Below are positions 1 through 64,000 of a stretch of 64,000 bases of DNA, piece after piece; within the stretch, counting starts at the first letter, position 1, and every line of letters begins with the position of its first letter. The stretch is from Micromonospora sp. NBC_01796 (GTDB taxonomy: Bacteria; Actinomycetota; Actinomycetes; Mycobacteriales; Micromonosporaceae): the NCBI RefSeq assembly GCF_035917455.1, contig NZ_CP109078.1, forward strand, positions 6,060,001-6,124,000, written 5' to 3'. The notes under the pieces were generated by a model. That model made no database searches. It was not told the DNA's origin and worked only from the letters and a program-made list of their open reading frames with translations. The translations under genes were made by a program, and so were the position numbers.

Positions 1-3000
1 TCCCCGCGGGTCGATGCGCCCGCGGCGGCCCTGGAAACCGGAGCTGACCGGCCCGGCCGGCCGGACGCGACGAACCTGCCTGACGCGACGAGCCGGCCTA
101 TTGCGACGAGCGGGCCGGACGCGACGAGCGGGCCGGATGCGACGAGCGGGCCGGACGCGACGAGCGGGCCGGATGCGACGAGCGGGCCGGACGCGACGGA
201 GGCGGGGGGCGTGACGGACGGGCCCGAGCTTGAGTTCCGCATCCTGGACCACGGCGTCGCGTTGCTCTCGATGCGATCGCCGATGTTCACCGCGGGTCTG
301 CTGGACGCGTTGGGGGAGGCGTTCGCGGAGATCGAGCGGCGCGACGACGTCCGTGCGGTCGTCGTCACCGGTAACGGTTCCGTGTTCAGCATGGGCGGCA
401 CTCCGGAGGCATTGCAGACCCTGGCCGAGGGCGGCGGCACGTTCACCGACGCGGCGTTCGTGTACGAGGGAATGCTGCGCTGTACCCGGCCCGTCGTCAC
501 CGCAGCCGCCGGTCACGCCTCCGGTGGCGGACTCGCGTTCGCCTGCTACGGCGACGTGGTCGTCCTGAGCGAGGAGTCCGTGTACAGCGCGAACTTCACC
601 CGGTACGGCTTCACCCCCGGCATGGGCGCGACCTACGTTCTCGAGCAGCGCTTCGGTGCGGCTCTGTCCGCCGAGATGCTGCTGACCGGGCGGTCGCTGA
701 CCGGCGCGGAACTGCGCCGTCGCGGCGCCAACGTGACCGTCCTGCCGCAGGACGAGGTGCTGGCGGCGGCGCTGGACCTGGCGCGGTCGATGGCCGACAA
801 GCCGGCGCCGGTCGTGCGGTTGCTCAAGAGCGAGTTGGCGGGCCGGATGCTCAGCCGGCTGCCGGAGATCATCGCCAGCGAGGTACGCATGCACGAGAGC
901 GTCCTCGGCGCGGAGTCGGCCGCACTCGTACGGGAACATTTCGCCAAGGTCGATGACTTCCGCGCCGGGGTCACGCCGGAGCCGGAGCCGGCTGCCGGGC
1001 CGGGGCTCGACGGCGACGGGGTCCGCGAAGCGGTGGTGGAGATAGTGGGCGCGTTGCTGTACCTGCGCCCGGACGAGGTCGTGCCGTCACGCAGCTTCGC
1101 CGACCTGGGCCTGGACTCCATCGGAGCAGTCGAGCTGGTGCGCGACCTGAACCGCCGGTTCGGCACCGACCTGGACTCGGTCGCCGTCTACGACCATCCC
1201 ACCGTGCCCGACCTCGCCGAGGCCGTGCTCCGCAACTCCGCCGAGTCCACCGCGCTGCACATCCAGGCCACCGCGCCACCGCCTGCGCCGGTTCCCGCCA
1301 CAGCGCCCGTTTCCCCAACGGCGCCGGTTCCCGCCACAGCGCCGGCCGCGACCACGGCGGCGCCGGCTTTTTCCACGACGTCCAGTGCGCCCATGGTGCT
1401 CGCTGAGCCCACGGTGGCGCCGGCTTCGTCCACCGGGGCCGGTGGGGTGAGCGCCGGGCCGCCGCCGTTGGTGCTCACACCGCCGTCCCCCGGACCCGCG
1501 CCGGTTGGGGAGTCGGTGTCAGGGCCACCCCCGTTGACGTTCGCCCCGCAGCCACCGCAGCCGGTGGTGCGACCGCGGCCGGGCGGGACACGCGCGACCG
1601 AACCGCCCGTGCCGATCGCCGTCATCGGCATGGCCGGACGGTTCCCGGGCGCGCCCGACCTGGAGGCGTTCTGGGACAACCTCGCCGCCGGCCGATCCTC
1701 GATCCGGGAGGTGTCCGCCGACCGCTGGGACCTGACCGGGATCTTCGACCCCGACCCCACCGCGCCCGGCACCACCCGTAGCCGGTGGGCGGCCCTGCTC
1801 GATGACGTCGACGCGTTCGACGCCGGTCTGTTCCGTGTCTCGCCGCTCGACGCCGAGGCCATGGACCCGCAACAGCGGCTCTTCCTGGAGCAGGCGTGGG
1901 CCGCGCTGGAGGACGCCGGGTACGCCGGCCAGGCGATGCGCTGCGGCGTCTTCGTCGGCTGTGGCGCCGGGGACTACCCACGCCTGCTGGAGCGGCACGG
2001 GCAGGGCGACACCAGTGAGGCGTTCCTCGGCACCGCCAGCTCGATCCTGCCCGCCCGGATCGCGTACCTGCTCAACCTGACCGGGCCCACGATGGCGATT
2101 GACACCGCCTGCTCGTCGTCCCTGACCGCCGTGCACCTGGCCTGCGAGAGCCTCCGCTCGGGCAGCTGCGACACCGCGCTCGCCGGCGGGGTGGCCGTGA
2201 TGTGCACACCCCAGATGCAGGTCTGGACCAGCCAGACCGGGATGCTGTCGCCGACCGGGCGGTGCGCGCCGTTCGACACGACCGCCGACGGCATCGTCCT
2301 CGGTGAGGGCGTCGGTGCCGTCGTACTCAAGCGGCTGGACCGGGCGCTCGCCGACGGCGACCACGTGCACGGGGTCCTCCTCGCGAGCGGTGTGAACGGC
2401 GACGGCCGTACCAACGGGATCACCGCACCCAGTGCGGTCTCCCAGGCCGCGCTCCTGCGTGAGGTCCACGCCAGGGCCGGCGCCGAGGTCGGTTACGTCG
2501 AGGCGCACGGCACCGGCACCGCCCTCGGCGACCCGATCGAGGTCAAGGCGCTCGCCCAGGTCGCCGGTCCGGACCTGGTGATCGGCTCGGTCAAGGCGAA
2601 CATCGGCCACACCACCATGGCCGCCGGCATCGCCGGCCTGCTCAAGGTCCTGCTCTGCCTGCGTCACCGACAGCTACCGCCGACCCCGCACGTCGACGCG
2701 CCGATCCCCGGGCTTCCGGTGGTCACCGAACGCGTCGAGTGGCGCGGCGAGCGGCTCGTCGCGGGGGTCAGCTCGTTCGGCTTCAGCGGCACCAACTGCC
2801 ACGTCGTCGTGGCGGAGGCGCCCAGCCGGCCGGCGGGCACCGGGACCGGGCCGGTCGTGGTGCCCGTGTCCGCCCGGACCGCGACCGCGCTGCGCGAACT
2901 CCTCGACCGGCTGGCCCGGCACCTGTCGGACACCGCCGCCGACGTCCACGACGTCGCCACCACGCTCGCGCTGGGCCGGACCAAGCTCGCGGTACGTGCG

Positions 3001-6000
3001 GCGTACGTCGTCACGGACACCGCCGACCTGGTACGGCAACTGCGCGGCGGACCCGTGGCACCCGGCGTGCCGGCCGAGCTGGTAGCGCTCGCCGAGCGTT
3101 GGGTCGGCGGCGGCGAGGTCGACTGGGCGGCGCTGCACACCGGCCGGCGGGTGCCCCTGCCCACGTACCCGTTCGCCCGCGACCGGTTCTGGGTCGGCCG
3201 CGACCGTACCGTGTCGGCCCTCGCGCCGACCGACCGGCTGGTGGCCGAGCACACCATCGGCGGTGAACCGGTCCTGCCCGGCGCGGCGTTCCTGCGGTCG
3301 GCGACCAGCGACGGCACGCCTCTGGTCGCTGCCGTGACCTGGCTGCGGCCGGTTGTCGTCGGCGCGCCACTGACCACGGTCGTCACCCGGAACGACCGGA
3401 TCACCCTGACCGTCGGCGGCGAACTGTACGCCACCGCCACCTGGCGCGACGCGGACGTCGAACCGGAGTCGCCGGGCCGTCTGGATCTCGCCGCGGTCGA
3501 GGCCCGCTGTCCCACCCCGCTCCGGGTTGACGAGCTGTACGCGGGATTCGCACGGGCGGGCCTGGCCTACGGACCGTCGTTCCGGGTACTGACCGCGCTG
3601 CGGGTGGGTGCCGGTGAGGCGGTCGGGACCCTCGTTGCCCGAGCCGGTGACGAGGTGCAACTCCTCGACGGGGCGATGCAGGCCATCGCGGGGCTGCTCG
3701 AACCGTCCGACCGACCGCTCGTGCCCTTCGGGGTCGAGTCGGCGTTCGTAACCGAGGGCCTGCCGACGGAGGCGCGGGTGCACGTCACCCGCCGCGACGG
3801 CCACCGGTTCGACGTCGTGCTCACCGACCCGGCCGGCCGGGTCCGGGCCCGGCTCGACGGCGTGGCGCTACGACCCCGGGACAGCGCAGGGACAACACCT
3901 GCCGAGGCGGGTTTGTTGTATCTGCCGACCTGGTCGGAGACCGCCCCGCTGACCGGTGAGCCGCACGTTGGCCGGACCGTTGCCGTGCACACCGCCGCCG
4001 ACGCGTCCCTCGCCGACGCGCTGGGCGCCGACGTCACGCTCCGGCTCGGGGAACTGCCGCAGGACCGGTTCGACACGATGTACGTACTGGCGCGGACGGA
4101 CGACCCGGCCGCGCCGCCCGAGGACGACACCTCCACGCTCGACGCCTTCCGCCTGCTGCGCGGCCTGCTCGACCTCGGCGCGGACCGGTACCCGCTGACC
4201 CTGACCTTCGTCGTGGCGGGCGTTGCCGGGCTGGCCGGCGAACCGGTCCACCCGCACGCAGCCGGCCTGGTCGGGCTCGCCAGCGCGATCACCGCCGAGT
4301 ATCCGCAGTGGTCGGTCACCTGTGTCGATGCCGGATCCGGCGATGCCACCGCACTCGCCACGGCGATTCGCCGGGAACGCGGCGCCGACCGGCTCGTCGT
4401 GCTGCGGGGCAACCGTCGCCTCGTCCGTACCCTCGAACCGGTCGCCGAACCGCCGGCGGCGCCGGCACCCTTGCGCGACGGTGGCGTCTACCTCATCCTC
4501 GGCGGAACCGGCGGCATCGGGATGGAGGTCAGCCGGCATCTCGCCCGCACCAGGCGTGCCCGACTGGCGTGGCTCGGCCGTTCACCGGAGGACGACCGCA
4601 TCCGTGGCCTGGCGACGGAGATCGAGGCGCTCGGTGGCCGGGCCGTGTACCTGCGCGCGGACGCCGGCGATCCCGAAGCGGTCCGGTGGGCGGTGGCCGA
4701 GGCGCGACACCGGCTCGGCCCCGTCAACGGTGCGATCCACGCCGCCATAGCACTGCGCGACCGCTCGCTGTCCATGATGGACGACGTCGAGTTCGCCGAG
4801 GCGCTGCGACCGAAGGTCACCGGCCTCGCCGCGCTGGCCGCCGCGCTCGACGGCGACCCCCTCGACTTCCTCGCCGTTTTCTCCTCGGCACTGTCCTTCG
4901 CACCCGCCCCCGGCCAGGCCAACTATGCCGCCGCGAGCACGTTCGAGGACGCGTACGGGCTGGCACTGCACCGGCGCGGCCGACCGGTCCGCGTAGTCAA
5001 CTGGGGCTACTGGGGCACCGTCGGCATCGTCGCCGACGCCGGTCACGCGGCCCGGTTCGCGGCGCTGGGCATCGGCTCCATCGAACCCGCCGAGGGCATC
5101 GCCGCGCTGGAACGGATCCTGGCCGGTTCGTACCCGCAGGTCGCCGTCCTCAAGGGCACACCACAGGGCCTCTCCACCCTCGGCGTCCGCCCGGCCGCCG
5201 TGCAGCCCCAGGCGGTGCAGGGCGGCGAGCCCGACCCGATCACGGACCCGGCACTGACCCGCTCCAGCGACGGGTTCCGGGCACTCGACGGGCTGGCCCG
5301 CGACCTGCTTCGCGACCGGCCCCTCCCGGCCGTCGCCGGCCCCCTGCGTGCCGCTGTCGCAGCCGCGACGGCGGAGCCGAGGACCGGCCTGTCCGCCACC
5401 GACCTGCTGGCCCGGCACCCCGACCTGGCGCCGCACGTGGAGCTGCTCAACCGATGCGTCGACGCCCTGCCCGGGGTCCTGCGGGGAAGCACCCCGCCGA
5501 CCGAGGTCCTGTTCCCGGGCGGCACCACGGACCTGGTCGCCGCCGTGTACCGGGGGCAGCGGGCGGCGGACTTCTACCACCGGCTGATGGCCGCCGAGGT
5601 GTCGGCCGCGCTGAGCCGGGTGCACGGCCGACCGGGTCGGGTACTGGAGATCGGAGCCGGCACCGGAGCGGGCTCGGCGTTCGCCCTCGAAGCCTGCGCC
5701 GGTGCACGGTACGACTACACCGACGTCACCGCCGCGTTCCTGCGCGAGGGCGAGGAGCGGTTCGGCGTACGGTTCCCGGGCCTCGCGTTCCGGGTTCTCG
5801 ACATCGAACGGGACCCGGCCGCACAGGGTTTCGAGACCGGCACGTACGACGTCGTACTGGCCACGAACGTGCTGCACGCCACCGAGGACGTGGTCCGCAC
5901 CCTGCATCACGCCCGATCACTGCTGCGACCCGGTGGCGTACTGCTCGTCAACGAGGTCACCCGCGCCTCCGACTTCCTCACCGCCACGTTCGGGCTGCTG

Positions 6001-9000
6001 CCGGGTTGGTGGCGGTTCACCGACGGGCACCGGCGGCTCCCGCACTCGCCGCTGCTGTCGCCCACGGGCTGGCGGGCGGCCCTCGCCGAGGCGGGCCTGG
6101 CGGTCCGGATCGCCGGTATGCCCGGAGTCGCCGACGACGCGCAGGAGCAGTGCGTCCTCGTCGCGACCGGAGGTGCTCCGTCCGCCGAGCCGGCCCTCGC
6201 GACGGTTCCGGCGGCTTCCGTCCGGGAGTACGTCCGGAACGTGTTCGCGGAGATGCTGAAGTACCGCCCGGCGGACCTCGACGACACCCTGACCTTCGAC
6301 AACTTCGGCGTCGACTCGCTGGTGAGCCAGCGGATCGTACGCCGGTTCGAGGCCGACCTCGGCGACCTGCCGGCGACGCTGCTGTTCGAGTACCTGACGA
6401 TCGGGCAGCTCGCCGACCACCTGGCCCGGGAGCGGCCGGAGCGACTCGCCGCGACACTCCGTACGGCACCGGTCGGGGCTGTCGTGCCGCAGCCGGTGCC
6501 GGCTCCCGCCCGTACCCCCGCCACCGCCACGGCGGGGCCGGAACCGATCGCGGCCGGGCGGGAACCGATCGCGGTCGTCGGGGTCGCGGGCCGCTACCCG
6601 GGCGCGCGGAACCTGGACGAGTTCTGGCAGAACCTGGTCTCCGGCAGGACCTCCATCACCGAGGTGCCGGCGGACCGGTGGGACTGGCGCGAGCACTTCG
6701 ACCCGCGCCGAGGCCGGCCCGGCCACACGTACAGCCGATGGGCCGCCTTCATCGACGACGTCGACCGGTTCGATCCCGCGATGTTCGGGATCCTGCCCAG
6801 CGACGCGGCCGCGATGGACCCGCAGGAGCGGCTGTTCCTGGAGACCGCCTGGCTGCTGCTGGAGGACGCCGGCGGGCTGGGCGCGCAACTGCGGCACGAC
6901 ACCGGGGTGTTCGTCGGCACGATGTACGGGTCCTACGGCCGGATCGCCGCCGCGCAGGGCTGGCCGGAGGGCCGGTACACCGACGGGCATTCGGCGTACT
7001 GGTCGATCGCCAACCGGGTGTCGTACACCCTCGACCTGACCGGCCCCAGCTTCGCCGTCGACTCGGCGTGCTCGTCCTCGCTGACCGCCGTCCATCTGGC
7101 CTGCGAGAGTCTCCGTCGGGGCGAGTGCTCCACCGCGATTGCCGGCGGCGTCAACCTGGTCCTGCACCCGGCGCACCTGATCGCGCTCTCCTCGATGACG
7201 ATGCTGTCCGCCGACGGTGCCTGCAAGGTGTTCGACGAGCGCGCCGACGGGTTCGTCCCCGGCGAGGGTGTCGGTGCGGTACTGCTCAAGCCGCTGTCCG
7301 CGGCGCAGCGCGACGGCGACCGGATCTGGGGTGTCATCGAGGGCGGTTTTGTCAACGCGGGCGGCCGGACCGCCGGCTACACGGTCCCGAATCCCAACGC
7401 ACAGGCCGACCTGGTCGTCCGGGCCCTCGCCGAGGCCGGCGTCGGGCCCGCCGACGTCGGCTACCTGGAGGCGCACGGCACCGGTACGGCCCTCGGTGAC
7501 CCGATCGAGATCGCCGGCCTGGCCAAGGCGCTCGGCACGGCCCGGCCGGGGGCCCGGCCCGTCGCCGTCGGATCGGTCAAGGCCAACATCGGCCACCTGG
7601 AGGGTGCCGCGGGCATCGCCGGGCTGACGAAGGTACTGCTGCAACTGGCGCACGGCACGATCGCCCCCTGCGCGAACCTCGCCACCGTCAACCCGCGCAT
7701 CGACCTGTCCGGCACCTTCGTCCTGCCCACCGAGGCGCAGCCGTGGACGGGGCCCAGGCGGGCCGGAATCAGCTCGTTCGGCGCCGGCGGTGCGAACACC
7801 CACCTCGTGGTTGCCGGGTGGCCCGCGCCGGAACCGGCGCCCGTCCAGCCCGGCCCGCACGTCGCGGTGCTGTCGGCGCGGACGCCCGCGCAGCTCCGGG
7901 CGCTCGCGTCCGCCGTGGCCGACCACGTCGAGCGCGGGCTCCCACGACTCGACCAGCTCGCGTACACCATGCAGGTCGGGCGCGCGGAGCTCGCCCACCG
8001 GTTGGCGGTCGTCGTTTCGGACACCACCGAACTGGTACGGCGGCTGCGCTCCGGTGACGTCGTCACCGGTGTCGTCGGGGCCGACCCGCTGTTCAGTGGG
8101 GACGGCGGTGCCGAGATCACCGCGGGGCTGCTCCGGCAGGGCAGGCTCGACAACCTGGCGGAGCTGTGGGTACGCGGCGTACCCGTCGACTGGGCGAGCC
8201 GGTGGAGCGTCCGGCCGGGGCGGGTGACCCTGCCGCCGTACCCGTTCGAGCGGCAGCGGCTGTGGCTGCCGTCGCCGACCGGATCACCGTCTGCCGGGAA
8301 CGGCGACCATCTGGTCGGCGGGCAGGGGGTCATGCCGGGCGCGGCCTCGCTGGAACTGGTCTGCTCCGGTCTCGGGGCGTCGTTCGCCCTGCACGACGTA
8401 CGGTGGCGGGCGCCGCTGCCCGCCGGTGGGCACAGCCGGCCACGGGTGCGGTTGGACGACGGCAGGTTCACCGTTGCCGACGCCGGAACCACGTACCTCA
8501 CCGGCGGCTACGACACTTCCGCCCGGCTCGCCGAGACCGTCGACCTGGCCGAGGTCCGGGCCCGCTGCGGCGACGCGGTCGAACCCGCCGACCTGTACGC
8601 GACGATGCGCGCGGCCGGCCTCGAGCACGGTGAGCGGATGCGGGTGCTGCGCGACATCCGGGTAGGCGACGGTGTCTGCCTCGCCCGGATCGAGGCCACC
8701 GAGCGCCCGCTGGTCCTGGACGGGGCGTTCCAGGCGCTCGCCGCGCTGCCCGGCCCCGACCGGTTGCAGGTGCCGGCCGGTTTCGCGGCGCTCGTCTGCG
8801 ACGGTCCGCTGCCCACGCGGTCCTGGGTGGTGGCCGAGGACCTCGCCGGGGGGACCGCCGAGCGCCGGTTCCGACTGCGGATCACCGACGACGGCGGGCG
8901 GGTTCTGCTGCGCGTCGACGACCTGCGCGTGGTGTCGCCGCCCACGGATTTGTCCGTGGCGACCGACCCCTGCGTGTACCTCCGCCCGGAATGGACGGAC

Positions 9001-12000
9001 GAGCCGGTGTCCGTCACCGGAGCACCGCCCGCCCGGATCCGGGTGATCGGGGATGGTCCGACGTTCGGCGGTCGGGCGGACCAGGCCGAACCGGACGTTG
9101 TCCTCGTACACCTGCCGGCCGTGACCGGCGGGCTCGCCGACGAGGTTCGCGCGAGCCTGCACGAGGTCCTGCGGGCGGCGACCGAGGTCCTCGGCCGCGA
9201 CCCGGCCGCGCAGCTTCGGGTCGTCGTCGGCTGCCCGGACGAACGGCCGGCGTACACGGCCGTCTCCGCCGCCCTGCGCACCCTGTCGCTGGAGCACAGC
9301 GGGTTCTCCGGGGCCGTGGTCCGGGGCGGCGGACCCACCGACGGGGACCTTCGGCACGTGTCCGGCCCGCCGGAGGAGCGTGTCCACGACATCCGGTACG
9401 CCGCCGGGGTCCGCCAGGTGCGCCGGATGGTGCCCTTCCGACCCGGCACACCGGTACGGCAAACCGGCGGCGTGTACGTCGTGATCGGTGGTACGGGCGC
9501 GATCGGCCGCCATCTCGCCGCGCACCTCGTCGCGACCCGCGCGCCCGCCGCGGTGGTGCTGGTCGGCCGGACCGCGCCGTCGGATCACGACTTTGCCTTC
9601 GTACGTGCCGACGTGACCGTGCAGGCCGAGGTGCGCCGCGCCGTCACCGAGGTCCGGGACCGTTACGGGCGGATCGACGGGGTGATCCACGCCGCCGGAA
9701 CCCACGACGACGCCCGGGCGCTGGCGAAGTCGACCTCGGGCATCGACGCGGTCCTCGCTCCGAAGGTCTTCGGCCTGCGGTACCTCGTGGACGCGCTCGG
9801 CGCCGAACCGCCGGAGTTCTTCGCGCTGTGCTCCTCGATCGCGGGTCGTACCGGGAATCTGGGGCAGGTGGACTACGCGTACGCCAACGCGTTCCTGGAC
9901 GAGTTCGCGGCGGGTCGACCCGGCGTGGTGTCGATCTGCTGGCCGCTGTGGGCCGACGGCGGCATGGCGGTCGACGATGCCACCCGCCGCCTGTTCGCCC
10001 GGCGTTGGGGTAGCGAGCCCCTGGGTACCGCCGAGGCGCTGCACGCGTTCGATCGCGTGGCCTCGGGATCCGACCCGGTGGTCGCGGTGCACCGCCCGAC
10101 GGCGGTCGCACCGCTCGAACCGCCCGCCGACCCTCGTCCTGACCTGGACCTGGACCTCGAGCTGCGCGGGTTGGCCGCGGGCTTCCTGCTGGTCGACCCC
10201 GAAGAGGTCGATCCGGACACCGGGCTGCTGGACCTCGGCTTCGATTCGATCTCCCTGACCGGGCTGGTCAACCAGGTCAACGACCGGTTCGGCCTGGACC
10301 TGCTCCCGACGGTCCTCTACGAGCGCCCGACGCTGACCGCCCTTGCCGCCCACCTCCGCACCGTCCTCCCGACCCCGGCCGCGTCGACTCCTGCGGTGAT
10401 GGCCCCGGTCGCGTCGACTCCTGTCGCGTCGACCTCGGTCGTGGCGACCTTCGGCGAGTTGGCCGATGTCGAGGTGGAACCCGGTGCGGCGGATGTCGGC
10501 GGTGTGGCCCGCGACGCTGCCGTGGCACATGTCGGCGACGTGGCGGGTGCACCTGTGGTTGCGCATGCCGGCGGTGTACCGAGCCTGGACGAGGAGGCCG
10601 TGCCGGCCGATGCGGTGGCCGTGGTCGGGGTGGCCGGGGTGCTGCCCGGCTCGCCGGATCTGGACGCCTTCTGGCAGCACCTCGTCGATGGCGACGACCT
10701 CGTCCGCGCCGTACCGTCCGACCGTACGGACCTGCTGAACGACCCAGCCACTGCCGGGATCCGGGCCGGTTTCCTCGACGACGTGCGCTCCTTCGACGCC
10801 GCCAGGTTCGGGATCGCCCCCCGCGAGGCCGCGCTGATGGACCCGCAGCAGCGGCTGTTCCTGCAGACGGCGTGGCAGGCCGTCGCCGATGCCGGGTACC
10901 GGCACGCGGACCTCGCCGGCACCGACACCGGGCTGTTCGTCGGGGTGTCCGCGTGTGACTACGACGACCTGCTGCGTGCGCACGACGTGCCGGTCGAGGC
11001 ACACACCGCCAGCGGCCTCGCGGACTGCATCCTCGCGAACCGGGTCTCCTACCTGCTGGATCTTCGCGGCCCCAGCGAGGCGATCGACACCGCCTGCTCC
11101 AGCTCCCTGGTCGCGGTGCACCGGGCGGTACGGGCACTGGTGTCCGGCGAGTGCTCGATGGCGCTCGCCGGTGGGGTGAACGTGTTGCTGAGCCCGGGAC
11201 TGTTCGTGGCGTTCCAGTCCTCGGGCATGCTCAGCGCCGACGGCCGGTGCAAGACGTTCGACGCGTCCGCCGACGGGTACGGACGCGGCGAGGGATGCGG
11301 CGTCGTACTGCTGAAGCCGTTGCGGACGGCCCTCGCCGACGGGGACCAGGTGATCGCCGTCATCCGGGGCAGCGCGGTCAACCACGCCGGTCGCGGACCG
11401 TCGCTGACCGCGCCCAACCCGGAGGCGCAGGCCAGGGTGATCACGCGGGCGTACCGCGCGGCCGGTGTGGAGCCGGCCCGTGTCAGCTACATCGAGGCGC
11501 ACGGCACCGGCACCCGTCTCGGTGACCCGATCGAGATCGAAGGTCTCAAGAAGGCGTTCGACGGGGTCGACGGCGCGATCGCGGTCGGTGCGGTGAAGAC
11601 CAACATCGGCCACCTGGAGGCGGCCGCGGGTATCGCCGGGCTGCTGAAGGTCCTGCTGTCCATCCGGTACGGGCAACTGCCGCCGACCCTGCACCAGCAC
11701 AGCCGCAACCCGTACCTCCGGTTGGACGGCACACCGTTCACCATCCTGGACCGGGGGATGCCCTGGACCGGCGCCCGGGTCGCGGGAGTCAGCTCGTTCG
11801 GGTTCGGCGGCACCAACGCCCACCTGGTCCTGGAGTCACCGCCGCCCGTCGAGCCCCGCCCGGCGCCCGGCCCGTGGCGGCTGGTCCTGTCGGCGGACAA
11901 TCCCGGGGCGCTGGAGGTGTACCGGAGGCGGGTGGCGCGGTACCTCGTGAGCGGATCGGACCGTCCGGACCTGGCACGTGTCGCGTACACCCTGCAGACC

Positions 12001-15000
12001 GGACGCGAGGCGCTCCGGCACCGGTTCGCCGCTGTCGTCGCCGACGTCGCCGAGGCGACCGCGGTGCTGCTCGGCGGCGCCCCGCCCCGCCTGGACGACA
12101 ACACCAGCGCCTGGCTCGCTGGCGCCGACGTCGACTGGGCCGCGCTGTGGGACGTGCACCCGGCCCGGATCTCCGTGCCCGCACCGCCGCTCGACCCGCA
12201 GCCGTTCTGGTTCGACGAGCGCACCCGCCGGACCGACGTGGACCGCCCGGCGGCTCCGGAGCCGCCCGCGCCGGCCGTCCGCACCGCCGCGGGCCGGATC
12301 GTGCTGCGGGACCCGTCGCGCCCACGGGCGAACGGCAACGTCACGCCGAGCGCCAACGTCAACGGCACCACGAGCGGCAACGGCCCGGCGAGCGGCAACG
12401 GCAACGGCACGGCCAACGACAACGGCATGGCGACCGGTACGGCGAGCGGCCACCCCAGCGGCGCGGCGAGCAGGAACGGCATCCCCAGCGGCACGGCGAA
12501 CGGCGTCCGTGTGGCGCGCGATGCGGGGTCGGCGCTGACCGTCCCGCCGCCACCGCACACCGTCCGGGTCGCGCACGTCCCCACGGAACCGGTACACACC
12601 CCACCGGCACCGGCACCGGCAGCGGTGCTGACGGCGCTCGTTCCGACGGCGGCCGTTCCGACGGGGGTCGCTCCGGTGGGCACGCCGGCGGCGACCGCCC
12701 CGGTGGGCGTGGTCGCCGGGCCGCCCGGCGAGGTGGCCGAGGTGGTCCGCGACTGCGTGGCCAGGGTGCTCGGCACCGACGCCGCGCAGATCACCGCCGA
12801 CCGGGCCTTCGCCGACCTCGGCCTCGACTCCATCTTCCGGATGGAGCTGGCGCGGCTCGTCATGGCGACGTTCGACGTCGAGCTCACCGCCGCCGACCTG
12901 TACGAGCACGACACCGTCGAGGCCGTCGCCGCGCTCGTCGCGCGTGGTGCGCAGGGGAAACGCCCCACGGTGGACGCCGATCCGGTCGAGGGGATCGTGA
13001 CCGAGGCGCTCGGACATCCGGTGGAGCACGGGCGGTCGTTCGCGGACAACGGGCTCACCTCGTTCGACATGCTGCGGGTGGTCGGCGCACTGGAACGGCG
13101 GTACGGCGCGCTACCCAAGACGCTGCTGTTCGACCAGCCGACGATGGCCGACCTCACCGGGTTCCTCGCCGGACGCGCCGAGGCCACGACCAGGACGGCG
13201 ACGGCGCCCGCCACCAGGACCGTCGAGAGCGACGCCGAGGTCGACGGCGAGCCGGTCGTGGTCCGCAAGCGAGCGCTCGCCGGACGACCCGTGCTCCGGG
13301 CACTCATGGCGGACCTCGACCGCCGGTACGCCAAGGAGGGCGGGCTCGCCGGCCGGGACATCGCGCCGTACGCGTTCGTCGACTCGGCGCGGGCCGGGTA
13401 CGTGAACTTCTCCGTACGCGGCGACGATCTGTTCGCCTGGAGCTTCGTCGGCCATCCCGACCACTTCCACGACCTTGTCGCCGAGTGGATGGCGTGGGCA
13501 CGCCGTGGCGCCCTGCGCCCGAACTTCCTGTCGCTCGCGCACCTGAGCGAGGTCGCCGGGGAGCCGGTCACCGCGACCCCGTTCGGGGCGGTGCAGCGGC
13601 TGACCGACCTGTCGACATTCACCACCGGCGGCGGCAGGATGCAGCGGCTGCGGAACCTGCTCCGCCGTTTCGAACGCGCCGGGGCGTGCCGCACCGAGGA
13701 GTACCGCACCGGGGCGTCCCCGGACGTCGACCGGCGCATCGTCGAGCTGATGGACTCCTGGGGTCGCCAGAAGCAGATGGTGAACCCGTACGTCGGTGTG
13801 GTCCGGGAGGAGATCCGTACGGGCGCACTCGATCCACGGCACCGCGTGTTCCTCACGTACGTCGACGACACCCTGGTTAACGCCGTCATCGTGACCCGGA
13901 TCCCGTCGGAGAACGGCTACCTGCTGGATCTTGAGTTCTATCCCGACTCCATGCCGAACGGCGGCCTGGAATGGGCGATCACCCAGATCATCGAGCGCAC
14001 CGCCGCCGAGGGGTGTACCTCGTTCAGCTTCGGGGCGAGCTTCGGTGTCGCGATCACCGAGTCGCCGAACGCGGACCCGGACGTGGCCGGTGCACTCGAG
14101 GAGCTGCACTCGATCGGTGTGTTCGGTACGGGCAACTTCCAGTTCAAGAACAAGTTCCGGCCGGAGAACACGCCGATCTACCTGTGCCAGCCGGCGACCG
14201 GCGACCGGACGTCGGTCACCGACATCATTCTGATGATCGGGAACCCGGACCTCGTCGACTCCTCCACCCCGAGCCGGGCATCGGGCGACGCCGAGGTGGT
14301 GCGGGCGCCGGCGGACGCCGTACCCGCGCCGGCGGCGGGGCAGGGGCGGGAGTGGGCCGAGGTGCTGGCCGCGCACGGGTACAACGCCCTCACCGTGCCG
14401 GCCGAACTGGTCCCGGTCGACCTGCTGACCGACTCGTGGGCGGAGCGGGCCGACGGGTTCATCGCCGTACGGACGCGGGAACTGGCCACCCGGTCCGACC
14501 CGCCCGAGCTGACCGAACTGGACTGGCTGCCGTTCGTCGAGGTGCTACCGACCAGATCCGGGCGCTCGGCCGAGGCGCTGCTGTGCCGCTGCCATCCCGG
14601 CCCCCGGGGCGTGGTGCTGCACACCGCCGTCTTCCCCACCTGGCTGCTGTCGCTCGTCGACCTCGGCTACGAGCCGGTCCAGGTCGGGAACGGTCGGCTC
14701 GACCCCGGCGCGCTGGCGGCGGAACTGGCTCGACGGGCGGCGGGGGCGGTGTCGTTCGTGGTGGTCGAGGCGTCCAACAACGCCGCGGGCGGGGCCCCGA
14801 TCGAACTCGACGCCCTCCGTGAGGTACGCCGGGTCACCACCGGACACGGCGTACCGCTGGTCCTGGATGCCAGCCGGATCGTCGAGAACGCCGTCTTCCT
14901 GGCCGACGACGACGGCGATCCGTGGCCGGAGGTACGGGAGTTGCTCGCGCTCGTGGACACGGCGACCTTCAGCCTCTCCAAGGACTTCGGGGTCACCTCG

Positions 15001-16413
15001 GGTGGGCTGGTCGCCACCAACGACGCCGAACTGGCGGCACGGCTGCGGGAGGACGTGGCGCGTCGCGGCTGGGAGGTCGACCGGTCCACCCGTACGACGC
15101 TGCGGGCCGCCCTTGCCGACCGGGCCGGCGTCGCGGAACTCGTACGGCGGCGCGTCGCTGCCGTACGGACGCTCCGCGACGGCCTGGGCGCCGCCGGCGT
15201 GCCGGTCGCTGACGCGGCCGGTGGGCACTGCCTGCTGCTCGACGTCGCCCGGATGCCCGGGTTCGCCGACCAGGAGCACCCGGTGATGTCCTGCCTGGCG
15301 TGGCTCTACGCGGGCGCCGGGGTCCGGGGCGCGCCGCACCTGGCGAGCGGGCCGCTCGCCGGCACCGTGCGACTGGCGGTTCCGGTCGGGTTCGGGCCGG
15401 CCGACGCCGAGTTGATCGTGGCCCGCATCGCGGCGCTCGTCGCCCGGCCCGGCCCCGTGACCGAGCTGGTCACCGGGGGGGTCCGGACGGCGGGGGAGGC
15501 GGCGCGGGCGGTCTACCAGCCGGTCGAGCGGGTGCCCGAAGACGTCCGGGAGGCGTTGCGCGACGAGCGCAGGCCGTCCGACGACAACGCGGCCGTCCTG
15601 CGGGAGTACCAGCCGGCGGTACACCGGCAGATCGTGCCGGCGGCCGGCGCCCGGGTCGAGGTGTTCACCGCCGGCGACGGCCCACCGCTGCTGCTCACCC
15701 ACCCGTTCAACATCGGCGCGGGCGTGTTCGCCCGGCAGTTCGCCGGGCTGGCCGAGCACTACCGGGTCATCAGCATCCACCACCCCGGCGTCGGGGCCAC
15801 CACCGGCGCGACGGACATCACCCTCGACGGGCTCGCCGCCCTCGAACGGGAGGTGCTGCGCACGATCGGGGTAACCGGCCCGGTCCACGTCGCAGGCGCG
15901 TCGTTCGGCGGGCTCGTCGCGCTGACCTTCGCGCTCAACCACCCGGCCGACACGGCGTCGCTGTGCCTGCTCGGCAGCTCGTACAAGATCGGCAACCGGG
16001 TTGGCGAGATCAACCGGCTTGCCGTCGTGGCGGCACAGGACCTCGACCGGACGATCGAGGGCGCCGACGCCGACGCCGACCGGCTCCGGCGCGAGCGCGC
16101 CGCCGTCGAGGCCCTGCTGCTGCGCTGCGAAAGCATGGACCCGCAGACCGGCCTGCGTTACCTCGACGTGTTCGCGGCCCGGCCCGACCTGCGCCACCGG
16201 CTCGGAGAACTGGACCTGCCGGTGCTCGTGGTGCAGGGCCGACACGACACCGTCATCCCGCTGGAGACCGCGCGGCTGGTGCACCGGGGCATCCGCGGCG
16301 CGCGGTACGCCGAGATCGCCGATGCCGGGCACTTCCCGTACCTGACCAGCCCGGACGCCTGCAACCGGCTCCTGGCGGACTTCCTGGCGAGCGTACGGAA
16401 GGAGGCGTCATGA
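1..16413 (+). CDS. Giant trans-AT polyketide synthase, 5'-truncated, ending in DUF-SH-TE (LnmJ-like)
   Basis: Frame 1 is open from the first base, so the gene very probably starts outside the window; GTG 211 (GGAGG 8 nt upstream) is the first in-window start and is used for numbering. Domains: ECH (1-255, PksI-like, motif [16 protein letters not shown]); ACP1 (Ser303); KS1 (Cys634); DH1 (HxxxGxxxxP and DxxxQ intact); KR1; C-methyltransferase (about 1680-1995, [10 protein letters not shown]); ACP2 (Ser2036); KS2 (Cys2287); DH2; KR2; ACP3 (Ser3346); KS3 (Cys3629); tandem ACP4/ACP5 (Ser4207, Ser4284); DUF (about 4350-4670); PLP-dependent SH domain (Lys4924); thioesterase (Ser5231, Asp5346, His5374). 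No module has an AT domain, and each KS ends in the usual trans-AT linker, so acylation must come from the AT-ER at 33579. All three KS keep Cys-His-His. Predicted chemistry is an alpha-methylated alkene, an alkene, then a beta-keto unit for beta-alkylation, sulfur insertion and release. The next gene overlaps by ATGA. The domain order at the end matches leinamycin-type synthases; the product is inferred. Confidence 0.95.
67..192 (+). repeat. 18-bp tandem repeat encoding a PDATSG linker in the PKS
   Basis: Five near-perfect 18-bp units GCGACGAGCGGGCCGGAY run from 103 to 192, preceded by two degenerate units (67-84 and 85-102). The only difference among the five is C/T at the last base, alternating C,T,C,T,C, so the higher-order period is 36 bp. 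In frame 1 this base is the wobble position of Asp (GAC/GAT), so every unit reads A-T-S-G-P-D. In the other two frames it would change an amino acid. This supports frame 1 as coding and suggests a flexible inter-domain linker before the ECH domain. Confidence 0.85.
13250..15570 (+). other. DUF-SH didomain inside the PKS (sulfur-insertion block)
   Basis: This block follows ACP5. The first part (about 13250-14230) resembles a GNAT-fold, DUF2156-like domain in its last third: motifs [17 protein letters not shown] and [15 protein letters not shown]. The second part (about 14290-15560) is a fold-type I PLP domain with [10 protein letters not shown] (Asp for the pyridine nitrogen) and FSLSKDFG, whose Lys4924 is the likely Schiff-base lysine. 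In leinamycin biosynthesis this pair (DUF-SH) adds a cysteine-derived sulfur to the ACP-bound chain, with SH acting as a C-S lyase. Placement directly before the thioesterase matches that system. The DUF fold assignment is by eye and less certain than SH. Confidence 0.85.
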
Positions 16414-17345
16414 CCGTGCTCACCCCCGAGCTTGAACTACTCGGCCCCGACGCGACGACCCGCACGACCGTCGTCCGGCCCGGAATGTGCGGTCCCGGTT
16501 CGCTGTTCGTCGGGCAGATCGGTGACTGGACCTGGGACACCGTCAGCGCGGTCAGCGGCACCAACGTCTACACCGCCCGCGACACCGGCGGGGCGCCGAC
16601 CTACCTGGCCTTCCACTACTTCCACCTGCGCGGCGGCGCGGACCTGCACGTGCGCGGCATGACCTTCGGCGACGTGCTGCGCGTGGACTCGCGGGCCTTC
16701 GCATTCGGCAGCGAGTCCGTGCTGACGCTGCACGAGATCCGCCGGGGCGACGTACCGGCCCGAAAGATCGACCCGGACGAGTTCTACGCCCACCCCGACC
16801 CGGCCTGCCTGTACGCGCAGAACTTCAACCGCTGGGTCGTACGCGGCCCGTCCGGTGGCAACGGTGACCTGCGCAGCGCGTCGCCGCCCGGGTTCCGCCA
16901 CGACCACCTCCCCGCCCTGCCGGCCCGCTACTCGCCCAGACGCGCCTACGGGGACCTGCGCGACCTGTACGCCGCGCCCGAGCCGGTGGACGGGGTCGAC
17001 CGGCTGGTGCTCGACTACCCGGTCGATCCCAGCCGCGACCTCAACGGCGTCGGCCTGCTGTACTTCGCCGCCTACTTTTCCATCGTCGACTGGGCCGTGC
17101 TGCGGTTGTGGCGGCACCGGGGCGGTACCGACGCCGGGTTCCTCCGCCGGGTCGTGCTCGACCAGCGCCTGAGCTATCTGGGCAACGCCGACGCCGGCGC
17201 GGTGCTGCGGGCTCGGGTGAGCCGGCAGCCGGGCGGCGACGTGCCGGGCGCCGACGAGACCGTACGGGTGGTGCTCACCGATCGCGACACCGGACGGCCG
17301 ATCGCGGTCGCCCTGCAGCAGGTACGGACGGAGGACCAGAGATGA
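16410..17345 (+). CDS. LnmK-like bifunctional acyltransferase/decarboxylase
   Basis: A 311-residue protein starting at ATG 16410, inside the PKS stop (ATGA), with AAGGAGG just upstream. The N-terminal stretch VRPGMCGPGSLFVGQIGDWT and the later motifs FHYFHLRGG, LTLHEIRRG, YAQNFNRWVV and NGVGLLYFA agree closely with LnmK of the leinamycin pathway, as I remember that protein. LnmK is a double hot-dog enzyme that loads methylmalonyl units from CoA onto the carrier LnmL and decarboxylates them to propionyl-ACP, the nucleophile for beta-alkylation. The next gene is a carrier protein overlapping by ATGA, then an HMG-CoA-synthase-like gene, the LnmK-L-M order. Length is close to LnmK. Alternative acyl specificity (malonyl) cannot be excluded. 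Confidence 0.92.
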   Translation: MTVLTPELELLGPDATTRTTVVRPGMCGPGSLFVGQIGDWTWDTVSAVSGTNVYTARDTGGAPTYLAFHYFHLRGGADLHVRGMTFGDVLRVDSRAFAFGSESVLTLHEIRRGDVPARKIDPDEFYAHPDPACLYAQNFNRWVVRGPSGGNGDLRSASPPGFRHDHLPALPARYSPRRAYGDLRDLYAAPEPVDGVDRLVLDYPVDPSRDLNGVGLLYFAAYFSIVDWAVLRLWRHRGGTDAGFLRRVVLDQRLSYLGNADAGAVLRARVSRQPGGDVPGADETVRVVLTDRDTGRPIAVALQQVRTEDQR

Positions 17346-17584
17346 CCGACACGGACCTCCGGCGGGTGGTGTACGAGGTGATCATGGAGATTCTTCCGTC
17401 GGTTTCCGACGAGCAGATCTCCGGTGACAAACACCTGCGCGACCTCGGTGCCGACTCGATCGACCGGGTCGAGATCATCCTTGGCCTCCGCGAGCGGCTC
17501 GGCATCGACGAGCCCCTCGGCAGCTTCAGCGACCTGCCCGACATCGACCGTCTGGTCGGGTTCCTCCGGGAGGTGACCACGTGA
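17342..17584 (+). CDS. Donor acyl carrier protein (LnmL-like)
   Basis: An 80-residue discrete carrier protein with the phosphopantetheine motif LGADSIDRVE. It starts at ATG 17342 within the stop of the LnmK-like gene, and its own TGA overlaps the GTG start of the HMG-CoA-synthase-like gene, so the three are translationally coupled. The position predicts that it holds the propionyl (or acetyl) group made by the LnmK-like enzyme and presents it to the HMGS-like enzyme. The sequence IDRVEIILGLRERLGI, rich in acidic residues around the serine, is typical of donor ACPs in beta-branching cassettes. The partner assignment is from gene order. Confidence 0.92.
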   Translation: MTDTDLRRVVYEVIMEILPSVSDEQISGDKHLRDLGADSIDRVEIILGLRERLGIDEPLGSFSDLPDIDRLVGFLREVTT

Positions 17585-18816
17585 CCGCCGGCATCGAGGC
17601 CCTCAACGTCTACTGCGGGGTGGCCGCCGTCCCGGTGCCCGTCCTGTTCGAAGGGCGGGGACTGGACCCCGCCCGCCTCGACAACCTCATGATGACGGCG
17701 AAGTCGGTCGCGCTGCCGTTCGAGGATCCGGTCACGCACGCGGTCAACGCCGCCCGGCCGATCGTCGAGGCACTGGACCCGGCCGACCGCGACCGGATCG
17801 AACTGCTGGTCATCTCCACCGAGTCCGGCCTCGACTACAGCAAGTCGATCGCGTCGTACGTGCACCGCCACCTCGGGCTCAGCCGCCGGTGCCGGGTGTT
17901 CGAGGTCAAGCAGGCCTGCTACGCCGCGACCGGGGCCCTGCAACTGGCCTGCGGGTACCTCGCCTCCGGTGTGTCGCCGGGCGCCAAGGCACTGGTGATC
18001 GCGACCGACGTGTCCCTCGTGGACGAGGCCGCCTCCTACACCGAACCCGCGATGGGCACCGGTGCCGCGGCCGTGCTGCTCGGCGCCGACCCGCAGGTCC
18101 TCGACGTGGACCTGGGCGCGTTCGGCACGTACAGCTACGAGACCCTCGACTCGGCCCGACCCGGCCCCACCTTCGACATCGCCGACGCCGACCGGTCGCT
18201 GTTCGCCTATCTGGACTGCCTGACGAACGCCTACGGCCACTACGCGGAGAAGGTCGAGGGGGCCGACTTCGCCACCACGTTCGCCGGGCTGGCGATGCAC
18301 ACGCCGTTCGCCGGCATCGTCCGCGCGGCACACCGCAAACTGGCCCGCGACCATCGGCTCCCCGACGCCGAGACGGACTTCGCCCGCCGGGTCGCGCCCG
18401 GCCTGGAGTACCCCCGCCTGGTCGGCAACCTCTGTTCGGGCTCCGTGTACCTGGCCCTGGCCAGCCTCATCGATCACCTGCGCACGGAGGAACCGATCCG
18501 GGTCGGCCTGTACTCGTACGGCTCCGGCTGCGCCGCCGAGTTCTACAGCGGACTGGTGGACGCCCGGTCCACCGCGGCGGTCGGCCGGATGCGCATCGGC
18601 GAGCACCTCGCCGGCCGGTGCGAGCTGACCTTCGACGAGTACCGGCGGATCCTCGCGGACACCGCCGACTGCCTGGTGCCGGTGGCGGACAAGCGGATCG
18701 ACCCGCAGCGCAGCGCGGCGGTCCTGGAGCGCGTCGGCATCTCCCGGGAGCTGCTCGCCTGCACCGGCGCGCAGGGCTATCACCGCACCTACGAGTGGAT
18801 CGGAGTGGGCGCATGA
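17581..18816 (+). CDS. HMG-CoA synthase-like beta-branching enzyme (LnmM-like)
   Basis: A 411-residue HMG-CoA synthase homologue. The catalytic triad of the family is visible as Glu81 (in STESG), Cys113 (in KQACYAAT) and His240 (in MHTPF). In trans-AT pathways such enzymes condense a donor acyl-ACP onto the beta-ketone of an ACP-bound polyketide, giving an HMG-like intermediate that ECH enzymes dehydrate and decarboxylate. Here it lies directly behind the LnmK-like enzyme and its ACP, so a propionyl-derived nucleophile is the first expectation. It is the only HMGS in the window, although two donor systems are present. It starts with GTG overlapping the ACP stop. Confidence 0.93.
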   Translation: MTAGIEALNVYCGVAAVPVPVLFEGRGLDPARLDNLMMTAKSVALPFEDPVTHAVNAARPIVEALDPADRDRIELLVISTESGLDYSKSIASYVHRHLGLSRRCRVFEVKQACYAATGALQLACGYLASGVSPGAKALVIATDVSLVDEAASYTEPAMGTGAAAVLLGADPQVLDVDLGAFGTYSYETLDSARPGPTFDIADADRSLFAYLDCLTNAYGHYAEKVEGADFATTFAGLAMHTPFAGIVRAAHRKLARDHRLPDAETDFARRVAPGLEYPRLVGNLCSGSVYLALASLIDHLRTEEPIRVGLYSYGSGCAAEFYSGLVDARSTAAVGRMRIGEHLAGRCELTFDEYRRILADTADCLVPVADKRIDPQRSAAVLERVGISRELLACTGAQGYHRTYEWIGVGA

Positions 18817-19955
18817 CCGCCGTGCTGGACCTCGCCCGCGCACTACTGGCCGTGGAGCCGTTGCTGAGCGCCCTGCCGCAGCCGGTACGCGTACGGTGCA
18901 CCGACCCCGGTACCGCCGACCGCCTGACCCGGCTGACCGACCTGCTGAACCTGCCGACGCTGACACCCGTGTCCGACGCGGCCGGGCTCGGCCCGTTCGA
19001 GCGGGTGGTGAGCGAGTTCCTGAACCTCGCCGTGGGCCCACCGCTGCTCCACGGCGACGACGACATCGCCGTGGCCGAGGCACGCCGACGCGACTTCACC
19101 GGCCGGTTTCCGCGTACCGACGTACGCACCGGCGACGGGGTCGTGCTGCCCACCTACTCCGCCGGCAACCCGGACCGGCCGGCGGTACTGATCGCGTCCG
19201 CGTGCGGGATGCCCGCCCGCCTCGCGGAGGGCTGGCTCGACCGGCTGTCGCGCGACTTCTTCGTCCTCGTCCCCGAGACCCGGGGTCTGTTCGCGGCCGT
19301 CGACGGGTTCACCGGCAGCGCCGACGTCGGAGCCCAGGCCGAGGACCTGCTCGCGGTCCTGGACCACTTCGCGCTGGAACGCGCGCACCTGCTCGGGCTG
19401 TGCGGTGGTGCCGTGGTGGCCGTCGTCGCGGCAGCGCGCAAGCCGGACCGGGTGTCGTCGCTCAGCCTCTGGCACGGCGACTTCGACCTCGGCGACGAGA
19501 GCTCGAAGACCGACCACCAGCGCAACCTGCAGGCGTTGATGGCGCTGGCGGCCCGGGGCAGGCAGCAGGCGGCGGCCGTGCACGCGGTGCTCGCGAACAC
19601 GATGCTCGGCGTCGCCCCGCCGCAGCTGGCGCATCTGGTGGTCTACCCGTACGCGACGCCGGACCTGCTGCGGCTCTACTGCCAACTCAACGGCGACATC
19701 ATGGCCACCGACGTCCGCCCGTACCTCGCCGGTCTGACCCACCGCACCCTCGTCGTCACCAGCGAGGACGACCACACGGCGGACCCCGCCGGGTCGCGGG
19801 CCGTCGCCGCCCGGCTCACCGGGGCGGCGCTGCACGTCGCCCCGCACGGCGACCACCTGTCCCTCTTCCGCGCGGATCCCCACCTCGTGGATCTCGCCGC
19901 GCGGTTCATCGCCGGGGACGCCGTCCCCGGCCCACAGATCCCCGCCGGCCCCTGA
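18813..19955 (+). CDS. Alpha/beta-hydrolase aminoacyl shuttle with Cys nucleophile (SyrC/CmaE-like)
   Basis: A 380-residue alpha/beta-hydrolase fold protein starting at ATG 18813 (ATGA overlap with HMGS). The nucleophile elbow reads GLCGGA, with Cys197 where thioesterases have Ser; a late motif HGDHLSLF supplies the His. A Cys nucleophile with a long N-terminal extension (about 110 residues before the hydrolase core) is the hallmark of SyrC and CmaE, which move chlorothreonyl or aminoacyl groups between separate thiolation domains. The window also encodes a threonine-type A-T protein and a SyrB2-like halogenase, so the likely role is transfer of 4-chlorothreonine to the NRPS. A simple editing thioesterase is the alternative, but a separate type II thioesterase exists at 26263. 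Confidence 0.82.
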   Translation: MTAVLDLARALLAVEPLLSALPQPVRVRCTDPGTADRLTRLTDLLNLPTLTPVSDAAGLGPFERVVSEFLNLAVGPPLLHGDDDIAVAEARRRDFTGRFPRTDVRTGDGVVLPTYSAGNPDRPAVLIASACGMPARLAEGWLDRLSRDFFVLVPETRGLFAAVDGFTGSADVGAQAEDLLAVLDHFALERAHLLGLCGGAVVAVVAAARKPDRVSSLSLWHGDFDLGDESSKTDHQRNLQALMALAARGRQQAAAVHAVLANTMLGVAPPQLAHLVVYPYATPDLLRLYCQLNGDIMATDVRPYLAGLTHRTLVVTSEDDHTADPAGSRAVAARLTGAALHVAPHGDHLSLFRADPHLVDLAARFIAGDAVPGPQIPAGP

Positions 19956-20005
19956 ACGGCGGGTGGCACCGAACCCCAACCAGGAACGGAGAGGAGGTGT
20001 TCCCC

Positions 20006-20107
20006 ATGACGAAGGAGACCGAGACCCGGAAGAAGGCTCTTCCGGTACGCAAGCTCGAGTCCGTCAAGGCCAGCGCTGCTGTGCCGTGCGGCCCGTCCCC
20101 GGTCTGA
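20006..20107 (+). CDS. 33-residue peptide, candidate RiPP precursor or signal peptide
   Basis: A short ORF with an ideal Shine-Dalgarno (AGGAGGTG, 19993-20000) six bases before ATG 20006. The peptide has a charged N-terminal half (TKETETRKKALPVRKLE) and a small, neutral C-terminal part (SVKASAAVPCGPSPV) with one Cys and two Pro, the layout of a leader plus core. It sits 50 nt after the SyrC-like gene and 82 nt before a PqqD-M50 membrane protease gene that has a near-identical ribosome binding region (GAGGAGGTGTCCCC). A 12-bp hairpin separates the two, which would favour more peptide than protease. I know no named family for it. It is below usual gene-calling length, and translation is inferred from the SD and context. 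Confidence 0.62.
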   Translation: MTKETETRKKALPVRKLESVKASAAVPCGPSPV

Positions 20108-20116
20108 CCGACCAAC

Positions 20117-20144
20117 GCGGGGGGTCCGGAAACGGGCCCCCCGC
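20117..20144 (+). terminator. GAAA-loop hairpin between peptide and protease genes (attenuator)
   Basis: Left arm 20117-20128 and right arm 20133-20144 form a 12-bp stem (one T-G wobble) closed by a GAAA tetraloop. There is no T-run after it, so it is more likely a partial terminator or an RNA 3'-end stabiliser than a full stop. Such hairpins commonly follow RiPP precursor genes to raise precursor dosage over the maturation genes. Confidence 0.75.
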
Positions 20145-20189
20145 CCTCGATCCCGCAGTTTCCGCACAGTCTGAGGAGGTGTCCCCAAG

Positions 20190-21452
20190 GTGACCGAGTT
20201 CGCTCTCGACGCGCCGGTGCTGGTCCGGCCGTACACCGCCCGCAGGGACGGTGACTTCGCCGTGATCGGCGACGATGGTCGTCAGGTGTACCTGTCCATC
20301 CCCGCGGAGGGTCTCGACCTGCTCGAGTGGCTGCGCGAGGGCGTCACCCTCGGCGAGGCGGTCCACCGCTTCGAAACCAGGCACGACGAGTCCCCGGACG
20401 TGACGGCGTTCCTCGAGGCGCTGGCCGAAGAGGGCTTCGTCGCACCGGCCGGAGCGCCGGACGAGACGCCCGCGCCGGAGCAGCCGCCGCGCCGCCCGAC
20501 GCGCACCTGGAATCTCGACTGGATGTCCCAGCGCACCGCGCAGCGCCTGATGAGCTGGCCGGTCCTCGCCGCGGGCGGCGTGGTGACCCTGGTCGCGGTG
20601 GTGCTCGCCGTCGACCGGCCGGGGCTGCTGCCCGGGCCGTCCAGCCTCATGTTCCACACGTACTTCTGGGCGTACCTGTGGATCGTCCTGGGAATCACCT
20701 GCGTCGGCGTGTTCCTGCACGAGCTGGGTCATGTCGTCGCCGCCCGCAGCGCCGGGGTCTCGGCGCGCATCGCGATCGGCAACCAGATGTACGCGATCGT
20801 CGCCCAGACCGAGATGTCGGGAATCTGGTTGGCATCCAAGCGCCAGCGGTATCTCGCGCTGATCGCCGGTGTCCTGATCGACGTGTTCGGCGCGGCGCTG
20901 CTGTTCATCACGCTGTGGCTGAACAACGTCGGGGTTCTCGGCCTGCCCGAGCCGGTGCGGCTCGTGGTCGCCGGAACGCTCTTCACGTCGTTCATCCGGT
21001 TGCTGTGGCAGACGTTCGTCTTCCTGCGTACCGACTTCTACTACATCATCGCGACCGCGTTGAACACCCGCAGCCTGATGGCAGACACCGGCGCGTACCT
21101 GCGCAACCTCGTGCGGCGGGTGCGGCGCCGCCCGCTGATCGACCAGTCCGGCGTCGCCCCGCGCGAGATGCGCAGTATCCGGATCTTCGCCGTGGTGTGG
21201 ATCCTCGGTCGCATCCTCTCCCTGGCCACCCTGTTCACCGCGACGATTCCGCTGCTCTGGTTCTACGTGGGACGGGTGGTCGCGTTCTTCCGCGGCGAGC
21301 ATCTGACCGGCAGCTTCACCTGGGCCGACGTGCTGGCGTTCGCACTCCTGACGTTCCTGGTGGACGGCGGTGGCCTCGTGATGTGGATATTCTCGCTGGC
21401 CCGCTCCAGCCGCCTGAGGCGCCGCGCCCCGGACCGTGTCCTGGTCGAATAG
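20190..21452 (+). CDS. Membrane M50-type metalloprotease with PqqD-like N-terminal domain
   Basis: A 420-residue protein. Residues 1-88 look like a small PqqD-type winged-helix peptide-binding domain (L-S-I-P-A-E-G-L-D-L then an acidic helix and a second helix ending EEGFV). A proline-rich spacer follows, then several membrane helices starting at about 124. The zinc motif HELGH (His177, Glu178, His181) lies in a hydrophobic segment, as in M50 intramembrane proteases, and an Asp in GVLIDVFGA fits the third ligand region. Start is GTG 20190 with GAGGAGGTG upstream. Linked to the 33-residue peptide, the likely role is binding its leader and cleaving it in the membrane. No lanthipeptide, YcaO or radical-SAM enzyme sits beside it, so any modification is unknown. 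Confidence 0.82.
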   Translation: MTEFALDAPVLVRPYTARRDGDFAVIGDDGRQVYLSIPAEGLDLLEWLREGVTLGEAVHRFETRHDESPDVTAFLEALAEEGFVAPAGAPDETPAPEQPPRRPTRTWNLDWMSQRTAQRLMSWPVLAAGGVVTLVAVVLAVDRPGLLPGPSSLMFHTYFWAYLWIVLGITCVGVFLHELGHVVAARSAGVSARIAIGNQMYAIVAQTEMSGIWLASKRQRYLALIAGVLIDVFGAALLFITLWLNNVGVLGLPEPVRLVVAGTLFTSFIRLLWQTFVFLRTDFYYIIATALNTRSLMADTGAYLRNLVRRVRRRPLIDQSGVAPREMRSIRIFAVVWILGRILSLATLFTATIPLLWFYVGRVVAFFRGEHLTGSFTWADVLAFALLTFLVDGGGLVMWIFSLARSSRLRRRAPDRVLVE

Positions 21453-21486
21453 CCACCGGGCTACCCGGTCACACACCACCCCGCCA

Positions 21487-21534
21487 CACGACAACTCCGC
21501 CCAGGCGTCAGATCGCCTGGGCGGAGTTGTCGTG
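21487..21534. terminator. Bidirectional terminator hairpin
   Basis: Arms 21487-21507 and 21514-21534 are a perfect 21-bp inverted repeat with a 6-nt loop. It lies between the converging protease and ABC permease genes, so it can end transcription from both sides. Confidence 0.9.
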
Positions 21535-21560
21535 TCGACGACCGTACGGGGAACCGAGGC

Positions 21561-22361
21561 TCAGCCGCCGGCGGCCTTGCGGAACTGGCTGATCGCCAGG
21601 GGAATCGACAGGGCCAGCAGGACGCCGATCCACAGGAGAGAGGCGGCGACCGGGTGCTGCATCGGCCAGACGTCCGGGGCGGTCGACGGGTCGACGTTGC
21701 CGAACTGGACCCGGAGGGCCTGGACGATGGCGGACACCGGGTTCCACTCCGCGATGGTCTGCAGCACGCCCGGCATGGACTGGATCGGCACGTACGCGTT
21801 GGAGAGGAAGCCCAGCGGAATCGCGATGGTGAAGCCGGTGCTGCTGACCACCTCCGGCGCCCGCGACGCCAGTCCGACGACGGCCATCAGCCAGGACAGC
21901 GCGTACGCGAACGCCAGCAGCAGCGCGAACCCCAGCACCGCATCGGGGAACGACGAGTGGACCCGCCACCCGACGACGAGGCCGAGCAGGGCGGTGACCG
22001 TGATGACCACCGCGCTGTTGACCACGTCGCTGGTCGTCCGGCCGACGAGGACCGCCGACCGCGAGATCGGCATCGACATCAGCCGGTCGACGATGCCGTT
22101 GCGCAGATCCCCGGCGATCGCGGTGCCGGTGTTGACGGCGCCGAACAGGACCGCCTGGACGAAGATCCCACCGAGCAGGTACTCGCGGTACGGGACACCC
22201 GCCACGTCGATCGCCCCGCCGATGATGAAACCGAACAGCAGCGTCATCATCGCCGGTGCGACGGCGGCGTTCAGCAGGAGCTCCGGGACCCGCAGGATCA
22301 TCCGCAGATTGCGCTTGGCGACGACGGTGCCCTCGCCGAAGGCCAGTGCGAAGGCGTTCAC
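21561..22361 (-). CDS. ABC-2 type exporter permease (DrrB-like)
   Basis: A 266-residue membrane protein with about six hydrophobic segments and the ABC-2 signature region RNGIVDRLMSMPISR, as in DrrB-type daunorubicin exporters. It starts at GTG 22361, overlapping the stop of the ATPase gene (GTGA), so the pair forms one exporter. The likely role is self-resistance by pumping out the cluster product or exporting the small peptide. Both are inferences from position. The gene ends at the shared terminator with the M50 gene. Confidence 0.92.
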   Translation of the reverse strand: MNAFALAFGEGTVVAKRNLRMILRVPELLLNAAVAPAMMTLLFGFIIGGAIDVAGVPYREYLLGGIFVQAVLFGAVNTGTAIAGDLRNGIVDRLMSMPISRSAVLVGRTTSDVVNSAVVITVTALLGLVVGWRVHSSFPDAVLGFALLLAFAYALSWLMAVVGLASRAPEVVSSTGFTIAIPLGFLSNAYVPIQSMPGVLQTIAEWNPVSAIVQALRVQFGNVDPSTAPDVWPMQHPVAASLLWIGVLLALSIPLAISQFRKAAGG

Positions 22362-23320
22362 GCGTGCTCCTCTACGGTTTCCTGGACCGGGTTCGCGGTG
22401 AGCGCGAGGAAGACGTCGTCCAGCGTCGCGGTCCGCAGCCCCGTGCCGAGGACGGGGATACCGGCCTCGCGTAGGAGCCGTACGCCGGCCAGCAGCGCGT
22501 CGACGCCGTCGTCCACCGGTACGGCGAGCCGGCCGCCGATCTCGTCGACGGTCACCGGGCCGGTGCCGACGGAGGCGAGTACGGCCTGCGCCGCCGGCAG
22601 GTCGGCGTCCGGCCCGACGGTGACCTCCAGACTCTCCCCGGAGACCCGGCTCTTGAGTTCGTGCGGTGTTCCGGTGGCGACGACCCGGCCGTGGTCGATC
22701 ACCACGATCTGGTTGGCCAGCCGGTCGGCCTCCTCGAGGTACTGGGTCGTCAACAGCAGGGTCATGCCGCCGGAGACCAACTCGCCGATGGTGTCCCACA
22801 ACGCCATCCGACTTCGGGTGTCCAGCCCGGTCGTGGGTTCGTCGAGGAACAGCACCTTCGGGGTGGAGATGAGCGCCGAGGCCAGGTCGAGCCGACGGCG
22901 CATCCCCCCGGAGTACTCCTTGGTGCGGCGCTTGGCGGCGTCGACGAGATCGAACCGGTGCAGGAGCTCTTCGGCCCGTTCCCGGCTCCGCCTGCGGCCC
23001 AGGTGCAGCAACTGGCCCAGCATCTCCAGGTTCTCGAACCCGGTGAGGTTCTCGTCGACGGCGGCGTGCTGGCCCGACAGGCTGATCACCTTGCGGACCT
23101 TGGCCGCCTCGCTCACCACGTCGAGTCCGGCGACTTGGGCCCGCCCGCCGGACGGCGCCAACAGGGTTGTCAGCAGCCGGACGGCGGTGCTCTTGCCGGC
23201 GCCGTTCGGGCCCAGCAGCCCGGTGATCGTGCCCTCCGGCACCACCAGGTCCAGCCCGTCCAGCGCGGTCACCTTGTCGAACTGTTTGCGCAGGCCCTCA
23301 GCGACGATCGCGTTGGCCAC
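22358..23320 (-). CDS. ABC exporter ATP-binding protein (DrrA-like)
   Basis: A 320-residue ATPase with Walker A GPNGAGKST, signature YSGGMRRRLD and Walker B VLFLDEP. The C-terminal extension of about 90 residues ends in TLDDVFLALT, the DrrA-type pattern. Start is GTG 23320 with a GGGAGG Shine-Dalgarno. It drives the DrrB-like permease encoded downstream with a GTGA overlap. It is 82 nt downstream of the P450 gene on the same strand and could be co-transcribed with it from the operator region at 24725. Confidence 0.95.
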   Translation of the reverse strand: MANAIVAEGLRKQFDKVTALDGLDLVVPEGTITGLLGPNGAGKSTAVRLLTTLLAPSGGRAQVAGLDVVSEAAKVRKVISLSGQHAAVDENLTGFENLEMLGQLLHLGRRRSRERAEELLHRFDLVDAAKRRTKEYSGGMRRRLDLASALISTPKVLFLDEPTTGLDTRSRMALWDTIGELVSGGMTLLLTTQYLEEADRLANQIVVIDHGRVVATGTPHELKSRVSGESLEVTVGPDADLPAAQAVLASVGTGPVTVDEIGGRLAVPVDDGVDALLAGVRLLREAGIPVLGTGLRTATLDDVFLALTANPVQETVEEHA

Positions 23321-23402
23321 GTTGTTCCTCCCTCTGCGGTTCGGTCGGTGGGCTGTTGACCGGCCAGCCGAACCGCGTGGGAGCCGGTCGAACAGATCGG
23401 GT

Positions 23403-24641
23403 TCAGAACGCCACGGACAGGGCGCTCAGGCCGCGCAGGGTGAGCCCCGGCCGCCAGGGTGTGTCGTCGATGTTCTCCGCCGGGTGCAGGTCGGGCATCC
23501 TGGCCAGGAGGGTGTTGATGGCGACCTGGCCCTCGACCCGGGCGAGCGGGGCGCCGAGGCACATGTGAGCGCCACGGCCGAACGCGAGGTGCCGGTTCGG
23601 GGTGCGTTCGATGTCGAGCCGGTCCGGGTCGGCGTAGCGGTTCGGATCGCGGTCGGCGGCCGCGAGCACCGCGATGACCATCTCTCCCCGGCGGATCGGC
23701 ACGCCGCCGATCTCGGTGTCCTCCGCGGCGAACCGCGGGAAACTGATCTCGATCGGGCCGTGGTATCGCAGCATCTCCTCGACGGCGCTCGGCGCGAGGT
23801 CGGGTTTGCTCCTGAGCAGGGCCAACTGGTCCGGGTTACGGAACAGGGCCAGCACCATGTTGCCGATGAGGTGCTGGGTGGTCCCGAGGCCACCGACCAC
23901 GAGCAACGCCACCATCTTGAGCAGGTCCTCGTCGGTCATCCGCTCGCCGTCGGCCTCGGCGAGGGCCATCCCGGAGATGAGATCGTCGCCGGGCTCCGCG
24001 CGCTTGTGCTGGATGAGCGCGTCGAGATACCGCACGAACTCCTCGATCTCCGCCATGACCTCCATCGGGCTCATGCCCTGCGGCGCCGACTGCGCCGACG
24101 TGGGGTCCAGCGACAGCAGCAGTTCCGACCACAGCCGGAACCGGTCGCGGTCCGCGCGCGGGATGCCCAGCATGTCGGACATCACGGTCAGCGGGAGCGG
24201 TACGGCGAAGTCCTCGACGAGGTCGAAGGTCCGGTCCGGGCGGGCGAGCAGGCCGTCGATGAGCTGATCGGTGATCTGCTGGACTCCCGGGCGCAGGCGC
24301 TCGACGTACTGCGGGGTGAAAGCCATCTGCACCAGCCGGCGCTGCCGGGTGTGCTCCGGCGGGTCGACGCTGCCCATGCTGCCACCGAGCAGCCGGACGA
24401 CCGCCTCGGGCAGAGCCGGCATCTCCATGCCCTCCGGCATCACCGTCGGGCTGGTCTTGAAGCGGTTGTAGTCGGCGAGGAAGCTCGCGGACTCGTCGTA
24501 GCCGGTGACCAACCAGACGTCCTGCCCGGTGGGCATCCGAACCCGGGCGACCGGGTTCTCGTACCGCAGCGCGGCGTAGGTGTCGTAAGCGATGGACCTC
24601 GCCGCGACCGAGGTCAGGTCGAGGTGCTCGGAGGTCGTCAC
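23403..24641 (-). CDS. Cytochrome P450 (tailoring monooxygenase)
   Basis: A 412-residue class I bacterial P450. The haem-binding loop is FGRGAHMCLGAPLAR, the K-helix ExxR is EEMLR, and the I-helix oxygen-activation segment is GGLGTT. No ferredoxin gene is next to it. It is divergent from the aminotransferase at 24842, with a 16-bp dyad operator between them that also occurs upstream of the NRPS and AT-ER genes, so it very likely belongs to the cluster. Leinamycin-type pathways use P450s for late hydroxylation, which is the simplest role; the substrate cannot be told from sequence. Confidence 0.95.
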   Translation of the reverse strand: MTTSEHLDLTSVAARSIAYDTYAALRYENPVARVRMPTGQDVWLVTGYDESASFLADYNRFKTSPTVMPEGMEMPALPEAVVRLLGGSMGSVDPPEHTRQRRLVQMAFTPQYVERLRPGVQQITDQLIDGLLARPDRTFDLVEDFAVPLPLTVMSDMLGIPRADRDRFRLWSELLLSLDPTSAQSAPQGMSPMEVMAEIEEFVRYLDALIQHKRAEPGDDLISGMALAEADGERMTDEDLLKMVALLVVGGLGTTQHLIGNMVLALFRNPDQLALLRSKPDLAPSAVEEMLRYHGPIEISFPRFAAEDTEIGGVPIRRGEMVIAVLAAADRDPNRYADPDRLDIERTPNRHLAFGRGAHMCLGAPLARVEGQVAINTLLARMPDLHPAENIDDTPWRPGLTLRGLSALSVAF

Positions 24642-24724
24642 GTCGGCGTCTCCTCTCCAGCATCCGGCCGACGCCGATCGGCGCCGACCGCGGGATGAGC
24701 ATTTCGGGGTCGCGCCGACACCTC

Positions 24725-24740
24725 TGCTCAGAGTTGAGCA
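24725..24740. promoter_or_regulatory. 16-bp dyad operator TGCTCA-N4-TGAGCA, copy 1
   Basis: TGCTCAGAGTTGAGCA is a perfect inverted repeat with 6-bp arms and a GAGT spacer. It lies in the 200-bp divergent region between the P450 (start 24641) and aminotransferase (start 24842), 84 and 102 nt from the two starts. The same 16 bp with one mismatch occurs in the other divergent region at 33528. It is a likely binding site for a dimeric regulator of the cluster; no candidate regulator gene is in the window. Confidence 0.72.
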
Positions 24741-24841
24741 CTGACCACGTTGCGCACTACTGCGCAGACGTCGCGGTCCCCGAACGGGTGATACTGCGTC
24801 ATCTTTGACCCGGTTCCCACCCGATGACGGAGCGCCGACTC

Positions 24842-26203
24842 ATGGACCTCGAAATCACGGAGACCGAACGCCTGCGAGCGCTGGACCAGCAGCGTGTGTG
24901 GCACCCCTACACCCCGACCGACGCCTACCTGAACGCGAAGCCGCTGGTGATCACGCACGGTGAGGGCGTGTACCTGGTGGACAGCGACGGCAACCGGTAC
25001 CTCGACGCCGGCTCCTCCCTCGGCGTCAACATCCACGGCCACCAGCGGAGGGAACTCAACGAGGCGCTTCTCGCGCAGACTGCGAAGATCGCGCACACGA
25101 CCCTCTACGGCATGACCCACCCCGGCGCGGCCGAACTCGCCGACCGGCTGGTGAAGCTGGCACCCGAGGGCATCGACAAGGTGCTGTTCCTGGAGTCCGG
25201 CTCCAGCGCCGTCGAGACGGCGATGAAGATGGCCTACTCCTACTGGGTCTTCAAGGGATCCCCGCAGCGCAACAAGTTCGTCTCGATGGGCGGTGCCTTC
25301 CACGGCGACACGCTCGGCGCGCTCTCCGTCGGCCAGATGACCATCCTGAAGAACTTCTACCAACCGCTGCTGCGCCCGACGAGTTCGTTCGCGCAGCCGT
25401 ACGCGTACCGGTGCGGGCTGTGCAACAACAACTGCAGCCTCGCCTGCGCCGACACCCTGGAAGAGGTGCTGGAGCGCGAGGGCGACGAGGTCGCGGCGGT
25501 GCTCGTCGAGCCGAGGGTGCAGAACGTCAGCGGCATGGTGGTGGCCCGGGACGGCCACCTGGCCCGGGTCGCCGAGATCGCCCGCCGGTACGGGGTCCTG
25601 CTCATCGCCGACGAACTCGGCGTCGGCTTCGGCCGTACCGGCCCGATGTTCGCGTGCCAGGCGGACGACGTCTCGCCCGACATCCTGTGCGTCGGCAAGG
25701 GACTCACCGGCGGGTACCTGCCGCTCACCGCGACGATGGCCTCGGCCGAGGTGTTCAACGCGTTCCGCGGCGACGGCAAGATGCTGCTGTCCGGACACAC
25801 GTTCTCGGGCAACCCGTTGGCCGTCGCCGTGGCGCTGGCGAGCCTCGACCTGTTCGAGAAGGACGACCTGATCCGCCACGGCCAGTCGCAGGCGGTCGTC
25901 CTGACCGAGGAACTGGACAAGATCCGTCTGGTCCCGCACGTCGGCGACGTCCGTCAGTGCGGCCTGCTGGCCGCCGTCGAGCTGGTGGCGGACGTGGAGA
26001 CCCGGGAGCCGTTCCCGTGGGAACTCGGCGTCGCCACGCGCATCACCGAGCGGTGCCGGGAACTCGGCATGATCATCCACTCGGCGCCGAGCGACACCAT
26101 CGTCATCGTGCCGCCGCTCGCGATGACCGAGGAGGAACTGCGTACGTCCATGCGCATCCTCCTGCAGGCGACCCAGGAGGTCGTGGCCGCGTTGCCGGCC
26201 TGA
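24842..26203 (+). CDS. Class III PLP aminotransferase, BioA-like
   Basis: A 453-residue class III aminotransferase. The N-terminal VWHPYTP, the HTTLYGMTHP segment, GGAFHGDTLGA and the PLP-lysine region CVGKGLTGGYLP resemble BioA (7,8-diaminopelargonate synthase) more than ornithine or GABA transaminases. No other biotin genes are nearby, and it shares a putative operator with the P450, so a tailoring role such as amination of an aldehyde or ketone in the product is more likely than biotin synthesis. A cysteine cluster C-x2-C-x3-C-x3-C (Cys191-Cys202) sits where BioA relatives have a looser Cys-containing loop. I chose ATG 24842 because GGAG lies 9 nt upstream; ATG 24824 is in frame but lacks an SD. 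A terminator hairpin follows. Confidence 0.9.
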   Translation: MDLEITETERLRALDQQRVWHPYTPTDAYLNAKPLVITHGEGVYLVDSDGNRYLDAGSSLGVNIHGHQRRELNEALLAQTAKIAHTTLYGMTHPGAAELADRLVKLAPEGIDKVLFLESGSSAVETAMKMAYSYWVFKGSPQRNKFVSMGGAFHGDTLGALSVGQMTILKNFYQPLLRPTSSFAQPYAYRCGLCNNNCSLACADTLEEVLEREGDEVAAVLVEPRVQNVSGMVVARDGHLARVAEIARRYGVLLIADELGVGFGRTGPMFACQADDVSPDILCVGKGLTGGYLPLTATMASAEVFNAFRGDGKMLLSGHTFSGNPLAVAVALASLDLFEKDDLIRHGQSQAVVLTEELDKIRLVPHVGDVRQCGLLAAVELVADVETREPFPWELGVATRITERCRELGMIIHSAPSDTIVIVPPLAMTEEELRTSMRILLQATQEVVAALPA

Positions 26204-26214
26204 CCCACCGGACA

Positions 26215-26243
26215 TGACGGGACGGGCCCGGCCCGTCCCGTCA
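26215..26243. terminator. Terminator hairpin between converging genes
   Basis: Arms 26215-26227 and 26231-26243 form a perfect 13-bp stem with a 3-nt loop between the aminotransferase stop and the end of the thioesterase gene. It can work in both directions. Confidence 0.85.
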
Positions 26244-26262
26244 GTTGTCCGCGGTCAGGGTC

Positions 26263-27000
26263 TCAGGGGTACACGGCGAGGTCCGCCCGCAACGCCTCGG
26301 CGAGCTCCGGAGGCGGTCCGGCGAGGTAGAAGTGCCCCCCGCTGAACACCCGGAGGCTGAAGTCCCCGGTGGTGACCTCCGCCCAGGAGCGCATCTCGGT
26401 CACGTCGACCTCGGGGTCCGCGTCGCCGGTGAGGGCCGACACCGGACACCGCAGCGGCGGGCCCGGCAACTGCTGGTACGTCTCGTTCACCCTGAAATCG
26501 GCCCGTAGCCCCGGCAGGAACACGGCCATGAGTTCCTTCTGCCGCAGCACCTCCTCCGGTGTCCCGCCCATCGCCGCGACCGCCGGCAGGAACTCGTCCG
26601 GGCCCAACGCGTGCAGCTCCGGCCGGCGGGCGGGCAGGTGCGGTGCGCGCCGGCCGGAGACGAACAGCCGGCTCGGCCCCTGCGTGATCGTGGACAGGCG
26701 CCGGGCCACCTCGTAGGCGACCACGGCACCCATGCTGTGACCGAACAGCGCGTACGGGCGGTCGGCGTGTGACCGGATCGCCTCGGCCAGCGGTGGTACG
26801 ACGTGCTCGACCGCGGTCAGCGGCGCCTCCCGCAGGCGCGACTCCCGACCGGGCAGCACGACCGGGCAGACGCCGATACGCGGCTCCAGCGCCGTACGCC
26901 ACGACCGGAAGAAGGAGCCCCCACCGCCGGCGTGCGCGACGCAGTACAGCAGCAGTGACGCGTCATCCGTGCCGGGCTCCTTGATCCAGGGGCTCGTCAT
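26263..27000 (-). CDS. Type II thioesterase
   Basis: A 245-residue alpha/beta hydrolase of the external thioesterase family: YCVAHAGGG at the N-terminus (oxyanion region), nucleophile elbow GHSMG, and a C-terminal His in FSGGHFYL. Enzymes of this type remove stalled or wrong acyl groups from carrier domains. It starts at ATG 27000, overlapping the NRPS stop (ATGA), so it is translationally coupled to the NRPS. The leinamycin cluster has an equivalent editing thioesterase. Because Ser is the nucleophile, it is distinct from the Cys-type shuttle at 18813. Confidence 0.95.
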   Translation of the reverse strand: MTSPWIKEPGTDDASLLLYCVAHAGGGGSFFRSWRTALEPRIGVCPVVLPGRESRLREAPLTAVEHVVPPLAEAIRSHADRPYALFGHSMGAVVAYEVARRLSTITQGPSRLFVSGRRAPHLPARRPELHALGPDEFLPAVAAMGGTPEEVLRQKELMAVFLPGLRADFRVNETYQQLPGPPLRCPVSALTGDADPEVDVTEMRSWAEVTTGDFSLRVFSGGHFYLAGPPPELAEALRADLAVYP

Positions 27001-30000
27001 CAGTGGTCCTCCTCGGCTCGCAGCACCACGTGCCCCACCGAGCCGGTCGCGCCGACCGCGGTGACGAGGGCACGCAACGGAGTGCCGGTCCACGGCTGCG
27101 ACCGGTCCACGAACCGTACCGGCAGCGCGTCGAGGTCGACCAGCGGATTCGGCGTGGTCGCGACGAGGGTGGGGACGAGCCTGCGGTGCCGTAGCTGCAG
27201 CAGCACCTTGGTCAGCTGGGCGAGCCCGGAGGCGGCCTCCGCGTGACCCAGGTTCGGCTTCAGCGTACCGATCGGCACCCGGCGGCCCTCCGCGGTCGGA
27301 CCGAAGAACCGGCCGACGGCCTCGACCTCGGCGGCGTCGGCCAGGACCGCGCCGGAGGCCGCACACTCGACGTACCCGACGTCGGCCGGCGCGACCCCGG
27401 CCTGACGCACGGCCTCGGCCAGCGACCGGGCCAGCGTGGCCGCGTCCGGGGTGCCGAAACGGCTCGTCCCGCCGGTGTGCCCGACCCAGGCGCTCTCCAC
27501 CACCCCGTCTACCCGGTCGCGGTCCCGGCGTGCGTCGCCGAGCCGGCGCAACAGCAGGGCACCGGCGCCTTCACCGGGCGACCAGCCGCCCGCGTCGGCG
27601 TCCAGCGCACGGGCCGCCGGCACCTCGGCGACCAGGCCCAGGCCCCGTAGCACCGACGCGTGGTACGGGTGCAGCAGCAGGTTGACCGCGCCGACCACGG
27701 CGGCGTCGCAGTCGCCGCGTTCGAGGCTCTCGACGGCCTGTCGCAGCGCGGTCAGCGCGGAAGAGCACGAGGTGTCGACCGCGACGCTCGGACCACGGAA
27801 GTCGAAGGCGTGGGAGATCCGGTTGGCGATCTCCGAGCCGGTGCCGGAGATGCGGGCCGCGCCGCCCTCGCGCCACCGGTCGGTCCCGACCAGGCGATGG
27901 TCGTGCCACATCACGCCGACGAACACCCCGACGCGCCCCAGCGAGCCGGCGGTGTGGCCGGCGTCCTCCAGGCACTCCCATACGACCTCCAGCAGGAGGC
28001 GCACCTGCGGGTCGAGGGTGGCGGCCTCGGCCGGTGCGATACCGAAGACCATGCTGTCGAAGGTCTCCACGTCGCGCAGGTAGCCGCCGGGAGGTCCGGC
28101 GCCGCGGCCGGGTGGCGGCGCCGCGATCGCGCAGTGGCCGGCGTCGAGGTTGCGCCACAGGGCCGCCACGTCGTCGGCGCCGGGGTAGCGGCCGGCCAGC
28201 CCGACCACCGCGATCCCGTCCGGCTCCTCCGGGTACGGCGTGCGCGCCCTGCCCGTGGGTGCCTCGTGTGTCGCCGGTCCGCACAGGAAGGCCTGCTGGA
28301 ACACATGACCCTGGTCCAGCCGCAGGGCGGCGCGGACCGGCGCCGTGGCGACCCCGCCGACGGGGCACAGGCCCAGCCCACGGGCAGCCTGGGCACTCAT
28401 CAGCAACTGGCCGAGGTAGCCGGCCTCCAGCGCCAGGTACCGCTCGGTGTCCTCGCCGTACAACGGGCGGATCGCCTTCTCCTGACCGACCAGGAACAGC
28501 TCGAAGGCGGCCCGGTCGTAGATCGGCCGGTTGTAGACGAAGTGCGCGGAGCGGTCCAGGCCGTCGCCGTCGCCGATGCGGCGCAGGGTGTGCTCGTCGG
28601 GGTGGTAGTAGTACACCCCGGCCGGCAGCCCGGCGACCCGGTCCGCCGGTACGTGGACGTAGACCTGCACACCGTAGGTGTCGCCGGCCGACGGGTACAG
28701 GCGCCGCGTCCGGTCCCCGTCGGGCAGCGGGCGCAGCAGGGCGAGCAGCGACGCCAGCGCGGCGAACGGCACCGTACCGTCGAGGAAGTCACGTCTCGTG
28801 CCCCGCCACCGGTACTGCCGTACGTCGGGGTGTTCGTCGGGCAGCGGTACCGCCTCGCCGTCGTCCCGCAGCTCCCGTCGGGCCGAGGCGAAGGCGGCGC
28901 GGGCGGTGGGGGAGAGCACGTCGACGGTCTCCGGGTCCGGGTCCGGTGTCGACGCGGCCGGGGCGGTCCCGACCGGCACCCCGGACACGTGGGCGGCGAT
29001 GCCGTCGACGGTCGGGTTCTCGAGCAGCACGGCCACCGGCACCCGGGTGCCGAACCGCTCCTGCAGCCGCATCGACATCTGCACCATGGTGAACGACGTG
29101 GCACCCTGGTCCCACAGGTCCGCAGCGGGATCGACGGCCTCGCCGAGCAACTCGCCGACGAGGTCGGTGAGCGCCTGCCGGATGCTCTGCCCGCCCGGTG
29201 ACGCGGCCGGTGCCGCCGTGGTCAGCGGCCAGGGCAGCCGGTCGCGGTCGAGCTTGCCGTTGGGCGTGGCGGGGAACTGGTCGAGCACCGCCAGATGGTT
29301 CGGCACCATGTAGTCGGGCAGCGTCTGCGCGGCGAAGGCGCGCAGCTCGCGTACCCCCGGTGTGGTACCGCCGGCGGCCAGGACGTAGGCGACCACCTTG
29401 CGCTCGCCGCCCTCGTCGCGCGCCACGACCACCGCGTCCTTCACCTCCGGATGGCTCCGGAGCCGGTGCTCGATCTCGCCGAGCTCCACCCGGAAACCGC
29501 GGATCTTCACCTGGTGGTCGGACCGGCCGAGGAAGGTGATGTTCCCGTCGGGGAGGAAGCTCGCGCGGTCCCCGGTGCGGTACATCCGGTCGCCGGGCGG
29601 CCCGAACGGGCACGGTACGAACCGGTCCTCGGTGAGATCCGGCCGGTTGCGGTAGCCCAGGCTGAGCACCTCGCCGGCGATGAAGAGATCGCCCTCCGCA
29701 CCGATCCGGCAGGGCCGCAGATCGCCGTCGAGGACGTAGTACCGGGCGTTGTCGATCGGTCGGCCGTACGGGATGCTGCGCCACCCCGGGTCGACCGCAC
29801 CGACCCGGAACCAGTTCGACCACACCGTGGCCTCGGTGGCGCCGCCGAGGTTGATGACGTCGGCGGCGGTGAAGCAGGCGCGCAGGTCGTCGGGGAGCGC
29901 CAGCGGCATGTAGTCACCGCTGAGGAACACCAGCCGCAGGTCGGTCGTACCGGGCCGTCCCCGGTGCGCCGCGGTCAGCGGCACGACGTGCGCCAGGGTG

Positions 30001-33000
30001 GTCGGCGCGGAGTTCCAGAACGAGACCGGCTCGTCCAGCAGTACGTCGAGCAGCAGCGCCGGATCCTTCTGCTGCTCCTCGTCCGCGACGTAGATCGACG
30101 CGCCGAAGCAGAGCAGCCCGAGAAGGTCGAACACGGACAGGTCGAAGCCGAGCGACGTCACGCACAGTCCGACGTCGTCCGGCCCGAAGTGGAACGTCCG
30201 GCGGGCCCAGTGCAGGAGGTTGTGCACCGCCCGGTGGGTGACCGCGACACCCTTCGGTCGCCCGGTGCTGCCCGAGGTGAAGATGATGTACGCCGTGGCC
30301 AGGTCGTCGGTGACGGGTGCCGGGTCCGGCACGGCGGCGGTGCCGATCCGGTCGGCGTGGACCACCGCGATCCCGGCCGGCATCAGGTCGGACGCGTGCA
30401 GTGCCAGGTCGGACGTGGTGACGAGGGCGGTCGCGCCCGCGTCGGCCAGCATCGCCGCGGCCCGTGCCGGCGGAATCGACGGCTCGACCGGCAGGTAGGC
30501 GCCGCCGGCCTTGAGCACGCCGTAGACGGCGGCGACCATCATCGGCCCGCGGGCGACGCTGATCCCGACGACGGACTCGGCGCCGACCCCCGCGGCGCGC
30601 AGCCGTACGGCGATGCGGTTCGCGGCCGTGTTGAGCTCGGCGTAGGTCATGGTGCCGCCGCGCCAGCGTACGGCGACCGCCTCGGGTCGGGCCCGCGCGT
30701 GCGCCTCGAACGCCAGCTGCACCGGCCCCTCGTGCGGGAACTCCACGGCGGTGTCGTTCCACCCGTAAACGACGTCGGACAGTTCGGCCAGGCCCGTCAG
30801 CGCGGCCCGGTACGCGTCGAAGATCCGGTTCAGGGCGGGGTCCGGGATCGCGCCCTCGGTGCAGTCCCAGAACAGCCGCAGCTCGTCGTCGCCCTCGTCG
30901 ATGGCGATGCAGTCCAGCGCCACGTCCGGCGTACACGTCAGCCACGGCCCGGCGGTCACCCCGTCGGGCAGCGGCGCGCCGGCGAGTTCCAGCAGGCCGG
31001 TACAGACGACCGGGTAGCCGGATCCGCCGTCACGCATCCGGCGCAGCACCAGCCGGCGCAGTTCGGCGAGACCGGACGCGCCGTCCGCGGCCGCGTCGGC
31101 GGTGAGGTGCCGGTCGTAACGGTCGGCGAGGTCGAGCAGCGGCTCCCCCGGCTCACCACGCCGCAGCCAGCTCAGCGCGGTCAGCTCCCCCGGCCGGTAC
31201 GGCTCGGACTGTGGCGTCCAGCGCACCAGCGGTACCGCGAAATCGTCCGGGAAGTGTGTGCCGAGCGCCTCGGTGAGCGCGGCCAGGAGGATCGCGTCGA
31301 GAGCGACCCCCCGTTCCCGGGCCAGCCGTCGGATCCGGGACCAGCCCGGCACCCGGGCGGTGAGCCGCCGTCGGGGCCCGTTGGTCGTCCCGATCGACGG
31401 GCCGGGTGGCAGGTCGGCCAGGTGTTCGCGCCAGTACCGCATGGCGTGCGGGTCCGGCGCCGCCTGCGGGAGACGCGACGGTACGGCGGTCGGCACCGTC
31501 GCGTCCGGGCCGGCGTAGCGGCGCATCAGCTCGCGCAGCATGAGGTGGATGCTGCGCCCGTCGGCAACCAGCAGGTCCACGGTGACGTGCACGGTCGCCG
31601 AGCCTGCGCCGTCCACACCGACCCGCAACTCGCCCTGCGGGAGCCGGCCGAGCGGGTACGCCCGGCTCACCATGTCCCGCTGCGGCTCGGCCTGCTCCGC
31701 AACGTCCGTCACGGGGATGTGCCACCGGTCCGGTACGGCGTCGTGCACGATCAGGGACCCGTCGTGGGTGACGACCGTCCGCAGCGGCTCGTACGCGGCG
31801 AGCAGGCCCAGCCAGGCCGCTTCCAGGCGGGGCAGGTCGATCCGGCCGACCTCGAAGCCGTGCACGACCTGGCAACCGGTCCACGGCCCGGTGCCGCCGG
31901 TGATCCGGGCCACGAAGTACGCCTGCTGCAGGTCGTTGAGCGGCCGGGCGCCGTCGGTCCCGACGGGCCGGAGCCAGCGCAGCGTGTTGACGAACCAGGC
32001 GAAGGCCCCCGCCACCACACCCGGCCGGAACGCGCCCTCCAGGACGTCCCACCGTACGTGCAGCTCGCCGTCGCGTTCGGCGATCTGGGCATCGAGCGTG
32101 ACGCCGGTCGTCTGGCTGACCGCGTACCTCCCGTCGGCCCCGCCGCCGCCGATGTCCAGCAGGCTGGTGAAGATCACCGGCAGGTCGGCCGGTAGGGGCA
32201 GCCGTCGGGACCGCAGCTCGCGCAGTGCCGCCACGCCGGGCACGTCACCGTGCTCCAGGTCCTGGCGCAGCCGATCGTGCACGGACCGTGCGGCCTCGGC
32301 GAGTGGCAGGCCGGTGGTCGGCTCCGCGACGAACACCGAGGTGGACGTGAACGGCCCCACCACGCTCGCCGTGTCCGCGGGCAACCAGAGCCGGCTGTTC
32401 GTGGTGAGCACGAGCGAACACCGGGGATCCGCGGCACTTCGCTGGAGTGCCTCGGCGAAGACGGTGAGGACCAGCGCGGTCGGGGAGACGCCGAGGTCGC
32501 CGGCAAGGGAGGTGACCGTGTCCCACTCACGTCCGGTCAACGCCGCCGTGTACGGCACCCGAGTGGTGCCGGGCTCCCCGTCGGACGCGGGCAGGCCGGG
32601 GCCGGGGGGCAGGTCGCGCAGCCGGTCGGCCCAGTACTCCAGGCCGTCGCGGTATCCGGGGGCGTCGCGGTGCCGGGCCAGCGCCATGCCGAGGTCGCGC
32701 AGGCCGTGGGCCGGGTCCGGGAGGCGGTATTCCGGGTCGTCGTAGAGCCCCCACAACTGCTCGACGAGCAGCTCCAGGCCGGCTCCGTCGGTGATCATCG
32801 CGTCCACGCTCAGGTGCAGCACCCCGGAACCGTCCGCGTTCCGGGTCACCTCCATGGTCCACAGTGGATCAACCGTGGGGGTGTAACAGCGGTGGGAGAG
32901 CCGCTGCCGTACGACGGCCGCGTCCTGGTGGACCGGCATCGTCCACGCCGGCGCCCGCTCGGTGACGCGCTGGCGCCCGTCGGGCGTGAGGACCAGCCGC

Positions 33001-33464
33001 AGCGCCTCGTGGTGCTCGACGAGCCGGGCCCACGCTCCCCGCAACCGGTCCGGGTCGAGGTCGGCGACGTCGAACTCGCGGTACACGTGACATCCGGTCT
33101 GCCCGGTGCTCTTCGCCAGCAGGTACGCCTCCTGCAACGGGGTGAGCGGGAACGGCTCGTGCCGCAGGTCCGGCTCCGGGCGTACCACCGGGCGCAGCCC
33201 GCCGCCGGCCGGAGCGGCGCCGGTGGCGAGGGCGGCCAACTCGCGCGCGTTCGTGCACCGGCGCAGTGCGTCGGTCGGCAGTTCCGTACCGAGCGCGCCG
33301 CCGACCTCCAGCAGCAGCAGCGCGGCGGCGAGGGAGCTGAGTCCCAGCGACTGCAACGGCACGTCGGCGTCGACGGCGGTGCCGGGTGGCAGCACGTCGG
33401 ACAGGACGCCCAGCACGGTTTCCACGGGATCCGGGCGGGCCGAAATGGCGCTCTGCTCGTCCAT
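27000..33464 (-). CDS. NRPS-PKS hybrid: PCP-Cy-Cy-A(Cys)-PCP-Ox-KS0 (LnmI-like start)
   Basis: A 2154-residue protein, start ATG 33464 with GAGGAG upstream. Order: PCP (1-85, Ser44 in LGLSSL); Cy1 (about 100-480, DAMITDG and PVIFTSLLD); Cy2 (about 490-890, where the DxxxxD motif reads DLLVADG); A (about 900-1410); PCP (GATSF, Ser about 1456); FMN-dependent Ox domain (about 1514-1733, SagB/nitroreductase type); KS (1749-2154). Reading the A-domain pocket by alignment to PheA gives about D-L-F-N-F-S-L-V-W, closest to the cysteine code, and Cy plus Ox predict a thiazole. The KS keeps Cys1900 and NLGH, but the HGTGT motif is AASGA, so its first catalytic His is lost and it should be a non-elongating, transacylating KS0. 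The N-terminal PCP has no adjacent A domain and must be loaded in trans, probably with (chloro)threonine. Confidence 0.94.
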   Translation of the reverse strand: MDEQSAISARPDPVETVLGVLSDVLPPGTAVDADVPLQSLGLSSLAAALLLLEVGGALGTELPTDALRRCTNARELAALATGAAPAGGGLRPVVRPEPDLRHEPFPLTPLQEAYLLAKSTGQTGCHVYREFDVADLDPDRLRGAWARLVEHHEALRLVLTPDGRQRVTERAPAWTMPVHQDAAVVRQRLSHRCYTPTVDPLWTMEVTRNADGSGVLHLSVDAMITDGAGLELLVEQLWGLYDDPEYRLPDPAHGLRDLGMALARHRDAPGYRDGLEYWADRLRDLPPGPGLPASDGEPGTTRVPYTAALTGREWDTVTSLAGDLGVSPTALVLTVFAEALQRSAADPRCSLVLTTNSRLWLPADTASVVGPFTSTSVFVAEPTTGLPLAEAARSVHDRLRQDLEHGDVPGVAALRELRSRRLPLPADLPVIFTSLLDIGGGGADGRYAVSQTTGVTLDAQIAERDGELHVRWDVLEGAFRPGVVAGAFAWFVNTLRWLRPVGTDGARPLNDLQQAYFVARITGGTGPWTGCQVVHGFEVGRIDLPRLEAAWLGLLAAYEPLRTVVTHDGSLIVHDAVPDRWHIPVTDVAEQAEPQRDMVSRAYPLGRLPQGELRVGVDGAGSATVHVTVDLLVADGRSIHLMLRELMRRYAGPDATVPTAVPSRLPQAAPDPHAMRYWREHLADLPPGPSIGTTNGPRRRLTARVPGWSRIRRLARERGVALDAILLAALTEALGTHFPDDFAVPLVRWTPQSEPYRPGELTALSWLRRGEPGEPLLDLADRYDRHLTADAAADGASGLAELRRLVLRRMRDGGSGYPVVCTGLLELAGAPLPDGVTAGPWLTCTPDVALDCIAIDEGDDELRLFWDCTEGAIPDPALNRIFDAYRAALTGLAELSDVVYGWNDTAVEFPHEGPVQLAFEAHARARPEAVAVRWRGGTMTYAELNTAANRIAVRLRAAGVGAESVVGISVARGPMMVAAVYGVLKAGGAYLPVEPSIPPARAAAMLADAGATALVTTSDLALHASDLMPAGIAVVHADRIGTAAVPDPAPVTDDLATAYIIFTSGSTGRPKGVAVTHRAVHNLLHWARRTFHFGPDDVGLCVTSLGFDLSVFDLLGLLCFGASIYVADEEQQKDPALLLDVLLDEPVSFWNSAPTTLAHVVPLTAAHRGRPGTTDLRLVFLSGDYMPLALPDDLRACFTAADVINLGGATEATVWSNWFRVGAVDPGWRSIPYGRPIDNARYYVLDGDLRPCRIGAEGDLFIAGEVLSLGYRNRPDLTEDRFVPCPFGPPGDRMYRTGDRASFLPDGNITFLGRSDHQVKIRGFRVELGEIEHRLRSHPEVKDAVVVARDEGGERKVVAYVLAAGGTTPGVRELRAFAAQTLPDYMVPNHLAVLDQFPATPNGKLDRDRLPWPLTTAAPAASPGGQSIRQALTDLVGELLGEAVDPAADLWDQGATSFTMVQMSMRLQERFGTRVPVAVLLENPTVDGIAAHVSGVPVGTAPAASTPDPDPETVDVLSPTARAAFASARRELRDDGEAVPLPDEHPDVRQYRWRGTRRDFLDGTVPFAALASLLALLRPLPDGDRTRRLYPSAGDTYGVQVYVHVPADRVAGLPAGVYYYHPDEHTLRRIGDGDGLDRSAHFVYNRPIYDRAAFELFLVGQEKAIRPLYGEDTERYLALEAGYLGQLLMSAQAARGLGLCPVGGVATAPVRAALRLDQGHVFQQAFLCGPATHEAPTGRARTPYPEEPDGIAVVGLAGRYPGADDVAALWRNLDAGHCAIAAPPPGRGAGPPGGYLRDVETFDSMVFGIAPAEAATLDPQVRLLLEVVWECLEDAGHTAGSLGRVGVFVGVMWHDHRLVGTDRWREGGAARISGTGSEIANRISHAFDFRGPSVAVDTSCSSALTALRQAVESLERGDCDAAVVGAVNLLLHPYHASVLRGLGLVAEVPAARALDADAGGWSPGEGAGALLLRRLGDARRDRDRVDGVVESAWVGHTGGTSRFGTPDAATLARSLAEAVRQAGVAPADVGYVECAASGAVLADAAEVEAVGRFFGPTAEGRRVPIGTLKPNLGHAEAASGLAQLTKVLLQLRHRRLVPTLVATTPNPLVDLDALPVRFVDRSQPWTGTPLRALVTAVGATGSVGHVVLRAEEDH

Positions 33465-33527
33465 GCGCTCCTCGCTCCGAAGGCCGACGGCGTCGCCGCA
33501 ACCTAAGCGCCACGGAGGCCCCTGTGC

Positions 33528-33543
33528 TGCTCAACTCTGGGCA
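33528..33543. promoter_or_regulatory. 16-bp dyad operator, copy 2 (NRPS / AT-ER divergent promoter)
   Basis: TGCTCAACTCTGGGCA is the reverse complement of the operator at 24725 with one change (15 of 16 match, including the spacer). It sits in the 114-bp region between the divergent NRPS (start 33464) and AT-ER (start 33579) genes, 64 and 36 nt from their starts. This repeated placement in both divergent promoters supports shared control. Confidence 0.72.
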
Positions 33544-33562
33544 GCCAGCGTGGTCCGAGGGG

Positions 33563-33575
33563 TTGGACAGTCCAA
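33563..33575. promoter_or_regulatory. Perfect palindrome TTGGAC-A-GTCCAA just before the AT-ER start
   Basis: A 13-nt perfect inverted repeat ends three bases before the GTG start codon, where the ribosome binding site should be. No good Shine-Dalgarno exists at normal spacing; GAGGGG is about 16 nt away. The repeat could be a second operator or a small hairpin limiting translation of the AT-ER gene. Confidence 0.4.
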
Positions 33576-33578
33576 GTC

Positions 33579-35825
33579 GTGTCTGCCAGACCGAAATCCG
33601 CCTGGGTCTTCCCGGGGCAGGGGGCTCAGCGCAAGGGGATGGGCGGCGACCTGTTCGAACGCTTTCCCGACGAGTGCGCCGCCGCCGATCGGATCATCGG
33701 TGTCCCGGTGGCCCGACTGTGCCGCGAGGACGGTCGGCTCGGCGACACCCGGTACGCGCAGCCGGCCCTGTTCGTGGTCAACGCCCTGAGCTACCTGGCG
33801 GCACGCGACGACGAGCCGCCGGACTTCCTCGCCGGGCACAGCCTGGGGGAGTACACCGCGCTGTGGGCGGCCGGTTGCCTGGACTTCGAGGCGGCGCTGC
33901 GGCTGGTGTGCCGGCGCGGCGAGATCATGGCCCGGGCCGCGGGCGGTGGCATGGTCGCCGTGGTCGGCGAGCGCCTGGACCGACTGCCCGAGGTGCTCGC
34001 CGAGGCCGGCGTCGACGACGTGGACATGGCCAACGACAACGCCGACGGGCAGGTGGTGCTGTCCGGCCCCCGGGAGTCACTGGCCGCCGCGTCGCGTGCC
34101 GTGGCCGCCGCCGGCCTGGGCCGGTGCGTGCCCCTGAAGGTCGCCGCCGCGTTCCACTCGCGGTACATGCGCGCCGCCTCGGACGAGTTCGCGGACGTGC
34201 TCGCGGGTGTGCGGTTCGCGCCGCCCCGGGTGCCGGTGATCTCGAACGTGACCGCCCGGCCGCACGACCCGGCGCTGCTTGTCGAACTCCTCGCGGTGCA
34301 GTTGCGCCGCCCGGTGCGGTGGCGCGAGACCATGGCGTACCTCGTCGACCGAGGCGTGCGGACCGTGCGCGAGCTGGGCCCGGGGCGGGTGTTGACGGAG
34401 CTGTTCCGGCCCGTGCTCGCCGCGGCACCGGCCGTCGCGGGTGCCGGGGCGTCCGAGCCGGAGCTGCCGGGGTGCCCGCAGTTCCGGGCCGACTACGGAG
34501 TCACGTCGGCGTACCTCGCGGGTTCGATGTACAAGGGGATCAGCTCGGTCGACCTGGTGTCGCGTCTGGGCAGGTCGGGGCTGCTCGGCTTCTTCGGCGC
34601 CGGTGGCTTCGACCGGGACGGGGTCGAGGCGGCACTGCGGTCGCTGACGACCGACCCCGGCCCGGGACGCTTCGGAATGAACCTGCTCGCGATGCCCGAC
34701 AATCCGGCGCTGGAGTCGGCGCTGGCCGAGCTGTACGTCCGGTACGACGTGCGGTACGTCGAGGCGGCCGGTTACCACGGCGTCACCGCGCCCCTGGTGC
34801 GGTTCCGCTTCGCCGGGGCGCACCTGGCCGCCGACGGCACCCCGGTCGCGGTGCGCCACATCGTGGCCAAGGTCTCCCGCCCCGAGGTCGCCGCGGCGTT
34901 CCTGCGCCCACCGCCGGATCCGATGCTGGCCGAGCTCGTGGCCGTGGGGGCGCTGTCGGCGGCGGAGGCGGCCGTCGCCGCACGGCTGCCGGTGAGCGGG
35001 GACCTGTGCGCGGAGGCCGACTCGGCCGGGCACACGGACGCCCGGTCGGCGCTCACCCTCGTGCCGGACCTCGCGCTCCTGCGGGACGCGGCCATGTCCG
35101 GGCACGGCTACCACAAGCGGATCCGGCTCGGCGTCGCCGGCGGACTGGGGACCCCGGAGGCGGTCGCCGCGGCGTTCGTGCTCGGCGCCGACTTCGTGCT
35201 CACCGGCTCGATCAACCAGGCCACCCCGGAGGCGGGCACCTCCGCGGCGGTCAAGGACCTGCTGGTGCAGGTCGGAATCCAGGACACCGCGTACGCCCCG
35301 GCCGGCGACACCTTCGAGCTCGGCTCCAGGGTGCAGGTGATGCGCCGTGGGACGATGTTCGCGGCCCGGGCCAACCAGCTCCTGCAGCTCTACCAGCGGT
35401 ACGACAACTGGGCCGACGTGCCGCCCACCGTCCGCGAGACCGTCGAACGGACCACTTTCCGCCGACCGTTCGAGCGGGTGTGGCAGGAGACCGAGCGGCA
35501 CTACCGCGCCACCGGCCGGGCCGTCGAGGTGGAACGGGCGGATCCACGGCGGCGCATGGCGCTGGCCTTCCGGTGGTACTTCGCGCACTCCACCAACGCC
35601 GCGTTACGCGGTGACACCGCCGAGCAGGCGAACTTCCAGGTCCACACGGGACCGGCGATGGGTGCCTTCAACCGGTACGTACACGGCACCGAGCTGGCCG
35701 ATTGGCGGCTGCGCCACGTCGACGTTATCGCCGGGGTGCTGATGCGGGGAGCTGCGGAGATCCTTCGCCGCCGCTGCCCGACGGTGACCACTAGTGAGCA
35801 GTGCAACACGCCCGACGCTGATTAG
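33579..35825 (+). CDS. Trans-acting acyltransferase-enoylreductase didomain (LnmG-like)
   Basis: A 748-residue protein: an FabD-type malonyl-CoA acyltransferase (about 5-290; FPGQGAQ, catalytic GHSLGE, AAFHSRYM) fused to a PfaD-type FMN enoylreductase (about 300-740; GVAGGLGTPEA and ADFVLTGSINQATPEAGTS). It supplies malonyl units in trans to all PKS modules here, none of which carries an AT. The ER half could reduce one enoyl intermediate in trans, since no cis ER domain is visible. Start is GTG 33579 with a poor SD and a palindrome just upstream. A TTA leucine codon at 35604-35606 (codon 676) could make translation depend on the bldA tRNA. It is divergent from the NRPS. Confidence 0.96.
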   Translation: MSARPKSAWVFPGQGAQRKGMGGDLFERFPDECAAADRIIGVPVARLCREDGRLGDTRYAQPALFVVNALSYLAARDDEPPDFLAGHSLGEYTALWAAGCLDFEAALRLVCRRGEIMARAAGGGMVAVVGERLDRLPEVLAEAGVDDVDMANDNADGQVVLSGPRESLAAASRAVAAAGLGRCVPLKVAAAFHSRYMRAASDEFADVLAGVRFAPPRVPVISNVTARPHDPALLVELLAVQLRRPVRWRETMAYLVDRGVRTVRELGPGRVLTELFRPVLAAAPAVAGAGASEPELPGCPQFRADYGVTSAYLAGSMYKGISSVDLVSRLGRSGLLGFFGAGGFDRDGVEAALRSLTTDPGPGRFGMNLLAMPDNPALESALAELYVRYDVRYVEAAGYHGVTAPLVRFRFAGAHLAADGTPVAVRHIVAKVSRPEVAAAFLRPPPDPMLAELVAVGALSAAEAAVAARLPVSGDLCAEADSAGHTDARSALTLVPDLALLRDAAMSGHGYHKRIRLGVAGGLGTPEAVAAAFVLGADFVLTGSINQATPEAGTSAAVKDLLVQVGIQDTAYAPAGDTFELGSRVQVMRRGTMFAARANQLLQLYQRYDNWADVPPTVRETVERTTFRRPFERVWQETERHYRATGRAVEVERADPRRRMALAFRWYFAHSTNAALRGDTAEQANFQVHTGPAMGAFNRYVHGTELADWRLRHVDVIAGVLMRGAAEILRRRCPTVTTSEQCNTPDAD
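35785..35800. promoter_or_regulatory. Weaker dyad operator copy, upstream of the duplicated-domain gene
   Basis: TGACCACTAGTGAGCA keeps one full TGAGCA half-site, the N4 spacing, and 10 of 12 arm positions of the operator at 24725. It lies in the last codons of the AT-ER gene and 71 nt before the next start (35871), so it could mark an internal promoter for the chlorothreonine genes. Weaker than copies 1 and 2. Confidence 0.4.
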
Positions 35826-35870
35826 CGTGGCCGGGCGTCTACCGAACCAGCGACAGCGAAGGAGTCTTCG

Positions 35871-36812
35871 ATGACCACGACATCGAGCCCGCCGTTCGTG
35901 TTGCCGACGGCGCAGGATCAGACGTCGCTCGCCCCGGACGCGATCCTGCACTCGGGCAACGCCGGCGTGATCGTGGAACGGGTCGGGCAGTTGCGCGCCG
36001 AGTTCCGCTCCGAGGCCCGGCAGTTCGCCCGAGAGCTGTCGGAGTACCTCAACACGAACTACGCCGGCATCATCAGCGTGTTCGTCTACGAGGAGACGTT
36101 CGGGACGAAGGACCGGCTGCACTGGCTCATGCACCTCAAGTCCCTGCATGCCTACGAGACCCTGATCCGGATGGGCAGCCAGGACGCCGGCTGGCGGGAC
36201 ATCATCATGCGCCAGCGGATCGAGCCGGAGCGCGGCGGCGGCACCTGGGACCGCATGTTCCTCGACGGCGCCCTGCACGAGACGGTGCTCATCCCGTCGG
36301 CCTTCGGGATGTACGGCACCTCCGAGGCGACACCGGACTCGGTGAACACCGACGAGGGCGCCGCCACGTTCGTGGTCCCGACCGCCCAGTTGCAGACCGA
36401 CGTACCGATCGGGGAACAGCTCAACTCCGCCACCTGCGGCATCCTCATGCACCGCACCGGCGAGCTGCGCTACGAGTTCCGCGCCGAGGGCCGGGCGTTC
36501 GCCCGCGCGCTCTGCGAGAGCTGGAACCGGGCGCTGGCCGGACACGCCACGATCTACCTGTACGAGGAGGCGTTCGGTCAGTCCGACCGCATCCACCACT
36601 TCATCCACCTCAAGTCGCTCAGCTCGTACTACACGCTGATGGGCGTCCGGGCGATGAGCGATCCCGCCACCCGCGAGGTGTTCACCAAGCAGTGGATCCC
36701 GCAGGAGAAGGGCGGCGGTGGGTGGGAGCGCATGTTCGTCCAGTCGAGCCTCGCTGATCTCTCGCTCACGCCGCAGCACTGGGGCATGTACGCCACCAAG
36801 ACGGAGCGCTGA
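35871..36812 (+). CDS. Unknown protein made of two tandem copies of one domain
   Basis: A 313-residue soluble protein built from two homologous halves (about 10-160 and 163-310). Both halves carry the same ordered motifs: VxPTAQ, LRxEFRxExRxFARxL, YEExFGxxDRxHxxxHLKSL, GGGxWxRMF and GMYxT. The conserved His, Asp, Arg and acidic residues in the middle motif look like an active or binding site, and the strand-helix pattern would fit a ferredoxin-like alpha/beta-barrel dimer, here fused. I do not recognise a named family or a role. It starts at ATG 35871 (AAGGAG six bases upstream) and ends 3 nt before the A-T gene, so it is in the chlorothreonine operon and probably works with it. Confidence 0.85.
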   Translation: MTTTSSPPFVLPTAQDQTSLAPDAILHSGNAGVIVERVGQLRAEFRSEARQFARELSEYLNTNYAGIISVFVYEETFGTKDRLHWLMHLKSLHAYETLIRMGSQDAGWRDIIMRQRIEPERGGGTWDRMFLDGALHETVLIPSAFGMYGTSEATPDSVNTDEGAATFVVPTAQLQTDVPIGEQLNSATCGILMHRTGELRYEFRAEGRAFARALCESWNRALAGHATIYLYEEAFGQSDRIHHFIHLKSLSSYYTLMGVRAMSDPATREVFTKQWIPQEKGGGGWERMFVQSSLADLSLTPQHWGMYATKTER

Positions 36813-36815
36813 GCC

Positions 36816-38618
36816 ATGCCCGTTACGGACTGCCTGCACACCGCGTTCTCCCGTCGCTCCGCCGAACTTCCGCACCGGATCGCGGTCGTCTGCGGTGATG
36901 ACCGGGTGACGTACAGCGAGCTTGAACGGCTGTCGGACGAGCTCGCCGCGCGACTGCGCCGGTACGGAGTCACCCGCGGCGTGCACGTCGGTGTCTGCGT
37001 CGACCGTTCCGTCGACCTGGTCGTGTGCCTGCTGGCGGTGCTGAAGGCGGGCGGCGCCTACGTGCCCGTGGACGCCGACCATCCCGCGCCCCGGGTGGCC
37101 GCCGTGCTGTCCGACAGCAGGGTCCCCCTGACCGTCGCGGTGACCCGGACCGCGGACGCGCTCGCCGAGTGGTCCGGCCCGGTGCTCTGGGCGGACGACC
37201 TGGAGTCCGACGACGAGGACCCGCCCACCGCCTCCGCCGACGCGCCGGTCGACGCAGGCCCCGACGACCCCGCGTACGTCATCCACACCTCCGGCTCCAC
37301 CGGCGCGCCCAAGGGTGTCGAGGTCGCGCACCGCAGTGTGGTGGCGCTGCTCGACCGTGGCGGCGAGCTGTTCGGCTTCGACCAGACGGACACGTGGACC
37401 CTGTTCCACTCGGTCGGGTTCGACTTCTCGGTGTGGGAGCTGTGGGGGGCGCTGCTGTTCGGCGGCAGGGTCGTCGTCGTACCGACGAGCACCGCCCGTA
37501 CCCCGGCGCTGATGCTGGACCTGCTGCGCCGCGAGCGCGTCACGGTGCTGAACCAGACACCGTCGGCGTTCCGGCAGCTCGCCGCCGCGGACCTGGCTTC
37601 GGACGGGCGCAGCGATCTGCGTCTCGTGGTGTTCGGTGGCGAACGGCTCGACGTCGCGATCCTGGCGCCGTGGATCGCCCGGTACGGCGACGAGGCCCCA
37701 CAGCTCGTCAACATGTACGGCATCACCGAGGTGACCGTGCACGCCACGTACCGCCGGATCACCGCCGCGGACCTCGACCGGCCGTCGGTGAGCCCGATCG
37801 GCCGGGCGCTTCCCGGCGTACGGATCGAACTGCGCGACGAGGCGGGCAACGCGCTGCCCGACGGCACCCCCGGCGAGCTGTACGTCGGGGGCACCGGGGT
37901 GGCGCTGGGCTACCTGCACCGTCCCGAGCTGACCGCCGAACGGTTCGTCGAGGCCGGCGGCGAGCGCTGGTACCGCTCCGGCGACCGTGCCGTACACGCC
38001 GACGGGGAACTGACCTATCTGGGTCGGGTCGACCGGCAGTTGAAGGTCCGCGGCTACCGGATCGAGCCGGGCGAGGTCGAAGCCGCCGTTCTCGCACATC
38101 CCGGCGTGGGGACCGCGCTGGTCACCTCGGACGACTTCGGCGAAGGTGACGTACGCCTGGTGGCCTACGTCGCGCCGCCGCCCGGTGCCGACCCGGTCGA
38201 CCTCACCGAGGCGGAGCTGGCCGGGACGGTGGAGCACCTGCCCGGCTACCTGCGGCCGTCGCGTTTCCACGTGGTCGCCGACATCCCGCTCACCGCCCAG
38301 GGCAAGGCCGACCTGGCCGCGCTGGGTGGCGTACGGGCCGAGCCCGAGCCGGCACCGGCCGGGGACACCGACGGGGACACCGTGTCGGTGGTGAAGGCGA
38401 TCGCCGACGAGGTGCTGCGGCGGGACGTACCCGTGGACGGGGACCTGTTCGACCTCGGTGCCACGTCGCTGGCGCTCACCCGGATCGTCGCGATGGTGAA
38501 CGACCGCTTCGGCACCACACTCACCGGCGCCGAACTGGAGGACCCGACGATCGGATGCCTTGCCGAGGTGGTCGGGGCAACGCGCCGGGACGACGCACTG
38601 CAACAGATTGGAGGCTGA
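36816..38618 (+). CDS. Threonine-type adenylation-thiolation didomain (SyrB1-like)
   Basis: A 600-residue A-T protein. The A domain has the P-loop motif [11 protein letters not shown], the [13 protein letters not shown] and YRSGDRAV core motifs, and the A10 Lys in TAQGKADL. The T domain (about 520-590) has [11 protein letters not shown]. Aligning to PheA, the pocket reads D-F-W-N-V-G-M-V-H, nine positions differing from the threonine code (DFWNIGMVH) only by Val for Ile. SyrB1 has the same A-T build, loads L-threonine on its own T domain and presents it to the halogenase SyrB2. Here a SyrB2-like gene starts 2 nt after this stop. There is no condensation domain, so the aminoacyl group must be passed on, presumably by the SyrC-like protein at 18813. 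Confidence 0.93.
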
Positions 38619-38619
38619 C

Positions 38620-39585
38620 ATGGCGGACGACTACGCACTCAGCGCGCAGGAGACGGCCGACTTCCACCGCAACGGCTACTTCGGCCCGTTCACGGTGTAC
38701 GAGGTCGACGACATGAAGCGCCGGTGGCGACGCGAGCGGCTGCGCCTGATGGACCGCTCCGACGCGATCTACCAGGACGAGGCGGCCCTGTCGGGCAACA
38801 CGAACATCTCCAACTACGACCGGCACATGGACAACGAGTTCCTGGCCGACCACATCTGCCACCCGCGCATCGTCGACCGGGTCGCCAGCGTGCTCGGCCC
38901 CGACGTGCAGTGCTGGCGCTCGGAGTTCTTCCCGAAGTACCCCGGCGACGAGGGCACCGACTGGCACCAGGCCGACACGTTCGCCAACGCGTCGGGCAAG
39001 CCGCAGATCGTGTGGCCGGGCGAGGCCAAGGACTTCGGCGGGACGATCACCGTCTGGACCGCCTTCACCGAGGCGAACGAGGAGACCGGCTGCCTGCAGT
39101 TCATCCCGGGCACCCACCAGACGATGTTCTACGACGAGACCAAGCGCATGCACTACGACGCCGCCTCCATCAACAGTCTGGAGAAGGAGGGCGTGCGCCG
39201 CGGCTTCTTCGGGTACGACTACCGGGAGCTGCAGATCGACCCGGACTGGAAGCCCGACGAGTCCAGTGCGGTGTCGATGGTGATGCGGCCGGGTCAGGCC
39301 ATCATGTTCTGGTCCACCCTGATGCACGCGTCGCTGCCGCACCTCGGGAACACCGAGGAGATGCGTCTGGGATTCGCCGGCCGGTACGTGCCGACGTCGG
39401 TGAACGTCTATCCGGACACGGACATCATCGAGGAGTACGGCGGCGCCGTGTCGCTGGCGCGCTGGGGCTCGGTCCTGGTCTCCGGCACCAACGAGAATCC
39501 CCACAACCGGATGGCGACCGAGACGACGCGGGGCCACGGGTTCCCCCGGCGCGACCGTTCCGGCGCGGGGGCCTCGCCGGCATGA
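38620..39585 (+). CDS. SyrB2-like Fe(II)/2-oxoglutarate halogenase
   Basis: A 321-residue protein starting at ATG 38620 (GGAGG five bases upstream). It belongs to the phytanoyl-CoA dioxygenase superfamily, but the metal motif is His116-Gln117-Ala118 ([10 protein letters not shown]) with the second His236 (MHASLPH). Ala in place of the usual Asp/Glu leaves a site for chloride and is the diagnostic feature of SyrB2-type halogenases; His116 and Ala118 even fall at the SyrB2 numbers. Other long stretches agree with SyrB2 as I remember it ([44 protein letters not shown]). Expected reaction: chlorination of the C4 methyl of threonine bound to the A-T protein encoded just upstream. The number of chlorines added cannot be told. 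Confidence 0.95.
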
Positions 39586-39812
39586 CGGTCTTCGAGGTCG
39601 TCAAGGCCAGCCTCATCGAGGTCGTCCCGGAGGTCGACCCGGACAGCGTCACCGCCGGCCGCACCCTGACCGACCTCGGCTGCACCAGCATCGACCGGGC
39701 CGAGGTGGTGACGCTGGCGATGGAGCGGCTCGGGATCGTGGTGCCGATCGCGGAGTTCCAGGACGTCAACGACCTCGACCGGATCGTCGAACTGCTGCGG
39801 AAACACGTGTGA
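39582..39812 (+). CDS. Second discrete acyl carrier protein (beta-branching donor type)
   Basis: A 76-residue carrier protein starting at ATG 39582 inside the halogenase stop (ATGA), ending in GTGA with the next gene. The attachment motif is [12 protein letters not shown] (Ser in CTS). Its tail, [21 protein letters not shown], resembles donor ACPs of the AcpK type that work with decarboxylating ketosynthases. The overlap with a Cys-to-Ser ketosynthase gene makes the pairing very likely: malonyl-ACP to acetyl-ACP. It is distinct from the LnmL-like ACP at 17342. A role as an acceptor for chlorothreonine is the main alternative. Confidence 0.9.
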
Positions 39813-41050
39813 GCACCGTCGTCGCGGTGACCGGGACCGGGATCGTCTGCGCGATCGGCGCGGACGTCCCGGCGTTCACCGCGGCGCTGCGATCCGGCCG
39901 CAGCGGCGTCACCGCGACCCCGGACGGGCTCGCCGCGCCGATCACCGGCTGGTCGTTCCCCGACGCGGTGAGCGGCCTGCCGGAGCCGTTGCGCCGCAGG
40001 GCGATGCGGGCGGCGGCGCGGGCGCCCATGCCGATCCGGGCCGCCGTCGCCGCCGCCCTGCAGGCGTGGACGGCGGCCCGGCTGCCCGAGGCACCGGTCC
40101 CCGACCACCGGGTCGGGGTGGTCGTGGCAGGGCACAACCTGACCGCCCGCTACACGCACGACCTGTTCCGGAACTTTCTGGACAGTCCGGCGTACCTGCC
40201 GGCGCGCTTCGCCCTGCACGTTCAGGACACCGACCACGTCGGGACCCTCAGCGAGGTGCTGTCGGCCACCGGTGAGGGCTTCACCGTCGGCGGTGCCTCC
40301 GCCAGCGGCAACGTCGGCATCGTGCACGCCGCCCGGCTGGTCGCCTCCGGTGCCGTGGACTGCTGTGTGCTCGTCGGCGCGGTCACCGAGCTGACCCCGA
40401 TGCACCGCCGAGGCTTCGCCGTGCTGGGCGCGTTGGCCGAGCCTGGCGGGGACCCGGCGGCCGCGTGTCGGCCGTTCGACCTCGACCGGCGCGGTTTCGT
40501 GCCCGGCGAGGCCGCCGCGGCGCTGGTGCTGGAGTCCGCGACGTCGGCGGCCCGCCGGGGGGCCGTTGCCGTGGCGACCGTCGCCGGGCATGCCCTCGGG
40601 CTGGACGGCAACCGGCTCGCCGACCCGAACGCCGGCGGCGAGGCCCGTGTGATCGGCGCCGCGCTGGCCGCCGCCGGCGTGGACCGGCACGAGGTCGACT
40701 ACGTCAACGCCCACGGTACGGGCTCCCGGTTGGGCGACGAGACGGAACTCGCCGCGCTGCACGCCGTACTCGGCGACGCCGTCGGCCGACCCTGGGTCAA
40801 CGCGACCAAGGCGCTGACCGGCCACTGTCTCGGTTCGGCCGGCGTGGTCGAGGCGGTCGCCACGGTCGCGCAACTGGCCGGCGGTTTTGTGCACCCCAAC
40901 CCGAACCTGGACCGTCCGGTGGATGACCGCATCCGGTTCGCCGGCGCCGCACCGCAGCCCGCCCGGCTGCGGTACGCGCTGTCCAACGGATTCGGCTTCG
41001 GAGGCATCAACTCGGCCGTGGTCCTCGCCCGTACCGCCGATGGAGGTTGA
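39809..41050 (+). CDS. Decarboxylating ketosynthase with Cys-to-Ser active site (PksF/CurC type)
   Basis: A 413-residue FabF-like ketosynthase. Where condensing enzymes have the nucleophilic Cys, this protein has Ser164 in VGGASASGN, while both histidines remain (NAHGTG and LTGHCLG). This pattern is typical of the KS of HMGS cassettes, which decarboxylates malonyl-ACP to acetyl-ACP instead of condensing. It overlaps the preceding ACP by GTGA. With the HMGS-like enzyme at 17581 it would give an acetate-derived beta-branch, but the cluster also has LnmK for propionate. It could alternatively help loading or be a relict. Confidence 0.9.
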   Translation: MSTVVAVTGTGIVCAIGADVPAFTAALRSGRSGVTATPDGLAAPITGWSFPDAVSGLPEPLRRRAMRAAARAPMPIRAAVAAALQAWTAARLPEAPVPDHRVGVVVAGHNLTARYTHDLFRNFLDSPAYLPARFALHVQDTDHVGTLSEVLSATGEGFTVGGASASGNVGIVHAARLVASGAVDCCVLVGAVTELTPMHRRGFAVLGALAEPGGDPAAACRPFDLDRRGFVPGEAAAALVLESATSAARRGAVAVATVAGHALGLDGNRLADPNAGGEARVIGAALAAAGVDRHEVDYVNAHGTGSRLGDETELAALHAVLGDAVGRPWVNATKALTGHCLGSAGVVEAVATVAQLAGGFVHPNPNLDRPVDDRIRFAGAAPQPARLRYALSNGFGFGGINSAVVLARTADGG

Positions 41051-41056
41051 TCGAAG

Positions 41057-42244
41057 ATGTACGACGTCATCGTCGTCGGGGCCCGTTGTGCGGGCGCGCC
41101 GACCGCCATGTTGTTCGCCCGCGGGGGGCACCGGGTCCTGCTGCTCGACCGCACCGGTTTCCCGGCCGACAAGCTCTCGACCCTGTACATCCAGCAGCCG
41201 GGCGTCGCGCGGCTGGCCCGGTGGGGCCTGCTCGACGCCGTACGGGCCACCGGCTGCCCGCCGCTGGACCACGTCGTGTACGAACTGGGCGACGTACGCG
41301 TCGAGGGCTGCAGCAGCGGGATCGACGGTGTCCGGGCGGCGTACGCACCGCGCCGGAGCGTCCTCGATCCGCTGCTGGCCGACGCCGCCGTGCAGGCGGG
41401 GGTCGAGTTCCGCGACGACTGCCGGGTGACCGACCTGCTGTGGGAGGACGGTCGGGTGGTCGGGGTGCGCACCGACCAGGGGGAGGAGCGTGCCGCTCTC
41501 GTCGTCGGCGCCGACGGGATGCGGTCGACCGTCGCGGAGTTGACCGGCGCGCCGAAGACGACCGAGCACCCGCCGCTCACCTGCGCCTACTACGCGTTCT
41601 GGGACGGGCCGAAGACGCACTTCGAGATGTACGAGGGTGACACCGGCTGGGTGTCGGCGGTGCCGACCAACGACGGGGCCGTCCTCGTCGCCGCCTACTA
41701 CCCGCAGCAGCGTTTCGACGAGGTCCGGCGCGACGCGTCCACCGCCTACCTCGACAACGTGCGGACCAACGCCCCCCGGTTGTTCGAGCAGATCGAGCGC
41801 AGCCGGCAGGTCGGCAAGGTGCAGGGCACCGGCGACCAGCAGAACTTCTTCCGCCGCGCGCACGGCCCCGGCTGGGCTCTTGTCGGTGATGCCGGCCACC
41901 ACAAGGATTCGCTGACCGCACGGGGCATCGCGGACGCGTTCATGCAGGCGGACCTGCTCGTCGAGACCGTCGGCGACACCCTGACGGACCGGCCGCGGCT
42001 CGACGCGGCCCTCGCCGCCTACGACCGCGAGCGCGAGCAGCGGCTCACCGAGAACTACCAGGCGACCCTCCTGGTGGCGCAGGCCGAGGCCCGCGACAAA
42101 CGCCGCGCCCTGCTGCGCGCGGTCGGCAGCAGCCCGGAGATGACCACCCGCTACTTCGACGCCGTGGCCGGCATCATCCCGCTACGCGAGCTTTATACCC
42201 CGGAGTTGCTCGCGCTGATGGCCAGTCCGGCGACGGCCACCTGA
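41057..42244 (+). CDS. FAD-dependent oxidoreductase (monooxygenase/reductase family)
   Basis: A 395-residue flavoprotein: N-terminal Rossmann motif VVGARCAGAP (GxxxxG), a middle VGADGMRSTV, and the C-terminal FAD motif GWALVGDAGHHKD. This is the geranylgeranyl-reductase / aromatic-hydroxylase superfamily. The flavin-halogenase motif WxWxIP is not intact (it reads WVSAVP), so I do not call a halogenase. GGAGG at 41042-41046 precedes ATG 41057, six bases after the KS stop, so it belongs to the same operon. Likely a tailoring hydroxylase, epoxidase or desaturase; the substrate is unknown. Confidence 0.88.
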   Translation: MYDVIVVGARCAGAPTAMLFARGGHRVLLLDRTGFPADKLSTLYIQQPGVARLARWGLLDAVRATGCPPLDHVVYELGDVRVEGCSSGIDGVRAAYAPRRSVLDPLLADAAVQAGVEFRDDCRVTDLLWEDGRVVGVRTDQGEERAALVVGADGMRSTVAELTGAPKTTEHPPLTCAYYAFWDGPKTHFEMYEGDTGWVSAVPTNDGAVLVAAYYPQQRFDEVRRDASTAYLDNVRTNAPRLFEQIERSRQVGKVQGTGDQQNFFRRAHGPGWALVGDAGHHKDSLTARGIADAFMQADLLVETVGDTLTDRPRLDAALAAYDREREQRLTENYQATLLVAQAEARDKRRALLRAVGSSPEMTTRYFDAVAGIIPLRELYTPELLALMASPATAT

Positions 42245-42343
42245 CACCGTGCCTTTTTGAGCAGACACCCATGTTGGTGATCAGCGACCGTCAGTTCCGC
42301 AATCCTTTTGCCGAATCTCATCGGTACGTCTTTGGGAGGAACC
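42245..42343 (+). promoter_or_regulatory. Presumed promoter region of the peptide-type ABC importer
   Basis: A 99-bp gap, AT-richer than its surroundings, between the FAD enzyme and the importer operon. It holds one TGAGCA half-site (42258-42263) preceded by TTTT, and an excellent ribosome binding site (GGGAGGA) for the next gene. No hairpin is visible, so read-through from upstream is possible. Confidence 0.4.
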
Positions 42344-43897
42344 ATGGCGTCTATGGCACACGGCCAGGAGTTCAACCGTCGTTCGTTGCTCCGGTTCGGG
42401 CTGTTCGCGGGCGTGACCGCGGTGGGCGCGCCGCTGTTGGCCGCCTGCGGCGACGACGAGCCGTCGCAGACCGGCGGCGGGAGCCCGTCGCTGGCCGTGC
42501 TGAAGGTGGGCGCGCCGAACGCCGTCACCGATGCCGAGGCCGGCAACCCGCTGGCCACCAGCATCGGCGCGACACTCATCGTCATGCGGCATGTGTACGA
42601 CTCGCTGATGGTGCTCGACAACGGCGAGTACAAGTACCAGCTGGCCGAGTCGGTGGAGCCCAACGCCGACGCGACCGAGTGGACGATCACGCTGCGCTCC
42701 GGCGTGACCTTCCACGACGGCAAGCCGGTCACCGCCGACGACGTCGTGCACAGCCTGCGCACGCTCGGCGCGAAGCCCAGCAACCGGGTCTCCGTCTATG
42801 GCAACGTCGACCTCGCGAAGCTGTCCGCCGTGGACGCACGCACGGTCAAGGTGCCACTGCTGACCCCGCGTGGGGACTTCAAGGAGTCGGTGCTCGTCGT
42901 CTTCTCGCCCATCTTCCCGGCCGGTATGACCGAGTTCAGCAAGCCGATCGGTTCGGGCCCCTACAAGCTGGCCGAGCGCAACGGCACGACCACCAGGCTG
43001 GTCGCCAACGAGCAGTACTGGGGTGGCAAGCCGACGGTGGCGGAGCTGCAGGTGGTCGGCATCCTCGACGCCGGTGCCCGCCTGTCGGCGCTCAAGGCGG
43101 GCCAGATCGACTACGCGGTCAGCATCAGCTCCACCGGGGCCAAGACCGAGACGACCAACAGCGAACTCGTCGTCGTACGCGGCGGGCCGGCGAACTCCAA
43201 TGCGCTGTCGTTCGCGATGAACCAGAAGCTGGCGCCGTTCAACGACGTGCGGGTCCGCAAGGCGGTCCGCCTGGCGGTCGACCGACAGGCGTTGGTCGAG
43301 AACGCGTTGCTGGGACTCGGCTCCCCGGCCGACGACGTGGTCGGCAAGACGCTGCCCGGCTACGCCGACCTGCCCGCGCGGACCCGGGACCTGGAGCAGG
43401 CGAAGAGGCTGTTCGCCGAGGCCGGCATCACCAAGCTGACGCTGCGTACCGGTGAACTCGTGCCCGGCATGCTCAACGCGAGTCGGCTGATGGCCCAGCA
43501 GCTCAAGGAGGCCGGCGTCGAGCTGACCCTGGACGAGATCTCGCCCGACGCCTACTACGCCGACCTCGCCGCGCTCGCCACGTTCCCCTTCCAGGCGTTC
43601 TACTACGTCAACCGACCGGCCGCCGTGCACCTGTCCGCGGTCACCCACGGCAAGGCGCCGTTCAACGTCACGGGTACGTCACCCGCGTACCAGGCGCGGC
43701 TCGCGGCGGCCCAGGCCACGGCCGACGACAAGGCCCGGGCCGACGCGTTCAAGGCGCTGCAGCAGGAGTTCTACGACGAGGGCGGCGACCTGTTGTGGGG
43801 CTTCCAGGAGCAGCTGGACGCCAGCCGTAAGGGCATCTCCGGCGTCCGGACGATGCAGTCGGTGCAGTTGTTCGACCAGGCTACCGGCCCGGCGTGA
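42344..43897 (+). CDS. Oligopeptide/nickel-type ABC substrate-binding lipoprotein
   Basis: A 517-residue family 5 solute-binding protein. The N-terminus has a twin-arginine motif (NRRSLLRF, 11-18), a hydrophobic stretch and the lipobox LLAACG with Cys35, so a Tat-exported lipoprotein on the outer face of the membrane. Inner motifs WTITLRSGVTFHDGKPVTADDV are standard for peptide-binding members. Start ATG 42344 has GGGAGGA four bases upstream; an in-frame ATG at 42308 lacks an SD. Two permeases and a double ATPase follow with GTGA/ATGA overlaps. Uptake of a peptide or peptide-like product is the usual role. Confidence 0.94.
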   Translation: MASMAHGQEFNRRSLLRFGLFAGVTAVGAPLLAACGDDEPSQTGGGSPSLAVLKVGAPNAVTDAEAGNPLATSIGATLIVMRHVYDSLMVLDNGEYKYQLAESVEPNADATEWTITLRSGVTFHDGKPVTADDVVHSLRTLGAKPSNRVSVYGNVDLAKLSAVDARTVKVPLLTPRGDFKESVLVVFSPIFPAGMTEFSKPIGSGPYKLAERNGTTTRLVANEQYWGGKPTVAELQVVGILDAGARLSALKAGQIDYAVSISSTGAKTETTNSELVVVRGGPANSNALSFAMNQKLAPFNDVRVRKAVRLAVDRQALVENALLGLGSPADDVVGKTLPGYADLPARTRDLEQAKRLFAEAGITKLTLRTGELVPGMLNASRLMAQQLKEAGVELTLDEISPDAYYADLAALATFPFQAFYYVNRPAAVHLSAVTHGKAPFNVTGTSPAYQARLAAAQATADDKARADAFKALQQEFYDEGGDLLWGFQEQLDASRKGISGVRTMQSVQLFDQATGPA

Positions 43898-44850
43898 CCG
43901 CGCTGAAGTTCCTGGCCCGCCGGCTGCTGGCGACCGTGGCGACGCTGTTCGCGGTCTCGGTGGTGCTCTTCGCGGCCTCGGAGGTGCTCCCGGGTGACGC
44001 CGCTTCGGCGTCACTCGGGCCCGACGCCACTCTCGAGGAGGTCGAGCAGCGCCGGGCGGAGCTCGGCGTCGACCGGCCGTGGGCGGTGCGGTTCGCCGAG
44101 TGGGCGGCCGGCGTGGTCCGCCTGGACCTCGGCACCAGCACGTCGATGCACCAACCCGTCGTCGACATCGTGGCCGAGCCGCTGGCCGCGACCGGACTGC
44201 TTGTGGGCCTCACCGCGGCGGTCACGGTGCCGCTCGCGATGGGTATCGGGCTCCTCACCGGGCTGCGCCCGGGTGGGCGGGTGGACCGGGTGGTGTCGGC
44301 GGTCGCCGTGGTGTCGGTGTCCATTCCGCAGTTCGTCACCGCGGGTCTGCTGGTGCTGGTGTTCGCCGACCTGATTCCGCTGCTGCCGGCGATCTCGTTA
44401 CCGCCGCTGGGCGGTGGGCCGCTGGACCGGCCGGAGATCCTGGTGCTGCCGGTGGCCGCGCTGACCCTGTTCGGCGCGGCGTGGGCGAGCCGGATCGTAC
44501 GGGCGGCCGTCATCGACGCCGACGCGATGCCACATGTCGAGGCCGCTCGGCTGGCCGGGTTGCCCGAGCGGGTGGTCGTCTTCCGGCACCTGCTGCCCGC
44601 CGCGGTGCCACCGTGCGCGCAGACGTTCGCGTGGCTGCTGTCCGGGTTGTTCGGCGGTACCACCGTGGTCGAGGTGGTATTCAACTATCCGGGCCTGTCG
44701 CAGACGCTGGTGGCGGCGGTGCGCAACCACGACACCGCCGTGCTGGAGGGCGTGGGCCTGCTCCTCGCCGCGATCATCGTCGTCTCGTTCGTCCTGGCCG
44801 ACCTCGTGGTCATGGCGGTCGAGCCCCGACTGCGGGTGGCGGCCCGATGA
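43894..44850 (+). CDS. ABC importer permease, DppB type
   Basis: A 318-residue inner-membrane permease with about six helices. The loop ARLAGLPERVVVFRHLLPAA carries the EAA-type contact motif for the ATPase, and the N-terminal LARRLLATVATLFAVSVVLF is the DppB/OppB type. It starts at GTG 43894 overlapping the binding-protein stop. A TTA leucine codon at 44398-44400 (codon 169) is rare in this GC-rich sequence and could place the importer under bldA control, as for the AT-ER gene. Confidence 0.94.
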   Translation: MTALKFLARRLLATVATLFAVSVVLFAASEVLPGDAASASLGPDATLEEVEQRRAELGVDRPWAVRFAEWAAGVVRLDLGTSTSMHQPVVDIVAEPLAATGLLVGLTAAVTVPLAMGIGLLTGLRPGGRVDRVVSAVAVVSVSIPQFVTAGLLVLVFADLIPLLPAISLPPLGGGPLDRPEILVLPVAALTLFGAAWASRIVRAAVIDADAMPHVEAARLAGLPERVVVFRHLLPAAVPPCAQTFAWLLSGLFGGTTVVEVVFNYPGLSQTLVAAVRNHDTAVLEGVGLLLAAIIVVSFVLADLVVMAVEPRLRVAAR

Positions 44851-45638
44851 GAGTGGTGCGGTGGGTCGTCACCGTGGTCGCCGCCGCGGTGGTCCTGGTC
44901 GTGCTCGGCGTCGCCCTGGTGGGTCCGCTCTTCGCGGGCGAGCCGGAACGGATCGTCGGACTGCCCTACAGCCTGCCGTCGGCGGGCAGTCCCCTCGGCA
45001 CCGACAGTTCGGGGCGGGACGTGCTGGCCCGGGTGTTGGCCGGGGGGCAGCCGCTGGTGGCTGTGCCCGTGGTCGCGACGATCCTGGCGACGGTTCTCGG
45101 TCTTGTCCTGGGCCTGCTCGGTGGCTACTTCGCCGGCGTCACCGATGCCGTGGTGTCGCGGCTGGACTACCTCCTGCTGGGCCTGCCGCCGGTGTTGATC
45201 CTGCTGGTGCTGCTGCACGGCTGGGGATACAGTGCCGCGACGATGATCATCGTGGTCGTCCTGACCGGTACGCCGTTCGTCTCCCGGATCACCCGCGCCG
45301 AGACGCTGCGCGCCGTCGAGGACGGCTATGTCGTGGCCGCGTACGCCAGCGGCGATTCGCACCTGTCGGTGATCGTCCGGGAGATCCTGCCCAACATCAT
45401 CCGGCCGGTGCTCGCCGACTTCGGCACCCGTCTCGCCATCGCGGTCACGCTGACCGCGGCTGCCGGGTTCCTCGGCTTCGGCTCCAGCGGACCCAACTGG
45501 GGCGCGATGATCAGCCAGAACGTCGAGGGCATCCAGCTCACACCGTGGGCCGTCGCGGTCCCGGCGGTCCTGCTCGGCGTACTCACCGTCGCCGCCAACC
45601 TCGGTATCGACCGGATCGTCGGACGGGTGCTGCGATGA
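44847..45638 (+). CDS. ABC importer permease, DppC type
   Basis: A 263-residue permease partner of the DppB-type protein. It has the DppC features LGTDSSGRDVLARVLAGG near the N-terminus and the late LGFGSSGPNWGAMI, with the EAA-like loop VVAAYASGDSHLSVIVREIL. ATG 44847 overlaps the upstream stop (ATGA). It forms the membrane channel of the importer with 43894. Confidence 0.94.
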   Translation: MRVVRWVVTVVAAAVVLVVLGVALVGPLFAGEPERIVGLPYSLPSAGSPLGTDSSGRDVLARVLAGGQPLVAVPVVATILATVLGLVLGLLGGYFAGVTDAVVSRLDYLLLGLPPVLILLVLLHGWGYSAATMIIVVVLTGTPFVSRITRAETLRAVEDGYVVAAYASGDSHLSVIVREILPNIIRPVLADFGTRLAIAVTLTAAAGFLGFGSSGPNWGAMISQNVEGIQLTPWAVAVPAVLLGVLTVAANLGIDRIVGRVLR

Positions 45639-47191
45639 TCGAGATCAGCGGACTGCGCATCGAGGATGCCTCCGGGCGAGCCGTGCTGGAGGACCTGTCC
45701 CTGCGGGTGGCCGAAGGAGAGCGGGTTGGCGTCGTCGGCGAGTCCGGCGCAGGCAAGACGACGCTGGCACTGGCTCTGGTCGGTGCCGTACGGCCGGGGC
45801 TGCGCGCGGTCCGGGGCCGGGTTCTCGTCGACGGGCACGACATGCTGACGGCGTCCAGCGCCGACGTGCGGCGGGTGCGTCGGAGGGTGTTGGCGTACCT
45901 TCCGCAGGACCCGCCCTCGGCCCTGACCCCGACGCTCCGCGTGGGTCGGCAGATCAGGGAGGTTGCCTCGGACGGGTCCGACGAGGCGGTCTCCCGTGGA
46001 CTCGTGGAGGTGGGGCTGCCCGGCGACCGTGCGTTCCGCCGACGGTACCCACACCAGCTCTCCGGTGGTCAGCAGCAACGGCTCGCCCTGGCCCGGCTGA
46101 TGGCAGGCGACCCGCGTGGGCTGGTGTTGGACGAGCCGACAACGGGACTGGACGGGCTGATACGCAAGCAGGTGCTGGACCAGATGGAGCGGCTCGCCGC
46201 CCGGCGCGGGCTGGCGTTCGTGTTCATCACCCACGACCTGGCTGCGGCGGCGCGGATGACCGACCGCATCGTCGTGCTGCACGGTGGCGTGGTGGTGGAG
46301 GAGGGCCCGACCGCCGAGGTGCTCGCACTGCCGACGGCCGCCTACACCCGGGACCTGCTCGCCGCGGTGCCGGATCTGCCGACCGAGTTGGAGCGCCGGG
46401 GCGCCGCGCCCGATCCCGGCGCGGTGGCCCTGGAGGTGTCGGGGCTGACCGTGCGGCGCGGTAAGCGGGTGATCCTTGACGACGTGTCGCTGGGGCTGCG
46501 AGCCGGTGAGGCGCTGGCGCTGCTCGGGACGTCGGGCTGTGGCAAGACGACGCTGGCGCAGAGCGTCACCGGGGTGCTGCGTCCGGCGTCGGGCAGTGTG
46601 TCGCTGTTCGGTGAGGTCCTCGAACCGACGCTGTGGAAACGACCGGTGCGTCAGCGGCGGCGCGTGCAGCTCATCCCGCAGGACTCCGGCGGCTCGCTCA
46701 ACCCGCGGCGATCGGTCGGCGCTGCGATCGGCCGGGTGGCCCAGCGCGCGCAGGGTATGACGGCCGAGCGGGCGGCGGCGGAGACCCGGCGGCTGATGGG
46801 GCTCGTCGGTCTGCCCGCGGAACTGGCACCGCGGCTGCCGCGTGAGCTGTCGGGCGGGCAGCGCCAACGCGTCGTGATCGCCCGTGCGCTCGCCGCCGGC
46901 GCCGCCGTGCTCATCTGCGACGAGATCACGTCGAACCTCGACGCCCGGGTGGCGGCCTCCGTCCTTGCGCTACTGGACTCGCTGAGGCGGGAGCTGGGGC
47001 TGGCGCTGCTGATGGTGACCCACGATCTCGGGGTCATCGCCCGCAACGCCGACCGGGTCGCGGTGCTCAGCGATGGGCGGATCGTCGATGAGGGGACCGT
47101 CGAGGAGGTCTTCGGCAGCCCCCGTCACGAGGTCACTCGGGCGTTGATCGGCGCGGCCGCGCCAATCCCTGCCGCGCCGAACATGCCGTGA
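45635..47191 (+). CDS. Double ABC ATPase of the peptide importer (DppD-DppF fusion)
   Basis: A 518-residue protein with two complete ATPase domains. Domain 1 has Walker A GESGAGKT, signature LSGGQQQR and Walker B GLVLDEP. Domain 2 (from about 267) has GTSGCGKT, LSGGQRQR and VLICDEI. Such fusions replace the separate DppD and DppF ATPases. In the second domain the usual DEP or DEA is DEI. ATG 45635 overlaps the permease stop. A strong terminator follows, so this ends the importer operon and probably the core cluster. Confidence 0.95.
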   Translation: MIEISGLRIEDASGRAVLEDLSLRVAEGERVGVVGESGAGKTTLALALVGAVRPGLRAVRGRVLVDGHDMLTASSADVRRVRRRVLAYLPQDPPSALTPTLRVGRQIREVASDGSDEAVSRGLVEVGLPGDRAFRRRYPHQLSGGQQQRLALARLMAGDPRGLVLDEPTTGLDGLIRKQVLDQMERLAARRGLAFVFITHDLAAAARMTDRIVVLHGGVVVEEGPTAEVLALPTAAYTRDLLAAVPDLPTELERRGAAPDPGAVALEVSGLTVRRGKRVILDDVSLGLRAGEALALLGTSGCGKTTLAQSVTGVLRPASGSVSLFGEVLEPTLWKRPVRQRRRVQLIPQDSGGSLNPRRSVGAAIGRVAQRAQGMTAERAAAETRRLMGLVGLPAELAPRLPRELSGGQRQRVVIARALAAGAAVLICDEITSNLDARVAASVLALLDSLRRELGLALLMVTHDLGVIARNADRVAVLSDGRIVDEGTVEEVFGSPRHEVTRALIGAAAPIPAAPNMP

Positions 47192-47194
47192 CAC

Positions 47195-47239
47195 CAATAC
47201 GGAGGGCCGCACCCGCTCGGGGTGCGGCCCTCCGTATTG
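47195..47239. terminator. Strong 20-bp terminator hairpin
   Basis: Arms 47195-47214 and 47220-47239 are perfectly complementary with a 5-nt loop. It lies between the importer ATPase and the converging DUF3224 gene and can serve both. Confidence 0.93.
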
Positions 47240-47251
47240 CCGGGCAGTTTC

Positions 47252-47665
47252 TCAGACGAGTTCGTCGAGAAGGTCGTACTGCAACGTGAAGGTGTGGCTG
47301 CCGTCCTCGAGCTTGCGCATCGTGGCGGTGCCCTGGATGCCGGCGAGGCCGTCGGTGCCGGTGCCGGGCACGATGTGCCAGTCAGCGCCGCCCTCCTCGT
47401 CGCTCATCAAGCCGACGGCCTGGTGTTGGAGGATGAAACTGCCCTTGGCGCCGCCGACCGTCACCTCGATGCGTTCGTGGCCCACATACCCCGCACCACC
47501 CTTGCCGTAGGCGAAGAGGAACTGGGCGCGGCTGGTGCCTTCGAGCTCGCCGGTGTACGTCTTGGTGACCGATGCCCGGGAAAACTTCATGCCGTCAGGG
47601 GACTCCTGCCACTCATCTTCGTCCCAGGAGTCCAGGGTGAATGAGGCGGTCGCGGTCGTGCTCAC
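47252..47665 (-). CDS. DUF3224-family protein
   Basis: A 137-residue soluble protein of the DUF3224 type: an all-beta pattern starting ATASFTLDSWDEDEW, with GYVGHERIEVTVGGAKGSF and VPGTGTDGLAGIQGTATM, the conserved segments of this family. Function of the family is unknown; a small barrel binding a ligand is plausible. Start is GTG 47665 with a weak AAGAGA SD. It ends at the shared terminator. It lies between the cluster and a VOC gene on the same strand and is probably not part of the assembly line. Confidence 0.88.
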   Translation of the reverse strand: MSTTATASFTLDSWDEDEWQESPDGMKFSRASVTKTYTGELEGTSRAQFLFAYGKGGAGYVGHERIEVTVGGAKGSFILQHQAVGLMSDEEGGADWHIVPGTGTDGLAGIQGTATMRKLEDGSHTFTLQYDLLDELV

Positions 47666-47698
47666 CTTGTCTCTTCTCTTCCGTGGGTGTTTGTTTGT

Positions 47699-48064
47699 TC
47701 AGTCCCAGACCGAGGTGCAGAACGGGTGCCCGGCCGGGTCGAGATAGACCCGCCATTTTGCGTTGCCGGGCTGGTCCGTGGGCTTCGTGGCGCCCAGGTG
47801 GAGCAGTTCGGCCTCGGCTGCGTCGAGATCGGCGACGGCCAGGTCGAGATGCAGTTGCTGGGTCACTGCCTGTCCGGGCCACTCGGGTGGCCGGTAGTCC
47901 TCGACGCGTTGCATTGCGAGGGCGACCCCGTCACCGTTGCTGAGAAAGCCGCTGTTCTCCGACACGTGCGCCGGCTTGAGACCCGCGACGTCCCGGTAGA
48001 AATCCACCAGTGGGGCGATGTCGGCACAGTCCAGCGTCACTGCGGCCCAGCGACCGACAGCCAT
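47699..48064 (-). CDS. VOC-superfamily protein (glyoxalase/bleomycin-resistance fold)
   Basis: A 121-residue VOC protein with the paired beta-alpha-beta-beta-beta pattern: VTLDCADIAPLVDFYRDVAG at the N-terminus and QQLHLDLAVADLDAAEAELL, KWRVYLDPAGHPFC in the second half. Possible metal ligands are His and Glu in these motifs. Members range from glyoxalase-like enzymes to drug-binding resistance proteins. With a sulfur-containing, reactive product nearby a binding or resistance role is conceivable but unproven. It ends 34 nt before the DUF3224 gene start and both may be one transcript. Confidence 0.88.
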   Translation of the reverse strand: MAVGRWAAVTLDCADIAPLVDFYRDVAGLKPAHVSENSGFLSNGDGVALAMQRVEDYRPPEWPGQAVTQQLHLDLAVADLDAAEAELLHLGATKPTDQPGNAKWRVYLDPAGHPFCTSVWD

Positions 48065-48645
48065 TCTTGTCTCCCGAAGAGTGAATTATCGGCAGGAAAG
48101 TACTGCACGAATCGTAGCAATGCGGCGTCGGCTTGTCGCGTACCAGAACGAGGAACTCCGGACGGGTTCGCCAAGGCGTCTGGTGTGTCGCGATTGGTGA
48201 CGATTGCAGATGATCATCAATGTGGGATGGTGCCCGTCCGGTTCCTCGATGGTAACCGATCGGGCGGACGGTGGTGGGTTGGTCCTGCCTGCCCCACCGG
48301 TCCCGATGCTCCACGGGTGCCGACGCGCCGGCTACCCGCAGGCAACGTGCACGAGATCACCCCACGGAGGGAATTGTCCGGACATTTCTCTGCCGGGTAC
48401 GAGGACGCCCGACCACCCGGACCATCCAGCGTGGACACCTGTCTGGCGACGACGGACCCGACCCGACAAAGCGCTATCGGTAGCCCCGTTCATTGCCCAC
48501 TCTCGGCGTACCTGGGCCGGGCGTGGTTTGCCATTTCACGATTTCCGAGTCGCCCTCGCTTTCGTGCTCACAACAGGGCAGCGCCGTACCGCGTCCGTCC
48601 TTGACGATTCGCCGGTGCCCCGGCCGCGGGCGGAGAGAGGGGAAC
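48065..48645. other. 581-bp non-coding gap with a possible operator at 48565-48580
   Basis: I find no convincing gene here; the ORFs in it lack ribosome sites and family signals. At 48565-48580, TGCTCACAACAGGGCA keeps 10 of 12 arm positions and the N4 spacing of the operator at 24725, 66 nt before the methyltransferase start at 48646. The region also separates divergent transcripts (VOC gene to the left, methyltransferase to the right), so promoters for both should be in it. Confidence 0.45.
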
Positions 48646-49386
48646 GTGGTGGAAGGTTTTGAGATCTTCACCTACGGCGACGCCGTAGCCGACATGTTCG
48701 ACGGTACGGGGTGGGCCGGCGATCCCGGCGACACCGAGGAGACCATCCAGTGGCTGGCCGACAACGCGGGTGAGGGCCCGGTGCTCGAACTCGGGGTGGG
48801 CACCGGACGGGTGGCCGTACCCCTGGCGCAGAAGGGCATCGAGGTGCACGGGATCGACGCCTCCGAGGGCATGCTCGCGCAGTTGCGGGCCAAGCCCGGC
48901 GGCGAGCTGGTGCAGCTCCACGTGCAGGACTTCACCGACTTCACGTTGCCTTACAAGTTCAGCATGGCGTACGCGGTCTTCGACACGCTGCCGTTCGTCA
49001 CCGACCAGGAGTCGCAGATCCGCTGCTTCCAAAAGGTCGCCGACGTGCTGATGCCGGGCGGCCTGTTCGTGATCCAGACATCGATCCCGGACCCGGCCCG
49101 TTACGACCGCGGCCAGCGCACCCAGACCGTACGCGTGGAGAAGGACCACATCGTGATGACCTTCACCCGTCGCGAGCGGATGAGCCAGTGCTCGTCGATC
49201 CAGTTCGCGATCCTGCGCCCCGAGGGCATCAAGTTCTTCCCCATGCGCATCCGCACCGTCATGCCGTCCGAAATGGACCTGATGGCCCGCCTCGGCGGGC
49301 TGACCATGGAATCCCGCTGGGGCCACTGGGACGGTCGCCCACTGCGGGACTCCGACGAGCGGCACATCACGATCTACCGCAAGTAG
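48646..49386 (+). CDS. SAM-dependent class I methyltransferase
   Basis: A 246-residue methyltransferase with motif I VLELGVGTGRVAVPLA, an acidic end to the next strand (VHGIDASEGM) and a late DVLMPGGLFVIQT. It starts at GTG 48646 (AGAGGGGAAC upstream); a second GTG follows immediately. It ends 24 nt before the radical-SAM gene and the two are surely one operon. The substrate is unknown; methylation of an O or N group in a small molecule is the usual role. A degenerate copy of the cluster operator upstream hints that the pair belongs to the cluster. Confidence 0.9.
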   Translation: MVEGFEIFTYGDAVADMFDGTGWAGDPGDTEETIQWLADNAGEGPVLELGVGTGRVAVPLAQKGIEVHGIDASEGMLAQLRAKPGGELVQLHVQDFTDFTLPYKFSMAYAVFDTLPFVTDQESQIRCFQKVADVLMPGGLFVIQTSIPDPARYDRGQRTQTVRVEKDHIVMTFTRRERMSQCSSIQFAILRPEGIKFFPMRIRTVMPSEMDLMARLGGLTMESRWGHWDGRPLRDSDERHITIYRK

Positions 49387-49410
49387 GCGGCGGTACGGGT
49401 GGAGAACTCC

Positions 49411-51333
49411 ATGCTGGGGGCCGAGGGTGCCCGTCCACGGCTGCGGGTCGTCCTGGTGCAGCAGGGCGTCTGGGACATGCCGCTCGAGTCACTTCCGCTC
49501 GCCTCGGGATACCTCAAGGCGATGGTGCTCGGCGACGCCGAGCTGCGCGACCAGGTGTCGGTGGACATCTGCAACTTCCGCGGCAGGGTCACGCACGGTG
49601 AGATGGCCGCCCGGCTCTTCGCCGGCCAGATCCCCGACGTGATCGGCTTTTCCGTCTTCGGTTGGAACCAGCGTGCCTTCGGTGCGCTCACCGCCACCTT
49701 CAAGCAACTCAACCCCGACGGCTGGGTCCTCTTCGGCGGTACCCACGTCAGCGAGCAGGCCGAGCGGGTGTTCCGTCTCTACCCCGAGGTCGACGTGGTG
49801 GTCAACGGCGAAGGCGAGCTGACCTTCGTCGAACTGCTCCGCGCCCGGCTCGCCGGAGTCCGCCCGGACGACCTCGAACCGGTGCTGGGCGTCTCCTGGC
49901 AGCGGCCCGACCGCACCGTGGTCACCAACCCGGAGCGGCCGAGGATCGAGGATCTCGACATCATCCCGTCGCCCTTCCTCACCGGTGCCATCGAGCTGAT
50001 GGACTCGGCCGGACGATTCCGCTATGACGTCGCGTTGTTCGAGACCAACCGCGGCTGCCCGTACAAATGTTCGTTCTGCTACTGGGGTGGTGCGATCGGG
50101 CAGCGGGTACGCGCATTCTCCCGGCAGCGGCTGCGCGCCGAACTGGAGTTGTTCGCCAAGTCCGGCGTACACACGGTGGTGGCGTGCGATGCCAACTTCG
50201 GCATGTTGCCGGGGGACCTGGAACTGGTCGACGATCTCATCGAAATCAAACAGCAGTACGGTTTCCCGTTGGCGTTCGAGAGCTCGTGGGCGAAGAACAA
50301 GTCGAAGGTGTTCTACGAGATCGTCCGGAAGATGAAGGACGCCGGCCTGCGCAGCTCCTTCACGTTGGCCCTGCAGTCGCTCAACTCCGAGGCCGTCACC
50401 CTGATGCGGCGACGCAACATGAAGGTCAACGAGTGGCGTGACCTGGTGCAGTGGCTCAACCGCGAGGGCCTGGACTGTTATGCGGAACTGATCTGGGGTG
50501 CCCCCGGCGACACGGTCGAGTCGTTCCTCGCGGGCTACGACGAGTTGGCCCAGCACGTGTCCCGGATCGCGGTCTATCCGATCATGCTGCTACCGAACAC
50601 CGAATACGCCTCCAACAAGGACCTGTACGGCATTGTCGCCCTGCGCGGCGACAATGACGACTTCGAGTACGTCCTGGCCCATCGCACCATGTCGTTCGCG
50701 GACAACGCGCTGATGCAGCGATTCCTGTTCTGGGCCCGCGTGATCGCGGAGAACGCGGTGCTGCGGCACTGCTGGCTCCCGCTGCGCGGTCTCGCCGGGT
50801 GGGGGCAGTCGCGGGTCCTCAACAGCATGGCGGACTGGGCGGACACGACAGCGTCGCCGGAGGCGGTGCCGCTGAGGGAGGCGGCGCTGCGTGGGCACGG
50901 CGGCGGGGCGCCGGCGTATGCGAAGGCGATCGGCTACCTCTTCACCACCGCCGAGGGCCGGCGGGCGCTGGAACAGTGGTGGCAGGAGGTGGTCGAGCCC
51001 CAGTTGCCCGAGGACGTACGGCCCTTCCTCGCCGAGGTGTACCGCTACGACCTGCTGACCCAGCCGGTCTGCGAGCCGGGGCCGCTGGCGGTCGTGGAGG
51101 TGAACGGCGTCGAGTACTACCATCGCCCCGGCGTGACACTGGACTATGACGTGCCGGCCATCCTGGCCCGGCTGCGGGCCGAGGAGCCGGTCACTCTCAC
51201 CCCCCGTACCACGCACCTGGACATCTACTACCGCACCGGTGCGCTCAGCGCCGTCATGTCGACCAATCACGAGGAGATCGTGCATTTCATGGGGGAGGTG
51301 CGCCCGGCCGGCGCCCCGTTCACCGCCCCCTGA
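49411..51333 (+). CDS. B12-binding-type radical SAM enzyme
   Basis: A 640-residue protein with an N-terminal cobalamin-binding-like Rossmann domain (about 1-175; GFSVFGWNQ, VLFGGTHVSEQAE, VVNGEGELTF) and a radical SAM core with Cys216-x3-Cys220-x2-Cys223 (CPYKCSFCYW). The classic DxHxxG cobalamin ligand is not visible; the equivalent place reads DICNFRG, so B12 may bind without the lower His. A C-terminal part of about 250 residues is unassigned. Enzymes of this class often methylate unactivated carbons or rearrange rings. I chose ATG 49411 because GGAG is six bases upstream; GTG 49399 is in frame. It follows the methyltransferase gene directly. Confidence 0.9.
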   Translation: MLGAEGARPRLRVVLVQQGVWDMPLESLPLASGYLKAMVLGDAELRDQVSVDICNFRGRVTHGEMAARLFAGQIPDVIGFSVFGWNQRAFGALTATFKQLNPDGWVLFGGTHVSEQAERVFRLYPEVDVVVNGEGELTFVELLRARLAGVRPDDLEPVLGVSWQRPDRTVVTNPERPRIEDLDIIPSPFLTGAIELMDSAGRFRYDVALFETNRGCPYKCSFCYWGGAIGQRVRAFSRQRLRAELELFAKSGVHTVVACDANFGMLPGDLELVDDLIEIKQQYGFPLAFESSWAKNKSKVFYEIVRKMKDAGLRSSFTLALQSLNSEAVTLMRRRNMKVNEWRDLVQWLNREGLDCYAELIWGAPGDTVESFLAGYDELAQHVSRIAVYPIMLLPNTEYASNKDLYGIVALRGDNDDFEYVLAHRTMSFADNALMQRFLFWARVIAENAVLRHCWLPLRGLAGWGQSRVLNSMADWADTTASPEAVPLREAALRGHGGGAPAYAKAIGYLFTTAEGRRALEQWWQEVVEPQLPEDVRPFLAEVYRYDLLTQPVCEPGPLAVVEVNGVEYYHRPGVTLDYDVPAILARLRAEEPVTLTPRTTHLDIYYRTGALSAVMSTNHEEIVHFMGEVRPAGAPFTAP

Positions 51334-51412
51334 CCCGAACCGGCCCAGGGCTACCGCTGCGGTGGGGCGGGACGCCCGCCCGGGGAACCACGTGGCATGG
51401 CCGGTGCGCGTG

Positions 51413-51447
51413 CCTGTCGGACGGCCGGGGACTGACCGTCCGGCAGG
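51413..51447. terminator. Hairpin terminator between radical SAM and glycosyltransferase genes
   Basis: Arms 51413-51424 and 51436-51447 pair over 12 bp with one G-T wobble and an 11-nt loop, in the 150-bp gap between converging genes. No T-run is present. Confidence 0.7.
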
Positions 51448-51487
51448 TGCTCCGCTGTTTGCGGGTCCCGGGATGTGTCAGCCCCGG

Positions 51488-52375
51488 TCAGGGCGACGGC
51501 TCCGCCGCCATCGGGTTCTTCCTGGGCGGGGCGGCGGTGTAGGCCGGATGGGAGCGGTGCAACGCCCGGAACGGCAGGTAGCAGAGCATGATCAGGCGGG
51601 TGGTCAGGCAGGCCCGCCAGTAGCTGGCGCTACCGGCCCGCCCCGAGTGGCTGGCGAAGGAGGCGTCGATCATCCTCAGGTACGCCCAGAAGTCCGCCGG
51701 GCGGTCCCGGAAGCGGCGCGCGGAGGTGCCCGCGCGCAGCTTGGCGGCGAAGACCACCCGGTGGCCGTTTCGGTGCAGGTGGATGCCGAGATCGAGGTCC
51801 TCGTGGTACCGGCGATCGTCGCAGAGGTCGCCCCGGACGGCGTGCCAGGCCCGGGCCCGGACCGCCATGTTCGCCCCGAAGACCCAGTCGAGCCCCTGCC
51901 GGCTCGGCAGCGCCCAGGCCCGGCGCAGCACCAGGTCCACCGCGTTGAGGGCCGCCGGGAAGCGGATGTCGTAATAGGTCACCGGACCGGTCACCGCCGC
52001 GACGGTGCCGTCGGCGAAGAGCCGGCGGACCGCTTCGACCCAGTACGGCGGCAGCCGGGTGTCCGCGTCGATCCGGCCGATGACGTCACCGGTGGCCGCC
52101 GTCAGGCCGCGATCGCGGGCGTGCAGCACCCCCAGCCGAGGTTCGGTCAGCAGCACCACCCGGTCGGCGTACCCGGCGAGCCTGGCCCGGGTGGCGTCGG
52201 TGGAGGCGTTGTCCACCACGATGATCTCGTCGGCCGGCGACGTCTGGCGGAGGATCGCGTCGAGGCACGGCCCGATGGTCTCCTCCTCGTTGTGCACCGG
52301 CACGACGATCGAGACCCTGGGTGCCCGAACCGGACCCGCTTCGGCACCGTCGGATGGTCGAGCCGCACCGGTCAT
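51488..52375 (-). CDS. Family 2 glycosyltransferase
   Basis: A 295-residue GT-A fold glycosyltransferase: VSIVVPVHNEEETIGPCLDA at the start, IIVVDNASTDATR, the DxD-like RIDADTRL, and YHEDLDLGIHLHRNGHRVVF in the acceptor half. The C-terminal LIMLCYLPFRAL may touch the membrane. Start is ATG 52375 with GGGAG upstream. GT2 enzymes of this size usually transfer a sugar to a lipid carrier or cell-wall glycan. It is isolated between a terminator and sigma-factor genes, so a link to the cluster is not supported. Confidence 0.92.
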   Translation of the reverse strand: MTGAARPSDGAEAGPVRAPRVSIVVPVHNEEETIGPCLDAILRQTSPADEIIVVDNASTDATRARLAGYADRVVLLTEPRLGVLHARDRGLTAATGDVIGRIDADTRLPPYWVEAVRRLFADGTVAAVTGPVTYYDIRFPAALNAVDLVLRRAWALPSRQGLDWVFGANMAVRARAWHAVRGDLCDDRRYHEDLDLGIHLHRNGHRVVFAAKLRAGTSARRFRDRPADFWAYLRMIDASFASHSGRAGSASYWRACLTTRLIMLCYLPFRALHRSHPAYTAAPPRKNPMAAEPSP

Positions 52376-52457
52376 GGTCCGCTCCCGCCCTCGGGGTCGA
52401 TCGATCGCCGTGCTGGAAGCGTGCCATGCCGAGTCACGCCGGTGCCACCGCAGCGGC

Positions 52458-53606
<1,149 letters not shown>

Positions 53607-53609
53607 GCG

Positions 53610-54017
53610 TCACTCGGTGATGGTCGGCAACGCGTGCAGGAACGGGCGCACCTCGAGCCACTCGTGGATCGGCTCGCCACCCGCGCCCGGAGCCGCCGAC
53701 AACTCGCCGGCCAGCTCGACCGCCCGCTCGTAGGTCTCGACGTCGATCACCATCCAGCCTGCGATCAGGTCCTTGGTCTCCGCGAACGGACCGTCGGTGA
53801 CCGGCGGGCGCCCCTCGCCGTCGGAGCGGACGAACGTCCCCTCCGGGGACAGGGCCTGACCGTCGACGAACTCACCGGTGCCCTCGAGTCGAGAGGCGAA
53901 GTCCCGCATGTACTGCACGTGGGCCGAGACCTCCTCCGGCGTCCACTGGTCCATCGGCACGTCGTTCACCGCCGCCGGCGCGCCCCGGTAGTGCTTGAGC
54001 AGCAGATACTTGGCCAT
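53610..54017 (-). CDS. YCII/DGPF-domain protein, partner of ECF42 copy A
   Basis: A 135-residue protein with the DGPF signature (VTDGPFAETKD) and WLEVRPFL at the C-terminus. These small dimeric proteins are regularly found next to ECF42 sigma factors, and their function is not settled (binding or sensing has been suggested). Of two adjacent ATG codons I chose 54017, because AAGGAG is then six bases away; 54020 would be only three. It is the first gene of a two-gene unit with the sigma factor. Confidence 0.92.
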   Translation of the reverse strand: MAKYLLLKHYRGAPAAVNDVPMDQWTPEEVSAHVQYMRDFASRLEGTGEFVDGQALSPEGTFVRSDGEGRPPVTDGPFAETKDLIAGWMVIDVETYERAVELAGELSAAPGAGGEPIHEWLEVRPFLHALPTITE

Positions 54018-54125
54018 CATGTTCTCCTTGGTGTGGTACGGCCCCCATGGTGGCCGTGTTCGTGCCGGGGACGGAGCCGTCCTTCAGTTCTCGACATCCC
54101 ACCGCAATATTTCTTTCGGTGGTGA

Positions 54126-54479
54126 CTACATCGACCGGAAGGGCGTGAAGAGTCGGACCACGCTCCCGGCCAGATTCGCCCTGAGCTCCGCGCTCGGCTC
54201 ACCGAGGAGCTCTCCGGAGACGGAGCCGGTCGCCAGGATCGCCTCCATCAGGTCGCCAACGTGCGCCGCGTGCTGGATCAGCGCCTCGGAGTCCCGGTAC
54301 CGCTCGAGGACGATGCACTCGGACTCGTCGTCGTTGAAGTAGATGTCGTACTGCAGCGTTCCGGTGTCCTTGGTCCGTACGATCTCCATGCATCGAGCGG
54401 ACAGGCGCTTGAACTCCTCGAGCCTGCCCTCGTGAAACGTGAACCGGGCGATACCTGCAAGCTCACTTCGTTCGGTCAT
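54126..54479 (-). CDS. Small antibiotic-biosynthesis-monooxygenase (ABM) fold protein
   Basis: A 117-residue protein with the ABM/quinol-monooxygenase pattern: ARFTFHEGRLEEFKRLSARC, TLQYDIYFNDDESECIVLER, YRDSEALIQHAAH. Such proteins are dimeric alpha/beta barrels; some oxidise quinols and others have no known enzyme activity. Start ATG 54479 has GGAGGAG upstream. It sits between two ECF42/YCII units on the same strand, so it is a probable target or member of that regulon. Confidence 0.9.
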   Translation of the reverse strand: MTERSELAGIARFTFHEGRLEEFKRLSARCMEIVRTKDTGTLQYDIYFNDDESECIVLERYRDSEALIQHAAHVGDLMEAILATGSVSGELLGEPSAELRANLAGSVVRLFTPFRSM

Positions 54480-54624
54480 GGTGGGTCTCCTCCGTACGTC
54501 GCGCGGGCCGTTCTGGCCGCTGCTCCCCCTGGGACGGAGCCGGCACCGCATTCTCGACACCCGAACCGACGCGAGGGCTCCCACGGCCGGGGCGGGCACC
54601 CGGTCGTGACCGCAGTGGTGCCGT

Positions 54625-55845
54625 TCAGGGGCCGGTGAGTTGGTCGCGACGACGGATGAGGTACGCCGTCTCGGCGGTGTTGGTGGCCAACCCGATCGCC
54701 CGGTCGTACGCCGCCCGTGACTCAACGTTCCGGCCGAGCCGGCGCAGCAGGTCGGCGCGGGTGGCGTGGAAGGCGTGGTAGTCCTCCAACGGCAGCCTGT
54801 CAGCCTCCGTCAGCGCAACCTGCGGGCCGTCGAGTTCGGCGACCGCGATCGCCCGGTTGAGCCGCACGATCGGCGAGGGGTCGAGGCGGACCAGTTGGTC
54901 GTAGAGTGCGACTACCTGCGACCAGTCGGTGTCGCGGGCGTCGTGGGCGTCGGTGTGGACGGCGTTGATCGCGGCGAGGATCTGGTAGCGCCCCGGCGCC
55001 TGGCCGGAGGCGAGGCGTGCGCGGACCAGGGCGTGGCCCTCGGCGATCAACTCGAGGTCCCAGGTGCCGCGGTCCTGCTTGTCGAGGGTGACGAGCTCAC
55101 CGCTCGCCGACACCCGTGCGGCCCGCCGGGCCTCCGTGAGGAGCATCAGCGCCAGGAGTCCGGCGACCTCACCGTCCGCCGGCATCAGGGCACGGACCAG
55201 CCGGGTCAGCCGGATCGCCTCGGCGGTGAGATCGCCGCGGACCGCCTCCTTCTCGGGGTCCGAGGCGAGGTAGCCCTCGTTGAAGATCAGGTAGAGGACG
55301 GCGAGCACACCGGCGACCCGGGCCGGGAGGTCCTCGCGCATCGGCACGCGATAGGGGATCCTCGCCGCCTTGATCTTCGTTTTCGCGCGGGTGATCCGCC
55401 GGCCCAGGGCGGCCTCCTGGACCAGGAACGCGCGGGCGATCTCGGACACGGTGAGCCCGCCGACCATCCGCAGGGTCAGCGCCACCCGCGCCTCCATGGC
55501 GAGCGCGGGGTGGCAGCAGGTGAAGACGAGGCGGAGCCGATCGTCGTCGATGGCGCCGAGCGGCTCGGGGGTGTCGGACAGCATCAGCGCCTCCCGGTGC
55601 TTTTCCTCGCGCCTGACCTCGCGCCGGAGCCGGTCGATGGCCTTGCGGTGGGCGGTGGTGGTGAGCCATCCGCCGGGACTCGGAGGGACGCCCTCGACCG
55701 GCCAGCGCTCGACGGCGGTCGCGAACGCCTCGGCGGCCATCTCCTCGGCGATGTCGAGGTCGCCGAAGCGCTTGGCCAGGGTCGCGACCACCCTGGCCCA
55801 CTCGTCCCGGTGGACCCGGGCGATCACCTCATCGACGTCGGTCAT
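54625..55845 (-). CDS. ECF sigma factor of the ECF42 type (copy B)
   Basis: A 406-residue ECF42-type factor with sigma2 (AEEMAAEAFATAVERW, GWLTTTAHRKAIDRLRRE), a TCCHPAL segment, sigma4 (MVGGLTVSEIARAFLVQEAA, GRRITRAKTKI) and the C-terminal domain with LIFNEGY and NRAIAVAELDGP. It overlaps its YCII partner (ATGA at 55842-55845). It has the same build as copy A, but the residues differ widely, so this is an old duplication or two independent gains, not a recent copy. Confidence 0.94.
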   Translation of the reverse strand: MTDVDEVIARVHRDEWARVVATLAKRFGDLDIAEEMAAEAFATAVERWPVEGVPPSPGGWLTTTAHRKAIDRLRREVRREEKHREALMLSDTPEPLGAIDDDRLRLVFTCCHPALAMEARVALTLRMVGGLTVSEIARAFLVQEAALGRRITRAKTKIKAARIPYRVPMREDLPARVAGVLAVLYLIFNEGYLASDPEKEAVRGDLTAEAIRLTRLVRALMPADGEVAGLLALMLLTEARRAARVSASGELVTLDKQDRGTWDLELIAEGHALVRARLASGQAPGRYQILAAINAVHTDAHDARDTDWSQVVALYDQLVRLDPSPIVRLNRAIAVAELDGPQVALTEADRLPLEDYHAFHATRADLLRRLGRNVESRAAYDRAIGLATNTAETAYLIRRRDQLTGP

Positions 55846-56174
55846 GCGTCCAGGAAGGGTCGCAGCTCGACCCTCCGGTCACAGTGCTTCGATCCCAGGG
55901 AGGCGAGCCGGAGCGCCACGTCGAGGTCGGGGGCCTCGATGATCCAGAAGCCACCGACGTACTCCTTGGACTCCAGGTAGGGCCCGTCGGTGAACACCGC
56001 CTCACCGTCCCGGCCGTCGACGACGGTGGCCGTGCCGGGCGCGGCGAGTCCGCCGGCGAAGACCCAGTGGCCCTCGGCCCTGAGCTGCTCGTTGAAGGCG
56101 CCGATCGCGGCCATCTCCTCCGCGTTGGCGGAGTCGGTCGCGTCGTCGAGCACGGAAATCAGGTACTGCGCCAT
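55842..56174 (-). CDS. YCII/DGPF-domain protein, partner of ECF42 copy B
   Basis: A 110-residue protein with the signature FTDGPYLESKEYVGGFWII and a C-terminal VELRPFLDA, typical of the YCII/PhnB-like DGPF group. Start ATG 56174 has GGGAG nine bases upstream; an in-frame ATG at 56183 is too close to it. It is the first gene of the two-gene unit with ECF42 copy B, by ATGA overlap. Confidence 0.92.
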   Translation of the reverse strand: MAQYLISVLDDATDSANAEEMAAIGAFNEQLRAEGHWVFAGGLAAPGTATVVDGRDGEAVFTDGPYLESKEYVGGFWIIEAPDLDVALRLASLGSKHCDRRVELRPFLDA

Positions 56175-56487
56175 TGGAATCATCTCCCTGTCGTCGGTGG
56201 TCGCCGTCCTCGGGCGCCTCTCACCCCTTCTACGGACGCCGCCGCCTCGATCAGACACGCTCGGCCGGAGTTTCTTCCACGAATCCTGTAACGAGTCGGC
56301 CGGCACCAACCACCTCCGAGCAACCCCGCGCCACCCGACGCTGCGCGTTCACCGATGAGCGTGCATAGCTCATCACGTACTGTTCACGCCGCCGTTCACT
56401 GCTGATCGCCGGCCCCGACCTGCACGTTTCCCCACGCTCGGCAGAGTGGTGGAGATCCACTGTTGCTATCAGATCCGGAGCACCTCC
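56175..56487. other. Divergent intergenic region with a 7-bp dyad at 56354-56374
   Basis: About 310 bp between the YCII gene (minus) and an exported protein (plus). GATGAGC (56354-56360) and GCTCATC (56368-56374) form an inverted repeat with a 7-nt centre, a possible operator. It is different in spacing from the cluster operator. Promoters for both directions should be here; I could not assign -10/-35 boxes with confidence. Confidence 0.4.
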
Positions 56488-57207
56488 TTGTCCCCATCCG
56501 GACGTCGTCGCCCTCTCGGCGCGGTGAGAGCCCGTGTGCTGGCGGCGTTCGCTGCGGCGGTGCTCGTCACCGCCGTACCCGCCCCGGCTGCGGCGCACCC
56601 GTTCGGTGATCCGCAGACCGTAGCCATCACGCTCGACGAGCACCGACCCGAGGTCGTGCACGTACGGTGGCGTGTCGGCGGCCCCGACGACCTGACCCTG
56701 CTCGGGGTCTCGCTCGGCCTGCTGCCGTCCGATCGTGTCCTGCTCGACGACGCGGTGGACTACCGGAGCACGGATCCGGCGCTGATCGGATCATCCACCC
56801 AGCTCGGGGCCTACCTGCTCAAGCAGATAACGGTGGCCGACGGCGGACGGCAGTGCGTCGGCGCCGTCGAGCCGCCGATGGCCCTGGCGAGAACCGGGGC
56901 GACCGTCGACTACACCTGCCCGGAGCCGGTCGGCACGGTCACCGTCGCGGTGCGCATGCTGACCGACCTCAGTCCCGCGTACCGCACGTTGGCCACCGGC
57001 CCCGGCGGCCAACGTGCGCTGTACGACTCCAGCACGGACTCCCACGACTGGGTCCTTGCCGGCGCGGTGCCCCGGCGCGACACCAGTCCCGGGCGCACTG
57101 CCGCCCTCCGGCCCGCTGCCGTCGCGGGTGGCACGCTGGTCGCCGTGCTGGCGGCGCTGCTGGTGTGGCGGCGGTTGCGCCGACCGCGGGCCGTCGTAGG
57201 ACCGTGA
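56488..57207 (+). CDS. Exported protein with C-terminal membrane anchor, unknown function
   Basis: About 239 residues. The N-terminus has a basic region (SGRRRPLGAVRARV), a hydrophobic stretch and the signal-peptidase site APAAA before HPFG. The body has no family signature that I recognise; two Cys (in RQCVG and DYTCPEP) may form a disulfide. The C-terminus is one membrane helix (VAGGTLVAVLAALLVW) followed by RRLRRPR, an anchor with positive tail. I chose TTG 56488 because GGAG is seven bases upstream and this gives a normal signal peptide; GTG 56446 is an in-frame alternative. Confidence 0.75.
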   Translation: MSPSGRRRPLGAVRARVLAAFAAAVLVTAVPAPAAAHPFGDPQTVAITLDEHRPEVVHVRWRVGGPDDLTLLGVSLGLLPSDRVLLDDAVDYRSTDPALIGSSTQLGAYLLKQITVADGGRQCVGAVEPPMALARTGATVDYTCPEPVGTVTVAVRMLTDLSPAYRTLATGPGGQRALYDSSTDSHDWVLAGAVPRRDTSPGRTAALRPAAVAGGTLVAVLAALLVWRRLRRPRAVVGP

Positions 57208-57548
57208 TCTCGGTCCGGCAGGCCCGCTTCCGGACCGGTCGTAGACCTCGTTCACACCCCCGGACGTACCGTCGCTGCCGGATACAGGACGTACAAGGGC
57301 GGAATTCCGGCCGGCCCACCAGCGCATGATCCGGGAGTCGACGATGCCGGGACGGGATCGGGAGGACACGGAAGGCGACGCGTCCGAGCCCTCGTCCGCG
57401 TGGGCGGCGACCGTCCCCTTTCCGGCGATCGGTTTTTTGCTTTCGCTCGATTGAACGGAAGTTCCGATTGATCGACGTATAGATATAGACAGTTGAATGA
57501 AAGACCCCTACCGTGTCCGTCACGTCCCTCTCCCGTCCCGGAGGAACC
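57208..57548. other. Intergenic region with a possible operator before the large secreted protein
   Basis: About 340 bp without a convincing gene. It turns AT-rich at 57430-57510. CGGAA-G-TTCCG (57456-57466) is an 11-nt palindrome, and CGATTGA is repeated on both sides of it (57448-57454 and 57465-57471), suggesting a repressor site controlling the secreted protein downstream. The gene itself has GGAGG just before its ATG. Confidence 0.45.
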
Positions 57549-60500
57549 ATGGGCATACGGTCCTTTTCCACCGTCCTCGCCGCCGCCGGTCTGCTGGCCG
57601 GCAGCCTCGCCATCACACCCGGTGCCGCGGTCGCGGCGCCGCCACCGCAGGAGCCCGGAGTAACGCTGCGCGTCTTCGACGTGCAGGTGCCACTCAGCGA
57701 GATCTGTGTGCTCAAGCCCGGCCAGACCCCGAACGTGGACAAGAAGATGTCCACGATCAACTGGACCGCCACCACCGACTTCGGATTCAGCGACAACTTC
57801 GTCAGCCAGGTCATCGGCAACATCAACATCGCCACGGCAGGGAGCTACACGTTCCGGCTGAGCAGCGACGACGGGTCCGAGCTGCGGATCGACGACCAGC
57901 TCGTGATCGACCACGACGGGCTGCACGGTGCGACGCCGCCCAAGGAGGGCACGGTAACGCTCACGGCCGGCTACCACTCGCTGCGGATCGACCACTTCGA
58001 GCGGGCCGGCGACCAGCAGATCACCCTTGACTGGCGTACGCCCGGATCCTCGTCTTTCGTCCTTGTCCCGAACAGCGTGCTCAGCACCGACGCCGGCGTG
58101 GTGCGGGTCACCGCGCCGGGTCGCAAGGAGTGCGAAGGCGTCACCGACGCACCCGGCGACGGGTTGCCGCTGACCGGCGTCCACCCCAACTACACGCTGA
58201 CCAACCTGCGTCCGACGGGCTTCCAACCGCAGGTGTCGGCGATGGACTGGCTGCCCGACGGGCGGCTCGCGATCACCACCTGGGGCGGCACCGACAACGT
58301 GCTCGGCGAGGTCTACCTGCTGTCCAACGTGACCGGCACCACGGGCCCGTCGCAGGTCACGTACCAGAGGATCGCCCAGGGGCTGAAAGAGCCGATGGGG
58401 ATCAAATACGTCGACGGCAAGCTCTACGTGTCGGAGAAGCACCGGCTGGTCGAGCTCAACGACACCAACGGGGACTGGGTCACCGACAACTACCGCCAGG
58501 TGGCGACGTGGCCGTTCGGCGGCAACTTCCACGAGTTCGCGTTCGGGCTGCTCTACCAGGCGCCCTACTTCTACCTCAACCTGTCGGTCTCCATCAACCA
58601 GGGCGGGGCGACCACCAACCCGCAGCCGGCGCCCAACCGGGGTACGACCGTCCGGATCGACAAGAACACCGGCGCCCTGCATTACGTGGCGGGCGGTCTG
58701 CGTACGCCCAACGGCATCGGTTGGGGTCCCGAGAACGGCATCTTCGTGCTCGACAACCAGGGTGACTGGCTGCCGTCGTCGAAGCTGGTGCACATCAAGC
58801 AGGACCGGTTCTTCAACCTCAACATGAACCCGCCCGGGCCCTTCCAGAGCAACCCGGTCACCCAGCCGGTGCTGTGGATGCCGCAGAACGAGATCGCCAA
58901 CTCACCGAGTACGCCGGTGATGGTGTCGACCGGCCCGTTCGCCGGGCAGATGCTGATCGGCGACGTCACCTACGGCGGGCTCCAGCGGGCGTTCCTGGAG
59001 AAGGTCAACGGTGAGTACCAGGGCGCGCTGTTCCGGCACACCCAGGGCCTGGAGATGGGCGTGCTGCGTACGTCGATCGGGCCCGACGGCGCCCTCTACG
59101 TCGGCGGACTCGGCGCGGGCGGCAACTGGGGCCAGACCGGCAAACTCACCTACGGCCTGCAGAAGCTGACCCCCAACGGCGGCAACGCGTTCGACATCCA
59201 CTCGATGCGCGCGGTGGCCGGCGGATTCGAGCTGACCTACACGCAGCCGCTGTCCGCGGCCACGCTCGCCGACCTCGTCGCCAAGTACAAGGTCAAGCAA
59301 TGGCGGTACGTCCCGACGGCGACCTACGGCGGCCCGAAGGTCGACGAGCAGACCCTGACGGTCACCTCCGCGACTCCGTCGGCCGACGGCAGGAAGGTCA
59401 CCCTGCAGATCAACGGTCTCCAGCCCGGCCGCGTCGTGCACGTCCGGTCGCCCCGCCCGTTCACGGCGACCAACGGGCAGGAACTGTGGAGCACCGAGGC
59501 CTGGTACACCCTCAACTCCCTCGTCGGGGGCCCGCCGCCGCAGACGGGAACCCTGGAGGCGGAGAACGCCTCGCTCGCGGGCGGCGCGGTTGCGATGACC
59601 GACCACGTCGGCTACACCGGTAGCGGGTTCGTGGCCGGCTACGGCACCCAGGGCGCGTCGACGACGTTCACCGTGAACGCGGCGGCGGCCGGCGCCCACA
59701 ACGCCGTACTCCGGTTCTCCAACGGGCCCAACGGCGGCACCGGCGCCAAGACCGTCAGCCTCTACGTCAACGGCACGAAGATCCGCCAGACCAGCCTGCC
59801 CAACACCGGCGACTGGGACACGTGGGCGACCAAGTCCGAGCCGGTCACCCTCAACGCCGGCGCCAACACGATCGCCTACCGGTACGACGCCGGCGACATC
59901 GGCCACGTCAACCTCGACAACCTCACGGTGACCGCGGTCGGCGGCGGTGGCGGTGGTGGGCCCGGCACGATCAGCGGCATCGGCGGCAAGTGCGTCGACG
60001 TCGACAACGCCGGCACCGCCAACGGCACGAAGATCCAGCTCTGGACCTGCAACGGCAGCGCGGCGCAGCAGTGGAGCCGGGTGGGCTCGACCTACCAGAC
60101 CCTCGGCAAGTGCCTCGACGTCGACAACGCCGGCACCGTCAACGGCACGAAGGTGCAGCTCTGGACCTGCAACGGCACCGGCTCCCAGGTCTGGCAACCG
60201 CAGTCCAACGGCTCACTGCTCAACCCGCAGTCCGGGAAGGTGCTCGACGCCCTCGGCGGCAGCTCCACCGACGGCACGCAGTTGCACGTCTGGGAGTACA
60301 CCGGCGCGGCGAGCCAGAGCTGGACGGTCCGGGCGGTCACCAACCGGACCGTGCTGTTCGACGGCACCGCGGCGTCCCAGACCGCCAACTGGCAGCACAC
60401 CAACGGTGCGAACCCCACGTGGACGATCACCGGTGGCGGCATGCAGGTCAACGGCGGTGACATTCGTACGCGGCAGAGCTACGGCGACTACAAGCTGCAC

Positions 60501-60923
60501 GTCGAGTTCTGGCTCCCGCAGTACGGACCGGAGGTGACCGGCCAGGCCCGTGCCAACTCCGGCGTCTACCAGCAGGACCGCTACGAGTTGCAGGTGCTCG
60601 ACTCGTACGGTGACACGTCGCTGGCCAACGACGAGGCGGCGGCGATCTACACCAAGAAGGCGGCGGACGTGAACGCCGCGACGGCGCCCGAGACGTGGCA
60701 GACCTACGACATCACGTTCCGGGCGGCACGCTGGAACGGCACGACGAAGACGGAGGACGCGCGCATCACGGTGGTCTGGAACGGCGTGACGGTCCAGAAC
60801 AACGTCGCGATCAACGGCCCGACCGGCGGCGGCGCGGCCGAAGGCCCGTCGACGGGCCCGATCCGCCTGCAGGACCACGGCAACCCGATCCGCTACCGCA
60901 ACATCTGGATCGAGCCGGCGTAG
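57549..60923 (+). CDS. Secreted multidomain carbohydrate-active protein (PA14, propeller, CBM, ricin lectin, DUF1080)
   Basis: A 1124-residue secreted protein. A signal peptide (1-30, ending AAVAA) is followed by a PA14-like domain (about 36-165, FRLSSDDGSELRIDDQ), a glucose/sorbosone-dehydrogenase-like beta-propeller (about 215-560, MDWLPDGRLAITTWGG and GLLYQAPYFYLNLS), a beta-rich linker, a carbohydrate-binding module (about 667-797, EAENASLAGGAVAM), a ricin-type lectin (about 805-930, with two near-identical KCxDVDNAGTxNGTKxQLWT units) and a C-terminal DUF1080/laminin-G-like domain (935-1124). DUF1080 proteins include 3-keto-glycoside hydrolases. The whole suggests oxidation or cleavage of a plant or microbial glycan outside the cell. 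A putative operator lies upstream. Not related to the biosynthetic cluster. Confidence 0.92.
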   Translation: MGIRSFSTVLAAAGLLAGSLAITPGAAVAAPPPQEPGVTLRVFDVQVPLSEICVLKPGQTPNVDKKMSTINWTATTDFGFSDNFVSQVIGNINIATAGSYTFRLSSDDGSELRIDDQLVIDHDGLHGATPPKEGTVTLTAGYHSLRIDHFERAGDQQITLDWRTPGSSSFVLVPNSVLSTDAGVVRVTAPGRKECEGVTDAPGDGLPLTGVHPNYTLTNLRPTGFQPQVSAMDWLPDGRLAITTWGGTDNVLGEVYLLSNVTGTTGPSQVTYQRIAQGLKEPMGIKYVDGKLYVSEKHRLVELNDTNGDWVTDNYRQVATWPFGGNFHEFAFGLLYQAPYFYLNLSVSINQGGATTNPQPAPNRGTTVRIDKNTGALHYVAGGLRTPNGIGWGPENGIFVLDNQGDWLPSSKLVHIKQDRFFNLNMNPPGPFQSNPVTQPVLWMPQNEIANSPSTPVMVSTGPFAGQMLIGDVTYGGLQRAFLEKVNGEYQGALFRHTQGLEMGVLRTSIGPDGALYVGGLGAGGNWGQTGKLTYGLQKLTPNGGNAFDIHSMRAVAGGFELTYTQPLSAATLADLVAKYKVKQWRYVPTATYGGPKVDEQTLTVTSATPSADGRKVTLQINGLQPGRVVHVRSPRPFTATNGQELWSTEAWYTLNSLVGGPPPQTGTLEAENASLAGGAVAMTDHVGYTGSGFVAGYGTQGASTTFTVNAAAAGAHNAVLRFSNGPNGGTGAKTVSLYVNGTKIRQTSLPNTGDWDTWATKSEPVTLNAGANTIAYRYDAGDIGHVNLDNLTVTAVGGGGGGGPGTISGIGGKCVDVDNAGTANGTKIQLWTCNGSAAQQWSRVGSTYQTLGKCLDVDNAGTVNGTKVQLWTCNGTGSQVWQPQSNGSLLNPQSGKVLDALGGSSTDGTQLHVWEYTGAASQSWTVRAVTNRTVLFDGTAASQTANWQHTNGANPTWTITGGGMQVNGGDIRTRQSYGDYKLHVEFWLPQYGPEVTGQARANSGVYQQDRYELQVLDSYGDTSLANDEAAAIYTKKAADVNAATAPETWQTYDITFRAARWNGTTKTEDARITVVWNGVTVQNNVAINGPTGGGAAEGPSTGPIRLQDHGNPIRYRNIWIEPA

Positions 60924-60932
60924 CTCTCGCCC

Positions 60933-60971
60933 GACGAGCGCCGATTCCGCACCCGGGGGTCGGCGCTCGTC
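60933..60971. terminator. Hairpin terminator after the secreted protein gene
   Basis: Arms 60933-60944 and 60960-60971 form a perfect 12-bp stem with a 15-nt loop, between converging genes. Confidence 0.65.
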
Positions 60972-61040
60972 GCCGTCGAGCACCCGGGCGGTCACGTCGG
61001 CGGATCCGACGAGCGGTGACCACGCACCCGAGCGCGCGGG

Positions 61041-61886
61041 CTAGACGAGGGTGACGTCGACCCGTTTGGTGGCGGTCAGGGTGCCGCGGGCGGTGCCGAA
61101 GTACGAGCCGGAGGTCGGGGCGACGTCGGTGTAGTCGCGGCCGGTGGCGACGGTGACGTAGTCGCGGCCGGCGCGGCGGCCGTTGCACGGGTCGAACGCG
61201 ACCGCCCGTGCCCCCGCCTTGTCGGCGACCACGACCTCGACCCAGGCGTGGGTGCCGCCCTCGCCGAGCAGGTGGCCCGATACGTACCTGGCCGGTAGGC
61301 CGACGGCCCGGCAGAGCGCGATCATCACGTGGGCACTGTCCTGGCAGACGCCATGGCCGCCGGCGAGCGCCTCGGCGGCCGTGGTCGCGACCGAGGTCAC
61401 GCCGAACCGGTAGGTGATCGCGTCGTGGACGTGGTCGCAGAACCGTTCCGCGACGGCCAGCCGGTCCTTCCCGTCCATCGTCGCGGCCAGGTCCCGGATC
61501 GCCGGGTCGGCGGCGGTCAGCCGGGTCGCGCCGAGCAGCCGAGGGTCGGTGAGCGCCGAGGCCGGCAACAACACGTCGGTGACCGGTCCGGTCCGTTCGA
61601 CGATCGCCTCGACCTCGAACTCGATGTGGTCGTGCACGTGCGGCACCCGTGCCCGGATGACGGAGTTGCCGGCGGCGTCACGGCGGTGGGTGGTGCGGGC
61701 GTCGGCGGCGGACACGGTGACCGAGTGCCGCCGCCGGTGCTGGTCACCGTGCCGTCGCGGCGGTATCACCACCAGCCGGTGGTCGAGGTCGCGTACCGGG
61801 CCGTCGTAGGTGTAGCGGAAGCGCTGGGTCAGCACGTACGTCAGCCGCCGTGCCTGCTCGATCTCGGGGCGGGACGGTGGCGTCAC
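61041..61886 (-). CDS. Transglutaminase-like protein, catalytic triad intact
   Basis: A 281-residue protein with an N-terminal beta-rich bacterial transglutaminase domain and a transglutaminase-like core. The Cys is in GHGVCQDSAH, the His in GGTHAWVEV, and the Asp in VAFDPCNG, a complete triad. Members act as proteases, amidases or cross-linkers; no substrate can be named. It starts at GTG 61886 overlapping the stop of the upstream paralogue (GTGA), so the two are one unit and may work as a pair. Confidence 0.93.
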   Translation of the reverse strand: MTPPSRPEIEQARRLTYVLTQRFRYTYDGPVRDLDHRLVVIPPRRHGDQHRRRHSVTVSAADARTTHRRDAAGNSVIRARVPHVHDHIEFEVEAIVERTGPVTDVLLPASALTDPRLLGATRLTAADPAIRDLAATMDGKDRLAVAERFCDHVHDAITYRFGVTSVATTAAEALAGGHGVCQDSAHVMIALCRAVGLPARYVSGHLLGEGGTHAWVEVVVADKAGARAVAFDPCNGRRAGRDYVTVATGRDYTDVAPTSGSYFGTARGTLTATKRVDVTLV

Positions 61887-62701
61887 GATGCCTCCTCGGC
61901 CCAGACGGTCATGCTCTCCAGTGTCGGGCCACCGTAGGTGGTCACCATGGCCACGTCCACCGCGTCGCGTCCTCGGCCGATCAGCACCCTGCCCTTGCGG
62001 GGCGTGTTGTTGCGGGGGTCGAAGGTCCACCACCGGCCGTCGAGGTAGACCTCCATCCAGGCGGCGAAGTCCATCGGCGCCGGGTCCGGCGGGACGTCCA
62101 TGTCGGGGAGGTAACCGAAGGCGTACCGGGTCGGGATCGAGAGCGCGCGGCAGAAGCTGATCGCGACGTGGGCGAAGTCGCGGCAGACGCCACTGCCTGC
62201 GGCGTACGCCTCGGCGGCGGTTGTCGTCGGGCTGCTGCTGCCGTACGCGAACCGTAGGTGGTCGTTGACGTGGTCACAGATCGCCTGCACCCGCCGGTAG
62301 CCGGGCTTCTCCTTGCCGAACAGTCGCCAGGCGTCGTCACCGAGCACGTCGGGCAGGCAGTAGCGACTCGGCAGCGTGTACGCCAGCACCTCGTCGGGCA
62401 GGAGTGCGGTCGGCACCTCGGCGGCGTCGAGATCGACGTCTTCGGTCGCGTCCGGGACCGATACGAGTGCGTCGTACCGCACGGTGGAGGTGCCCGACGG
62501 CAGCGTGAGTCGTTGACAGACATTGTCGTAGAGGTCCACGTAGCCGTGCCGGGGCGTCTGTGGATCCATGTCCCAGCTCTGCCGCAGCACACTGGCCGGT
62601 GCCGCCCCCGACGGCTGGACCTGGAAGACCGCGGGTGTCTCGACCTCTGCCGCGTACCGGAACTCGCACCCGACCCGGAGCTGACGTGCCACGGTTGCCA
62701 T
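61883..62701 (-). CDS. Transglutaminase-like protein lacking the usual His
   Basis: About 272 residues, same fold as its neighbour at 61041. The nucleophile region SGVCRDFAHV keeps Cys, and the Asp is in WWTFDPRNN, but the position of the catalytic His reads DFAAWMEVYL, with Ala where HAW is expected. It may therefore be inactive, use another residue, or serve as a regulatory partner of the intact enzyme encoded next (GTGA overlap). ATG 62701 is chosen from the usual start of the family (RVGCEFRY close to the N-terminus); TTG 62722 with a GGTGGGG box is an alternative. Confidence 0.88.
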   Translation of the reverse strand: MATVARQLRVGCEFRYAAEVETPAVFQVQPSGAAPASVLRQSWDMDPQTPRHGYVDLYDNVCQRLTLPSGTSTVRYDALVSVPDATEDVDLDAAEVPTALLPDEVLAYTLPSRYCLPDVLGDDAWRLFGKEKPGYRRVQAICDHVNDHLRFAYGSSSPTTTAAEAYAAGSGVCRDFAHVAISFCRALSIPTRYAFGYLPDMDVPPDPAPMDFAAWMEVYLDGRWWTFDPRNNTPRKGRVLIGRGRDAVDVAMVTTYGGPTLESMTVWAEEAS

Positions 62702-62815
62702 CGCCGAATTCTGGGCCGTCAATGTTTCCCCACCGTAACGGCCAGGTACGGCGACACCGCGAGCGAGGCGCTAAGCTGCCGGCCATCTGCCAAACCTCTG
62801 CCTGAGGAGTCGAGC

Positions 62816-63643
62816 GTGTCGCAGAGCCGTGGTGTCCATGAGACCGGTCGGCCCGGGTCGGGGATCGACACGACGGTGGCGCACAACGCCCGGATCTGGG
62901 ACTACTGGCTGGGTGGGAAGGACAACTACAAGGTCGACCGGGAGGTGGGGGACCGGATCCGGGAGATGGTCCCGCACATCGACGCCGTCGCCCGCGCGGA
63001 CCGCGCCTTCCTGGCCCGAGCCGCCCGTTTCCTGACCGGGGAGGCGGGGATCCGCCAGTTCCTCGACATCGGTACCGGCCTGCCCACCGCCGACAACACC
63101 CACGAGGTCGCCCAGGCGGTCGCGCCGGAGTCCCGCATCGTCTACGTCGACAACGATCCGCTGGTGCTGGTGCACGCCCGCGCGTTGCTGACCAGCAACT
63201 CCGAGGGCGCGACCGACTACATCGAGGCCGACGTCCGGGAGCCGGACACCATCCTGACCCGAGCCGCCCGGACGCTGGACTTCGACCGGCCGATCGCGGT
63301 CATGCTGCTGGGCGTCCTCAACTTCGTGCAGGACGACGAGCAGGCGCAGGACATCGTGGACCGCCTGTTGGACGCGGTGCCGTCGGGCAGTTACCTGGCG
63401 CTCACCCACCCGACGATCGAACTCGGTGGCGAAGGGAACGTCGAGGCGATGGCGTTCTACAACCAGCACGCGACTCCGCAGATCCGTGCCCGCAGTGGTG
63501 CGGACATCACGCGGCTCGTCCGGGGACTGGACCTGGTGGAGCCGGGCCTGGTGTCGTGTGCGGTGTGGCGGGCCGAGCCCGACGCCAACGGGGCACTCCC
63601 CGCGCAGGTCCCGCAGTACGGTGTGGTCGGGCGCAAGCCCTGA
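62816..63643 (+). CDS. DUF574/SAV2177-type SAM-dependent methyltransferase
   Basis: A 275-residue protein of the actinomycete S-adenosyl methyltransferase family: NARIWDYWLGGKDNYKVDRE near the N-terminus, motif I QFLDIGTGLPTADNTHEVAQ, YVDNDPLVLVHARALL, and VMLLGVLNFV. These are present in many copies in actinomycete genomes, with unknown substrates. Start is GTG 62816 with GAGGAG upstream. It stands alone between two unrelated genes. Confidence 0.95.
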   Translation: MSQSRGVHETGRPGSGIDTTVAHNARIWDYWLGGKDNYKVDREVGDRIREMVPHIDAVARADRAFLARAARFLTGEAGIRQFLDIGTGLPTADNTHEVAQAVAPESRIVYVDNDPLVLVHARALLTSNSEGATDYIEADVREPDTILTRAARTLDFDRPIAVMLLGVLNFVQDDEQAQDIVDRLLDAVPSGSYLALTHPTIELGGEGNVEAMAFYNQHATPQIRARSGADITRLVRGLDLVEPGLVSCAVWRAEPDANGALPAQVPQYGVVGRKP

Positions 63644-63756
63644 TCCGTCGGCTCTGATGTCGCGAGACTCGGGCGCAACAGCAAAGAACTTCCTCCGAAA
63701 CAAAAGATCGACACATTACCATGTGCCGTCGTTTGTTGATCAACCTGGGGAATCCT

Positions 63757-64000
63757 GTGCTGTTCTCACGCCTTTGCCGACGTCGTCTGTTGGCGCTGCT
63801 CACCGCCTCCGTGGTGCTCGCCTCGTCTCCTGCCCCGGCCTCGGCCGCCGACCCTCCGTTGTCCCCGGTCGCGTCGGTCGTACCGCCTGCTTCCACGTCC
63901 ACCGTCACGTTGATCACCGGGGAGAAGGTCACCGCTACCGGGACGACCGACGGGGGGTTGAGCCCCGAGGTACGGGACTCCACCGGCCGGCTGACCGGAT
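63757..64000 (+). CDS. Start of a secreted protein, cut by the window end (perhaps S8 peptidase)
   Basis: The reading frame runs off the window. The N-terminus is a signal peptide (basic SRLCRRR, hydrophobic LLALLTASVVLAS, cleavage at ASAA), followed by VTLITGEKVT, a segment often seen just after the signal peptide of large secreted actinomycete S8 (subtilisin-type) peptidases. GTG 63757 is preceded by GGGG six bases upstream; an in-frame ATG lies at 63721 with no SD. The catalytic domain is outside the window, so the family call is tentative. Confidence 0.6.
   Translation, partial: MLFSRLCRRRLLALLTASVVLASSPAPASAADPPLSPVASVVPPASTSTVTLITGEKVTATGTTDGGLSPEVRDSTGRLTG

Follow-up and report, generated by a model that had tools for sequence, protein, structure and literature searches.

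Chlorothreonine loading in described pathways

In Pseudomonas, the syringomycin proteins SyrB1, SyrB2 and SyrC follow the loading logic that we propose below for an actinomycete cluster. The start unit of leinamycin is D-Ala. Halogenases of the CytC3 and Thr1 types are also found in Streptomyces; we know of none tied to a leinamycin-type assembly line.

The closest described system is the largimycin (lrg) cluster of Streptomyces argillaceus (MIBiG BGC0001853), a member of the antitumour leinamycin family. It has been proposed, with mutant evidence, that LrgS loads threonine, LrgH chlorinates it and LrgY transfers it; chlorinated compounds build up in mutants of other lrg genes, and halogenase mutants yield non-chlorinated ones (PMC9396626). 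The native largimycins nevertheless carry no chlorine but an epoxide or hydroxyl at C18/C19, the halohydrin being proposed to turn into an epoxide (PMC9396626). This dehalogenation is proposed to precede release from the PKS, and the passages of PMC13200230 that deal with it name no enzyme; LrgB is listed among the function-unassigned proteins whose study may explain the chlorine loss (PMC9396626). As to the wider family, ‘halogen’ and ‘chlor’ have no occurrence in the main text of PMC8479088.

An initial annotation of the DNA analysed here stated that no described leinamycin-family pathway was known with this set of genes. That statement was wrong, since the same three parts are described for largimycin in the passages of PMC9396626 cited above; it has been removed here and replaced by a testable one. 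The set is thus already published, and our locus is a further, somewhat different member of the family, whose remaining interest lies in the differences of its sub-clade.

A leinamycin-type cluster in Micromonospora sp. NBC_01796

The window is a stretch of 64,000 nucleotides from contig NZ_CP109078.1 of this strain, and it cuts an lnm-type cluster of about 72 kb, which starts about 21 kb upstream of the window and whose conserved block ends, on the other side, at position 51333. The upstream part encodes an AMP-ligase-like protein (named from its sequence, outside the Pfam scan), a second HMGS, a Na/H exchanger, a Crp regulator, a second AT-ER, an ECH, a second DUF6039 protein and two PKS proteins. 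The features within the window are collected in Table 1.

Table 1. Features of the window discussed in the text; positions are counted from the first nucleotide of the window.
Feature	Position	Strand	Basis or remark
Main PKS, LnmJ-like; ECH and methyltransferase domains, terminal DUF-SH (beta-eliminating lyase)-TE	1..16413 (start at about -4430, upstream)	+	
LnmK, LnmL (ACP) and LnmM (HMGS); C3 propionyl-type branch	16410..18816	+	Pfam
SyrC/LrgY-like aminoacyl shuttle, alpha/beta hydrolase; predicted nucleophile Cys197	18813..19955	+	
CYP107-type P450, PikC/EryF-like	23403..24641	-	
BioA-like class III aminotransferase	24824..26203	+	
Type II thioesterase, LrgN-like	26263..27000	-	
NRPS-PKS start protein, LrgI/LnmI-like: PCP1-Cy-Cy-A(DLFNFSLVW)-PCP2-oxidase-KS	27000..33464	-	Pfam; Cy-Cy by our reading of the sequence
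N-terminal PCP1, presumed chlorothreonine acceptor (limits approximate)	33225..33422	-	Motif LGLSSL
Trans-acting AT-ER, LnmG/LrgG-like	33579..35825	+	Pfam
DUF6039 protein, copy a	35871..36812	+	Found in lnm-type clusters with or without an adjoining halogenase
Stand-alone A-T protein, LrgS/SyrB1-like; predicted substrate L-Thr	36816..38618	+	Pfam AMP-binding, AMP-binding_C, PP-binding; code DFWNVGMVH
SyrB2-type non-haem Fe/2-oxoglutarate halogenase, LrgH-like	38620..39585	+	phmmer, NCBIfam, motif, tree
Donor ACP, LrgA-like; acetyl-derived beta branch	39582..39812	+	
Decarboxylating KS, LrgD-like	39809..41050	+	GGASASGN at the expected active-site Cys (our reading)
FAD oxidoreductase, LrgO candidate (oxime)	41057..42244	+	68-70% identical to one in largimycin-type clusters
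DUF3224 protein	47252..47665	-	DUF3224 gene also in the cluster of the L016 genome
Small vicinal-oxygen-chelate (VOC, Glyoxalase_6) protein, 121 aa, LrgB-like	47699..48064	-	

The assignment to the lnm type rests on a DUF-SH-TE terminal module, LnmK/L/M, a trans-acting AT and an NRPS start with heterocyclisation and oxidase domains; the context further includes an AT-ER, two HMGS proteins, and a free ECH as well as an ECH domain. The main PKS ends with carrier domains, an LPG_synthase_C-like stretch, a beta-eliminating lyase and an alpha/beta hydrolase domain, of which we infer the LPG_synthase_C-like stretch to be the ‘DUF’ and the last hydrolase domain the TE of the DUF-SH-TE layout described for the family in part of PMC8479088. 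The window shares with leinamycin, guangnanmycin and weishanmycin the DUF-SH-TE end, LnmK/L/M, the AT-ER and the Cy-A-PCP-Ox start, described in part in PMC8479088.

A predicted chlorothreonine loading set

The three genes of the proposed loading set proved to have the coordinates and features first assigned to them, as judged from Pfam domains, specificity code and motifs. Reading by motif anchors returned the same A-T pocket, D-F-W-N-V-G-M-V-H, which is identical to the code in the largimycin-type loci L013, L015 and L016 (loci and genomes carry our L and G numbers), with 53-54% identity between the A-T proteins. We read DFW[N/S][V/I]GMVH as a threonine code. A stand-alone A-PCP protein with a Thr-type code, encoded next to the halogenase gene, is the arrangement of SyrB1 and LrgS; among the best single-domain matches was the A domain 5n9w, which we take to be Thr1.

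SyrB2-type halogenases have HxA/G in place of the HxD of the facial triad; here the HxA motif at 116-118 noted earlier is present, and H236 joins H116 and A118. Its best solved relatives by phmmer are SyrB2 (2fct, E 4e-144) and CytC3 (3gja, E 7e-126), it shares 64-66% identity with Pseudomonas homologues, and it scores 456 bits against the NCBIfam model TIGR01762, ‘chlorinating enzyme’ (cut-off 226). Assignment as a halogenase by chance is excluded, and the enzyme is predicted to chlorinate C4 of carrier-bound threonine. As for the shuttle, the Cys nucleophile reported for it was found as Cys197 in G-L-C-G-G, where Ser is usual; a cluster-encoded alpha/beta hydrolase with a Cys nucleophile corresponds to SyrC and LrgY, and its role in transfer is predicted. 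A point against this reading is that the shuttle gene follows lnmM, 17 kb away from that of the A-T protein. The other features support the presence of a complete, predicted SyrB1/SyrB2/SyrC-type set within an lnm-type cluster. The three protein types are those of syringomycin, which is a lipopeptide, whereas the assembly line here is of the leinamycin polyketide type.

Relatives and the sub-clade of the window

To place the set among its relatives, one halogenase scan of genome contigs was carried out, and 80 of the 228 related stretches were kept. Within these 80 loci, the residues H, A and H are present throughout, the code DFW[N/S][V/I]GMVH occurs in 69, and the shuttle was found in 65 in the available DNA, each time with the Cys nucleophile. 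An AT-ER and a DUF6039 protein both lie within 10 kb in 16 of the 80; L005 and L006 appear to be two records of a single strain, which leaves 15 genomes. For LnmK, 48 of the 80 loci were submitted and 46 genomes, without that of L005, were searched, 26 of which have it; judged from coordinates, on the assumption of a common contig, LnmK also lies less than 25 kb from the halogenase in L008, L010, L022, L024, L026 and L027. The recurrence in relatives shows that the combination is not peculiar to this strain.

In a halogenase tree of 80 rows (L006 dropped, the window added), the enzymes that we had grouped as lnm-linked come together in a single part (99/93). It comprises 33 rows, including 7 from outside our groups; L025, L033, L047 and L053 had been placed in these groups by neighbourhood rather than by an LnmK verified on the same contig. 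Within the tree, the window clusters with L004, L003, L021, L007 and L005 (100/91). L003 and L021 match its gene order over 20 kb, whereas L005, next in the tree, differs.

The sub-clade of the window, five genomes in all, includes Micromonospora marina, two Saccharothrix and Actinokineospora bangkokensis. The M. marina cluster (L103-L106), carried by strain DSM 45555, matches the window in gene order over its whole length and makes this strain a possible one for tests. The A. bangkokensis cluster (L107-L110) has the same order except that HMGS2 lies between ECH1 and DUF6039; neither a VOC nor a DUF3224 gene was recognised in it, and the stretch analysed showed no AMP ligase, Crp regulator or exchanger gene.

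In five further loci (L025, L026, L027, L033 and L053) the nearest A domain reads DIWQSTA.., which is not a Thr code; LnmK is linked by coordinates for L026 and L027. This group possibly uses another halogenated starter.

The NRPS start protein and the proposed pathway

Pfam recognised two PP-binding stretches and one Condensation stretch in the start protein; a second cyclisation-type region and two D-x4-D motifs come from our own reading of the sequence. As noted earlier, the protein opens with a PCP that has no A domain of its own: the LGLSSL carrier motif is at the N-terminus and a single A domain follows downstream. The code of this A domain, DLFNFSLVW, is presumably one for cysteine. It was found in 4 of 4 sub-clade loci with the NRPS in reach and also in L014, L019 and L041, so that it is no hallmark of the sub-clade; L017 has DLFNLSLVW, L020 has DLFNCALVW, and the largimycin-type loci L013 and L016 have DLFNAAMVW. 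An LrgC3 equivalent was considered as the cause of the altered code. The genomes of L013, L015 and L016 have equivalents, but so does that of L017, and that of L020 has none; with codes taken from L013, L016, L017 and L020 and none for L015, the pattern was not clean, and this candidate was set aside.

Because the A code is of the Cys type, a thiazole is likely, which supports this part of the initial proposal of a thiazole polyketide primed by a chlorinated amino acid; that the product would be chlorinated is not supported as stated. The largimycin authors call the LrgI A domain Cys-like, although the ring made is an oxazole, according to the relevant part of PMC13200230; therefore the A code alone is no proof of a thiazole.

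Taken together, the genes very probably serve to load chlorothreonine in an lnm-type pathway that resembles the one for largimycin. The A-T protein would activate L-Thr and carry the product on its own carrier domain, the Fe/2-oxoglutarate halogenase would chlorinate C4 of the carrier-bound Thr, and the Cys-nucleophile shuttle would pass 4-Cl-Thr to PCP1. Coupling with cysteine and formation of the thiazole would then fall to the NRPS and chain extension to the trans-AT PKS, and the halohydrin would later become an epoxide, a diol or another substituent.

Comparison with largimycin-type clusters

We compared the window with lrg-type loci, of which L013, L015 and L016 were matched by gene order, and not with the lrg sequence itself. 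The published order, E-M2-F-G-(DUF6039)-S-H-Y-I-J-K-L-M1-A-D-N, is present as a whole in G401 and G400 (loci L016 and L015) and holds in the visible part of L013, L017 and L020. The window does not have this order, its NRPS, M2, F and Y being elsewhere. As far as the passages of PMC9396626 describe the lrg cluster, the window has in common with it the S/H/Y loading set, an AT-less NRPS-PKS, LnmK/L/M1, the donor ACP and decarboxylating KS, a second HMGS, ECH1 and the FAD oxidoreductase that is the LrgO candidate. The differences are that the A code is DLFNFSLVW in the window and DLFNAAMVW in L013 and L016, that in the window the NRPS is on the other strand, the shuttle gene follows lnmM and the loading genes are scattered, and that the window sub-clade adds a second AT-ER, a BioA-like aminotransferase, a B12-rSAM protein, a methyltransferase and an oligopeptide-type transporter.

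At the thresholds applied, the window genome yielded no close orthologue of the L016 equivalents of the three P450s LrgC1, LrgC2 and LrgC3, which were matched by P450 class. The P450 of the window was rejected as an LrgC2 orthologue: the best match of the genome to the LrgC2 equivalent lies elsewhere, with 42%. The FAD oxidoreductase is 68-70% identical to the enzyme of the L013, L015, L016, L017 and L020 genomes and has counterparts of 74-88% in all 4 sub-clade genomes searched; none of the genomes of L011, L014, L019, L041 and L051 gave a match this close. We regard it as the likely counterpart of LrgO, which forms the oxime; if this is right, the pathway of the window should also give an oxime. 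With predicted chlorothreonine loading and a Cys-type A domain, and without close orthologues of the largimycin-type P450s, the five-genome sub-clade offers a natural comparison for two questions about largimycin, namely chlorine removal and oxazole formation.

Fate of the chlorine

The VOC gene adjoins the DUF3224 gene, and the cluster of the L016 genome contains members of both families too. Taking linkage as the same contig number and a distance of less than 40 kb from lnmK, 10 of 21 genomes have the VOC gene linked to the cluster, and it is therefore no universal partner. In both Saccharothrix genomes it is about 35 kb distant from lnmK in the opposite direction, which puts it at the edge of the cluster or outside, and no linked copy was found in Actinokineospora. 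The Glyoxalase_6 family is a common one, with 7 matches in the window genome. Since the linkage is partial, the place variable and the family common, the gene is a lead rather than functional evidence; perhaps it is like LrgB.

The chlorine is cryptic in largimycin, and therefore a chlorinated end product is not to be assumed here. The initial annotation had stated that the product would be chlorinated, which is not supported, as largimycin has its chlorine removed and the window has an LrgB-like VOC gene (PMC9396626, in the passages concerned). We consider a cryptic chlorine more likely than a kept one, because the one studied relative behaves in this way and has its loading, oxime and beta-branch genes in common with the window; the halohydrin would then probably be an activated group, giving an epoxide, a diol or another substituent as in largimycin. 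Retention, which would make the end product a thiazole polyketide primed by chlorothreonine, is a tentative alternative. It would fit the lack of close orthologues of the three largimycin-type P450s, the Actinokineospora cluster with no linked VOC gene, and the Pfam scan, which covered the cluster genes other than the AMP ligase and some small ones upstream and gave none of them a dehalogenase name. It would also fit the passage of chlorinated intermediates along the largimycin assembly line (PMC9396626, in part). Against it stand the loss of chlorine in the sole studied relative, as the passages cited from PMC9396626 and PMC13200230 have it, and the VOC and LrgO-like genes common to the window and the largimycin-type clusters. 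We regard as doubtful the broader idea of a separate leinamycin-family branch that makes chlorothreonine and cysteine thiazoles, with the chlorine kept or lost by a non-largimycin route and the extra BioA serving as self-resistance or as an amination tool for the product.

Two other outcomes are highly improbable in our view. Halogenases of the SyrB2 fold can hydroxylate misplaced substrates, and the Fe enzyme might thus hydroxylate threonine instead of chlorinating it; however, Ala118 takes the place of the facial-triad carboxylate, as it does in 80 of 80 loci, and the 456 bits were obtained against a chlorinating-enzyme model. CmaC closes the ring in coronamic acid biosynthesis, and the VOC enzyme of the cluster might convert the chlorinated residue into a cyclopropane in the same manner. 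Zn-dependent VOC enzymes for cyclopropanation with halogen loss are indeed on record in part of PMC9396626, but the protein here is a 121-aa Glyoxalase_6 member from a family common in this genome, and the conserved LrgO-like gene points to conversion of the amine into an oxime, a step that a quaternary alpha carbon would not allow.

Other genes of the cluster

The BioA-like protein scores 442 bits against TIGR00508 (cut-off 405) and is the second copy in the genome over this cut-off, the other bioA, at G000:C1:79635, scoring higher. All 5 sub-clade genomes searched have a copy placed in the cluster, which the cluster of the L016 genome lacks. An antibiotic network around the biotin pathway, with self-resistance, has been reported (PMC13336041); the copy in the cluster may serve self-resistance or tailoring.

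There are two DUF6039 proteins in the window cluster, copy a and one in the upstream stretch (L083:8592-9473), and such a pair was seen in other lnm-type clusters too. By position they are probably LnmH and LnmE; the word DUF6039 does not occur in the literature searched. Copy a abuts the A-T gene and was suspected to be the missing dehalogenase. This was rejected because lnm-type clusters carry two copies where the region is in view, the stretch of G249 included, and because in that stretch copy a lies directly before the NRPS with no halogenase between them. Only one copy lies within 10 kb in L008, L010, L022 and L024. An AlphaFold model repeats the order strand-helix-strand-strand-helix in both halves, and its mean pLDDT of 54 makes it too poor for a fold search.

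The window cluster has two trans-acting AT-ERs, one of them upstream (L083:5648-7753); in G401, the largimycin-type cluster gave only a single AT-ER gene. The M50-type peptidase-like protein at 20190-21452, below the Pfam cut-off, has counterparts of 66-75% in the sub-clade and one of 44% near the lnm cluster of G243. The methyltransferase and the B12-binding radical SAM protein at 48646-51333 are 76-91% conserved in the sub-clade genomes where they are in view.
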